Below, piece by piece: positions 1-64,000 of a stretch of DNA of 64,000 nt. The notes below the pieces were generated by a model. It was given only the letters and a program-made list of their open reading frames with translations. It did no database searches and was not told the DNA's origin. The first letter of the stretch is position 1. Each line of letters begins with the position of its first letter. Origin of the DNA: Maylandia zebra (lineage: Eukaryota > Chordata > Actinopteri > Cichliformes > Cichlidae); the NCBI RefSeq assembly GCF_041146795.1, contig NC_135169.1, forward strand, positions 13,769,852 through 13,833,851, written 5' to 3'. The position numbers were made by a program, and so were the translations under genes.

Positions 1-3000
1 AAATAACTACAACTCTGTTATGAGTTATCAGTAAGGATCTTATATAGACTCGCATTAGTACACCTACATAACCCAAACAGTTTCACTACGTCGTACATCT
101 GCAGTGAAATAACGTAAGTTACAAAAACAGAAACTAAGATAGACATTGCATGTTGAGCGTGTCAGAATCAGATTACATTAGAGTTTAGATAACAATAATC
201 AGATGAACTTACAGCATCTGCCCTTCTCATCCATCAGATAAAGTTTTTCAGCTGAATCTTCAGAACAACGATGAGTTTCAAGAACTCTCCTTTCACTCAC
301 TGAGTATCACGCTACACCTGCAGTGTGGGTTTGTCTTATATTAGCGGCATCACCATTAGCCCAGATCTTTACTAAACTGCATAAAGTGAAAATTGTACTT
401 TTTCATTAGACCTACTCCATAACCTCAGCCCAGAAACCGGTCTTGTATTGACACTACAAATTTCTCTCTGCTTCTTTTTCTGCTGCCATTTCTCAAATCG
501 ACTGGAAGTGCACGGATCAACTTAAAAAGACGAACTCCGCTGCCAGTTCTTGCTTTGGTGGTGAAATTGAAATAGTCACACTGGCAACACTATCAGCTGC
601 TTGTGTGGAGGATCTACATGTGTTCAACACAGAAGTACAGATTAATCTTTAAATGCATTGTTGTACAACACAGGTACTCATTCTGGTCTCCCTTACAACT
701 CAAGTCCCCAAAATACTGGTAATACCAGCTCGCACACTATCATGTAACTCTCTTAAAAGCAGACCTTTACCATCCATTCATCCAACCTTTTTCTGTTTAT
801 CCATTTCAGGGTCACAGCAAGTCATTCTGGTCCCTCTTAGGACATTAAGTCCTCACAGAGTGACTGTAGACAGACTTACGTCCCCACAATGTCAGTAATA
901 CTGGTATACACACACCTACACCCGGAAGCCCACATGACTCCAGAGAATTTGGCCTTTAGTAACCTGAGGATGACACTCCCTGCAAAGCCAACACGCCCAC
1001 ACAAACACAGTGTGTGAACCCACAGCTGCTGACACGTTCTGACAGCATGCCACCTGGGACAGACACCGCCATTTCAAGTCTTCACCTTCAGGATCAGTAT
1101 CTGCTGATAATGTGCTGATAAACCTCCCACGCCCTTCCTCGTTCAAGAAGCAAGGCGTGGTTTGACAAATAACAAAATGATCATTAAACTTCAGTTTAAA
1201 AACATAAAAACTGGGCCAGCATTAGAAACGAACATGACTATTCAATGAATCCAAGTTCATAGTTTGATACTGACTTACATGTTATTTGAAATTATAAGGA
1301 TTTATTCATCGACTTCTAAAATAAAATGTGCACTTGTAAACCCACTGCTGATAAATTCCTCCTGAGTGTGTTGCCTTTCTACCAACACTTCACACAGGAG
1401 TGCATGTCTGACATCACCTGTGTGTGAGCATCGCCATGTGAATGTTTTCTAACCAGTCTCACCCGACAGAATTACTCAGGCAAGACGTTTCCATGAAAAT
1501 AAACTGTTCACAGCTGTATGAAAGATGCTAAATGATAATTAGTTAGTTTTAAGCTTGAAAAGTTGAACTTTTTTTTTAGAAAAAAAAGTAGTAAAGTAGA
1601 AAAAGTTGAATATAATACAATAAAGTGATTCTATAAAGTGACTACAGCTGTCATTGCAGTTTCTAGGTCCCCAGCCCCAGTTAGCAGCTGGTGGCACTGT
1701 AACATATTTGAAATGATAACTGTGTTTATAGAATACATTTAACTGTGTAGCACTTCTGTCACCAACCAGTAAGATTTAAGCATCCAGTTGAACATCCCAC
1801 ACCCCTGATACTTTTAGGGAACCAATCATGTTGCGAAAAACAAAAACCCTAAAGAAAAAAAAAAAAAGAGTAACTGTGTCCCTACGAACAGCAAATACAG
1901 AAAAATCCAAATAACTACCTTTTCATACTTTGTCCCAAACACAACTCCTGCTGCCCACCATCAGCTGCTCTGCCCTGAATGAACCTTTATTTGCTTTTCT
2001 GCTCCCGTTTGGTTTCATTTTAGCATCATTGTGTCAAAAGCTCCACTTTCTGCCCTGAACTGGCAGAAAAGTGGCCTCTGCTCAGCTACCAAGCTACATC
2101 CTGTTTACAGAGCAGCAGAAACGAAGTCTAATCGAGTTACAGGCATGAGAATTCAATTTCACCAAGTTAGAGCTGATTCATTAACCCAGGACACACGAGT
2201 TTTACACTGCTGCAAAGCGCCCAACTTACCTCACTGAGATAGTAAGATAAAGAATATTTTCATCTTTCACTCACCAGAGAATGTGTTTAGCCAAAAAAAA
2301 GCACAAAATTCAGTCACAAGGATTTAAAACAGAACCAATGGTCACACTGTGAGAAGAGCAGGCTTCATAACAGCCTATGTACTCACTGAAATGTCAAATG
2401 AGTAAACTTACCATCGTTTAAACAAATAAAAGTAACACAAAGACGTAATATTGTAATATAGCGTTATAGAAAACATAAATAACCTCATTAATGTGCTGGA
2501 ACTGATAAATACAGTCACATTTCTATCAGACTTATTTGTCTGACCAGCTGATTAATGATTCATTTGTTTTTAGAGCAACATAATGTTTACAGTCACTGGC
2601 CACTTTTTTTTTTTTTAGGTACACCTGATAAATTGCTCATGACTTTGAATGTGACATTGCTGTTTATGCAAGATGGGCTGATCTGCTGGGATTTTCACAC
2701 ATTTAGCATTTATGAATGCATGCAACATGTGGAACCTTGAAGAAGATAGGCTGCAGCAGCAGAAAACCACACAGGGCACCGCTCCTGTCAGCTAAGAACG
2801 GGAATCTGAGGCTACTTTTCGATGGTACGGTCGGAATATGGGGTGAACAACAGGAAAGCGTGGACCCATCCAGCCTTATATCAACAGTTTAGGCTCCTAA
2901 TGGTGTGATTTGGTATGGGGCACAGCTTGCTTGGCACACTTTGGGCCCCTTATAATCCAATGAGCATCATGTAAACACTACAGCTTACCTGACCATGTCC

Positions 3001-3779
3001 ATCCTTTTATGACGATGGCTGCTTCCAGCAGGAAAACACACTGTGTTACAAAGCTTAAATCATCTCAAACTTCTTTCATTCCAACTTACTGTACTCAGAT
3101 GGTCTGCACAATTACCAGATCTCCATCTAACAGAGCACCTTTGGGATGTGCAGCCAAATAAATCTGCACCAACTGTGTGAAGCTAAATGTCCTCCTTGAA
3201 TCTGTGCCACAAGGAACTTATGGCAAAAAGGAGTCCAGCCTGGTATCTGTTAAAGTGGCTAGAGAGACAAGCTGGAAGTATTGTACTGATACCTGCCAAT
3301 TAATCCTTTATACCAGCTGAATTAAACACAATGAAAACACATCTAATATGCAAGCGTTGAATCAAAGACTCAACAGAAAGGCAGGAATGACATGTTTAAA
3401 AATGTGCCACAAAACAGCAAACAGCCACGAACTTTGAGTTAACTTTCTGCTAATTAATGACTTATTAGCCAATCAACAACTGATCGATTAATTAGTCTGA
3501 AAATCCCATTAGCACAACATTAACAAAAGTAAGAAGGAAGTAATTTTAAGCTTTACTTTGATAAACAGAAGTTAAAATTAGTTCACGTTAAATAATTTCC
3601 AGCAACTAAAAACAAACGTTTCGTGACTCTTTGACGAGTCTGATATCGATTAACTGGCTTATCATTTAAAAGGTGTTTGAACCCCACTCTCTGATAGAAC
3701 AAGTACAAATTCACACAAAAAAAATGGTGTGAACATGTCAAAACCGTGAAAACCTACTCCGATTTAACGTTAAAAGTTA
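1..3779. other. Non-coding stretch left of the first promoter
   Basis: No exon of a recognisable protein was found on either strand. If the minus-strand promoter at about 4.2 kb belongs to tbck, this stretch would be tbck intron 1. The one repeat I can name here is a decayed Tc1-like element (2590-3268). A short open frame ending in a good minus-strand donor lies at 219-300 but has a poor acceptor and matches nothing I know. Confidence 0.5.
2590..3268 (+). mobile_element. Decayed Tc1/mariner-like transposon
   Basis: The left end carries the teleost Tc1-type terminus CACTGGCCAC...AGGTACACCTG, and the right end holds a degraded counterpart (AAAGTGGCTAG). Between them, plus-strand fragments match the DDE transposase of this family: a DHVHPFM-like piece at about 2990 and a GAGCACCTTTGGGATGTG stretch near 3137 corresponding to the IEHLWDV motif. 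Stops and deletions break every frame, so it is a fossil. The full-length family is about twice this size. Confidence 0.75.
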
Positions 3780-4270
3780 CATTTCGTGTCCACGGCTTCG
3801 GTAAGCCAGTGTACGTCTCACATTTTAACTGGTGCAACGTAAACAGGAACTCAAACACACCTGTCGGAAGGTGCACGCGCGTTTCCCGTTCGTTTTAGGT
3901 ATAAAACAGGTTAAAACAATTGTTAAAAAAGTTTTAACAAAAGAAAAACAAAACTGCAGTTTGTGCGCGCGAAGACGGACAAAAACAAGACTAACTTTTT
4001 GTCACCTTTCCTTCCACTTTTTCACCTCCTCCTGTTCCTCCTCTTCCGTCTCCTGGTTAAGTGACACCAAGGTTCATCTGCACGAGCCTCTCTGTGCTGG
4101 TGAGAAACTGCGCCCCGCCTCCACATGTCCCTCGTTTGACTCCAAATATGGTGATGCTGCTTCCGCCTGCATCGCGCCTGCACCGCTGACTCAACTCGAA
4201 ACGGGCCGTGACTCACCTGAGATCGACTTCTCTCGCGGGACCTTCCGTCAAACGGAGAGACGGATGTACG
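3780..4270 (-). promoter_or_regulatory. tbck: CpG-rich promoter block, probably tbck
   Basis: This is one of the few CpG-dense stretches in the window (clusters at 3866-3890, 3964-3976, 4169-4180 and 4236-4262). It contains an ETS-like CGGAAGG core on the minus strand and a strong minus-strand splice donor, CTCAG|GTGAGT, with the exon side starting at 4217. Human TBCK and AIMP1 are divergent neighbours, so a minus-strand first exon about 4.7 kb upstream of the aimp1 ATG suits tbck. No tbck coding exon is visible in the window, so the gene name rests on synteny alone. Confidence 0.45.
4217..4270 (-). other. tbck: Candidate non-coding first exon (tbck 5' UTR)
   Basis: The minus strand reads a GC-rich segment ending GTCGATCTCAG followed by GTGAGTCA, a near-consensus 5' splice site inside the CpG-rich block. 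The right boundary (transcription start) is a guess. The segment has no convincing ATG, consistent with an untranslated first exon. It could equally be an exon of an unnamed non-coding transcript. Confidence 0.35.
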
Positions 4271-4707
4271 GAAGCTCGTTTTTACCAGAAAAGTTACAAA
4301 TAATAAAACTAAAAATAAACATTTACAGCTTGACAGAATCAAAGTTGTGATGATGAGAAAAAGAATGAGGCTACCAATGAAACATTTTTCATTTCCTAAT
4401 TAGGTAATGAATGAAGGCGATATTTGTCTAAGTGATGTCAGCATTCCTAACACCTCAGGTATGCAGGTAAAGAAACAAAAGCCGGTCATGGCAGAAAAAC
4501 AAACATTTAATTCACTGAGTCACTTTTAATCTTGAAGTCAATGATTAAACAATGTAGGCAAAAAAAAAGGACTATTTATAGGTTTTATTTTTATAAGTAT
4601 TAATCGTATATGAATAAATTGACATTGCTATTATTTTAATATAAATCTTTTACACTAATATGTTTTCTGCATGTATTTGGACCAAATTTATACCATAAAT
4701 CAGAGAT

Positions 4708-4726
4708 GGGGGGGGGGGGGGGGGGG
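4708..4726 (+). repeat. Poly-G run of 19
   Basis: An uninterrupted run of 19 G in an otherwise AT-rich stretch. Such a tract can form a G-quadruplex (C-rich i-motif on the other strand), and its length is prone to sequencing and replication error. Confidence 0.9.
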
Positions 4727-5334
4727 TCAGACACATTTAAATCTCTGTGATATCTTAATATAAAAACGTTAAAGAAATTCTCCTTTAGATAATGAAACAA
4801 AATCTCTCACTGTGACTTTTTTTTAGCTTAAGTTTGTAAGAATTTGTAAATTACAGAAAAATTTCTGGTAGGTCACAGACACTTTCTGTTAATAAACCTT
4901 TTTATGTGTACTCATTGCAAAACCAGTCAACTGTTAGAAACAGTTGCAGAGTGTGCTTTGCAGTTGTTTAGGAATGTGTACGAATAGCCACGGGGAGGTC
5001 TTTGAAAAGCTGTAAAATATGAAATCACAGTTAAAAGCCCAAAATGTGTCTTCCTTTACACTTTCAAAAGCTTCCGGTGGGCCTGAGTGGAGTGTGGTCG
5101 AGTCTGGCATCTGGGCTTTATGTTTGACACCCTGCCTTAAGTAAATCAGTTTTAAAATATGCATTCAAAAATGAACCATTTTAAAAGTTAGAGGCATATA
5201 AATGATAAATACGTCAAAAACACATACATATAATAGGAAAAAAATGTGGATATGGACAATAAGCTAAACTTCGTAAAATTCACAAAAACAATTTGTGAAC
5301 TGATTAAAGTATTTAGTCAACTCATTTTATTCAG

Positions 5335-5793
5335 CACATCTAAACAGCAAACACCAAAGTGATGTACAGCATGTAAATATATCAAAATCAATTCATAAAA
5401 CGATAATCTACAAATTAAAGATGCAAAGATACAAATGAAGTGTTAAGTGCTATCTAATGACAAATAAAAATAAAAATAAAAAAATCAATAAAAAGACTCA
5501 TTTGAAAAGAGCCATGTTTTAAACCTGCTCTTAAATACTGTTAGTGAGTGAGGTAAGTGACATATCTGAACAGCAAGACACTAAAAACTGAGAATGCTCG
5601 CTCAGTTGTACGAGTCAGTTGTATGTGTTAGTCGGGACTCTGCAATTAGTAACAACCTCACCGAGGGGTGTGAGACACTGTACTGTAAGAGATCTGATAA
5701 ATATTCTGGAGCATACCCAAGCAAGCACTTACATGTGAGTAACCATATTTTAAAATAGATCTCGTACGTCACAGGATGCAAGTGTAACAACAT
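5335..5793 (-). mobile_element. 3' end of an L2-type LINE
   Basis: On the minus strand the frame from 5793 to 5602 contains APEYLSDLL, and a downstream shifted frame has a FKTWLFSNESF-like piece. This is the C-terminal signature (P.YLs.LL ... F.s.LKTwLF) of fish L2/CR1-group reverse transcriptases. It is followed by a tail containing CTGTACATCACTTTGG and AATAAA. It is truncated at its 5' end and frameshifted. Confidence 0.6.
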
Positions 5794-6028
5794 AAAAACA
5801 GGCCAATGAAATTATTGTTTTTGTTATTATTATAATTATCATTGTTAGTGATTTATTATTGAAATTGTCTCATTTCTCGTTGGGTTGTAATACCAGATGG
5901 TTCCACCAGAGCGAGCTCACTGTTGACTAAAACCAAACACACTGAACTGAATCAGATCCTCTCAGTATATATACACAGTGACCACAGGGCCAGCTGTTAG
6001 AGTTAATATGTTTGTATCTGGAGGTTAT

Positions 6029-6707
6029 TGTCATGGTCCTGAGTCTGAGGACTCAGTGTTTTGTGTTTCCTTATGCTTTTGTTCATTCCGAGTGTGTTTT
6101 CTGTTGTGATTTTGCCATTTGTTAGGTTTCTGTTCCTTGCCTGCCTGCTCCCACTTCTCTGTGTTCCCTCTGTCTGTCCATGGTGTTATTGTGTCTGCTC
6201 ATGAGTCTGCCTGTCAAGTTCAGTGTCCTGTCTGGTTCTCTGTGTCTGTTAGTTTCCTGTTTTATTCTGAAAGTTCATGTCTCATGTCAGTGTGTTCAGT
6301 TTTACCTCTCCCCTGTCTCGTTAGCCTAATTGCTCCCAGCTGTGTCTCCCTCCTGTGGCCCATTCCCTGATTACTCCCCGTGTATTTAAGCCCTGTGTTT
6401 TCCTGTGCTCTCTGTCGCGTCGTCTGTTTAACTCCATGTCCGTCTGCATCATTCTGTGTAACCCGGTGTTCAGTCTGCATCCCTCCGCCATCTTTCTTTG
6501 TGCATTTTGTTCCTCCTCCCGTGCGTGTTTGGTTTAAGTTGAGTTCTTTAGTTTTCCCCAGTTTAGGTTTGTTTTCTCCCCGCTCTGCTCCTCCTGTTTT
6601 TGTCACCTTATCACCTCTGTAAATAAACATTCACTCGCACCCCAGCCAGTGCCTGCATTTTGGATCCTTTTCTCAATTCACCACACGACTGATGCGCAGC
6701 CATGACA
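6029..6707 (+). repeat. Full-length LTR (solo-type)
   Basis: It has the canonical TG...CA ends within the short inverted repeat TGTCATGG/CCATGACA, a TATA-like GTATTTAAG at about 6380 in the promoter position, and an AATAAA (about 6622) before the R/U5-like 3' part. At 679 bp the length is normal for fish Gypsy- or ERV-type LTRs. No internal gag/pol region is present, so the superfamily cannot be assigned. Confidence 0.75.
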
Positions 6708-6712
6708 GTACA

Positions 6713-7104
6713 ACGCGACAGAGAGCACAGGAAAACACAGGGCTTAAATACACGGGGAGTAATCAGGGAATGGGCCACAGGAGGGAGACACAGCTGGGAG
6801 CAATTAGGCTAACGAGACAGGGGAGAGGTAAAACTGAACACACTGACATGAGACATGAACTTTCAGAATAAAACAGGAAACTAACAGACACAGAGAACCA
6901 GACAGGACACTGAACTTGACAGGCAGACTCATGAGCAGACACAATAACACCATGGACAGACAGAGGGAACACAGAGAAGTGGGAGCAGGCAGGCAAAGAA
7001 CAGAAACCTAACAAATGGCAAAATAACAACAGAATACACACTCGGAATGAACAAAAGCATAAGGAAACACAAAACACTGAGTCCTCAGACTCAGGACCAT
7101 GACA
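6713..7104 (-). repeat. Inverted partial LTR copy (U3 end)
   Basis: This is the reverse complement of 6029-6420. It starts exactly where the plus-strand copy has CTCTCTGTCGCGT and runs to the LTR's outer TGTCATGG end. It lacks the U5 half. Its equal length and high identity to the left arm indicate a recent or gene-converted pair. Confidence 0.8.
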
Positions 7105-7677
7105 GTTATGTTTCAGCAAATGTGAGATCATTTGCAAAAAAAAGTCAAAATTATCCTATTAATACACATTATGGACATGAATTTTGAGGCTGGTGCTTAT
7201 TTTAAAGTAAAATAAAATAAAGAATATGAAATAAACCCTGATATTGATGTTTTGTCTGCAATCCAAACACGCATTTCGACTGGAAGTCCTTTAAGTAGTT
7301 ATTTTGTTTTTAACCCCATCTAGTGGAGAAAAGTGGAATTACAACACTGCAACTTCTAATATCGAAATATTTTTCTCCAGCATTGCTGTAAATAAAAGTG
7401 ATGGTCATCGAAATATAAAAGCACCATCAGTATTTTTAAATTATTGTAATGAATGGTTTATTGCTATTATTCAGTGTTTTAAGTTTACAGAAGTATGTAT
7501 CTTCTAACCACACTGCTATTTCTGGAGAAATTGTAGTGGCATTGTTGCTAATGTCAGAGGAAAGGACATTGGCTGCCAAGATTCTGAGATGTCATCAATT
7601 AAAGGAATCTAAAGTCTAATAAGTCTAAGAAGATTATCGTTACTATGTATCTGTTGCTATGCATCTGTTACTAAGAG

Positions 7678-7832
7678 CAGTAGTCCCCAACCTTTTTTGT
7701 GCCACAGACTGGTTTATGTCTGACAATATTTTCACAGACTGGCCTATAAGGTGCCGCGGATAAATACAACAAAATAAAACCAGTACCAGTACCAAAAAAG
7801 AAGATCTGTGGCCCGGGGGTTGGGGACCGCTG
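7678..7832. mobile_element. hAT-type miniature transposon
   Basis: This 155-bp element has inverted ends CAGTAGTCCCCAACC / GGTTGGGGACCGCTG and is flanked by a perfect 8-bp duplication ACTAAGAG (7670-7677, 7833-7840). An 8-bp duplication with CAG..CTG ends is the hallmark of hAT elements. Relatives in the window are at 53033-53353 (longer, intact ends) and 44452-44538 (fragment). Confidence 0.9.
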
Positions 7833-8749
7833 ACTAAGAGGAATTGGGGGGTGGGTGCCTATGCCTCCACTCTGAACATTACAGTCCTTGAACTGAATGA
7901 CAGGTGTTTTTTCTGTTTTTCTGTTTCTTTTCTTCTTCTTCTGCTCCTCCTGCATTTGTCCTTTAGCTATTAGTTGGGTAAGGAAGATGTCCTCGAAACC
8001 AATACGCTGCTGTAGGTGCTGCTGGATTTTGGACCTCATTCATGATTTGCTTTCACTTCTTGTGATTGGGGGCTATGATGTGGGCTTCCTCGATGGAAGG
8101 TATTACTTTTTTTTAAAAGTCTTCCTTCATGTGGACTCTTCACGTTTTCTTTGGCGGAAAGCATTACACCTTCCACTGGGCTAGTCTTGATCCAATTTCC
8201 ATAAATTTGTCATACGTTGCCAAACCATCAAAGTCATCGTCGCTGTGTTTGTTTTACAACTGGCGACTGGTCATTAGATCAGGGGCTACCTTCTCATTTC
8301 TTAGGTGGTCTAGAAAGGGACACCCTAAGAATTTGCTTGAAGGGAACGCTTTCGGAACACCTCCAATTTGCTAATGTCGGTTTTGAGAAAGGTCCATGTC
8401 TCAGATTAATGCAGATGGATAGATGAGGTGAATCTTGGGGGCCACACATTACTGTTCTTCTAAACATACAGATGCAAATTGACCCAGAAGGGTTCATACC
8501 CTTTTCACACATTCATACGTCGATGTATATTGTAATAACATTGTTATTGTGAATTTTTTTATTGTGAGCCACAACAACCTTGTGACAGCCATGCTTTATA
8601 TTTAAATGTGTAGTTGAAATTGTGACAAAACGCACATTTTTACAATTCATAGTCTTCAAAGTCAGTGTGTCTGAGATCAACATCAGACATGAAAACACCT
8701 GAAGTATTTCAAAACTGTACAGTATTTGAGTGTAAATGTAACCTCCAGT

Positions 8750-8917
8750 CATTTCTTCCTCTCGGGTCTTGTGGGATTTAAATAGGGAGGTGTTTGACCT
8801 TTCACCTCCAGCTGGAGATGGAAGCTGACAGCTGACACACAGCATATCAGAGGCGAACACACACTCTCGGCGAGCTTCTGTCTGTGAGCGGCTGGCTGAC
8901 CAACAACATCCTGCAGC
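8750..8917 (+). promoter_or_regulatory. aimp1: aimp1 promoter / 5' UTR region
   Basis: The stretch before the aimp1 ATG contains a TATA-like GATTTAAATAGGG at about 8773-8785, followed by a GA/CT-rich leader without any upstream ATG close to the start codon. The start context GCAGCATGG is a good Kozak match. The transcription start is not determinable by eye. Confidence 0.4.
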
Positions 8918-11900
8918 ATGGACAACACCGACAACCTGTTTCACCCCAGGTACGAACACCTGAGTGACTTTTAATCCTCCGCAAATCCTCACTTTGCTCT
9001 GTAGGCAGTTGCAAACATGGATCTGTGAGTGGAAATGTAAAGGCTGAATCTGTATAATCTATTTGTAAAGCTGCTGAGGAACTGTCATATACTAAACATG
9101 AAACTGTTCTGTATATGGCATGTTTAACATTTTTTTTGGAACTGGGAGTATAAAAAGTTTGGGCTGTTAGGGTCTTTTTAAAACCTCATCATTGTCTTGC
9201 TGTTTAATATTTAAAATTCTTCCATGGTATTCAGCTCTTTTCCCTTTAAAAGATGCAGAAATTTGTTTTCCTTTCACGTCTTTTCTTCTCCATTATTTTG
9301 TTGGATTAAATAGGAGCGTTGTCATGTGTGAGTGTGTGGTGTGCCATTCGGTGATATTTTTAGCAGCAGGCCTCGCTGCAGCTGTTGTGTCTCTCTGCAT
9401 GTCAGCTGTTCAGTAGCTGCTGTATGTGTTTGGTGGTCATGAAATTGAATCTGTCGAGTCTATTTGTGTTTATGGACATTAATTGTAGTTTTCCAGTTTC
9501 AAAAAGACACTCAACGTGGTGCAAGGTGCTGTTTTCAGAGGTCCTTTCACACGTCAGTTATTTTTACGCCTATGCTGATATTGGTCAGGCCCCCCTTTTC
9601 TCACCAAAACAGATCTGAGCCATCAGAGTGTGGACACAGGATGTCTGTGGGTGTTTTTGTGTAGGTGGATCCTTAATGAAGTTTTCTTTGGTCCATTTAT
9701 GGAATTATATTAATGTCAAAATGTCATATGACATTATGTCATAGCAAAAACATAATTCGAGCAAATAATTTCATTTCATGGGCGCAATTAAATTCCTCAC
9801 AAGGTAGAACTCAGCAGCCATGTCAACACCGAAGCCATCGCACATGTGAAAGTGTTTGCTTTGCACATGCTGCTACAGTTTTACGCTCTTGCAGGTATCT
9901 CTGCACTTGGAGAGGAATCCTGCAGAGCCCAAAGTAAAGTGATTTTTCATTTTGATGGACACTTCAGGTTACTGATTTAAACTGAGTTACACTATGACAG
10001 CGCTGTTTTAAACAGTTTGTTTAGAATTTGAAAACTAAAGTTTGCTGAATTAATCATTAAAGGTCTGCTGAGCAGCAGTGGAAATACTGACAACTGTCAC
10101 TGGATTATTTAACACTGAAGGAATATTTAAACCACAGGATTCTGAGGTGAGTTCTGAAGCCTCTGCAGTGCTGTCCCATTAATCTGTTTTACAGTATTAC
10201 ATAGCTCATATGATTTAAAAAATGAAAAAACAAAACATAACAAAAAGAAAACCCATAACGAGGACCTGCAAAGGAAGTGTGCAACAGAATCTGGCAATCA
10301 TATGTTAGACCAAAATACAAATATTTAAACCTGGCAACAAAAAGTTGCTCTGTCTGCAGCAAAAACATGTAACTGCACAAACATGACTGGAAGGGACTTG
10401 TTCAAAATGGGCCCTTGAATTCTGCACTTTTTAAGATGTTTCTCAGTGTTAAAATGAAGCTTGGTGATAAACCAGTACATCCACAGCTGCACAATAGAAA
10501 TACAAACAGCTGTGGGTAAACTATCATACTGCACTTTCAAAATGTCAATAAATCCTCAAAAATGATGTGTAGCACATATTCCCTCTTTCATGTTGATTTT
10601 TTTATTTATTCATAAATAAAACAATTATATAAAATTCATTATGAAACCAAATCCTATGTAAAAGAATTAAATTAATATAAAATATAAACCAACTAGTCTT
10701 TTTATGGATCTGATATCCTAGTCTATTTGGATTTGTGAGTAAATAAATATAAAAATGTGTCAAACAGAAAATAAAAGTGGGTTGTTGAATATAATTGGTG
10801 AAATAAAATGATTTGCTCAGATTATGTTTTTGCTTGCGTATTTATTATGACATTAATATAATTCCATATTTTTGATATAACTAAGAAGTTAAATTCAGAT
10901 AGGTATTAACCTAGTAACCTTTGTGATGGTGAGAGAAAATGGCAGCAAACTCTGTGTTTGTTTAAGAGGAACCAGGCGACACGTGGAGACAGGAACCTGA
11001 TAACAAAAGGCAAGCCATTTATTAAGGCAAAAGACGAAGGTACTTAATAAGAGAAACCAAAACAAATAGCTAATCTAAACTAGGAAAAACTAAACTAAGA
11101 GCAAAGCAAAGGGACTGTGGAAAAAAACTAGGGACCGGGGACACAGGGGTAGACAAACAGACAACCTGACAATGAACAAAGGAAGACCAAGGACTTAAAT
11201 GCACAGAAGGGCAAACACAGCTGATACAAATAAACATGACACCAAAGGGAAAGCAAAACGAAACACACTGAACGTGGACCATGAGACATTTAAAAACTGT
11301 AGGGTTTGGCTTCGTTTTCAAGTTGCAGCTTGGCTATAACTGTGACCAAATAAGCACAAGAGCAGAACTTCCCCTGATTTTAATGTAGACATTGTTACAG
11401 CACTCATTTCTTCCCTGCAGTCACAAGCACAAATGCCACCTCTCTTTCATCAGTTATCATATAATTAACCAGATTACCTCACTGGTTTACAAAGACTTTT
11501 GCTGCCGGCATGTTTCTTTTTACTTGCTTCTTTATCACTTACAATAACAGTAGCTGTTAAAGGGGATATTTGCTTTAATACTACAGAGATAAATGTGTCG
11601 GTGACATTGGAGTGTGTTTGTGTATGTAAATGCTGACCGCGCCACAGTGGAGAGCTCTGTCAGGCGTTTTTACATCGATCTTTATGCAAAAAGTCTGGCT
11701 TCTCTGAGCTATTTTTTTCTCCACAGATAATATCTGTGTAAACTTACCTGACAGCTTTTTCTGTGCTTTAATGTCTTAAATCAAAATCAAATCAATTTAT
11801 TTATATAGCACTTTTCACAGGATAAAAACCACAAAGTGCTTCACAGTAATATAAAAACGGAAATACATAAAATATATCAATAATCAAACATACAGCACAA

Positions 11901-14900
11901 ATCTAATTAAAAGCCAATCTAAATAAATGAGTCTTAGGCTGCTTTTTAAAAGAATAAATACAATCAAGGCAACATAATGATGGAGTCAGGACCAAGATTT
12001 TAAAATGAATTAGTTAAGCTGCTGACACACTCACACTGACCTCTCGCCTGTCACTCAGACTCTTTGCACCTTTCTGGCCTTTTGCTTCAGCTGAAGCTCT
12101 TTTTTGTGATATGAGTTCCCCATAAATAACATTAATGATATAGATTCGTGAACAACATGAAAATGATCTTGCAGATGTGTAGAAAATGCAGGAAGGCTTA
12201 TTTTGAAATGTCTCTTGCTCTTCACTTAACAATTGCCAGATTCCTTTTAACCTCTTTTGCCTTAAACTCTAAAAGCCAAAAAACATGTTTCAGATTTTCA
12301 GCCCACTGCATATGCAAACCCTTCAAAGTTATAAAATGAAAACTAAACATGCAAATTCAAAATTTTTTACAAATCAATGTTAGAGTGAGCGGTGTACTTA
12401 AGCATCCTCTTGTGTGAGAAACCAACCCGCAGCTTCTCAAAATTGCCCAAATGTGCCGAATATTAAAGTGCACAATGTCCCAGAGCAAGGACCAAGATAT
12501 CTTTATCTTTATCATTTAGACTTTTATGGCATTGAGTTGCCAAAGAAAGCAAATTAAGCGTGAAATATTCAAATCATATGAGCCTTTTTAAATTCATAGA
12601 GGATGTTTAGGTCCCATATAAACACAATTCATTTACATTTGAAAGAACAGTAAAAATAAGTTTCTCCTGAGCTCAAATTACACAAACGAGCAAGATTTCT
12701 GGATATATTTGAATAAAACTATTCATAATGCAGAGGTGGGCAGTGAGTTTGATGTCTGGCATCAAACAGGAAGTGTTGTGTGGTGATTCATTTCAGTTTT
12801 GATCCAAAAAGCCCACAAAAAACAACCTGTCTTTGATTAACTCTGACATCTCACAATGTGTGTTTATGTGCTCGCCTTAGGCAAAGACAAACCCTTCACT
12901 TCCCCTCCTGTAAGATATCATCTATATAAACATTTCATCAGCACATTGGTGACATCATCTCCTGTTTGTCAATCATTAAGTAGTTAAGCTACATGGAGGT
13001 TTACCACTCTGTACTTTGGACCCTTTTGGGTTCTCTGCACCTCACAAGAGACACTACAAGGACAGAATCTTTGGACTACCCTCCAGGAGCTTTTGTGACA
13101 TCCCTAAATCTATGAATATACTGTAACAGCTTTGCTGCTATCCACTCTTCTGAGGATCTTTCCTGTTCATCTTTGTTGCATTAATGAAGGCCCACTTAAG
13201 AAAACCACATCTTTTAAACGCTCGTATAATGTGTATGTGTGTCCTTCTGTTTCAGAGGGAGCGTGCTCTGTCTGATAGTGTAAGTTCCCGATAACCCAAC
13301 TTTTGTTTTGCAGTTGGTTGTGAGAATCAGTGGTCAGGTACTGGCCTCTGTGTGGATTTCACCGTTGAAGTTTCCATCCTCTGCGATGAGCCCAGGAATG
13401 GGAATCTGTTTTGCTTCAAAATGCTAGCATCTCATTTCTTTTTCAAACAACAGGAAGCACTATACTTAAATGTCCCATTGAAGACTGTGGGACATTTATG
13501 TACTGCCAACACTGACTTTCTTATAGAATTTTCTTTCCAGAGACATTTAGTAAACAGAATTTCAGTCAAATCCTGCAGTTGTTTAAACTGGTAATCAGTT
13601 TAATGCCAACTCCAATCGATTCCAGTAGGTAGACAGTATATACATACAAACACAGCAGATTGACAAGGTCCTTGAAGCATTCAATCTTGTTAGATACGAG
13701 GCATAAGGCATGAATGGGATTTGAACCCATGATCTTTGGTTTACGAGACCAACGCCTTACCACTTGGCCATCATGCCATGTGTTTCTTTACAGTTCTTAC
13801 CATTCATCTCCATTCCAGTCAGTTCCAAGATGAAAAATATTCACAACCTCTTGGACAGCTAACGTATTGAGATTTCTCTTTACTGGAACAAAGGAGTAAA
13901 TGCCCCAAACACAACAACATGGCATTAGTGAAGTCACTACGAGGTGTGGCTCGGGATTTTTCTTCCCTGTAATGTTGCCTATAATGAGTTTATTATTGTC
14001 TGCTAATCTGGTCCTAAGTAGATATAGACTTGATTTAATCCTACAATCAGAAAATTGTAGGATTAGGAGATGAAGTAAATTAGAATATATATATATATAT
14101 TTAAAAGAAAATACTAACAGGAAAACACACGCTGAAGGGCTGAAGGGCTGAAGGGCCAAAGTCAGCAGATGGAGCTGATTTTGGCCCTTCAGCATGAGTG
14201 TTGCGTTACCAGTCCTGTTTATCATTAAGGTGAAAACCTAGAAATTTGTATGTGTCAACCACCTCAATGTCCAAGCCATAGATGTTCACCAGTGTGATGG
14301 GTGGTGGGTTTCTCTGGAAGTCAACCACCATGTCTTTCATCTTACTGGTGTTGATGTGCAGGTTGTTCACATCTGATGACCCATACACGTTAAATCATTT
14401 CCCTCAGACAGACATCCAAATGATGGCTGTTTCATTAGAGAACTTCTGGAGGCGACAGTTAGTATTTTGTGTCTCAAGTCCAGTGGAACTGAGAGAGGAC
14501 CATTCCCTGATGCGGCCCTGTGGTTCATAGCATCACCTCAGACACATAACTCACGCACTGCAATCTGTTGGTGTGGTAATCGATAGTCTATGTAGTCAGA
14601 TGACGATGGACTCCAGCTTTCCAGCTTCTTACTCAGCGGTGCAGGTTGAATTGTATTGAAGGAACTCAAGAAATTGAAAAACATGACTCTCACAGTCCTT
14701 CCACTGCTTTCGAGTTAAAACCACAGGCCTGAAGTGGTTAGCCTCCCTGGGAGCCCAGTCTTTGGCACTGGAAACAACAACAATGGTAACTAAATAACAA
14801 CTGGTGCATCTGGAATGTTTACAAGGACCATCAATTGATGTTCTGAACCACTTATCTAGTTAATGGTTGCAGAAGAATCTATCCCAATTGCGCATGTCTC

Positions 14901-17900
14901 TTTTATATAACCTGCATGACATTTCATTGTACCTGAGAAAATGAAATCCGACTACTCCTCCAGATCAGCATCAGTAATTATTTTTGTGTGTCTGTTTTGT
15001 TTGTCAGTCTGGAGGCTGCTGTCATGAAGTTGGATCCAGAGGATGGGGAGCAGATCATAGACTACTTTAAAACCCACGCTCTGCTGACCAGAGAGAAAGC
15101 TCGTAAGACAGAAGAGCAGAGTTTGTTTATTATTCAGTTATCCATCAGCCAAATGATAGAGTTAATCACCAACTCTGAAGCTATTGTAATTTTGTAAATG
15201 AAGGACTAATAATCAATTGAAGACTTAGGTATCAAGAGGTAATGAACTCACTGTGGGTGTGATAAAACCTTCTTATTCGTGTGTTTCAGTCCTGCAGGCA
15301 TCTGTCAGAGAGCAAAAAAAGCTGCTGGTGGAAAATGCCAAACTCAAGAAGGACATTGAACAGCTGAAAACTCAGCTGCAGGATAAACAGAGGAGACGTG
15401 CCGGTACATACACTTTTCATACTGCCGTGCACCATAATAGATTGACATTGAAATCGTGACAGGTCAAAAATTGCAGTTTTGTCTGTGACATGTGGTGACT
15501 TTCACAGAAAAGCAAGGAAAGTGTCTCATTAAATCTACAATTAGTTAAAGTAAAATAGAGTTATTGTTTTCAAGTAGACATGTTATATCACTTGACATCA
15601 GCTGTAGCCAATGTCAAATCCAGAGCAAGCTCAACTATACAGTAAAGGCATCAATGGGGCTTGAAACCACAATCTTTGGTTTAAAAGACAAAAGATTTGT
15701 GGTCTTACTACTTGGCAGCCATGCTATGTTTACACTACTTCATTTTCATGGCCACCACTTTCTTTGGAAATGGAACCTTCCTTCCCACCTAAACTTTCCA
15801 GTTTAGGGCGGGCGTGTGTATACTATCCTAAATCCTTGGTGTGGGTTAAATAGGGCTAAGAAACAGATTTCACTCTTTGTAAGTCTAAATTAGTCGAATG
15901 TTTTTTGTATTACAAGTTTCATTGACTACTATATTTGGGTAAGAAACTGGGGTAGTGTATCATCACGGACACATCGGTCAGTAAACATTCAGTATTGTTA
16001 TAAACTCTCACTAAAGGCATGAATGCGGATTGAACCCATGATCTTTGGTTTACGAGACCAACGCCTTAATACTTGGCCACCATGCCTGCTTTGGGAATGA
16101 GGAGGAGAAAATGCATCATCTATCCAGCCACTACCCCTTCTCGGGTGCCTTGTCAGTTAAGTTTAGTACAGTTGGATTTTAATGCTTAAACTCTGTCACT
16201 AGGAGCACATGCAGAGGATTAAATCACTACCTGGACCAATACTTGTCTTCGAGTATGGTTAGATTACTTTCTGAGCCATGTTTTCTGTTATTAACTGTCA
16301 ATAACACATTCATTGGTGCCTTTCCTTCCTCAAGAATTCTAACTATAAGATTACTTTCTGCAACACAGAGACAGTAGTCTCTGAACATCACCAAGTGACT
16401 TTAAACATTGGTGATGCCTAACAGAGGTTTTTATTTGCAGCAAAGCTTAAAAACTATGAAACAATCAAGACAGCAACTTTGGTAACTTAAGTAATGCCTT
16501 GTGATGTGGCATATAGCATGTAACACCTCAAGGAAGCACTAAGGGCATGGATGGGGATTGAACCCATTCTACTTGGTATAAGACACCAACGCCTTACTAC
16601 TTGGCTACCACACCTGGATGAAGCACAATGTTGTTTACTCCAACTTTGACCCCATTACCTGGTTGCTGCAGCAGAAATTAATATACATTAGAACAGCAAA
16701 CAAACATCGTGCCTTTGAAATCACTTTTCTATGTTTTTGGATATTCTACTATTTTGCCTGAGTGGTGGAACTTCAAGTTCTTCTCCTGCTTATTCCATCT
16801 GGTTGTAGCTTTACTGCGTTTTCCATTCAGAGACAATCTTCTGCTCACCTTGGTTGCAAAGATTTTGGAAATTCTGATGTCAAAGACAAAAACTGTTTAC
16901 TTTGCCGATACCAGAATGCTCCATTCAAGAAGACTAGAAAGTCACATTAGGTTGTAGAGGACATCATAGGATATATCATTACTACCAGTGAAACTTCAGC
17001 ATCCATGTGACATTAACATTACAAGACGCTGAACATGGAAGACATCCTTTGTAAGAAGGCATGGATGGGGATTGAACCCATGATTTTTGGTTTACGAGAC
17101 CAACGCCTTACCACTTGGCCACCATGCCACTGTTGTTGCACTCTTTTGTCATACTTAAGGGTGTTGTCAGACATGGTCCATGTTTATTGTAGACAGTTGA
17201 CAGGAATTTGTCTTAGTGTGGCCACATATACAACAGATCACATCCAAAAACATAGAATAAAGCACGTCATCATGCAGAATACAAGAATACAACTAAGATA
17301 TTAAGAAAATAGAAATACTGCAATATATCAGGGTACAGAATCTGTACCTGATTATTACCCAACTGAGCATTTCACTTGTTGAAGACTAAACTTTGGAAAG
17401 AAAGGTCAGAAAGGTCCTTAAACAAACAGCAACTGAAAGCTGCTGCAGTAAAGGTCTGGTAGAGCATTAAAAAGTTGGAAAAGCAACTTCTTGCAATGTC
17501 AATAATTTCAAGACTTGCCAGCAAAGGGTTTTCAAACAATAATTAGAAATGAACATTGTATTTTCACTTATTTAATTTCTCCATTTACTTCTGAGCCCCT
17601 GAAATGACGGGATTGTGTTGAAAATACTTTACTGCCTCATATTTTCATGCAGTCCTTTCGTTCAACCCTTTGAATTCAAGGTGAAAGTCTCCACTTCAGC
17701 TGCATCTGAGTGGTTTCATTTAAAATTGAATGTAGTAATATATAGAACCAAAATTAGCAAAGAAAGTTGTCTTTGCATTTATTTGCTGATGAGGCACTGC
17801 CATGTCTTTCTTTCAGCTAAAAGTTTGCTCCCTACGGCTCCGCCTCCACAGACCCCTAACCTTACCTCTACTACAGCTGCCAATCAACCGTCTTCACCTG

Positions 17901-20797
17901 CTGGTGCAACAGGTGCTTTTCAGGTCAATCCTCTTCCTTCTTCCTCCTCCTCACATGAGCGGAGAGACAAACACAGCAGGAGGAGGAGAGGAGAGAGGAA
18001 AGGTGAGAGTAGAGTGAAAGACAAAGTCAAATAAAACGAGATAGCAAAAAATATAAATAAAATTACTGACTCTCTTTGTCTACTCAGCTCGTTCAACCTC
18101 GGACCTTCTTTCCCTGGGGATGGAGTCACAGGTTGACGTGTCACGACTTGACCTGAGGGTGGGACGAATCCTCAGCGCCCGCGTCCACCCGCTGGCCGAA
18201 GCCATGATTGTGCAGGAGGTGGACATGGGAGAAAACAGCTCCCGGACGGTGGTTAGTAAGGTGGGACAGGAAGCAAAACCTGAGGAGGTAATGTGACTTT
18301 ATACTGAAAACTATCATCAACTTTGTTATTGCTTTAAATAGGCTATATACAGTATACTAAATGAAAATACAATATTAATAAAAAATATTATTGTTATTAT
18401 TTTACATTTACATTTTTTGTCAGAGTACTGAAATTTTTTTCCAGTAAGTATATTGATGACATTTTAATTTTTTAAATTAATATAGTTTTTTTTTAAAAAA
18501 TATTATTACTTAATAAAAATTATAAATGTATAATTTGCCCTTAACATATACTGCTTAGCATTTCGAGTATTTTTTACTTTTCTACTAAATAACTTCTATT
18601 TAATGCTTACAAAACAAAATAGTTTCTTTCTCTCTGTAGCTTCAGGGCTCCTTAGCTGTGTTGCTATGCAACGTCAAGGCCTGTAAGCTGAAGGGCGTGG
18701 TCTCCCAGGCCCGCCTCCTCTGCTGCTGCATCTCGGATGACTGTGTTGAACTGTTAGTCCCGCCCACAGGCTCCACCCCAGGAGACAGGGTCACTTTTCT
18801 CAACTACCCTGGTAACAATGTAGCATTAAAATATATGAACACAGTGACTGAGTTAAGCAGAGTTTTAAAAGCAGTTTATAGAAGCGATTGTAACTCAGAT
18901 TAAACAGACGCAGGGCAATCGTGGCTCAAGAGTTGGCATTTCGTCTTGTAATCGGAAGGTTGCCGGTTCGAGCCCCAGCTTGGACAGTCTCGGTCTTTGT
19001 GTCCTTGGGCAAGACACTTCACCCACTGCCTACTGGTGATGCCCAGAGGGGCCGATGGCGCGATATGGCAGCTTCGCTTCTGTCAGTCTGCCCCAGGGCA
19101 GCTGTGGCTACAACTATAGCTTGCCTCCACCAGTGTGCGAATGAATAATGGAAGTGTACAGTGCTTTGAGCTTCTCGAAAAGCGCTATATAAATGCAATC
19201 CATTATTATTTATTTCTCTGCCGACAGTTTTTAAAGCTTAAACTGACTAAAGATTCTGATACCATCTTCTCAAGCATGAGTATAAAGAAGAAAATGCTGC
19301 TGAAATTGATCAATTTGTTTTTAAATTAGACTTAGTTTTTTCCATAATGTCTTTTGCGGGTAAATCAGCAGGTACTTTCGGTAAATAGTGCAGGGGTCTC
19401 AAACTCCAGTCCTCAAGGGCCATTGTCCTGCAACTTTTCCATGTGCCCCTGCTGCAACACACTTGCATGCTGAGGTGGCAGTTCAGCCATTTGATTCTAG
19501 TTACAGCAGCTCATGAGTGAATAAACATGGTGCAATAAAAGTACTTTTAGCTTTCTTACAACAAGCCTCATTTGCACATACATTCATGTAAATAAATTTT
19601 TTCTCCCTAACCCAACATTCAAACGCTGGTGGACATATGAGGGTTCAGTATAATGCTAAGAATACTTTGATATCTAGAACAGGAGGCAGGGATCTAACCA
19701 CCGACCTTCTGATTAGCAAGTGACTTGCATCATATCATTTTAAAAAGTTATTGTCTAAAAATGTTAAAAATAAAGTAAACATCAATGTCCACAACTTTCT
19801 ATACTTTTCTGACCCAAAGAAGCAAAGCAATAACAAGTATAACTGAAAAAATCACTGGAAGCTGCCACTCAGCAAAGAATTCAATCATTCGAAAGTGGGC
19901 TTAAAGAGAAAGGAGTTAAAGTAGGTTGTGTCAGACAGAGGATCCATCCATCCATTCGCTTCCACTTATCCTTCTCAGGGTCACGGGGAGCACTGGAGCC
20001 TATCCCAGCTGTCATAGGGCGAGAGGCGGGGTACACCCTGGACAGGTCGCCAGTCTGTCGCAGGGTTAACACACAGGGACAGACAACCATTCGCACTCAC
20101 ATTCACTCGCACATTCACACATTCAGAAAGAGGATGCATAACCATAATAGAGATTTATAGTAATGTATCTGGAGAGCTAGAAATAATTGATTGACATGAT
20201 CTTTTTTCACTTTATTCCTTATATGAATTAAAAGAAATCAAATCATTTGACTCTTCGTGAATGACTGAAGACATAAAAGATGTACTTTAATTCATCTTGA
20301 TGCAAATTTCTAAAATATGTTATAAACCAAAGAATATAGACACAGATTAAATTTTTTGGGCTCTGGTGTAACAACGACACAGATTTGCATCTTACTACTA
20401 AACATTAACAAAGTAATGATCATTTTCCGGACGGGAAGAAATCCAATCATGTCGTTGTCAGTTAAAACCTTGATAGTTAGTTGCAAGAAGCCATAGTTTG
20501 TTGTGCCTGTGAATAAAATACATTTGTTAAATTAAAAAGTAGGAGATAAAGTCCTTGTTTTGTATCTGCACCACAAAAACATTTGGGTTTTTTTCACTTT
20601 CCTTCACTGTCTTTCTCTTCCCGTGTTCAGGTGAGCCGGACAAGGAGCTGCAGTCCAAGGAGAAAGTTTGGGAGCTTCTCCAGCCGGACCTGCAGGTCGA
20701 TGGCAGGGGCGTGGCCAATTACAAAGGATGTAGCTTTGAGGTGAAAGGCAAGGGGCTGTGCAGGGCCCCCTCCCTCACCAACTGCATCATCAGATAG
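8918..20797 (+). CDS. aimp1: aimp1: multisynthetase-complex scaffold p43 / pro-EMAP II
   Basis: Seven coding exons join in frame with GT-AG borders: 8918-8949, 15008-15102, 15290-15403, 17817-18002, 18088-18287, 18640-18811, 20631-20797 (966 nt, 321 residues; human AIMP1 312). AIMP1 is a tRNA-binding scaffold of the cytoplasmic multi-aminoacyl-tRNA-synthetase complex, and its C-terminus is released as the cytokine EMAP II. Residues about 40-80 form the leucine-zipper-like coiled coil (ASVREQKKLLVENAKLKKDI matches the human helix). Residues about 81-145 are a Pro/Ser/Thr then Arg/Lys-rich linker. From about residue 155 comes the EMAP II/Trbp111 OB fold (DVSRLDLRVGRIL, KGVVSQA, PTGSTPGDRV, PGEPDKEL, YKGCSFEVKGKGLCRA). 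Usual OB-fold residues are changed: HPDADSLY reads HPLAEAMI and VVSGL reads VVSKV. Teleosts can carry aimp1a and aimp1b; which this is cannot be decided. Introns hold tRNA-Thr genes. It converges on gimd1. Confidence 0.92.
10965..11310 (-). repeat. Decayed LTR-like fragment in aimp1 intron 1
   Basis: The stretch shares blocks such as CAGACAACCTGACA and CAAACACAGCTG, plus a TTTAAGTCC-like TATA region on the minus strand, with the LTR-like insert at 46.3-46.5 kb, and has a layout similar to 6.7-7.1 kb. Ends and target duplication were not found. The assignment rests on family resemblance only. Confidence 0.4.
11770..11965 (-). mobile_element. L2-type LINE 3' tail
   Basis: On the minus strand a short open piece reads FKKQPKTHLFRLAF, the usual C-terminus of fish L2-type reverse transcriptase. 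It is followed by an untranslated tail with AAGCACTTTGTGG and GTGCTATATAAATAAATT, the shared end of this LINE group. Only the last part of the element remains. Confidence 0.65.
13256..13279 (+). other. aimp1: Possible 24-nt microexon in aimp1 intron 1
   Basis: A polypyrimidine-AG acceptor (CCTTCTGTTTCAG) and a donor identical to consensus at six positions (GTAAGT) bracket 24 nt. Inclusion would add eight residues in frame (RGSVLCLI) between exons 1 and 2 without a stop, because both neighbours are phase 2 and 24 is divisible by three. No homolog of such an exon is known to me. Confidence 0.25.
13706..13777 (-). tRNA. tRNA-Thr (CGU anticodon)
   Basis: This 72-nt cloverleaf has no mismatches: acceptor GGCATGA/TCATGCC, D stem GCC/GGC, anticodon stem TTGGT/ACCAA with loop CTCGTAA (anticodon CGT), T stem ATGGG/CCCAT, discriminator T. 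The A box (TGGCCAAGTGG) and B box (GGTTCAAATCC) fit pol III. It is antisense to aimp1 within intron 1. A clear T4 terminator is not seen within the first 25 nt downstream, so activity is uncertain. Confidence 0.85.
14206..14388 (-). mobile_element. LINE reverse-transcriptase fragment
   Basis: The minus-strand frame reads NNLHINTSKMKDMVVDFQRN and later VDTYKFLGFHLND. This matches the N.L.lN..KTKEmivDFR...yKYLG region of fish CR1/Rex-type LINE polymerases. It is short and ends abruptly, lying inside aimp1 intron 1. Confidence 0.7.
15646..15724 (-). pseudogene. tRNA-Thr pseudogene
   Basis: A degenerate relative of the tRNA-Thr(CGU) genes nearby. The acceptor and T-arm sequences survive (GCATGGCTGCCAAG ... 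GCCCCATTGATGCC), but the anticodon region is expanded and altered (about 79 nt overall). The cloverleaf cannot form. It lies in aimp1 intron 3, antisense. Confidence 0.7.
16015..16086 (-). pseudogene. Decaying tRNA-Thr (CGU) copy
   Basis: The acceptor, D stem and anticodon arm (CTCGTAA loop) match the intact copies. However, the conserved GG of the D loop is lost (AAGTATTAA), and the T stem ATGGG/CGCAT has an internal G-G mismatch. It is probably non-functional but recent. It is the third member of the antisense cluster. Confidence 0.7.
16543..16614 (-). pseudogene. tRNA-Thr-derived pseudogene with altered anticodon loop
   Basis: 72 nt related to the neighbouring tRNA-Thr genes, with acceptor mismatches (GGTGTGG against CCATGCC). 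The TTGGT/ACCAA stem now closes a GTCTTAT loop, so the anticodon would no longer be CGT. The T arm (ATGGGTTCAATCCCCAT) is intact. Confidence 0.65.
17057..17128 (-). tRNA. tRNA-Thr (CGU anticodon), second copy
   Basis: A perfect cloverleaf: acceptor GGCATGG/CCATGCC, D stem GCC/GGC with AAGTGGTAA loop, anticodon stem TTGGT/ACCAA with loop CTCGTAA, T arm ATGGG-TTCAATC-CCCAT. It differs from the copy at 13.7 kb at only a few paired or loop positions. It is antisense in aimp1 intron 3. No strong T4 terminator directly follows. Confidence 0.85.
18913..19210 (+). repeat. Full-length tRNA-derived SINE
   Basis: The pol III A box (TGGCTCAAGAGTTGG) and B box (GGTTCGAGCCC) lie in a tRNA-like head. A conserved body follows (CTTGGGCAAGACACTTCACC, GCAGCTGTGGCTACAAC), then the tail AAAGCGCTATATAAATGC with ATT repeats. 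It is in aimp1 intron 6. Other copies are at 32549 (nearly complete), 41467 (head) and 58155 (tail). Confidence 0.85.
19391..19500 (+). repeat. Fragment of a hAT-type repeat end
   Basis: The stretch begins CAGGGGTCTCAAACTCCAG, the characteristic terminus of a widespread vertebrate hAT-related repeat, followed by its subterminal GGGCCATTGTCCTGCAAC. No matching right end or duplication was found. Confidence 0.5.
19937..20110 (-). repeat. Interspersed teleost repeat fragment
   Basis: ATCCATCCATTCGCTTCCAC and TATCCCAGCTGTCATAGGGC with GGTACACCCTGGACAGGTCG form a block I recognise as a very common teleost interspersed sequence, ending in (CACATT)-like short repeats. The family is not assigned. 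Confidence 0.5.
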
Positions 20798-20976
20798 AAG
20801 TTTGTGTAACTGTGAAAATCCTGTGCAGCACTGCGGTACATGCTTACTGTGACTAAGCACCTGTTTCTTCAGGTGTTTTGTAAATGAAGAGTTTAACAAA
20901 CTTGTCACTGTGTGGTGTCAGTGGTCTCTGTTCAAACACAAAGCAGTTAAAGCAATACCGAACACTTTAAGTGAAT

Positions 20977-20982
20977 AATAAA
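20977..20982 (+). terminator. aimp1: Candidate aimp1 polyadenylation signal
   Basis: An AATAAA hexamer 180 nt past the aimp1 stop. The aimp1 3' end would then stop about 90 nt short of the converging gimd1 stop codon, so the two 3' UTRs may overlap. Confidence 0.5.
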
Positions 20983-21087
20983 GCAGCCATAAGAAAGAAA
21001 TACATAATTTCTTTCCACAAATAACTTTATGTGATAAGAAGCTGACTTCAGATTTAAAGATTAACCAAATAAAGGCCCCACATGGTG

Positions 21088-22614
21088 TCAGACAGAGGTC
21101 CTGATGGTCAGAGCCCTGTGATGGTTCTTGGCTGAGAGGCAAAGAATTTGGTCTCTGAGTGGTCGCCCTCTGACTGACGACCAATCACTGGTGTTATCTA
21201 GGAACCAGACCCCGCCCCTTATTTCCCCAGCCAGATTTCTGAGCCAGCCAGTAAAGGGCTGGGCAAGGTAGGCTGAAGGCTGAAGCCCCGTCTCTCTCAG
21301 GTGGTCAGAATGCGTGAGGATAAGTATGGAATGCTGATGCCATTCTGGACCAAGGAGCTTCTGAAGGCCAAAATACAAACACAGAAAACAAACACAATTA
21401 GCAGATGCAGACAATGCTGTTAAAAATAACACAAGATGACCATGAGCTCAGGGGCCTGATATCCGAGTCACAGAGCGCAGTACCTCTGCATGCTGCTGCA
21501 GGTGTTTGCCTTCGTGCGGCAGGTCGGCTCTCACAACGATGCCGAGCACATGCACGCCTTCAGGGCAGAGTTGGTGGATGCTCAGTGGGTCAGGCACTCC
21601 AGGAGGCGTGTCAACAATTCTCAGCATCATGTCAGTCTCCACCCCCTGTCTTCTGAAAAAGCGTGGAAAAGTGCGCCAGAGGAGGCGACACTCAGTGGTC
21701 ACACCTGAGATGCTTCTTCCTGTTTGGAATTCGTCTCCACCTGTCAGATGCAAAAATCTGTAGTATTTTTTTTCATCCTTAGCAAATCACGTTTAGTGAT
21801 TTTACATGATTAAGTTAATTTATCATTGTGTATGTGCTATAAGGAGAAAGGTGATTCTAAATAGAGCTTGTCCATAATTTTACATTTCTTATGTTCATCA
21901 TATTTCTTAAATGAACAAGAACCAACTTTCAGGGCTTAAAAAATTAAACCTGCAGTTTCTCTAATGTCCATTTGAGGCTGATTTCAAAAGAGTGTCAGTT
22001 TCCAAAGGCTCCCATGTTAAAATGTTAACTTTACAGCAGAAACAAATATGTTTACAGCCTGATACAAAGAACAATTTTGGTTTCTATTTTTCCTTTTTAT
22101 ACTATGTTTCCAGTTAAAGGCACTGGCGCTAGGGACATGGCCTCTTTGCCTGCAAGGTTGACTCTGAAACAGGTGGCTAACTGAAGTGTCTGAACTGTGA
22201 AATACTGTAGCTTTCTTGTGTGGCAAAGCCCATTCAAGGAGTTTGTGCTTCAGTTCTGGTATACCAGTCTGCACCAGCATTGCACCTGTACAGGACACTG
22301 GATCTAAACAAACAAGCATGGGTGTGGCCAAACTTCAAAATAAGGAGTCCAGACTCAGTGGCAATTTGGGAAATGTTTCTATGGATACACCATCAAAAGA
22401 GACATAAAGCAAAATGTATTTAAAAGAAAGTTCTGTAGAAGGACTGACCAAGAAGAGCATTCCCCACAGAGCTCCTCCCACTCTGAGGGCCGCCTAGCAA
22501 AACCACGTTCAAGACCAGCACGTCCCTTTTGCCATCACCATGATGATTAACCCACCTGCTGAGGAAATCAAAGAGGCTGTTTCCAGGTTGACCGTGTTCA
22601 GCTTTGAGAGCCAT
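21088..22614 (-). CDS. gimd1: gimd1: GIMAP-type P-loop NTPase domain protein
   Basis: Three coding exons on the minus strand (22614-22449, 21740-21484, 21360-21088) join with GT-AG borders into 696 nt, 231 residues (human GIMD1 about 217). The ATG directly follows a T-rich acceptor (TTTTTTCAG|ATG), implying an upstream non-coding exon. GIMD1 is a poorly studied relative of the immunity-associated AIG1/GIMAP GTPases. Visible motifs are G1 GGPQSGRSSVGNALLG at about residues 41-56, a GVTTEC stretch (G2 region), G3 IVDTPPG, then VVRADLP and the G4-like ILTHSDHL, in the order and spacing of human GIMD1. The Walker A lysine is Arg here, and G3 is DTPPG rather than DTPG. It sits between aimp1 and dkk2 as GIMD1 does in human. 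A full-length open reading argues against a simple pseudogene. Confidence 0.82.
22016..22085 (+). repeat. Short dispersed repeat shared with 62.94 kb
   Basis: TTTACAGCAGAAACAAATAT and the following GTTTACAGCC...ATACAAA recur in closely similar form at 62942-62990. Two copies 41 kb apart in the same orientation mark an interspersed repeat I cannot name. Confidence 0.5.
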
Positions 22615-22639
22615 CTGAAAAAACAAAGTCTTCTGAATA

Positions 22640-23895
22640 CACGTCTCACAGTGTTTAATATAAAAGTCACACACTGTTTAACACTGATTATTCTTTATTT
22701 CTAAAGACTTTTCTCATTCAATGTCATATTGTGAGATTTGATATAAATACTTTACAACCTCATACAAATATCAGGTATTAAATCAACAGATTTTAAGCTT
22801 TTTTGTTTAATTTCATAGTGTTAGATGCAACACACAAAGGTTAAAGGCAGGGCGAGAGCAAATAAAATACATTTCAAAAAGAGATTTTATGTAAAACTTT
22901 TATTCCTATTTAATCTTATTATAATAGGCTGGATGGTTTCTTGATAAAAAAAATAACAACACATACATTAAGTTTATAGGTACATAAATATTTCTGGCTT
23001 TCTTCGAGCTTTGCACCTGTCAGTACTAAGCTAAGGTCAGGACTGAGTAGTATCCCAGACCGATCCAGTTTGCATCCAACAGAAGTCGAAGGACAAACGA
23101 GTGGAGCTATAAAATTCATTAGTCAAAGTTTTATTGAGACATTATTTTATTCTAATTGTAAAAAAAAAACTCATTACACTAACTAACCTTTAAGAAAGAG
23201 GTCTCATAGGGTCATGAACAGTAATATTTTCTTTAACTTAAAGGCTTTGAAACTGTAGTTAAACAAAAGTGAGTCTTACCTGCTTTACTTTACCAGGAGA
23301 GGCAAACGGTTCAAGGACTGCATATGCTTGATATGGGAGGTTGAATGTGTATTTACGGGAGTGGTTACTGGTTAAACTATAACTTGCCGGTCCTATCTGT
23401 GCCTCGCTGCAGTTTTATTGGGTTATAAAAGCAACAAACATCCGTGCAATTCCTGACACTGATGTTCCCTGTGTTACCTGTTGTGATTAAATCTTCTGTC
23501 AGCTTGCATCAACTAAAACCAACAGGCAAACAGAATTCATGACTTGTAAATAATGAAGCAGGTTTTAAGGGAAAACTGTCCCACAGAGCAATCATCTACT
23601 CTCAGTTTTTCCTGAAAAAGTCAAATGAAAAGACATTTTATGACAGACTGCAGCTCATTGATAATACATCGCTCATTCATCACTGATTTACAATTTGTTC
23701 ACGGTAATTGGAATTGCAGTGAACCTCCGTATAGTTACTGTAATGTAGATTTAAAGTATTTAACTATTTAACTTAGCTTACTATAACATTGTAAAATGGT
23801 ACTTACACTGTAAACACTTGCAAATTACAGTATAATGCTGCAATTCGTTACATGTATTATTTTTATGTCTTTAGACTGAAAAGTACTCACGGTGT
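22640..23895. other. gimd1 upstream flank, no gene seen
   Basis: AT-rich DNA. It should contain the gimd1 promoter and untranslated first exon, but no donor or CpG cluster stands out. Confidence 0.4.
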
Positions 23896-23903
23896 GTTGC
23901 CAT

Positions 23904-25728
23904 CAGTGTTGGGTAAGTTACTTTAAATTAGTAACTTAGTTACATTACTAGTTACTTCTATCAAAAGTAACTCAGTTACTTCAAGTTACTCGTTACTTTC
24001 AGAGTAACTAGTTACTAGGGAAAGTAACTTTGGTTTTACTCAGAATTCTCTTGTTGATGTGTTGCTTCCGTAACTGGATACCCAGCAAGACTGTCAGTCT
24101 TCTAGCTTGCTTACTTGCCACAAGTGCACTGTGCCACCTACCAATAGAAAGGAAAAGATAATGTGCATATTTCCACGAGAGAAATCCCACGCCTGATTCT
24201 ATCCTAGCCTGCTTTTTACATCCAACACAAAAACTGCAGTCGTGGTGCTTTCGATTGTACTCAGAACTCGGAAATTCTGCCTTCTGAATAGGAAGATGTA
24301 GGTAACATCAGACTGCAGATGAGCTGCATACAGGGCTGGACTGGGACAAAAAAATCGTCTCGGGCATTTTGACTAGAGACCGGCCCACCATTATAGGAAA
24401 AATCATAAAGCCTTTGAATGAAAATAAACACTGTTGTGACAGTGATGTACACTGTTCTGATGGTATATATGCATCAATCTATCAATTGTTTGTTGCAAGA
24501 CTCAGATAATTATTTTTTTAAAAGCTAGACATTTGAAATGAGAATAAGAAAGTATTTCCTTCTGCCCCCCTTTCCCTTTTAATGTCCTACATGGACCCCT
24601 GGCAACACTTTGCTAGATCCGCCCCTGCACAATTACCAGCTGTCAGCTACTTAGAAAAGGATCCTGGTGTTATTTGTCTCTCAGAAACAGTTCATAACTT
24701 CCCTTCAACTCATTCATGTTAACTAAAAGGTAAACCTGTTTCTCCATCACAGCTCTGATGATCCAGTAAGGACATCTCCTGGTTTCATCTTCATGTTTCC
24801 CTCTCACCAGATAACCAAACCGTCATCATGACCAGCAGCTTTACAGCTGTGGCTCCAGCAAACATCAGCTGATACTAGAAATTAATATTAAATAAATTCT
24901 AACAACAGCTGATCAAGCTTAAAAGTGCTGCTGTTGTTTAACGCGACATCCGCTGGTTTCCTCTTTCTGGCACAAAGTGAGCGATAAATAAACAAGAGAG
25001 AAAAGCCGATCAGCTGATCATTGATCAGTTTCATGATTTAAGTAGAAACGGGAGAGGGAGGGTGAGAGGATGAAAGAAGAAGAGGCAGCTGTGCAGCGTA
25101 AACACAGAATAACTCCAGCTTTGTGCCTTTTTCATTGTAGCTGAAGTCCGGGACAAACTGTTCCTTTTCACCTCAATAAGAAACCCGTAATATTTTCTCT
25201 GAATACCAGGCGATTCCGTTTTTTACGGGACGGTTGGCAACTCTAATAATTAACCTTATGAACAAAATAAAGTTCAACATCAGTAACATAGCACCACCCA
25301 GCTGTATAGAAACTCTGTCATGCTAGCTCAGGCAGTACGAGTTATTGTAACTGACTGTAAAAAGTCAGCACAACGAAAATAAACTCCACCTAAACTTGGT
25401 TTATATCTGACCCAGATGGACTGCAGGTCATAACTTCTTACCTGAAGTTCAGTTCACCTGATACTCGGACCGGCGGCCGCTTTGGGTCTCTCCTCTTGCC
25501 TCCCTTTTCCTTCATCCACCTGCTGGCCTCCACCACTTGCTAATGTTATTGAATCTGTGGAAGCTCCGCGATAGCCACCACACGAAGTAACGAATAATGA
25601 GCCTATCTAAATCCCAGTAACGAGTAACGCGTTCCTGGTTTTGGCATAACTAGTTACCGTGCTCGTTACCACAATAATAACGTAGTTACTGTAACGCGTT
25701 ACTTAATAACGCGTTAGTCCCAACACTG
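23904..25728. mobile_element. Non-autonomous hAT element with nested repeats
   Basis: Inverted ends CAGTGTTGGG...CCCAACACTG are flanked by a perfect 8-bp duplication GTTGCCAT (23896-23903, 25729-25736). Subterminal regions are dense in AGTAACT/GTTACT units, as in a common fish hAT family. The middle (about 24331-25585) is shared with 49038-51733. It includes pieces that look like ends of other hAT elements (CAGGGCTGGACTGGG at 24331; GCTAGATCCGCCCCTG near 24613). No transposase frame was recognised. Confidence 0.85.
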
Positions 25729-25739
25729 GTTGCCATAAA

Positions 25740-28700
25740 ACCAAAACTAACACAAAATTAATTTTAAAAACTGACTCAAAACATTAAATTTATGGTGTTA
25801 CTGCCATGTCAATTTAAACATATTGGAGAAAATGCAGACATGTTTAACAGTGAGCCCTTACACCAGCGGTGTGAAACATTAGACTTGGGGGCCAGTAGTG
25901 GCCTGGCAAACACTCCAATCTAGCCTGTTGGACGACTTTGGAAAATGTGAAGGAGGACATAAATTTTTAACTTTTAATTGTATTTTTTTTTCTTTTAACA
26001 GATTTACAACTTTTCTTACCAATAAAGACCTGCCCCATAGCCGCTGCCTCATATGACACCAAAATGATGGTTTTGTAATTGTAAACACTTTCACTTTCTT
26101 TCATTTACTACAGCTGCATTTCATTGTCATGTAGAAAAACCGAGACATATTGTTGCAATTACGCTTCTTTTTCTTACATTAAGTTAATTCGTTGATTAAT
26201 TGTGTAGTTACATTTCAATACAGTAGAAGAAAGGGGATTTTTACCGGTTTGGTCCAAACATATACATATAGTAGACTAGATGTTGTCTTATATCCTGCTT
26301 TATTTCACTTTGACCATGCGGATAATAATGCAAAGTTTAAACCTTAATACAATTTTAAAAAGTAAGTTATAATAACAAAGAAATCACCCGCTGGTAATGT
26401 TAGTATGAAGGGGCAGATTAGGATTAGATCTAGGCCAAAACCATAAATGCTTAGTTTATTTTAACATGGATTCTTTGGGATGGACTCTCTGTTGGAGTCA
26501 GCCTCAAGTGGTGATTGGAGGAACTAAGCTAAGAGCTAAGAATCAGGTTATCATGAGAGCAACAAGGAAAACTTAGGAAGGAAACGAGGAACGTGACGCT
26601 CATGCAGATAAATCACCCACGCAGAATATATGTGAACAGGGAAGCTGGGAAACACAGCTGGAGGGGTATGGAAAACACTGTGTGTGTTTGTTATCTTTAT
26701 GACAACCATACACAGAGCGAGAACAGCTATGCCCAGCAGCTACCAGCCACAATGAAACCAACACATGTTCTTTTCTGTTGTCCTGTCCAGACCTTCAAAA
26801 GATCACAATCAATTGGAAGGAAGGTTTTAGGAAACAAACAAACAAACAAATCCTTACATGGTCATACCCACATGCCATCAGATTGTAGTTTTATTCTTGT
26901 AGACCTTTAAAACGGTTTTTATCAGATCAGACCTCACTTAACCTCTTTCTTTACAAACCTTTGGAGATGATTCCTTTCCCACTTTAGCTTGTGTTATCAG
27001 TGCCCATCAGCTAAGTGGAAAAACATTAAATAAGCATGTGGTCTGAGCAGATGCAGGGCTCTCTGTAACAGATATTAAAGCATGAGAAGGATGTGATTTA
27101 ACCACTAGTTTTATGTACTCAAGTTCAATCTTACTGCATTGTATTGTTCAAGTGACCAGAGAGCCTAGGGATCCTTCTTACTGGTCTCCTTTCTACTTAA
27201 AAACTTTAATTTTTCTCAGTTCAGAACAGAACTCCTAATGATAGATTTTCTGTCTAAAGTATGCTAAACGCTACTTTTAACCAAAATTGCAGCATTAGCT
27301 CTATACAAAGCCACAACAGTTTAACACATCTTAGATTAACACACAAAACAAATATACTTAAGCCCATTTTGTTGTTTAGATACACAAAAAACAAATAAGA
27401 ACAACAATCACAGTCACAACTTACATTTATTATGATCTAGGCTACCACTTGCTACAAGCTAACTGCTAGTAAACAATAACAAATCCAATAGAAATGGGCA
27501 TCTTACAAGTATCCCAACAATAATGAAACAGAAAAAATAACTGATTATGATTGGAAATGACAACTTAAATCTTGTGGGTTGTTATCAGACATTACACTTT
27601 CCAAACATGGCATACTTTCAGCCATATAGCTTAAAAGGTAAATCTTAAGGAGTTCAACTATGTTCAACTTAGATTGACAAATAGTTTTATGTTACATTAC
27701 AATTTCCTTTATAATTGCTGGTATAAAATCAGCAGAGTGCTACAACCAATTAAATCTGATACATATTTACACCAACATTAACTCAAAAATATACAGACAC
27801 CACTTACAGGAAAGTAATTCCTCTCGACAGCCTCAGACCTGAAACTTGAGGATGTTTTTAAATGTGTTTGTGTAAAAAACTGTTTGAATTATTTTATTGA
27901 ATTATTTTGTCTTTTTTTTTTTGGAATTTTTGGTTCCTTACTTTATCATTACTATAAATTTTCCTAAAGAAAATATTAAATTTGGAGGTTCTTGGTATAA
28001 TTTCGTGCTCCAGCATCAAGCACATTTTTTTTTTTTTTTAGATGCCTCTGATTTGACAAAAGAAGAGAAGGTTAACATATCTGAGGCACTGTTTTGGAAC
28101 ATTATTTTATTGTAACATTATATAACTACAAATGTATTTTTTCAGAAAATTTAGCACTTGGGTCTCTGAAGTCCAATGGGTTAGAGTAATATTTGCACCT
28201 CTTGAGTGCTTCAGTTGAAAATCATCACCTAGTTTAACACCTGTAAAAGCTTATTTTCTTTTTTCTTTACAGGTTGAAATTGTGGAGAAGTGTTTGAAGA
28301 TTGAGTTCAGTATTCCTTCTTAGTTTTAATTCAATGTTTTAGCTAATACAGGTTTGTTTGATAACTATTTTTCCTCTTTAGTAACGAAGTAATGATGTTA
28401 TCTTTGTTTTGGGAATATGAAAACAAAACCTTTTCATTTCAGGTTTCTTCAAAATCTCAGCACATGAATACATGTGCTGGAGGCAGTTGCAGCAGATATG
28501 CATTAGGGATCAAACACCGGTTCTTTTCGTGGTGGTGCAAATGGGGTCAAACTGGATTTCAAAGTGGTTTCTGCTTGTCTAGACACAAATGAGGAAACAA
28601 GATCTGCACCACAAAGAGTTTCACTTCCTGCTGAGTTTGCCTGTCAGTGCAGCCTGGCAGGAAGCTAATTAGCATTAGCATGTAGAAACACTGTAAGATG

Positions 28701-28857
28701 TAGTGGGGGAGGGGCCACGGGTATTGTCATGCATTTAACAAGTTATGTTATTCACCCCTCCCTTCATTCCACAGGTCTTCATTTTCTGTCTCTCAGGTAA
28801 GTCATTGGCAAAAGCAGCAACTCACTAGTCCTTAGTCATTCTTTCGGTTTGTCCACT
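25740..28857. other. dkk2 downstream flank
   Basis: No host gene recognised. A hAT-like end (CCAGCGGTGTGAAACATTAG) lies near 25865. The remainder is AT-rich with scattered homopolymers. Plus-strand open frames at 26593 and 27897 lack codon bias, splice context or recognisable motifs. Confidence 0.5.
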
Positions 28858-30552
28858 TCATTTAGATCGGTGACACACATGAAGCCTTGCCTTGGCTGGT
28901 GATGCAGAGCCTGAAGACAGTCCTGAGGAGTAGTGAGATGAGGTTGCCGAGAAGTTGAACCGTGACACTGCAGCTAGTTGGGTACCGGGTTCTCGCAGTG
29001 TCCGGCAGATGAGTCCGTCCCCACAGGGACAGCGCTGGAACAGCTCCAGACCGTGGTTCCCCTTGCGTCGGTGTCGCGTGCAAACCTGTCCTTCACGTAG
29101 CACGGGCTTGCAGATGCGAGTCCAAAAGTGACGGGCGCAGCACAGACCGTCCAAGCAGTCGGATGAGCGCAAGCAAGGATTCCCGACCTGACCTGAAACA
29201 AACACACAAACCCTTAGAGAAACATGAAGGAGGCAGGGGGAAACATACTGCGGGTTTATAACACTAATCTCACTTCTGCCAGGGGATCCTTTGGCTTCCT
29301 GCCTCCCGCCTTTCTTTTTGGTGAGCGGGCTTAGCGCTCCATCAGTGTTTGGAATCCTCTCAGACACAAAGCCGTCCACATCAGGAACACAAATATCTGC
29401 CGCAGGAAGAACATAGAGATAATACACTTGATAAAATTTTAATTATGAATAGTTTATTGTCATTAATGTTAAACTGAAGTTTTCTGTAGAGGAGCATCTA
29501 AACTGTTGCTGCAGTGGTTGGTGGGGCAACACATTGTGTCCCTGAGGCAGGGCCTCTTCCTTCTGCGGCAGGTCTTGCAGTGGGAGTGGGCAGGACGTCT
29601 TGAGGAGGTGTGACAGTAGTTCCCCTCTCTGCACTCCAGGTCACTCATGCACTGGTAGACCTGCAGACAGACACACAAACATTATTACAGAGTAACAAAT
29701 GAACCTGGTTTTCGTTTTGTAATTTAAGGTGATCTTTTCGTACTGGTGAAAAAATAGCATGAAATAACAAACGGAGGGCTTAAACTACTCTGACTTGCAG
29801 TGCCCTGAGCCACTTTATGTGAGATTTATACTTCTGGACTAAATCTACGCCATAGGTAAGTCTTAACTGCAGACCTCTCTGAAAAAGTAACTACATGTAA
29901 CATAAACACAGTCTTCAAATATTGTGATTGGCCTGAAATCCGAATATGCATTTCTGGCTAGTTTTCCTCTGATTGTCAATGGATCATAAATGTCATCGAC
30001 TCATTATAGGCTTGCATAGGCGACATCATAGGCTCAACGCAGAATTATCAGCGTTTAATTTTGTAGCACTCTTCTAAAGTACACCTCAACATTACAACTT
30101 AAAACTGTACATTGGGGCAAAACAGTCCAGTTGATAAACCAAAGAAACCTTTTATTATCCTTCCCGATGATGTTGAAAGCCAAAGAAATTTTAAAACATC
30201 ATCATAGTTTTTTTTTTATCACGAAAACCATCATAACAGCTGAGAAGTGCACCTGAAACAGTATCCTGCTGATAAAAAAGGCCAATGAACTTTTTGAAAC
30301 AATGTGATGTTCTTGATGATAATGTTTAGAAACATGTAAATATTATAAGTGACTGGTAACCCAGATGGTACCTGTAATTTGAAAGTGAATACAGACTTGT
30401 AATATTCCCACCAATCAAATGTTTGAAACAACAAAAAAAGACCAAAACTCCTGTCAAACTGAAGCAATGTAACCAATAATGTTCAGTCAATAAAGCTTTT
30501 GAAACATTGCAACAACACTGCAAATAAACATTTCTCTCTCTCTCTCTCTCTG

Positions 30553-30634
<82 letters not shown>

Positions 30635-31409
30635 ATTTAACAATGAAAAGGACCCGAGTCCAAAAGTGCTTTGTCAGCAGCACATAACTTTACAGGGAGT
30701 AGGAAAGAGTCAACTAAACTAACGTTTTCGATACAACTAAAGATTAAAGGCCAATAAAATTTTAATGAGCTTTGTAACATTGTAATAGTTTGGTCAATAA
30801 AATTTACATATTAAAATACATCGTAACAAACAAAAATCCCCTGTCCATTTAGTTTAGAAACATTGTAGCTAAAAGTTTAGCTAAAGTTGTTAATTAACTT
30901 TAATTAGTAGTAAATTAGTTAAAAGTCATATTTATATATGTAAATAGTGAGATCTGTGGACTCGGTTAAAAAGCAGCTAAAAAGTCATCTGTTTAAATGT
31001 GCTTTTGTAACCAATGCTGTTTTGGCTTTTAAATTGATTAGCCCTTTGTTTTATCCAACTAGAAAGTTCCTATAAAAATAAATTTTTCACTCATTTCTTA
31101 CTTGCCATTACATTTGCATGAAGTGGGACTTTAAATTGTGTGAGAGGCAAATGTTTGATTTGATTGACTTCAAAGCACAGACTTGTTGAGACTTCTGTGA
31201 ACCCCCTCAGACTGAAACACGCATCGTGGTAACAGACTCACCGTCAGGTCCACTCTCGGCTCCCACGCGCTCCTGTTTATCGGCAGCGCGTCACTGTCCC
31301 CGAGGATCTCCGTACTGACGGAATTCTGTCCGACGCGCGCCTGCCCGCAGCGAGAACACGCCAAAAGCGCGATCCCGAAACTGACCAGCAGCACCAACCA
31401 GCGGCTCAT
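28858..31409 (-). CDS. dkk2: dkk2: dickkopf-family secreted Wnt/LRP modulator
   Basis: Four coding exons (31409-31242, 29660-29504, 29396-29274, 29192-28858) join in phases 0, 1 and 1 to 783 nt, 260 residues (human DKK2 259). Dickkopfs are secreted, bind LRP5/6 and modulate Wnt/beta-catenin signalling. Residues 1-24 are a signal peptide. CRD1 has its ten cysteines (QCMSDLEC ... [15 protein letters not shown] ... NNIC), and CRD2 its ten ([51 protein letters not shown]). The linker is short and Lys/Arg-rich. CRD2 carries 43 residues between its last two cysteines, against 16 in human DKK2. The exon 2 donor (AACA|GTTTAG) is weak. The name dkk2 rests on the aimp1-gimd1-dkk2 order; some segments ([12 protein letters not shown]) resemble DKK1 more, so a divergent paralog is possible. 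Confidence 0.88.
30532..30630 (+). repeat. Compound microsatellite (TC)n(TA)n(TG)n in dkk2 intron 1
   Basis: About 20 bp of TC, then about 15 bp of TA, then about 64 bp of uninterrupted TG. Long alternating purine-pyrimidine tracts can adopt Z-DNA and are highly length-variable. Confidence 0.95.
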
Positions 31410-31580
31410 GACTGCAATCAAGATTTCATTAGACACTGTGAATAAAATCACTTCATGTACTGACATACCATTATCATCATCCTTTCTTAAACATACGGAC
31501 TTTAATATCTCCACAAGAATAAACAAGAGACAGTAGCGGTCTAAATGTTTTCCATTTAAACCAGCAAAAAAATCACTCAC

Positions 31581-31690
31581 TTGTCAGCTGTAGACTTTCT
31601 AATGGATGGAAGAAAATCGTCACAGTCCCGTGCAGTTTGCTGCTGCAGGTTTAAATTTCCCGTTGCTTCCTTTTTTTTTTTAATTAAACC
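31581..31690 (-). promoter_or_regulatory. dkk2: dkk2 promoter and untranslated first exon
   Basis: On the minus strand a donor (GACAA|GTGAGT, exon side starting at 31581) lies about 160 nt before an acceptor (TTGATTGCAG at about 31412) that immediately precedes the dkk2 ATG. This implies a small 5' UTR exon. Upstream of it, AAATTTAAACC (about 31650) could serve as a TATA-like element, next to an A/T homopolymer. Confidence 0.45.
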
Positions 31691-32038
31691 AACTCCCAGG
31701 AGCGCACGAAAATAAGAATAAGAAAACGAGCCTTCGCTTCAGTCCTGTCCTTCAGTGCAGGACAGGTGAGAGGAACCCGGACCCTGATCCACTTTATACA
31801 AATCCGATCCTCCCACATCCTTGGTCACGCGGAGCCCTAACCCGCCCCTGCAACGCTTACATCGATACCCCCACCCTGGCACTTGCATCCACGGCTGCAG
31901 GTGACAGGGTGACAGCGGAGGCACTGTTTAGCTGTAAAGCTCCATATGGTGAGTTTGCTGTTTTTGCCATTCAAAAGTCCCATTGAAAAACAGAAGTTTT
32001 ACTGGGAAACCTGAAACATGGGGTATAAAAAAGTGGAA

Positions 32039-32042
<4 letters not shown>

Positions 32043-32100
<58 letters not shown>
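32043..32100 (+). repeat. (AC)n microsatellite
   Basis: About 58 bp of perfect AC repeat 0.6 kb upstream of the dkk2 ATG, followed by an ATGAA-type short repeat. Confidence 0.95.
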
Positions 32101-32104
<4 letters not shown>

Positions 32105-32548
32105 GAAATGAAATGAAATGCATATTGAAAACAATATGCAAATTTAAATATAATAAAAAATTAAAATAAATACAAAAAAATGCTGTCCTTCTAAAATGTG
32201 TTTTCAGCAGATGTTTTAATCAAACTACATATCCATTCAATATGATTGATGGGGCTATGGATTAGGTTATCCTTCTGACTCACTTGTATGTGAAATTCCT
32301 TGAAGTGGTAGTGGTGAGGATCTCAGTAATCTGAGCTCTCATTTTGATATATCACTGAAATGGCAGGAAAGACTGACCGCTCGCACTCTTGTGTCTCCAC
32401 ATCAGTGGTTCTTTTAATAAAAAGCTCATTAAACCTAAATCTGGTGATAAAGTGACCAAAGGGCTTATCTTCAGGAGTAATTAACAGTGTGTAGGAATAA
32501 AAATATTTCAGCCTGAAGTGGAATTGTGACAACAGCTTGTACATTGAG

Positions 32549-32800
32549 GCGATCGTGGGTCAAGAGTTGGCAGTTCATCTTGTAATTGAAAGGCTGCCGG
32601 TTCGAGCTTGGGCAAGACACTTCACCTACCGCCTACTGGTGTTGGCCAGAGGGGCCGATGGTGCGATATGGCAGCCTCGCTTCTGTCAGTCTGCCCCAGG
32701 GCAGCTGTGGCTACAACTGTAGCCTCCACCAGTGTGTGAATGAATAGGGGTATTGTAAAGTATATAGTAAGTAAACTATATAAACGCAATCCATTATTAT
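32549..32800 (+). repeat. tRNA-derived SINE copy
   Basis: Same family as 18913-19210: head with GATCGTGGGTCAAGAGTTGG and GGTTCGAGC, body TGGGCAAGACACTTCACC, GCAGCTGTGGCTACAAC, tail AACGCAATCCATTATTAT. A short internal deletion removes part of the region after the B box. Confidence 0.8.
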
Positions 32801-34087
32801 CTCCTACACACACAAACCTTTTACTTATCTCTCCATCTCCATGACCTTTCTCAGACACATTTAACCTTTCCACACCTACAAGAGGAACAACACATGAGTG
32901 CGTGCGTTTTTATTGTGTTGATAAGATTGGATGCTGTAATCGTCAGATTAACACACCTACAGGATCAGCATTACACTCACACATCCCCTTACTGAAATGT
33001 CAGTTAGTCTACAGTAAATTAACCGAACCACATTAATAAGATGCTGTTAGCACACACACTTATGTCTTAAAGTGAAGCTGTATGCGAGATATCACTAGTC
33101 TAACAGACCTCATGGGAAACATTAAAAAAACACATTATACATACGAAGGGACGGGGGAGCTGGAGGTTCACTAACAGCAGGAGGGTCAGGTCTTGCATTT
33201 CTTATATTGATAAGATGTATAGAAGTATATGAAAAATTCAACACGTTCTCACTCCAAAAGCATAACATGCTACACTATGTGACAAATCGTCAGTATGTTA
33301 CGCTTTCGGCCACCCAACACGTTCCTATGTTATACGTGCGGAAACAGGAATAAACATGAGAAGACTGAATCTACACGTGTACATTCATCTTACTTTCTCA
33401 CCATGAATCGCTTTGGAAACACTTTCTAACACGATGTTGTGGTTAAGGTTAGGGATAAGGTTATCGTTAAGGCTAGGTTTGGGGCTGGAATACATGGCTG
33501 GAACATGTCTTAGCGTCGGGAGCATCATACTATTGGATTTCATCCCCAATCTGGAACATATCATAGGGATGCAGAAGGTTACCTTTCGCGTTCCCATGGG
33601 CCGCCTCGGGACATGACAAATCGTCGGTATGTTATGCGTCAGGAATGAGAAAACACTTCAGGTTAGTCTAGCCCCTTTTCCCTTCATGGAACAAGGTCTA
33701 TCTACACCTGCCCACCAGCTCGGTCTGTGTTTTATTTACTACCTGTCTTGATCCCACTTCTGTCACTTTGATGTCTGGAACAAGGTCTTGACTGGATGGA
33801 AAGTGTTTCATGGTTGTCCCTGCTTTCTCTTTCTTCATGGGTTCCCAGTGAGGGAGTCTCTAGTGTTTTTGGCTTTGTTAGGGAGTACCAAAGTCATCCC
33901 ACCTTCATCTCAGACTATTTTCTTCCATTGTGCTACCTGCTCTGTTGCTGAGGTTTTGGGGTGGAAGGGTTTGGCTCAGGCACTGCCATGTTCAGTTTGT
34001 CCATGGCAGGTTTTGTAGGTCTCCATGTCAGAAGTGTTGATGCAGTTTGGTGTGTCGGCAGATGTTTTCCTCATCTGGGCCTGATAA

Positions 34088-34200
34088 TCACATCTGTATC
34101 TGGTTAAATGTGCTTATCTATCACACTGCCAATGTACGTGAAGGACTCTGCTTGTTCTAGAGGTTCACCCTCCAGGTTCTTGGCCTGTTGATGTTAATTC
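34088..34200 (-). mobile_element. LINE reverse-transcriptase fragment
   Basis: The minus-strand frame gives GEPLEQAESFTYIGSVIDKH, the G..LE.v..F.YlGS.i motif of LINE polymerases. It is then broken by a stop before a PDTDV piece, and a longer decayed region follows towards 33.7 kb. Confidence 0.6.
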
Positions 34201-34857
34201 CCTGGAATGTAAGATAATCAGCAAAGTCAAAGTGTCCACTGGATCCCAGTCCTCTTTCTAGTGAAAGTCTTCATGATCCAGGCAATAACCGGCAGGAGTA
34301 AAACAGTGACCACCTTCCTGGTGAGTTTATGGTATCACTCACAAGTTTTCCTGAGTAAAACATGATGTTCATTCAGTCCCAGTAGAGTCAACATAACAGG
34401 TTAAACAGGAAATCCATATATCATAAATCCAATGCAGTTATAGTTAAAAATACAGTTCAAAATCCACAATCTGTGCCCCCCTACACATTTCCAGTGGGCC
34501 AGTTTAGAGTCTTGCTGGTCGATCCTGGTCTCTGGGCCTTATGCTTGACTCCACTGCTTCAGAGGAGCAGCCAGATTTAGAAGCATGAGGAAGTGGCATT
34601 GGAGTGACAAACGGTTAAAGTCCAATTAATTGAGTTCTTAATAAAACAGTTTAGTTACTCTTTGGAGATAATAACTATACACTAAGCACTATTAGGCTAC
34701 TTCAGCTCAGAAACCAAAAGTAGGTAAATGAATGAAAAAAGACTCAGAGGAGTTGATTGTTATAAAGAAGTAAAAGTTTCAGAGAAACAAAAGACATACT
34801 AGTTTTTCTTGTGAAGTTGTTGTAGGTGTAAGGTAGACCCCCATCAGCTATTGTAGG

Positions 34858-34935
34858 GTCTACCTTACAATATAAAGCGCCTTGAGGCGACTGTTGTTGT
34901 GATTTGGCGCTATATAAATAAAATTGAATTGAAGT
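34858..34935 (+). repeat. SINE/LINE tail
   Basis: AAAGCGCCTTGAGGCGACTG and TTGGCGCTATATAAATAAAA form the conserved 3' tail of a common fish retroposon. Upstream head sequence was not recognised. Confidence 0.6.
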
Positions 34936-35458
34936 CATCAAGTGAGCATTCATGCAACATATACACAAACACAGAAGAGGAGGCAGGTTTAGCGTGAGGA
35001 GGAAAAGAAAGAGTCAAACTTCTCTGTTTGTCTCTGAAAAGGTTAAACTGACCACACAGGAACAGTGAGAGGAGGACTCCTCGGTTTGATTCAAAGCTTT
35101 ATTCAGAAATGAATTTCATGCTTTTACAAATGAGCTGTGGGTAGAAGGAGAATCAGGTCAGAATGTTTTCCACTCTTGTTCTCTCTCTGATGTAGCACAC
35201 AGCAGGAAGTAGTAGCTTCAGACACGTTGTTACTACAGGAAATATTCTGTGTGGTTGAGGCGACGGAGCTGGACACTATGAAAGAGGGAGCTGGGAGGTT
35301 AAGCAGCAGCTCAGTTGTGATGTACTGTGTACTTCTACCAGATGACTCTCAACAAGAAAACTGTGTTTTATTTGTTGCCTTTGGTAGGTCATAAAGACAA
35401 ATCTCTTTACATATTTGTATGAAAAAAATTATATCCCCAGTAATATGTTCTGTTGCAT

Positions 35459-35490
35459 TGCTGCGCTGCTGCTGCTGCGCTGCTGCTGCT
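35459..35490 (+). repeat. GCT/GCC-type trinucleotide tract
   Basis: Interrupted (GCT)n with GCGCTGCTGCTGCT units, about 30 bp, not in a recognised gene. Confidence 0.8.
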
Positions 35491-37697
35491 CACCGTTGCA
35501 AGTTAAAGCAACAGAACAATGACTCCACCCTTAGGATGACATCTGTAACTGCAACAAACAGACACGAGGGCCAAGATTAAACATGGTACTGGTTTTATTT
35601 ACAGTGAGTGAATCATCATGTGTCTGTGATATCTGAGATCCTGCCTGGTTGAGCCCTGATGTTTTCTCTATATCTTTTGCTTTCACATAGACTTCTACAC
35701 TTAACACTTACACACACTTAACAACAAAAACCAAACATTTCAACAAGAATCTGTAAGCATCTGGGAACTGAGGAGACCAGCTGCTGCAATAAATGTTATT
35801 AACCTTTGCCCAGTTAACCTAGTTATTTACAAAATGTTGCTTCAGGCGATTCTCCTTAGTAGTTTTGAACATTTTGCTGCCTCTCTCCTGACTTTTTTGT
35901 GTTGCTGCCATCAAATTCAAAATTAGCTAATATTTTTCTTTTAAACCTCTAATATGTTTTTAATGTTCTTTTGTAAATGAAATATGGATTTAATAATCAT
36001 ATTATTTTATAACTCTATCGTATAAACTCCTATAGAGGTTTGATAATTTGTATGTTTTTATTTGAATTGTACACAAAATTCCACCTGTTTTGGCACTGGG
36101 GTTGTATTGAAGTCCCATTTATCTATCAACATTACAATGCACTGTAGGTTAGATATATAAACAGAAAATATCAGAAAATTATGAAGGACAAAAGACAAAC
36201 AACAGCCTCCCATCAGAGGACCAGTACCAGTACCAGCCCTGGCCATTTCACCAGCACTCTTAGAAATTTGAGCCCAGCATGTCTAATCTGTCCAAGATAT
36301 CCTACAATAGTCACCTTGGAGGTGCCTGTGCTCGATGGAGAGTAACTGCACAGCCAGCAGCAACTTGTCTATACTCTGGTTTCCCATCAGGCTCATGTCA
36401 AAGACCAGAGGTTTATCCACATTTTGCAACTAACCATAAAGAGCTGCTGGCTTCTAAGTTTTCTAAATCCATTCTTTTGACACAGAGACTTCAATTACAT
36501 CAACATGCAGGACAGATTTCAAGCAGGGTTAAGCTTGCTTCCAGAGAAAGTGGCCAGCTGCAATGCCAGTAATTTAAAATATGGTGTAAACACCTGATGA
36601 GAGAAGCTTTTGGGATAGAACCCTGTTTAAGTTGCAGGGAAAAAGCTTGCCTTACCTTTGGTTTAAATTTATCGCATTTTATCTTAAAAAATTGACATCA
36701 TACTATTGTTTAGATGTTTGCCTAACAAGTGAAATATTTACAGTCCAATTCTATGATGAGAAGATACAAATACTTTTGGAGTTGTAACAGCGCATCAAGC
36801 GTAAAACCTATACCAAACCAAGGATGGTGCTTCCCACTGTACAAACTGCTTGTGAATAAGAGAACAGTCAAAAAATCCTTTAATGGGCAAGCAGTGCTCA
36901 CCTTGCTGGCCCTGATAGAGTTGATTTGGGTCAATATATCACTTATATAAATAAACAGTGGATTTAGACCAACACTAGCCCTGGTATCTAGCTCTTTTCA
37001 GCAGTTTCAGCAGCAAAAACTAAGAAAAACAATGGAATAGAATAACACAAAAATAACATAATATATACAATAGAATAAAATACTATGTTGTCAGAAAAAA
37101 ATACACTTAGTGTTATTGCACATGTGTGGATGTCTGTGTTTGGTCAGCTGTGAAGTCTTTGTTGTGGAGTCTGACAGCAGAGTGTGCGAAATCTCTCCGT
37201 CCCACATGGTGGGTGCTGCAGGCTGCCATTGAAGGAGCTGCTCAGTGCTGTCAGAGTTTCCTGCATGGGGTGGGGGATGTTTTCCAACAGAGATGAAAGC
37301 TTAGCCACCATTCTCCTCTGCACAGACATCTACCCAGACATAAAACATTACATTTTATTTTAAGCTCTTTGACAAGAGCAACAATTACAAGTCCACGGAA
37401 CTCTTGCAGTTATTTGATGGTTCAGTTGCACACTATTTGTCCTTGTTTAACCAGTGATATAAAATGATAATTTACCAGGTTTATTACTATGGCTATTTCA
37501 CAGTTTTTTTGTACTTATTTTACTTCTTTATGTCTGTCTGCAGCCTTTGTGTTTTTTGTAGAAACTTTACTTTACTTTTTGGTTGTTATAATGTTATTGT
37601 GTTGGTTCCGTCATTTTTATGTCTCCCCAGTTGTTTTTGAATGTTTCTATTGTTCTGTGCCTTTTGTTCCTTCATTTTAAAGGCTTGTTGGTCTAGA

Positions 37698-38890
37698 CCA
37701 TGCCTATTCAACTACGAAGTTAGTTGGGCCAGACTTTCAAACCGAGGAATTTATCTGGGCCAGATATTTTTTTTGAAGCCAGTAAGCAGCAGATCATGAT
37801 CAATTTCAAACCCACACAACTGTACTGAAAAACAAGTATTTTTTTTATTCCTTTTCCCCTGTAAATATGGTGACCTCTCACAAATGCACACCAAAAGGTC
37901 CATTTAAAAAAAAGGGAGCTGTAACTAAACAATTTTTTGCACATTTGAAATAATAATAATAATAACAAAAAACATTTTGATAATTCCCTTTCAAATTAAA
38001 ATAAATATTTCGCTGACCACTCACTTTTCCTGCCATGGATGGAGCCCCATCCGTCACAAGTATACAGACACGCTTCATATCCAGACCATTTTCCTCAAAA
38101 AGAGCTGAAATCTTCTCAAACATTATTTCGCCAGCTGTGTGTCCCTCTAACGGTAGTAAGCCGAGCAATTTCCCATCCAAAAAACGGACATATACGCACA
38201 ACTGTGCATTATCAGTTCTGTCAGTGATCTCCTGCTATAGACATTACATCAGTTTTCTTCAGGTCATCTAACAGCATTTCAAACTCGTCTGACGCCAGAA
38301 CTTCAATTCTACGAATATTTGAACTGTCCTACAGGGGTACGTTTTTAATAGCAGATGTCACCCTCACTTTTCACCGCATCCACCACGGCCAGCATGCAAT
38401 ATTTCACTGTTTCAGAATCTGTGAAAGGCCTTTTCTTCTTCGCCAAGAAGCAAACACGAAGGGAAGATGCTGCAGCTCTCTCTTGGGCTGTACAGGACCC
38501 TCACCATGGTAGTACAACTCCGGTTGTAAGATTATTAAACTCAGTAAAATGAATAAGTATTTGTCAGTCCAGGCAGGGTTAAACCGACAGTTTTCATTGT
38601 CAATTTTGCGCTTTTGGAGTGAGAAAGACATGCTGTTGTCGCATCATATATTATGATGATCGTTTAACATGTTTACATCACGGTGCATTGTGGGTTAAAT
38701 ATTGCTAGGCTACTAGGAGTGTTGCATTCACAGTCTACACTACGCTGTAGGAATTTTTAATTTTTTTAAAATTAATTAATGAATTAATTTTTTGCGTTTT
38801 CTCTGTGTTTCTGCCAGGACCACAGGCAGGGCCACTCGCAGGTTGCTTCTGGGCCGCATTTGGCCCGCGGGCCGCCATTTGAATAGGCTT
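37698..38890 (-). mobile_element. Decayed autonomous-type hAT transposon
   Basis: The ends are inverted (GCCTATTCAA / TTGAATAGGC) and flanked by near-identical 8-mers GGTCTAGA (37690-37697) and GGTCTAGG (38891-38898). Minus-strand fragments read KRKIDNENCRFNPAWTDKYL near the start and LLGLLPLEGHTAGEIMF and ILVTDGAPSMAGK further on. This is the order found in hAT transposases of the ZBED5/FAM200 type. Frameshifts and stops break it, and the C-terminal half is missing. One mismatch in the duplication indicates age. Confidence 0.8.
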
Positions 38891-39099
38891 GGTCTAGGGG
38901 GATCGGGTGTGAACACTCCCATAGGTGTAGTGAACTGTGTAAACAGGTCAGGTGAAACGTTAGAGGGTGGAAAGCTGCTGCCTGCTGAGTTAATCTGGAG
39001 AGCTCAGACTGACTTTATCCTCAGGCTGTTTATTAAGGAGTCGGTGGGTTTTTTCCATCATAAAACACTTGGAATAACTTTAAATGTACCTAAATCTTG

Positions 39100-39500
39100 T
39101 TGAACTGAAACGTTTATGGATTAAATTGTTTTGGGGTTTTTTTTGTAGGTTCATTAATGCTTTCCACAGATGCTCGGGGTGACTTTGAGTGTGTCTCCTT
39201 GGTGAGAAAACGGAAAGCGGTCTGCAGCCCCATATGTAGCGAGACAGAGTGAGGAGGAAGAGGAGGAAGATAAAGAACCGAGTCACTGTGGTTGTGAACA
39301 GGAAAGACGTAGCCGCATCTTGACTTGTAAGTACGAGTCATATTTCTGGAGTAGCAAGCCGACTATTTTCGGTGTTTTTGGGTAAATTTGTTGGCTCACA
39401 GCAGCCATTTTAGGCTCCGGGCTTTTTCAGTCGGACAACCTTTCACGAGTCTGAGTGATTCACTTCTACTCGCCGACTGGAGCAGGTATGGGATTTTTTA
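39100..39500 (+). promoter_or_regulatory. CpG-containing unique-looking block with splice donors
   Basis: It is richer in CG than its surroundings and carries two good plus-strand donors (CTTGACTT|GTAAGT at about 39329 and GGAGCAG|GTATGG at about 39486) and a YY1-like CAGCCATTTTAGG. It could be a first exon or promoter of an unrecognised transcript. No coding continuation was found downstream on the plus strand. Confidence 0.25.
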
Positions 39501-40027
39501 ACAGTCGTTTTATGTTTAATCCCTGTTTGTCTCGTAAACGTACAACTTTTTAAGGGGACTACATTCTGAATAAAGTCTCAGAAAACCTCTTAAAGACCAG
39601 ACACCCTCGTCGCTTTGACACATCTCTAGGACAAGTAAAAAACCCGTTTTATTATATGACTTTCAAATCACAGCGAGCCATACAACTGGAAACGTAACAG
39701 ACCGGTAAAACAGGCGCAAGGTATGGAAGTCCAAACCTGCCAAAAGGGATGTCCCGTTCAATGCACTGAAAGGGGATGTATGCTGTTAATAATTTGCATA
39801 ATGTAACATCTGTGGTGTAATGTGCTTGTCAATCTTTTATTAACCTTGTTTTTATTCATTTATTAGTTGGTAATTATCTCTTTATATTTTCTATTACTTA
39901 GTTCCCTAAACATATTTACTCTGTTTCTCATTTGTTTCTGTGCAGAATTTTAGCTAGATGGATTAGCTAAAAACCTAAGATTTCTAACAATCACATGAAT
40001 GGAGGCAGTGCTTTCAGTTTTCCACTG

Positions 40028-40328
40028 GGCTGTCTTGATGCATGCTCAATCAACCAGATAAGTAAATCCAATAAGGTTGATTCTGTTCATCTGGACGTAG
40101 CGGTTGTTGATCAGTGGTCATGACAATTTGTATATTAATGATAAATGAACTGATGTCACAACCAGTTGTTCATTCAGTAGTGTTAGTTTCACCCATTGTG
40201 CAAATGTACTGTTTATAAGATTGGAGAAACCTGCAGTCAGCTGAGACTGAAGAAGTCACTTGGATGCGTGACGAAACGTTTCTTCACTGAAAACACTACA
40301 TCCAGATGAACAGAATCAACTTTTGGGG
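40028..40328. repeat. Hairpin-ended teleost repeat
   Basis: GTTGATTCTGTTCATCTGGA near 40077 and TCCAGATGAACAGAATCAAC near 40301 are inverted arms around a body containing GAAGAAGTCACTTGGATGCG and ACGAAACGTTTC. A related fragment in inverted orientation lies at about 51866-51950. The class is not assigned. Confidence 0.65.
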
Positions 40329-41139
40329 GGTTTTCGTTGTATTTGTTTTATTTTGAAATATATATGCAATACTGTGCAAAAGTCTTGAGGACAATGGGTA
40401 TAGGTGCAGTAATCACTTGAAAGATGCGTAAACATTTTACATACAGAGTTTATACAGAGTTTGATATGACCACCTTCATTCCTCAACACAGCTTGGACTC
40501 TTTTAGGTAAGCTTTCCTATAATTTCTTTAACCCTCTGGTGTCGACTGAGGTACTGGCGCAATAAAATCACATCACCAATTTAAGATGACATATCAGCAA
40601 GATGAATCATGCTTTAGTCTCTATGTTGAAAGTGTGGACTTTAAACTGTATAACAGTCTTTTAATTGTGTTGATAGACCAAGTAAAGACAGAGTTATGAT
40701 AAATAATTTACACCATGTTTTTTCCTGAATATTCTCACCATGTGTAGTGCAGAAATAATTGGTAAAAATTTGAATTTTAAAGGACAAGTGAAAAAAAACA
40801 TACATGTTTCTCACCAGTGGGAAAGTGCACCAACCCATTGAAAAATTGTGTCATGCCTGTGATCTGCTCCTCCGTCGTGTTGTGGATGGGAAATAGGAAC
40901 TGCACAAATAATTTTTGTGGCATTTTATTGTGACACCTGAATGTTTATGGCATTATTTTAGTGCCTCTATTCTGAGCGCACATAAAAAAATTTGCAAGCA
41001 CAAATGTTGCATGTTGAAAATTATTTTGAGCAAACAGAAGTTTAATTTGAGTGAACAAAATTCATTTCTGTGTGCAAGAAATGTATTTCAGTGTTTGCGA
41101 TTATCCATATATGGTCTTTCGTTAAACATGATATATACC

Positions 41140-43317
41140 CTGACTTCTTTAGTAAAATATTCAATCTCGTCTCACAATACAATGACCATAATATCATTAT
41201 CGGTGGTGATTTTAATTGTTAGTTTGATCCATTGTTGGATAGGTCCTCTGTGTCCCTGGCCCCAACTTTGAGAGCTGTTTCTGTACTCAATACTCTTACT
41301 AAATCTTTGGGCTTGGTTGACATTTGGAGGCACCAGCATCCGTTACAAAAGCAATACTCTTTTTTCTCCCCTGTCCATGGCAGTTTCAGTAGAATTAACT
41401 ATTTCTTATTGATTCCAGGCTTATTTCGAAAGTGATTAGTTCCACTTATCACAGTTTTTTAGTTATGGGCGATCGTGGCTCAAGAGTTGGGAGGTCGCCT
41501 TGTAATCGAAAGGTTGCCGATTCGAGCCCTGGCTTGGACAGTCTCGGTCATTGTGTCCTTGGGCAAGACACTTCACTGGGGAGAAATTCAACCCCTCTTT
41601 ATATCTAAATGACTGTTTTACGGATTACCTATCTACTAAAATTGCAGAATTTTTACAATTCAATGATAACGGTGCAGTTTCAGGCTCTGTTTTGTGGGAG
41701 TCCTTTAAAGTCGTCTAGTTTGCCCTTTAAGGTCTCCCAGGATTATTTTTCATACCTGGGTATTAACATCCCTAGGAACTCAAAACTCCTCTTCAGGCTT
41801 AATATTCGGTTCTAACTGATGAGCTCAAGTGTATGATAGATAAATGGAAACGTCTCCCACTTTCAATGATTGGCCGTATCAATATAATCAAAATGGTTGT
41901 GCTCCCTAAATTCACGTACCTATTCCAGAACGTTTCTATTTCAAGGTTCAAGGTTCTTTATTAATTTTATTAATTTATTTTTCTCAGGTCTTCCTTTTTC
42001 AAAGCGTTGGATGCCATTATCATGCCTTTTGTTTGGGCCTACAAGCCCCCCCGCATCTCGAAGTCTCACTTGCAAAAGCCCACGGACGAGGGTGGTCTGG
42101 GCCTTCCAGTTTTCAAACATTATTACTGGGCCTGTAATGCCAGAGCCTGGGTCTTCTGGAATCTGCCTATAGTTGGTGATGCTGTGGAATGCGGGTCCAG
42201 CTCTAAATGGCTCGAAATGGAGCTTAGCACCGCTATCGAGCGCACTGGAGCATCCTTGCCAACGATCTTATTTTCAAAACTGGTTATTAAAAGTACACCA
42301 TCATGTAATAACTTTATTCTTTGCAACTCTATAAAAATATTGAATCAAATCAAGAGAATCTTGAACCTCCCGGAAATGCCAACTTTTGCCCCGATCTGCC
42401 ACAATCCTACCTTTAAGCCTAGTACAATGGATGCTGCTTTCAAACAATGGCCTGTTAAAAGGTTGACTGCTATAGAGGATCTTTATATTGACAATCATTT
42501 TGCTTCTTTTGCTCAACTTCAGACAAAGTACAACCTCCCTACAAGTCATTTTTTTCAGTACTTACAAATTAGGAATTATGTCAAGCAAGCATTCTCAAAT
42601 TTAGATACTATCCCCATACAGCATGTCTTTTACAATATAATGAACGAACCTCCCAACTCAAAACACTTAATCTCTCAGCTTGTTAATCTTTTTTCTTTGG
42701 CAGCCCCCTCTTGCCATATTAAAGAGGCTTCGTCAAGAGACACTGGTTTGGTTATCTCTGACGATTTATGGGCTGAAGTGTTAAGCCCGATAAAACTATG
42801 CTCTGTTAACGCCCGGCTTCAGTTAATTCAGTTTAAGGTTGTCCATAGACTGCACTATTCCAAAACCAAATTGAACAAGATTTTTCCTAACGTTTCCCCC
42901 AAATATGATAAATGTAAACTTGTGGACGGATCTCTTGGCCATCTTTTTTGGTTCTGTTCTACGCTTACAGCCTTTTGGATTTTTTATATTTTTAGTTTCT
43001 ATAGCATTGTTTACTACAGGCAACTGTATCCTGACTGTCTTATGGTGATCCTGGGCTGCTACAGCAACTCCTTGGCACTTCCCTTTGCTGTGCAACAGGC
43101 CCTCATGTTTGGTATGGTTATTGCCAAACGTCTGATTCTGGGGGAGTGGAAATCTGCCTCCCCTCCCTGCTTCAAGAGGTGGCTCGAGGAGATGGTCTCC
43201 TGTTTATACCTGGAAGAAATTCGGTTCTCTACGTCTGATTCCATGGAGAAGTTCAGGAAGATATGGGGTCCCTTTATAGACCACATTAACAAGGACAGTC
43301 CACACCCTGGGTCCTGA
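41140..43317 (+). pseudogene. L1 ORF2 remnant (endonuclease and C-terminal half)
   Basis: The endonuclease end (SSVSLAPTLRAVSVLNTLTK ... SRINYFLL) and the post-polymerase region survive. From 42007 a 436-codon frame stays open to 43317: PRISKSHLQKPTDEGGLGLP and YWACNARAWVFW are classic L1/Tx1-group signatures, and further on comes the cysteine region (KCKLVDGSLGHLFWFC). Between 41.4 and 41.7 kb the catalytic FADD-containing core is absent. A frameshift just before 42007 separates it from LPLSMIGRINIIK. An open frame this long in a dead copy suggests a young insertion. Confidence 0.75.
41467..41577 (+). repeat. SINE head fragment within the L1
   Basis: The head of the same tRNA-derived SINE as at 18913 (GATCGTGGCTCAAGAGTTGG, GGTTGCCGATTCGAGCCCTG, TTGGGCAAGACACTTCAC). 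It stops just before the part encoding the SINE body. It marks the junction of the L1 internal deletion. Confidence 0.8.
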
Positions 43318-43506
43318 CCACATTGTCTTAACTGTTATCATTCTGAGCTGTTGCCCATAACTGTTATGAATCGGCTCCTCCTGGCAATCTCTGGATTCGA
43401 TCTTCAATGTGGATTGGTGTTTGACATGTATACCATTTGCTTTTGTCTTCTCTGCTGTTTTTGGTACTTACAAATTAGGAATTACAAATAAGTGCTGGCC
43501 GTGTAC

Positions 43507-44634
43507 TAGGGCTGCTCGATTATGGCAAAAATGATAATCACGATTATTTTCACTGAAATTGAGATCACGATTATTTGAGGATATTTATTTAACTCTTTAA
43601 GACCTACTATAGAACCAAGTCCACCAGAGCTTATATAATTTTTTTACATGCTGTAGTGCCATTTGTGGGAGCATTTCAAGTTGCTATACATCAATACAAC
43701 TGTTATAGCCCATATTTTAATAATATGTATGCATTAAGTCCATAGTAATTACATAAATTGCAAAAAAGTGCAATAAACTACAAAAAAAATTGAAAATTGC
43801 TTTTGTTTTGTTTACATATATTTCTATTTGGAGAAATTTAAGAGGCTTATCCCTCAAAACTTTAAATACAATAAAGTTGCAAAAAATAGTTTCCCACCAC
43901 AGGAAATTTATTTTGAGTGTCCTCATAGTTTTATTTTGGAGATACAGCAATTTTTATATACTGCAGGAAAAACAAAAAACAATCCTATGATGCAAATTTG
44001 GAAAGAAAACAGCATGTGCATCATTTCACTGTGGGAAGTGTTACGAACAGCTGATAGGAACGGCAAAGCGTGTTTCTGGAATATTATGTTTTTGTTCCTG
44101 CAAGCGCTTTTTATGCAATTTTTGCAAAGCTATATGTGGAACGAAACCGTGACCGAGGACAAGCTGATGGCATAAGATGTAAGTACAACTCCTCCGGTTT
44201 CATATGCAAAACAAATTATTGCGCTAGCTTACATGGTTCAGGTTCTACAGGGATTTAACAATAGTTACGCAAAACGGAGCGTGCTGCTCTGACCGGCTTT
44301 AAAGGGTTAACAATGACTTTAAAAAATAATATAAAATAGTGTGCAACACCACTGAAGTTTTTTTTTTTTTAAACTCTCTTTTCAACCAACGGCAGTCACT
44401 CTCCAAATAACTTCTGCTTAGCTTTCCGAGCTTCCCTCGGGTCCTCTTAATCAGCGGTCTCCAACCTTTTTTGCGCCACGGACCGGTTTATGCCCGACAA
44501 TATTTTCATGGACCGGCCTTTAAGGTGCCGCGGATAAACGAGGGAGGGGCTAATAATCGGCTCAGTCATTTTTAATGATCGTTGAAAGCCCAGATCGTAA
44601 TCGTGATTAAAATTCGATTAATTGAGCAGCCCTA
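43507..44634. mobile_element. hAT element within the L1 3' UTR
   Basis: The ends TAGGGCTGCTCGATTA / TAATTGAGCAGCCCTA are inverted repeats flanked by a perfect 8-bp duplication CCGTGTAC (43499-43506, 44635-44642). ATCACGATTAT units in the subterminal regions are typical of the family. Internal open frames show no transposase. It contains part of a second hAT element at 44452. Confidence 0.9.
44452..44538 (+). mobile_element. Fragment of the CAGCGGTCCCCAACC hAT family
   Basis: The left end of the family at 53033 and 7678 (CAGCGGTCTCCAACC ... CCGCGGATAAA). It is truncated before the right terminus and lies inside the hAT element at 43507-44634. Confidence 0.8.
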
Positions 44635-45765
44635 CCGTGTACCCTGTTGTGGGGTCTGTTTGTTTGTTTTTTGTTGCTGTTTTGTTGTTGTTTTGTTTTT
44701 TGTTTGTTTGTTTTTTTCCTGCTCTTTGGTGTTGACTTTCTTTTTGTTGTCTTTATTGTCTGTGTTCCTCTGTCCCGCTGTTTGTGAATGTGTAAAAAAA
44801 ATGAAACTTGCATAAATAAATAATTTAAAAACAAACAAACAAAAAACCAAAACAAAATATGATATATACATGATATATAAATCAATTAGGTACCTTTTAA
44901 ATGTTCATGTTTGGTTTATTCCAGTGTTTGATTTGTTCCTGAGTAAATCGGTTTTGCTAAGATTAAAATTCAGCTTCATAACTGGACCGTTTACACAGCA
45001 CCATTCTCGCCTTAAAAAATATCTTAAAAGATTATTTTGTGATCCAGAAAGAGTAATATTTCAAACTCCGCCACTCTGCGTTCCTCCCCAACTGCCTCAT
45101 TTGAGTTTTGGACAAAATGCATTCTGGGATATTTGCCTGGGTTTGGCTACAGTAGCTAGCGAGGTGATTGGAGAACAAAGCAGTCAATCAGAATTTTTTG
45201 CATCCAAGTCTGTGATTGTTTGGTTTTGTGGCACACTTACAACGGTGTACAGAGAGTTGAGTGCGCACTAAGCAGAGATGTTGTGAGCAAACGACACACT
45301 TAGAGCAGGTCTGCAGATGTCTGTGAGCGCACAAAGCAGATCTGAGGAAGAGCAAATGCCAACAACTGAGCGAGAGGAGCTGTTATTGTGTGTGTATATG
45401 GATAATCGCAAACACCGATTTTTGCACGCAGCAATGAATTTTGTTCGCTCAAAATAATTTTCTCCTCAACATGCAACATTTGTGCTTGCAAACTTTCTTT
45501 TAGGTGCGCTCAGAATAGAGGCACTAAAATAATGCCATAAATCTTCTGTAAGTAGTTTTAAATAATTGTACAAAAAACTGCATTGGAAAAAGTGATACCA
45601 CACAAGGCAAGCCAATTAAAAAATGGCCAATTATACCCCAGACTCCAGAGGGTTAAGTAGTCTTTAGGAATAGTTCCCTTTTGTTCTGTTCTCCGTCAAG
45701 AGGATTCCACACTGCTTCAGTAATGTTGAAGTCTCTGGGGGAGGCCAATCTATGATTGGTAGTGC

Positions 45766-46848
45766 TTCATTGTCAAGGATGGGTAGGGGAAAAGCGAAAA
45801 AAAAAACCCAAAACAGGAAAAAACAGTGAATTTATTTACAGTAAGTAAGTTGAAGGATATATACAGTTCATTAATTCTGTGGCTTCTCTGAGGCAGGTCC
45901 CGGAAATGTCTCTCGACGTTGCGAGTGTCTGTGTAGTGTAAAACAGTTCCAAACAATCCTGTGCTCGTGCTCCGACCTGTGGCTCCTCTCTTGTACTTCT
46001 CCCGCGGATCCACTCTTGTAAAAAGACACTCTCCGTTTCCAATTCCTGATGTAAAAACACACATGATGGCAGGCAATTCTAAACAATAAGCGAGGTTCAA
46101 ACACAATTAATCACGGCCGTACTGACGAGGATTGACTCAATGATCCAGTGTCGACCGGAGCTTAGCCACACTGCTAAATAGGTCGCTCTTCTGATGGTAA
46201 GCCGCACAGCTAATGAAGGCGAAGAAGAAGAAAACTTATAACCAAAGGCGAGCTGCTTAATTAGGCTGAAAAAAGGTACAAAAACAAAAAGCACAACACA
46301 CTGGGGAGAAACTAAGTAGAACTGAACTGGGAAAAACTAAATGCTAAACACAAAAGACGAACAAAAACTTGAACATGGACCAAACCCTTGAGATGTGTAA
46401 GTATGGAACCATGACGAGACCAACAGACAACCTGACACTGAAGAAAAGAGGACAGAGGACATGAGTACACTCAAGAATAATATGGGGATGGGGAACACAG
46501 CTGGGACAAATCAAATCTAACAAGACAAGGGAGAGCAATTTGGGGTTAGTATCTTGCCCAAGGATATTTGGCATACAGACTAGGGGAATCCAGGAACCGA
46601 ACTACCACCTTTCCAATCAGTAGATGACCTGCTCTGCCGCCTGAGCTACAGCTACCTCAAGGTGCAGTTACCTCCAGCGCTAGACACTTATGGATTGAGC
46701 GGTCGCAACCTAAACTCTCTCTCCGGGAGCGAGAGATAAGCAAAAACACAGGGAGACAGAAAAAAAGAGGGAGACACTAACAGAAACAACAAACACAAGC
46801 ATAGCGAGGAGGTCAGCCGCGGAGAACTGTCATACCGTGACAGTGACT
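45766..46848 (-). mobile_element. LTR-like insertion in the Tc1 transposase
   Basis: The Tc1 transposase reading is interrupted between its KYTVT-like piece and its EALPIIDWPP-like piece. The insert has TGTCA...TGACA-type ends and blocks shared with the LTR fragment at 10965 (CCAACAGACAACCTGACA). No target duplication could be matched, and it contains a SINE. LTR identity is therefore tentative. Confidence 0.45.
46535..46655 (-). repeat. tRNA-derived SINE of a second family
   Basis: On the minus strand: GTAGCTCAGGCGGCAGAGCA (A box region) and GGTGGTAGTTCGGTTCC (B box region), then CTTGGGCAAGATACTAACCC. The head differs from the SINE at 18913, but the following body is related. Confidence 0.7.
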
Positions 46849-48794
46849 GTGTATTTTTCTACCTGGGTTTTGTTTACTGCACTGGAAGTGTGTTTGGCAT
46901 CATTTTCATGCTGAAAAATAGAACTTTTTTAGTTGGCATTGCATGATGGATCAAAATCTGATGCTACTTTTCTGTGTTCATAATTCCATCTATTTTTATA
47001 AGATCTAAACACCACTGGTTGTAATGCAGCCCAAACCATGACAGTTCCTCAGACATTTTGTACACGTGGCTGCAGACATTCACTATTGTAGCTCTCACTT
47101 GAACTTCTCCCTACCTTCTGAGAAAAACTTGAACACAAGGTTCAAGGTTTGGATTCATTACTCCATCAGAGCTGTTGCCACTGACTTTCAGTCCAGTTCT
47201 TGGGTAGTTTAGCACACCTCAGCTTTGTCTCCCCGTTTCCTCTTCCTTAAGAAGGACTTTCACTGAGTGAACAGTAGTTGGATCAACTGAAGAGCCAGGT
47301 GCATCTCTCAGGTCCTGTGTCAGGTCTGTGTTGGATCTCTTTCCATTTTTTTGATGACATGACTTTCAGATAATCTTCCTGTATATAGTTAATCTTTTAG
47401 GCCTCAAAATTATTTTGTCCTTCACTTGTCCAGTTTCTTGTAGATTTATTTGCCTTTTTTGGCATCTACTTGATAGAGAGAGTGTTTGTGTCACATTTTT
47501 AAAAGAAATCTAAGGCAACATTTATTGTGTGTGTCAGTGATACTTTTGATGTTTTACATTTGTAATAACAGCTTACTGAGATGCTAGATTTTACTGCAAA
47601 GAAAAAAGTATTTTGGTACTGAGGTAATTCCATGCTGTCAAACAGGGAAGAAGAAGTGACTCACGACCTGCTAAGTTAACCGTTAACAACAGTGAGTCAG
47701 AGGGAGAGTCCCTAGTAAAACATGGTAGGGTGGTTCAATTGGGACTCAGAAACAAAGTTCACTGTCCTCACATTGTCAGATATTTTAGAGTCAGTGAGAA
47801 GCTGCTGTGCTGCAGAAGTTTCTCAAAACCAAAAGAGGTTTCAGTTTTAGTCAGGTGTCTCAAACAGGAAGCCCCAGCTGCATATAAATGTTGTGAGGTT
47901 AGTTTGTTCTTTACATATTGTTATTTTCTGTTTGCATGTTGCAGTTCCTCTCTGCTGCTCCATTGGTCAGTTATTTTCAAAACAATATATTCGCGAGTGA
48001 GTGAGACACAGACTCATTCAAGGGTTTTCATAAATACTTTATAAATTGTGGAAGAAAATTCAAACAAGATAGCAAACATTTTTCAGAGACACTTGAGGCA
48101 AAGTCCTCCTTCTGTTATAACTAAGAAAAAGAGCTGATAGTGAAAATACCCCTCAGATGTGTTGCAGTTGTCGCAGGAAGAACTGATGACCAGAAAAAGG
48201 TCTCAACTGACAAACAAGGAAAATGGAAGGAAATGAAACCGTGATCTGTGCGATATGAAAAAATTATATTGGATGATGATATTAAACACAGACATCGATG
48301 CAGCAAAAGTCTTCTGCCACTAAGTAATATTTAAAGATTATGGAGAGAGTTTACAAATCAGAAGGAAAAAGGAGTCTCCTGTGCTAAAAATTAGCCTTTA
48401 GACTCAAACATAAGAACATAAGAACGGGTGCCATATAATAAAGTTCTACGATGATAATAGCTGACATTTTTTAATACATGGTTTCATGCATTGGTCAAAA
48501 AACTCAACTCCAGGTGCACAACGCCCAGTCGAAAGTACTTTACACAAGTTGAGTTGCCGTGTTTATATTACGAGTTTTGGGTCAAAATATTGAAGGAAAT
48601 CATAGCATACTACACTGCATATGTGATCCCTGTGTGAGCCTAACAGTACACTGAATTAAAGACTGTGCAATCTGCAGTTGATGTCTGTAGACAGGTTAGT
48701 TTCCTGATGACCAAACAGGAGGAGCAATGATAGCTGTAGGCCTCAGGAAGCACTTCCATGACTGTCACTATGTGACTGCAGTAAAGCCAAATGT

Positions 48795-48852
48795 GGCATG
48801 GCAGCCAAGTGAAAAGGCGTGGGTCTAGGTCTTCAATCCTGATCCATACCTT
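48795..48852 (+). pseudogene. tRNA-Thr-derived pseudogene
   Basis: GGCATGGCAGCCAAGTGAAA with AGGCGTGGGTCT and a shortened T-arm end GATCCATACCTTT. It is related to the tRNA-Thr(CGU) genes in aimp1 but deleted in the anticodon/T-arm region. Confidence 0.55.
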
Positions 48853-49037
48853 TAGTATTCATGGGGCAAACTTACACATGCTACATGTGAAAGGATATTT
48901 TCTATGTGGCTGTTGTTGTACATGGTCTAGTAGTTGAAGGTAGTCTTTGGGTCCAGAAAATCAGGTCAGTACATCAATCCTTTGTACGTTTTTTCTAAAC
49001 ATAGCAGTGGGTGACTCATTTGGGTAGTCGTGTACAC

Positions 49038-51733
49038 CAGGGCTGGACTGGGACAAAAAATCTTCCCGGGCATTTTGACTAGAGACCGGCCCACCAGGTA
49101 TTAAAGGAAAAACCATAAAGACTTTGAATGAAAACAAACGCCGTTGTCACAGTGATGTACACTGTCTTGCTGGTACATATGTATCAATCTAATAAACTTA
49201 AACCTACACCATCCTCCCTATTCTGGTATTCTAAACAGTACCTGAAAGTAGACTGCTTGGTCGAGTTAACCTCCTGAACTATCTACAACACATGGTGAAA
49301 ACCTGAAATTAAGACAGAGAAGACTAGAGGTGAGACATGATCATTACTGATTACTAGGGATGGGTATCGTTTAGGTTTTATCCGATACCGGTGCCAAACC
49401 GGTACTTTTGAAACAGTGCCGGTGCTCAAACGGTGCTCAAACCGGTGCTTAAAGAATGGAGAACACAAAATTGGTCCAAAAACCTCTCATGTTCAGCTGT
49501 TTTTTGTAAAAATATAACAATGTTAGCCTTTTCTGCAGCTATGGGGCATATATGGTGTCACTCTTGGCTGGAAGCAGTGCTTAATCAATGGAAAAAACAC
49601 AAACTTTGTCCAAAAACCTCTCATGTTTAACTGTTTCCCACTTTTTCTTTGGTCATTTTAGCCTTTTTAGCCAGGGTGAAGGGAGTATCTGCCATCAAAC
49701 AAGAGGACAGCCGCATGTAGCTATGATGATGTTTGCTAGTTCACCTTACATGCATTAATGTAATAACGTGGTTAGCCTACTCAACGTAAATTACACACGA
49801 ACAACATTAAACTACTCACGCAGAGAAGAACGGCTGCTGCCATCATCATCCGTCATCATTTCTGCTACACTGGCAGGGCTAGGGGCCAGGACTCTCCTCT
49901 TCGTGTTTTTGGGGGATGTTGCATAACAGGCAACCCACCCGCAGTAGATGTGCTCGATGTGAGGTCTCGCAGCAAGCTATCAAATACGGCGCATTTCTGG
50001 GCTTTTAAAAAAAACGCTATGCGTTGCCAGGTGTTTCATCGGATTCGAGGTGTTACTTCCTTTGACAGTATCACAGTATCAGCTTAAAGCACTTGTTGCA
50101 GGCTGCTGAGTTTGCATATTTTGCTATGAAGTACAGCCAGACTTTTAACCGCTTCGCCTTGGGCATTTTTAATCTGTAGCTCTGCTTTAACAGAACGTAC
50201 GTACCTGGCCCCGCCTACTATCCTCGGAAACGTAAAATGATTGGCTAGAATCTAAAGTGTATCACAGCTCAGGAAAAAAAAGCACCGAAATAAAGCACCG
50301 AAATGTGCGCTGCTTTTCGGTCTGGTTACTACCGTTTATGTCACCCATCCCTACTGATTACTGATGACAGATTTAGATATATTTTCATAAAGCATTCATT
50401 TGCCACATCAATAAACAGCATGGCAGGGCAAAATATTTTTTCTAACATGGCAACCTTTAATAAGTGAAAGGAGACAGAAAGACAGGTGAGAAAGAATAAA
50501 ACTTAATTGACTTTTTGATGGCATTTTACACACAGTACTGGTGCAGTATCTAGAAAATGTGGGAAAATACTGGCATCATATCCAATACTTAGTTCTGAAG
50601 AAATTATGTTGGGACCCTCAAAAAAATTACTATGTACAATAATGGATTTCTATATTTTACATCAGATGAAAACATTTGTTTTCAGATAATTATTTATTCA
50701 AAGTTTTTAAATGACATAACAAAGAAAAGTATTTCTTTGTGCCAACCTTTCCCTTTTAATTCCCTACATGGACCCCTGGCAACGCTTTGCTAGATCCGCA
50801 CCTGCACAGTTACCAGCTGTCAGCTACCTAAAAAAGGATCCTGGTGTTATTTGTCTCTCAGAAACAGTTCATAACTTCCCTTCAACTCATTCATGTCACC
50901 TAAAAGGTAAACCTGTTTCTCCATCACCTGTTCAGCTCTGATGATTCAGTAAGGACATCTCCTGGTTTCATCTTCATGTTTCCCTCTCACCACATATCCA
51001 AACCGATATCATGACCAGCAGCTTTACAGCTGTGGCTCCAGCAAACATCAGCTGATACTAGAAATTAATATTAAATAAATTCTAACAACAGCTGATCAAG
51101 CTTAAACATGCTGCTGTTGTTTAGCGCGACATCTGCTGGTTTCCTCTTTCTGGGGCAAAGTGGGCGATAAATAAGAGAGAAAAGCCGATCAGCTGATTAT
51201 TGATCAGTTTCATGATTGATGTAGAAACAGGAGAGAGAGGGGAGAGGATGAGAGAAGAAGAGGCAGCTGTGCAGCAAAGACACAGAATAACTCCAGCTTT
51301 GTGCCTTTTTCATTGTAGCTGAAGTACGGGACAAACTGTTCCTTTTCACCTCAATACGAGACGATTCCATTTTTTACGGGACAGTTGGCAACTCTAATAA
51401 CTAACCTTATAAATAAAATAAGATAAAACAAGTTCAACATCAGTAATATCATAGCACCCGCCCAGCTGTATATAAACTCCGTCATGCTAGCTAGCACGCA
51501 GTACGACTAAAAAGTCAGCACAACAAAGATAAACTCCACCTAAACTTGGTTTATATCTGACCCAGATAGACTGCAGGTCATAAATTCTTACCTGAAGTTC
51601 AGTTCACCACCTCAGGTCTCTGCTCCTCCTGCCTTTCCGTCATCCACCTGCCAGCGTGTTGCACCTGCTGGCCTCCACCACTTGCTAATGTTACTGAATC
51701 TGTGGAAGCTCCGCAATAGCCACCACCAAACAA
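49038..51733 (+). repeat. Second copy of the 24.3-25.6 kb block
   Basis: The order of unique landmarks is the same as in 24331-25585: GGCTGGACTGGGACAAAAAA, GACTAGAGACCGGCCCACCA, GGACCCCTGGCAACGC, AGGATCCTGGTGTTATTTGT, CAGCAAACATCAGCTGATAC, CATTTTTTACGGGACAG, TGAATCTGTGGAAGCTCCGC. This copy keeps extra sequence near 50.4-50.7 kb that is missing at 24.5 kb and is split by a 1-kb hAT insertion. It lacks the AGTAACT-rich termini of the 23904-25728 element. Confidence 0.75.
49355..50353. mobile_element. hAT element (TAGGGATGGG type)
   Basis: The ends TAGGGATGGGT / ACCCATCCCTA are flanked by a perfect 8-bp duplication CTGATTAC (49347-49354, 50354-50361). Both subterminal regions carry ACCGGT/CACCGAAA units. 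There is no transposase. It is 999 bp long. Confidence 0.9.
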
Positions 51734-52506
51734 CTAAGTTATTTTTACACATCTCCCTTCATCTGGCCAATCCACCACCTTTCAGTGTTTATACCGTTAC
51801 GGAAGAAAAAAACGGAAAAAAAAAACCATCGGCCCATAAAAACGAAAAACCACCAACCCAGCTACACTGAAAACGCTACGTCCAGATGAACAGAATCAAC
51901 TTTTGGAGATTTACTGACCTGGATGATTGAGCATGCATTAAGACGTTAAACACCACTTCATAAATTTACAGTGGCATGTGGTAATTTCCATCCCTGGCAT
52001 TGCTCAGGTTTGATTTTGGTCAATTTTTTAAGATCTGGTTCCTTGAGCCATTTTATGAGCTCAGGATTTTGTGTTCTCAGTTTCTTATATTTTAGTATCA
52101 ATTGTTCCTTTAAAAATGATTTTATTAATTAGCAATAGTGTGCTTTGATGCACAAAATTGTTGCTGCTGAAAAGTAAGATGGTGTGCCTCAGGATTTTAC
52201 TGTCCTATGTACATTTTTTATTGACCTGCGAACACACATGTAATGTATAAAGTGCTCTGAGTGCTGCAGTAGAGTACAAAGGATCTATATAAGGCATGAT
52301 ATAATTCTCTGGAAAACTTGTTTGAGTCCATAAGAAGAGATTCATTCTTAAATCTGGAGGAAGATTTTTTTTTTCAGTAAATATTAATGTTAGCCCGCGA
52401 CCTTGTTCCAGTTTTGAATTTTGGCCCACTGTGTATTTGAGTTTGACACCCCTGCTTTAATCCATCAAGCTTCAATAGAAAGGATCAGAGCAGTCCCTGG
52501 GTATAA

Positions 52507-52985
52507 GGCAAGGCAAGGCAAGGCAAGGCAAGTTTATTTGTATAGCACAATTCAACAACAAGGTGATTCAAAGTGCTTTACAGAGACATTAGAAACAAGA
52601 ACAAATAAAAAGCATGATTTAAAATTGATTAAAACAAGCAAATAAACTAACTAATTAACAAACAAACAAACAAACAAACAAACAAACAAACAAAACAGTA
52701 TATAAAATCAAAACAGATAAAATACAGATATAAGATAGAAGGGAAAACAAACTTTAAGGGAACAGTCACTTCACCTCTAGTAGCTTGACTTAAAAAGAAG
52801 CACACTATACAAACTATACAGTACAGTATATATAGAGAGGAGACAACAAGGCTCTGGTTATATCTGTGCAAAAGTAAGTAAGTAAGTAAAAGTAAGCAAG
52901 TTTAGAAAGATGAGTTTTTAGCTGTTTTTTAAAAGCAACCACTGAGTCCAGTGTTGTTGTGTCTGTTGACCCAAGACGGCTTATA
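52507..52985 (-). mobile_element. L2-type LINE 3' end with (AGGCA)n tail
   Basis: The minus strand encodes DSVVAFKKQLKTHLSKLAYF, an L2-type polymerase C-terminus. It is then followed by the UTR with GTAAAGCACTTTGAATCACC and TATACAAATAAACTTGCC, ending in a (TTGCC)n tail. Short CAAA and AAGT repeats lie inside. It is 5' truncated. Confidence 0.75.
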
Positions 52986-53032
52986 TTTCCATGGCGACTT
53001 ATAATTAATGGCTGCGATAAAGCCATTTAAAC

Positions 53033-53353
53033 CAGCGGTCCCCAACCTTTTTTGCGCTACAGACCGGTTTGTGCGCGACAATATTTTCACGGACCGGCCT
53101 TTAAGGTGTCGCGGATAAATACAACAAAATAAAACTAGTACCGGTACCCAAAAAAATAAGATTTATTCATAACACACATGAAAAGACCCGGGAAAACAGA
53201 GTTAACGAAAAAAAAACGATAACAAAATAACGCTAAAATCCGATAAAAACCCTGAAAACCATACATTTCACATCCGAGTCTCACTCTCGTGGCCCGGTAG
53301 CAAATGACTCACGGACCGGTACCGTTCCGTGGCCCGGGGGTTGGGGACCGCTG
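53033..53353. mobile_element. hAT-type non-autonomous element
   Basis: CAGCGGTCCCCAACC and GGTTGGGGACCGCTG are perfect 15-bp inverted ends, flanked by the 8-bp duplication ATTTAAAC (53025-53032, 53354-53361). At 321 bp it is the longest of the three family members in the window. Confidence 0.92.
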
Positions 53354-53887
53354 ATTTAAACCATCGTACATAGAAAAAACTTGCAATACATCGAGTTTAT
53401 TTGATATATCGCCCACCCCTAGTTCTTTGTTTGAGAAATTAAGTTAGGCATAAGTCGCATAATTACATATTTAAGAATTAGATGTGAAGATGCAATATGC
53501 TGAACCATGGTATTCACATTTGAGACTAGAAAGTCTGAGAGTCAGCTGTAACTTGATAATTGATAGTTGAAAATACTTCAGGTCTTTTACTTGTAGTTTT
53601 GAATGTTATCTGTAATGTTTCCTGTAATGCTGCTAGAAAATACAATCCCACATTACAAAATTTGTTAAGGTGTTGAGGTCAAGTGTGAAACTGCTGTCTA
53701 CTGAACTGGCATCGACTTGTGTGGCTCAGGTGTCATTTTGGCCCATTCTTACACAAACAGTCTTCAGATCCTGAAAGTTCTGTGGGCCCCTGCTATGAAC
53801 TCTATGTGCTATGAAGAGTTTATTCTAATTTAGTATCAATTATTCAGTCAAGTAATCAGATAAGAAATGCTTATTAATGATTAATAG

Positions 53888-55327
53888 TAGGGCTGGGCCA
53901 TATTATACCGTTCACGGTAATACCGGTATAATGTTAGGCAACGATAGGAAAATGAAATATCGCGATAGAATGGGAGTAAAACGCGCATGCGCGGTGCCTT
54001 TGTTTTCATACGCACATGGCCGATTGTTGAGTGAAACAGATGAACCAGAATTGGTTTGTAAAAATGGTGCAACTTCCGTGATGTGGAACTGGTTTGGTGT
54101 TTGTCTGTCAGATACACAACAAAGCACATTTTTTTGCAGAACATGCAAGCGGCCGTTGTTATTGTCATATTTGTCGGACTAAGATGCTCTTAAATCTGGG
54201 AGTAATCTGGGTCCTAAACTCCGTATGCTTCAGGTCAAACAACACTGCAGCATCACTTAGAGTTAAAAACTGTCTAAATTTTTTCATCTTTAATAAAACG
54301 ATCAGCATTGCTGCTTTACCAGGTGTAACTATAAAGTTTAACTTCCAGGCATCCATGAAAACAAAAGTTATTACATTTAACGGAGTTAGAAGTTAGCAGG
54401 AAGCTAGCGGAAGTTAGCTCGCTAGTTTCGCTAGTTACCTAAGCATGATATTGCATGTTCTGACGGAGAGATTTCTGAAAAAAATCAAACGTGCAGCTCT
54501 GCTATCACTTCCAACATAAATGAAGACAGGAAACTAAACAGCAGTGATGTTTGTAGGGTTACTGAAGTTGGGCTAGCTGGTATATAATGATGTGCTACGT
54601 GATCGCTAGCGACACAGCTATGTTAGCATAACATAAACAGTGAAGCTGGAGGACGAACACTAACACTTTTCCACTTATTAAAGTTAACGTGAAGGTTCTT
54701 CATGGTTAGAGACAAATGCAATCGCATGGCAGGATGCTGTAAACGGACCAAACTTCAGTCAGGAGAACAACTGAGATAATCCATCCACAATGCGAGGTTA
54801 GTCATTAATATACTGCAACAACATGGGAATAGAGCAGCTGCCAGAGAATTCAACATTAATGAATCAATGGTACAGAAGTGGAGGAAGCAAGAAGAATGAG
54901 TTTAATAAAGTTTGATTTATCTGACTGCTTTGTTTCGCTTAATGTGCCTTATAATCCCGTGCACCTTATGGTCCGAAAAATGCATACTGCACACTACAGT
55001 TTAATGTTGAAAGCACCTCTTTTTAACTTCAGTGGATATTATACATGGTTATGCTCAGGATATGTCAGCCCATTTCTACTGGAAATGCCTTTTGGTTAAA
55101 CTTTCAGCAAGGAATTTGCATTTGCACTGTTACATTTTTATAAAGCTTTAATGTACATAAAAACCAGCTTCTTGTTTATGTGAAAATAAATGGAAGGTTG
55201 TCTTTTTGCGCTAGTAATGTTGTGGAGTTGTATTTTGTCTCGCATCAATTATATCGTCGGTTATATCGTTATCGCAAATTTTCAAATATATCGTGATAAA
55301 TATTTTTGGCCATATCGCCCTGCTCTA
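53888..55327. mobile_element. hAT-like element carrying a pogo/Tigger fragment
   Basis: The ends TAGGGCTGGGCCATAT / ATATCGCCCTGCTCTA are flanked by a perfect 8-bp duplication ATTAATAG (53880-53887, 55328-55335). Inside, at about 54815-54897, the plus strand reads HGNRAAAREFNINESMVQKW, the first helix-turn-helix of pogo/Tigger transposases. TTATAATCCCGTGCACCTTA and TGGTCCGAAAAATGC nearby belong to the same Tigger-type repeat. So an older pogo-type insert lies within the hAT-like shell. Confidence 0.8.
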
Positions 55328-55942
55328 ATTAATAGTAAATATTCAAAAGAGGGAAAAAGCAAAGGTCTACCCAAACAAATTTGCTTATGTGCAAGATGCT
55401 GTGCCTCAGAGTGTTTTTTCCCCATGGCATTTTTATTGGCCTGCAAAAAACCCCAAACTGTATAGTTATAATTTTAAACATTAATGTAGTTGTAATATTT
55501 ATTTTGAGTGACTGCGATGTTTATCAAACATGAAAAAAGTTTATGTTGAGAAACATAATGTTAGAAGACTCATATAGTCTGGGATTGGACTGTGAGTCCT
55601 GTGTTTGTGTTCTGTCTTCCTGGCTGTCTGCCTTCCCTGTCTTGTTCAGTTAATAAATTTGTAGTACTGTCCCTATAGCCATATAGTCATTTCCCCTGTT
55701 GCCAGGTTTAAAAAAGGACGGTGTTAATTTTCATGAACGAGATGCCCTCATGACTTATCGAGTGATGCTGCTGGTAAGCCAATCGCTGGCATTCAGTCTA
55801 TGACGTCACATTTTAGTACTTGCTCGGATCAGTTGGAACCCGAGGTGAGCAAGTATTAAAAAGTACTTGATATCAGGTACTATAACCTAATGGAAAACCC
55901 TGAAAATAGTGGCAAACCATGCCGAGTCGATCTGAGTAGGTA

Positions 55943-57624
55943 CAGTTGAGACCAAAATTATTATCCCCCCTCATGACATTGGACAACACTCTTGATTTCA
56001 ATATGAAAATGTTAACAATGAGAGCATTCTTATAGTGTATCTGTTTCCAAAATAACAATGTCCCTAAATTCAATCAGGATATTTTATTGATACGCCGAGT
56101 TGAAACAAAAAAGGGCAAAAATGAGACATCCAAAATTAGTAGCCACATGGCTATTAAGATACTGTACCCTTTCTGAGCTACAACTGACAACAATATCTTA
56201 GAGATTGGTTGGCACAGGTCTCCTGAGATATTTTGGCCCATTCCACCATTGCACATTCTTCTAGCTGGTCCAGATTGCATGATTTCCGAGCACGGTCATT
56301 CACTTTGAGCACTCGCCACAGATTCTCAATAGGATTGAGGTCTGGGCTCTGTGTGGGCCACTCCAGGATCTTGGTTTTGGTATCCTTGAGGAACTGTTGG
56401 AATATTTTGGTGTATGCTTTGGGTTATTGTCTTGTTAGAAGACTCAGCGACAACCTAAGCCTAGACTTCTTCTGGACTGATGGTCCTGAAACCCACCACC
56501 ATGAAGACCCCTCACAACTGTGTTCCTTGAAACAACTCCAGAAGAGTCAGCAAGAGTCGGCCAGGTCAGCAACAATGGTCTTGGCAGATGTACAGGATTC
56601 CTTGTGTAACCGGTCTGCAAGTGTTACGCCTGTCAATGCGTTGTGTTCTGGCGTGAAAGTAAGAGGCAGGAGACAGCACTGGGCCTTTGGCTTTTTACTG
56701 CACATCTGCAACACAGAAGTAAAGGTCTGAGCTGTTTGTGTCACGCGCCTGCCAGGACACCTCTCCCCGAACGAGTCTCTTAATAACAAAACGTAGCAGT
56801 TCGGCTATATTCACATTGCAGCTTGGGGTCTAAACAAACTTTAATTAGCTGAGAGCAACGTGGCAAGTGACTTACCTCCGGCCACGCTGAAAGGAGCTGT
56901 GACCGGGACACACGTGCACGCGCCTACGTCACCACGCAGCACACAAAAACACGAACACACACAGACTCAGATAACATAGGTAGGAGATTGAGATGCAAAA
57001 TGAAATATTTAATTTTAAAGAAAAGGTGTTTTGGGTCAAATTCACAAGTATTTAACGCATTTGTTACACTTGCTGACATCTCTGAATATTTTCCTCTCCA
57101 GAGTTCTTGAAATCTTGCACTTACAGCCACAGCCAGGTTTGTTTCTTACAGAATTTTTCTCCTTGTACTTGGCAATGATGCAACGTATAGCAGTTCTAGA
57201 CACTGTGAATCAATTGGAAATGCCAGTGTAGCCTTCCCTTCTTTCTGAGCTCCAGACTTATTTCCTTTGTTTCTGGCACGGTGAATAACAGTAGTCCCTC
57301 TCATGTGTTAAAGTGTCCCGTTCCTTTTTATGTTGACTGAATGTTGCAAGGAAGCCAATTGACTGCACAGGTGTGGTTTCTGTAGGTTACTGTAGGTGTG
57401 TTTTGAAAGAAAATATTCACATGGGGCTAATATTTTTGAACACTGCATTTCTTTTGCTATATTTGATGTCAAGCAAGCCTAAGAATACATTTTATATTAC
57501 AAAATGTACCAAAAGCTATTAAATAGCACTGGTGAATGTTGCATTATATCAAGTTTCATCAATGTTGCAAACATTGGGAAGAGTTTTAGGAGTCCTGGGG
57601 GGCTAATAATTTTTGCCTCAACTG
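55943..57624 (-). mobile_element. Decayed Tc1-like transposon
   Basis: Inverted ends CAGTTGAGACCAAAATTATT and AATAATTTTTGCCTCAACTG enclose minus-strand transposase. WPTQSPDLNPIENLWRVLK at about 56.3 kb is the diagnostic DD34E C-terminal motif, followed by VNDRARKSCNLDQLEECAMV. The left flank is TA; the right is TT, presumably mutated. An unrelated CpG-containing insert at about 56630-57030 interrupts it. Confidence 0.85.
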
Positions 57625-57848
57625 TTCTAATGGAAAAGGGGCTTATGGTTTCTCCCTTCCTGTTCCCATGTTCATCTCTCTGTGTTTTGTCGTTTTGTCT
57701 CCCCAGTCTATCTTGTCCCCATGTTTATCCCCACACTCAGTGTCATGTTCACGTGTCACTGGCCTGCGATTTAATCTGAGATGCTAAAATTTCAAGGGAA
57801 GGAGTCTATATATGGGTGCAAGTGTATGTGAAGCAGAATGTGTAGTGA

Positions 57849-57920
57849 GGCATGGTGGCCAAGTGATAAGGCATTGGTCTTTGGTAAATCGCAGCTCATG
57901 GGTTCAAACCCCATTCATAC
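57849..57920 (+). pseudogene. tRNA-Thr-derived pseudogene
   Basis: Acceptor, D arm and T arm (GGCATGGTGGCCAAGTGATA; CATGGGTTCAAACCCCAT) match the tRNA-Thr genes in aimp1. The anticodon arm is scrambled (TTGGTCTTTGGTAAATC), so no proper anticodon loop forms. Confidence 0.7.
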
Positions 57921-58154
57921 CTTTCCTGTAATCTTGAATGGGGCTCCATGCTAAGAATGGAAACAAACAAGGATTTTAGTCTACTATTGGAGTAGGACTA
58001 TTATACTAGTGGACTGATATCATATAATGAGGTACCTAATAACAGAGAAGAGATGCACAATATCTTTAAACACAAGAACTGGATAGACTTGTGAATTAAT
58101 TTGACCTAATTTTAATGACTAGCAGTGGTCATTCATTTTTCTATGCATTTAATA

Positions 58155-58306
58155 GCCTCGCTTCGGTCAGTCTGCCCAAGGGCAGCTGTGGCTACAACAG
58201 TAGCTTGCCTCCACCAGTGTGTGAATGCGAGAGTGAATGAATAGTGGAATTGTAAAGTGCTTTGGGTGCCTAGAAAAGCGCTATATAAATGCAATCCATT
58301 ATTATT
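58155..58306 (+). repeat. SINE tail fragment
   Basis: The 3' half of the SINE family at 18913: CCTCGCTTCGGTCAGTCTGC, GCAGCTGTGGCTACAACAGT, AAAAGCGCTATATAAATGCA, ending in ATT repeats. Confidence 0.8.
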
Positions 58307-58362
58307 AATTTGACTGACCAGTCTAAGCACTCACTGAGACTTGCATCAATGTTAGGGTTGTA

Positions 58363-58975
58363 AACATCTGCACCTGGTTTGGGAACAGCACCAAGCAGGA
58401 CAGACGAGATCTGCAAAGAGTGGTGCGCTCAGCCGAACGCATCATTCAATCAGAGCTCCCTGACCTGCTGTCCATCTACACCAAGCGGTGCAAGTCCAAA
58501 GCTAGGAAGATTATGATGGACCTCTCCCATCCCAACAATGGAGGTCTGGGAAGCGCTTCCGCTCCCTTAAGGCCAAAACAGAGAGAATGAGGAGGAGCTT
58601 CTTCCCCCAGGCTATTCGGGGCCTGAACCAGGTGTAGGACTGGACTCTCCCAAACACGTCACTATAAGACTGGACTCTCACACACGTCACCACACGCACC
58701 ACCACACATTTCCTATAATCCTATAATTCCTATACTTTATAATCTTTATAATCTTTATAATCTCTTCTTCTATTTGCACATTCTTAACTGTAAATTCCCA
58801 AGTTAATTTGTAATTTTTGTAGTAAACTGTAAATTGTAAATATTGTAAAACTTTTCTTCTGTCATTTAATGGTCGGGCATTGTACAGCTACAAGCATTTC
58901 ACCCCCATGTCATACTGTGTATGGTTGTGTGTGTGTGACAGATAAAATTTGAATTTGTATTTGAATTTGTAAACT
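58363..58975 (+). mobile_element. LINE 3' end (CR1/Rex-like)
   Basis: The plus strand encodes the polymerase C-terminus DLQRVVRSAERIIQSELPDL, YTKRCKSKARKIMMDLSHP and RRSFFPQAIRGLNQV with one frameshift. A 3' UTR follows with CATTTCACCCCCATGTCATA and a terminal TTTGAATTTGTA repeat. This is the familiar ending of a widespread fish LINE. It is 5' truncated. Confidence 0.8.
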
Positions 58976-60104
58976 AAAGATCATGAGATCAGTTCCCACA
59001 TCAGAATTTACCTGGATATGTTATGTGTGGCGAGTCCCTTTGAATGTGAACATTAATCATAGAGTGACACAGTCTTTGGCCCATTCATCCTTCCTTCAAT
59101 TATATAAGCACCAACTTTCAACATGCTTTTCTTTAACAATGGGGTCTTGCGTAGTGAGCGTCCATACAGACCATTGTGATTGAGTGCAATACTTGCATTG
59201 CTGTTTTATTTGAAACTGTTGTACCTGCTAGTTCCAGGTCTGATTCACTTCCAGATGATTGCCCCAGCAGTGCCTACTGGAACATTCAGTAGTTTAGAAA
59301 TTCATCTGTAACCAATGCAATCCATATGTTGTATGTGACAGCTGGGGAATGAGACATCTTTTTAAAGGCCATCAGTTGGGACTAAACTAATAAGAACTTA
59401 GTATAGCCCATGATTCAGTAGTTTGGAGAACCACCTTTAACAGAAAGAGCTTTAACTAATTCTTTTTTTTATGACTTTCCCTATGTCTCTCTGAATTTTG
59501 GCCCAGTTTTCTTTGCTAATTTATGTTTGCAGACATTTGTATTGTATTAAGGTCCCACCGTAGCATTGTAATTAGGTTGAGGTCATCGTGGCCATTGTGT
59601 TGTAGATTTGCTGCTGTACTTGGGATTACTATCATCCAGTTTCAGCTAAGCTTTAGCTGTCAGAAAGAGGGCATCGCATTTGATTCTAGAATACTTAAGA
59701 ATACTACAGAGGAATTGATGGTTGCCTGCAATGTGCAAGGGTCCTGTGGGGGCAAAACAAGTTCAAACCATCATGTCTCCACTATTGTCCTGACAGTTCG
59801 TATGACGTGTTTGTGCTGATATACTGTGTTTGGTTTTCTTCAAACATGGTGCTGTGTATTATAGGCAAATATCTCCACTTTGGTATTGCCTGTCTGGTGG
59901 TTGTTCCAAAGGTCTTGCGGTTTGTTAAGATACAATTTTGCAAACCTAAAGCTGCAGATTCTGAGTAGATGCTTAGACTCCTTTAAAAGTTTGATGGCTC
60001 ACAACTTTTCCAATTAAATGAAGAAAAAAAAGGAAGTACTTGCTTGTGTCAGTGGCAGATTTATAAGCTCAAGATCATTTTGCAACATTTGCTAAATCTG
60101 CTGT
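58976..60104. other. Repeat-like remnants, no gene
   Basis: Scattered minus-strand pieces (for example HDDLNLITM and LRWDLNTIQMSAN-like readings around 59.55 kb) suggest decayed Tc1/mariner-type sequence. Nothing is complete enough to delimit. Confidence 0.4.
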
Positions 60105-60290
60105 CACGAACTCTGGGGTAACTTTTCACTCATCGTGTTACCCCAGACTCAGGAACTCTCTCCCTTCTGAGCCTGAGATCTGTAGACTCAGTGGTCTCTT
60201 TTAAGAAGCAACTAAAAACTAATCTTTTCAGATTTGGTTGTAGTGAACTCTTTTTTTCTTCTTCTTAATGTTTTGTTGTTGTTGAGAATC
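60105..60290 (+). mobile_element. L2-type LINE C-terminal fragment
   Basis: LSLRSVDSVVSFKKQLKTNL on the plus strand is the C-terminal signature of fish L2-type polymerases, followed by a tail with CACTTTGTGATCTTTG. Confidence 0.65.
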
Positions 60291-60483
60291 ACTTTGTGAT
60301 CTTTGTCTTGATAGGTGATGTATGAATAACATTTTACTCACGTATATACCCTGAAAACTTTCTTTTCCCCACGTATATAGCAGCTGAATTGGGGTAGATC
60401 AGCAGTTGTATTAGATACCATCATCAGTTTGATCATCATAACATTGTTAAAAAACGGTTCTTGGAGTAACCAGAATTATATTA

Positions 60484-61475
60484 TAATGATCGGAAAAACG
60501 GTGAGGGGGAAGCATAGTCTTAAACAGAAGCCCCAGGCACACCACCAACCTGTTCATGTGTCTAACCATTTTTCCCCACTCAGCGACAAACCCACTGGGG
60601 GTCAAACTCTGGTAATTGGCGATTCTGTTCTCAGACATGTGAAGCTAGAGACACCAGCAGGGGCCAGAGCAGGCGACACTGAGGGAAACGTAAAACTGCT
60701 GGTTAAGGGTAAACGTAAATTCAGTAAAATTATAATTCACGTCGGCAGTAATGACACCTGGTTACGTCAATCGGAAGCCGATTGACTGATTGAAGAAAAT
60801 AAGAACAACCCCAGGTTTCTCTTCAGCACTGTAGCCAGGCTGACAAAACGTCAGAGCTCTTTTGAGCCAACCATCCCTTTAACGTTAACTAGTAATGACT
60901 TCATGAACTTCTTCACAAATAAAATTTTTATCATTAGAGAAAAAATGACCAGTAATCATCTACAGCTACTCTTAGTACCATTGATGTTTGTTTAGACTCT
61001 TTTTCTCCAATTAATCTTTCTGAGTTAACTTCAATAATTACTTCCTCCAAACCATCAGTGTCTTTTAGACCCCATTCCTACAAAACTGCTCAAAGAAGTC
61101 CTGCCATTAATTAATTCTTCGATCTTAAATATGATCAACCTATCTCTAATGATCGGCTATGTACCACAGGCCTTCAAGCTGGCTGTAGTTAAACCTTTAC
61201 TCACAAAGCCATCTCTAGACCCAGCAGTCTTAGCTAATTATAGGCCAATCTCCAACCTTCTTTTCATATCAAAAATCCTTGAAAGAGTAGTTGTCAAACA
61301 GCTAACAGATCATCTGCAGAGGTATGGCTTATTTGAAGAGTTTCAGTCAGGTTTCAGAGCTCATCACAGCACAGAAACAGCTTTAGTGAAGGTTACAAAT
61401 GATCTTCTTATGGCCTCTGACAGTGGACTCATCTCTGTGCTTGTCCTGCTAGACCTTAGTGCAGCGTTCTGCTGA
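60484..61475 (+). mobile_element. L2-type LINE, ORF1 esterase and RT fragments
   Basis: [13 protein letters not shown] and [12 protein letters not shown] (about 60.6-60.77 kb) are the SGNH/GDSL-esterase motifs of L2/CR1 ORF1. From about 61131 to 61475 an RT piece reads [59 protein letters not shown] and LLDLSAAF. The remainder of the polymerase is missing here; a matching YADDTQLY piece lies at 63.1 kb beyond the last cfi exon. Confidence 0.8.
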
Positions 61476-61479
61476 AATT

Positions 61480-62514
61480 CAACTATATGTTCTCACTGAT
61501 CCCGAATAAACCCCTTACGGCTTGATATAAGTCAGTATTTAAAAACATTTTATGTAAACACCCCCCACCCCCCATCATGAGCGAGTTTTAACACTCTTCT
61601 TATAAAACAGATTACTGTGTTTCTGTGTTGTGTAAGCTTGTTAGACACCTCATGGTTGGACGTAAAGCAAGCACTCAGTGAAAAAGCGATCTGCTTTATA
61701 TTAGCTCCTGTATTAAGCATCACGCCTGCTTTAAACACCTTAGCAAAAGCAGCTCTTTGCCAGTTTGGTGGGAATTTAAAAAAAAAATATTTTAAGTCTT
61801 CACTTATCACATGTAAAAACCCATTTGAAAAAATCCAGATATGCATCAGAGATAGAAAAAACTGAACTGCATTACAAAGGGATATCCAAGGTTTGGTGAT
61901 GCTTGGTGGTGCAAGGGCACACGGCTGGATGTTTTGGCATGTTTCCTGACGTGCTCCTTTGGGGGTTGTGGTCGAGGCTGGGGGTGTTCTACTAGGTGTT
62001 TTGCCAGGTGGGATTCTCAGGTACCATGGGCCCTGTGCTTGCTCCATCTGTGGAGTCCCTGTTACTTCATGATAAATGCACATACACATATTTGTTTGTG
62101 TGTCTGTTCAGTTCTTCTCTGTCTGTGCAGTTGGCAGCCCCTTGTGTTTTATTTTTTTGCTCTATTCTCTTTTTTATCTTTCCACATTGTTTTCCCATTT
62201 AAGAACAAGATGCTATTAGAGCAATCAGACATTCCAGAAACTTGAGTAAACCTCAGCAAGTGTGTGTTAAGGCTCAAATTTAGTTTAGAGATGTTTACAA
62301 GTAAAGATTAAGTCTCATTAGTATGTTTACAAGCAGATTTTATTGGTGTTTTACTGGATAGAACGTAGTATTTTAATACCAATACAAACAGTAGGTCCAA
62401 GCAGTAACATCAAACAGTGAATGCGTCTTTTACCATCTTTCACTGAGCAGTTTTAACCAAAATAAAATGGCACACCTATATTGAAATGTGGCCACATGCT
62501 GTGGGTTTTCCATA
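61480..62514. other. cfi downstream flank
   Basis: No gene recognised. It contains the candidate cfi polyadenylation signal at 62339-62344 and decayed repeat sequence. Confidence 0.5.
62339..62344 (-). terminator. cfi: Candidate cfi polyadenylation signal
   Basis: TTTATT on the plus strand (AATAAA on the minus strand) 171 nt past the cfi stop codon. Confidence 0.45.

Positions 62515-64000
<1,486 letters not shown>

Follow-up and report, generated by a model that had tools for sequence, protein, structure and literature searches.

The window, a 64-kb stretch of DNA (C3:13769852-13833851), holds a nest of transposable elements whose order, from the outside inwards, is Tc1-like element, TTAA-target (piggyBac-type) element, long-TIR element, L1-type LINE and hAT element. 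The order is supported by containment, by target duplications and by related uninterrupted copies within the same genome, with the respective insert lacking from 3 of 7 Tc1-like copies, 3 of 9 piggyBac-type loci, one long-TIR relative and 5 of 5 L1 copies. As a whole, the nest is best explained by four ordinary transpositions stacked within an already resident Tc1-like element, an explanation given a probability of about 0.95. The piggyBac-type element would have entered the Tc1-like element and the long-TIR element would then have inserted into the piggyBac-type element, probably at a TA. Next, the L1-type LINE would have landed in the long-TIR element, where a duplication of 11-12 bp and an A-rich tail mark its entry, and finally the 1128-bp non-autonomous hAT in the L1, where the duplication measures 8 bp. 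Besides these four steps, the SINE-bearing insert in the Tc1-like element and the SINE head and small rearrangements in the L1 would count as side events. The duplications, the nesting and its order are seen directly in the data, whereas the enzymes and their modes of action (target-primed, cut-and-paste) are inferred from what is generally known of these families.

The genome searched is the window's own assembly (962 Mb in 63 contigs), and as the genomic repeat searches score the best 40 or so candidates, copy counts are lower bounds. A preliminary description of the same DNA had listed these elements and had read the order as Tc1 > piggyBac > TIR element > L1 > hAT. By sequence reading and repeat search the elements are present nearly at the coordinates it gave, and insert-free relatives exist for all four steps of that order. 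The features are as follows, with the strand where one is assigned.

40366..40531, minus strand: Tc1-like 3' part, ending at the TTAA (40528-40531) that is the entry site of the next layer
40532..40945: piggyBac-type element, left part, with TTAA and inverted CCCTCTGG; a portion has relatives of 72-80% identity
40948..41111: long-TIR element, left arm, with TA before it; aligns to the right arm with 133 identities, 8 mismatches and some gaps
41126..41138: left L1 target duplication, ATGATATATAC or ACATGATATATA
41139..41466, plus strand: L1 ORF2 endonuclease part; 41137-41460 matched by 10 genomic copies at 95-96%
41467..41576, plus strand: SINE head in the L1
41577..43462, plus strand: L1 endonuclease-RT spacer (to 41714), then RT C-terminal part
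43463..43486, plus strand: 24 bp duplicated from ORF2 of the same L1, source near 42557-42578
43499..43506: left hAT target duplication, CCGTGTAC, with a single occurrence in the L1 copy L063
43507..44634: hAT of 1128 bp, taken as non-autonomous; at least 39 other full-length matches at 98%
44449..44538: head (90 bp) belonging to a second hAT family, inside the 1128-bp hAT
44635..44642: CCGTGTAC, the hAT target duplication on the right
44643..44858, plus strand: L1 3' end with A-rich tail, corresponding to the 3' terminus of other L1 copies
44859..44880: L1 target duplication on the right, with a near-tandem repeat
44881..45394: long-TIR interior, with family matches
45395..45537: long-TIR element, right arm, aligned to the left arm and followed by TA
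45540..45652: piggyBac-type element, right part, its inner end adjoining the left part in L017, L023 and L027
45653..45771, minus strand: TTAA (45653-45656) and Tc1-like middle part, to which four of the seven fetched copies have a match
45772..46842: insert with LTR-like ends within the Tc1-like element; absent from L009, L010 and L012
46530..46660, minus strand: SINE within that insert; at least 39 other matches at 89-94%
46848..47500, minus strand: Tc1-like 5' part; at least 46 other matches; forms one collinear series with the remaining pieces in L009, L010 and L012

The outer layers

For the outermost layer, three of the seven fetched genomic copies (L009, L010, L012) carry all three Tc1-like pieces in order on one strand with neither insert. 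The others cover the last piece (L007), the middle and last pieces (L013) or the first and last pieces (L008, L011). The 3' part has at least 39 other genomic matches of 81-89% identity that extend to the joint, and the alignment crosses the TTAA joint in six of the seven fetched copies, with L011 diverging upstream. The TTAA itself is kept there in four (L007, L008, L011, L012), and the window's own flanks, when joined at the TTAA, give a continuous frame with a single stop. The preliminary description had named Tc1 pieces from different families as an outcome that would overturn the nest; as the pieces are collinear in single genomic copies, the nest withstands this test. The outer 5' end of the element was not found.

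The superfamily name Tc1 is less secure than the nest itself, given its weak protein support. Apart from one weak match, the outermost layer is presumed to be Tc1-like on the basis of motifs typical of that superfamily. Pfam gives no match to the Tc1-like pieces and protein searches give no homologue. The match concerns one piece, which shares two short collinear stretches with the Tc1/mariner transposase Sleeping Beauty (PDB 5cr4) at E = 0.16; against that transposase, the window copy is decayed and in pieces. Searches of solved structures with further pieces yielded nothing useful, nor did collections of bacterial and viral contigs; five viral-contig matches have nothing in common with the Tc1-like pieces beyond the 18-base pattern itself.

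The insert at 45772..46842 has ends of the form TGTCA...TGACA, and no 4-6 bp target duplication is found at its flanks, which do not match, so that it is not filed as an LTR element. The LTR-like insert noted earlier in the Tc1 is thus at most a putative LTR element, and the SINE within it had been missed. With the SINE set aside, the matches listed include one partial relative (C18, at 79% and 73%), which is without a 440-bp stretch corresponding to the SINE and about 310 bp more. The insert is a side branch that cannot be ordered relative to the piggyBac-type insertion.

TTAA, at 40528-40531 on the left and at 45653-45656 on the right, bounds the second layer. Its two ends carry TTAACCCTCTGG in inverted orientation, and the inverted terminus CCCTCTGG accompanies the TTAA at 40528 and at 45645-45656. 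The TTAA target duplication and inverted ends of a piggyBac element are thus in place, in agreement with the earlier proposal that the Tc1 is cut at a TTAA by an element of this type. No transposase frame is seen in its remaining pieces, and the name piggyBac is presumptive, taken from the TTAA and from end motifs typical of the family.

The long-TIR element in the third layer belongs to a widespread family with at least 59 matches, the window copy counted. Family ends read TATGG in five of six cases (window included) and CATGG in one, and because of this one exception a TA target duplication is only probable. An alternative is that the long-TIR sequence forms the inner part of the piggyBac-type element and never inserted separately, which would fit a target duplication of TA only and piggyBac-type relatives that are just 72-80% identical. 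However, three of the nine piggyBac-type loci examined (L017, L023, L027), out of a larger set that had 29 others fetched, have the two flanks side by side without the TIR sequence, the other six not displaying the empty site, and the long-TIR sequence is a widespread family of its own. Together these observations make the alternative very improbable and bear out the preliminary placement of a separate long-TIR element inside the piggyBac-type element.

The L1-type LINE and the hAT

The L1-type LINE lies between copies of the 11-mer ATGATATATAC at 41128 and 44859, which occurs nowhere else in the window. On the right, a near-copy of the 11-mer stands in tandem with it, so that a 12-bp duplication, ACATGATATATA at 41126-41137 and 44868-44879, is also possible. 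The sole long-TIR relative read at the L1 site, L088, has the site empty, with TTAAACACAATATATAAGTCA against TTAAACATGATATATA on the left in the window. This suggests that the right-hand tandem repeat was absent from the target, and the duplication may therefore be the 12 bases ACATGATATATA. A target duplication of variable length (11-12 bp) and an A-rich 3' tail, both expected of an L1, are present, as is an ORF2 with endonuclease and reverse transcriptase homology. The latter has 54 protein relatives, several with PF00078 and including sequences from Sparus, Oreochromis, Parambassis and Xiphophorus, by which the genome looks to be that of a teleost. The L1 piece gives a below-cut-off Pfam endonuclease match and no other Pfam match. 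The open frame at 41974-43317 encodes a 447-residue stretch, 99% of which aligns at 61% identity with an L1-type ORF2 of Sparus aurata (UniRef, P0001); compared with that protein, the window L1 is without the RT core and is interrupted.

Comparison with genomic relatives indicates that the L1 is rearranged. Twelve genomic copies align at 88-91% with the first 1749 of the 1785 query positions, and the RT core, complete in the ten fetched copies L045-L054, is deleted at 41714 in the window (1370 bp, measured against L046). About 60 bp of L1, in the coordinates of one copy, are gone at the SINE head, the SINE tail also being missing, and there are gains of 39 bp at 41942 and of 24 bp at 43463. 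The 24-bp stretch lies 13 bp before the hAT target and looks like a templated insertion; none of the five L1 copies that were read at this point has it. These losses and gains refute a simple 5'-truncated copy. The preliminary description of a 5'-truncated L1 with an 11-bp duplication therefore holds for the L1 and its duplication and fails for truncation as the only change, and the SINE head that it placed in the L1 is recovered, being identical to the copy at 18913-19022 at 100 of 110 positions.

The open frame was also considered as a sign of selection and rejected as such. Against the 12-copy consensus, differences number 22/438, 21/440 and 25/439 at the three codon positions (p = 0.82), an even spread that is as expected for an L1 copy decaying without selection. 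The 68 substitutions, if random, lead to an expected 2.3 stops, and zero stops occur in 9.7% of simulated frames, so the open frame is unremarkable. The ten copies L045-L054 each differ from their consensus at no more than 9 of 1317 coding positions, which points to recent amplification of the L1 family. L063, which at the hAT site is the nearest of the L1 copies to that of the window, has a further insert, several hundred bases long, just upstream of this site.

The innermost layer, the hAT, is flanked by CCGTGTAC at 43499 and 44635 only within the 64-kb window, abutting the short terminal inverted repeats TAGGGCTGCTC/GAGCAGCCCTA characteristic of hAT elements. Duplications of 8 bp, perfect and different from one copy to the next, flank 4 of 4 fetched hAT copies, as is also typical of the superfamily. 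The hAT is absent from its site in 5 of 5 L1 copies (four aligned, L063 read directly), and at that site L063 reads GGCCGTGTACCCTG once, with a single CCGTGTAC. The insertion of a hAT into the L1 with an 8-bp duplication, as first described, is well founded on these counts.

The preliminary description had added a sixth level, in which a second hAT inserted into the first at this locus. The 90-bp piece concerned is indeed 91% identical to a complete hAT at 53033-53353 in the window, but it occupies an identical position in 4 of 4 fetched hAT copies, and all 39 of the other matches listed, among the best 40 of 4255 first-look candidates that were scored, span positions 1 to 1128 at 98%. The piece was therefore acquired by the hAT family as a constant part and does not record an event here, which leaves a sixth level with next to no probability. 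Two complete short hATs of the other family lie elsewhere in the window, at 53033-53353 (8-bp duplication ATTTAAAC) and at 7678-7832 (ACTAAGAG).

For the nest as a whole, two random k-mers from the region are identical by chance with a probability of 3.7e-5 (8-mers) or 1.9e-6 (11-mers), and each duplication abuts the end of its own element, so that chance is not a reasonable explanation. An assembly error joining unrelated repeats, although long repeats are prone to misjoining and the assembly sequence alone was examined, can practically be dismissed in the face of the expected target duplications at four joints and of flanks that match uninterrupted relatives.

Divergence of the layers

Dating of each layer by divergence, proposed in the preliminary description, sets the hAT apart from the older layers, does not resolve the L1 from the TIR element and fails for the piggyBac-type layer. 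The Kimura two-parameter (K2P) distance from the majority of other copies is 0.013 for the hAT (4 copies), 0.056 for the L1 (12), 0.057 for the right half of the TIR element (5), 0.237 for the piggyBac-type element (29), and 0.094 and 0.096 for the Tc1-like pieces (4 and 7 copies), the Tc1-like values being biased low as they derive from best matches only. At a divergence of 1.3%, against 5.6% for the L1 and 5.7% for the TIR element, the hAT is clearly younger than both, whose own order divergence cannot tell. For the piggyBac-type element the value is higher than for the Tc1-like pieces that enclose it (about 0.095) and, taken as an age, would contradict the order. The 29 piggyBac-type relatives lie at a median of 0.045 from their own consensus and far from the window copy, so that 0.237 is read as a distance to another subfamily. 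Divergence of terminal repeats was rejected as a clock here, since it gives the wrong order, the hAT ends differing at 12 of 63 positions and the arms of the older TIR element at 8 of 141. A dated series of transposition waves in this fish lineage, ending with a recent burst of one composite hAT in which the end of another hAT family is included, is a tentative reading of the nest, and the odds lean against it.

Precedents and surroundings

That transposons insert into one another, and that such nests can serve as a relative clock, is already established, and the locus is a clear case of an ordinary process. As far as the available parts of these reports go, nested elements serve as a relative clock in interruption analysis (PMC2517846), and nested insertions are used to order element activity in TinT (PMC3014933) and TRANScendence (PMC5657132). 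Common to these studies and the present one is that interruption of one element gives the insertion order; they apply genome-wide statistics to other genomes or as general tools, whereas here one locus is compared with copies from its own genome. In the available part of a report on medaka (PMC5789577), nested elements are described as co-opted for gene regulation. The present nest resembles these as a set of nested elements in a teleost, and nothing here points to a function; none is indicated for the host. The locus provides a clean worked example of four nested insertions, each checkable against uninterrupted relatives in the same genome, and it could help to order the activity periods of five families, as one data point among many nests.

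Several further features lie outside the nest. A repeat with inverted arms at 40032-40323 is located just left of it, with a relative at 51862-51944. Rfam at a relaxed threshold gives no match in the nest region or at 51700-52100, and likewise found nothing in the repeat at 40032-40323, which by eye presumably contains a hammerhead-like core of the kind seen in Penelope elements. Three open frames are assigned provisionally from their appearance, with 28858-29442 presumably resembling a Dickkopf C-terminal part, 37878-38234 a piece of a hAT/ZBED-type transposase and 61038-61475 a piece of a LINE reverse transcriptase. Four tRNA genes (three Thr-CGT and one Lys-CTT) lie on the minus strand at 13706-17128, and a tRNA Pro-TGG lies on the plus strand at 57848-57923.
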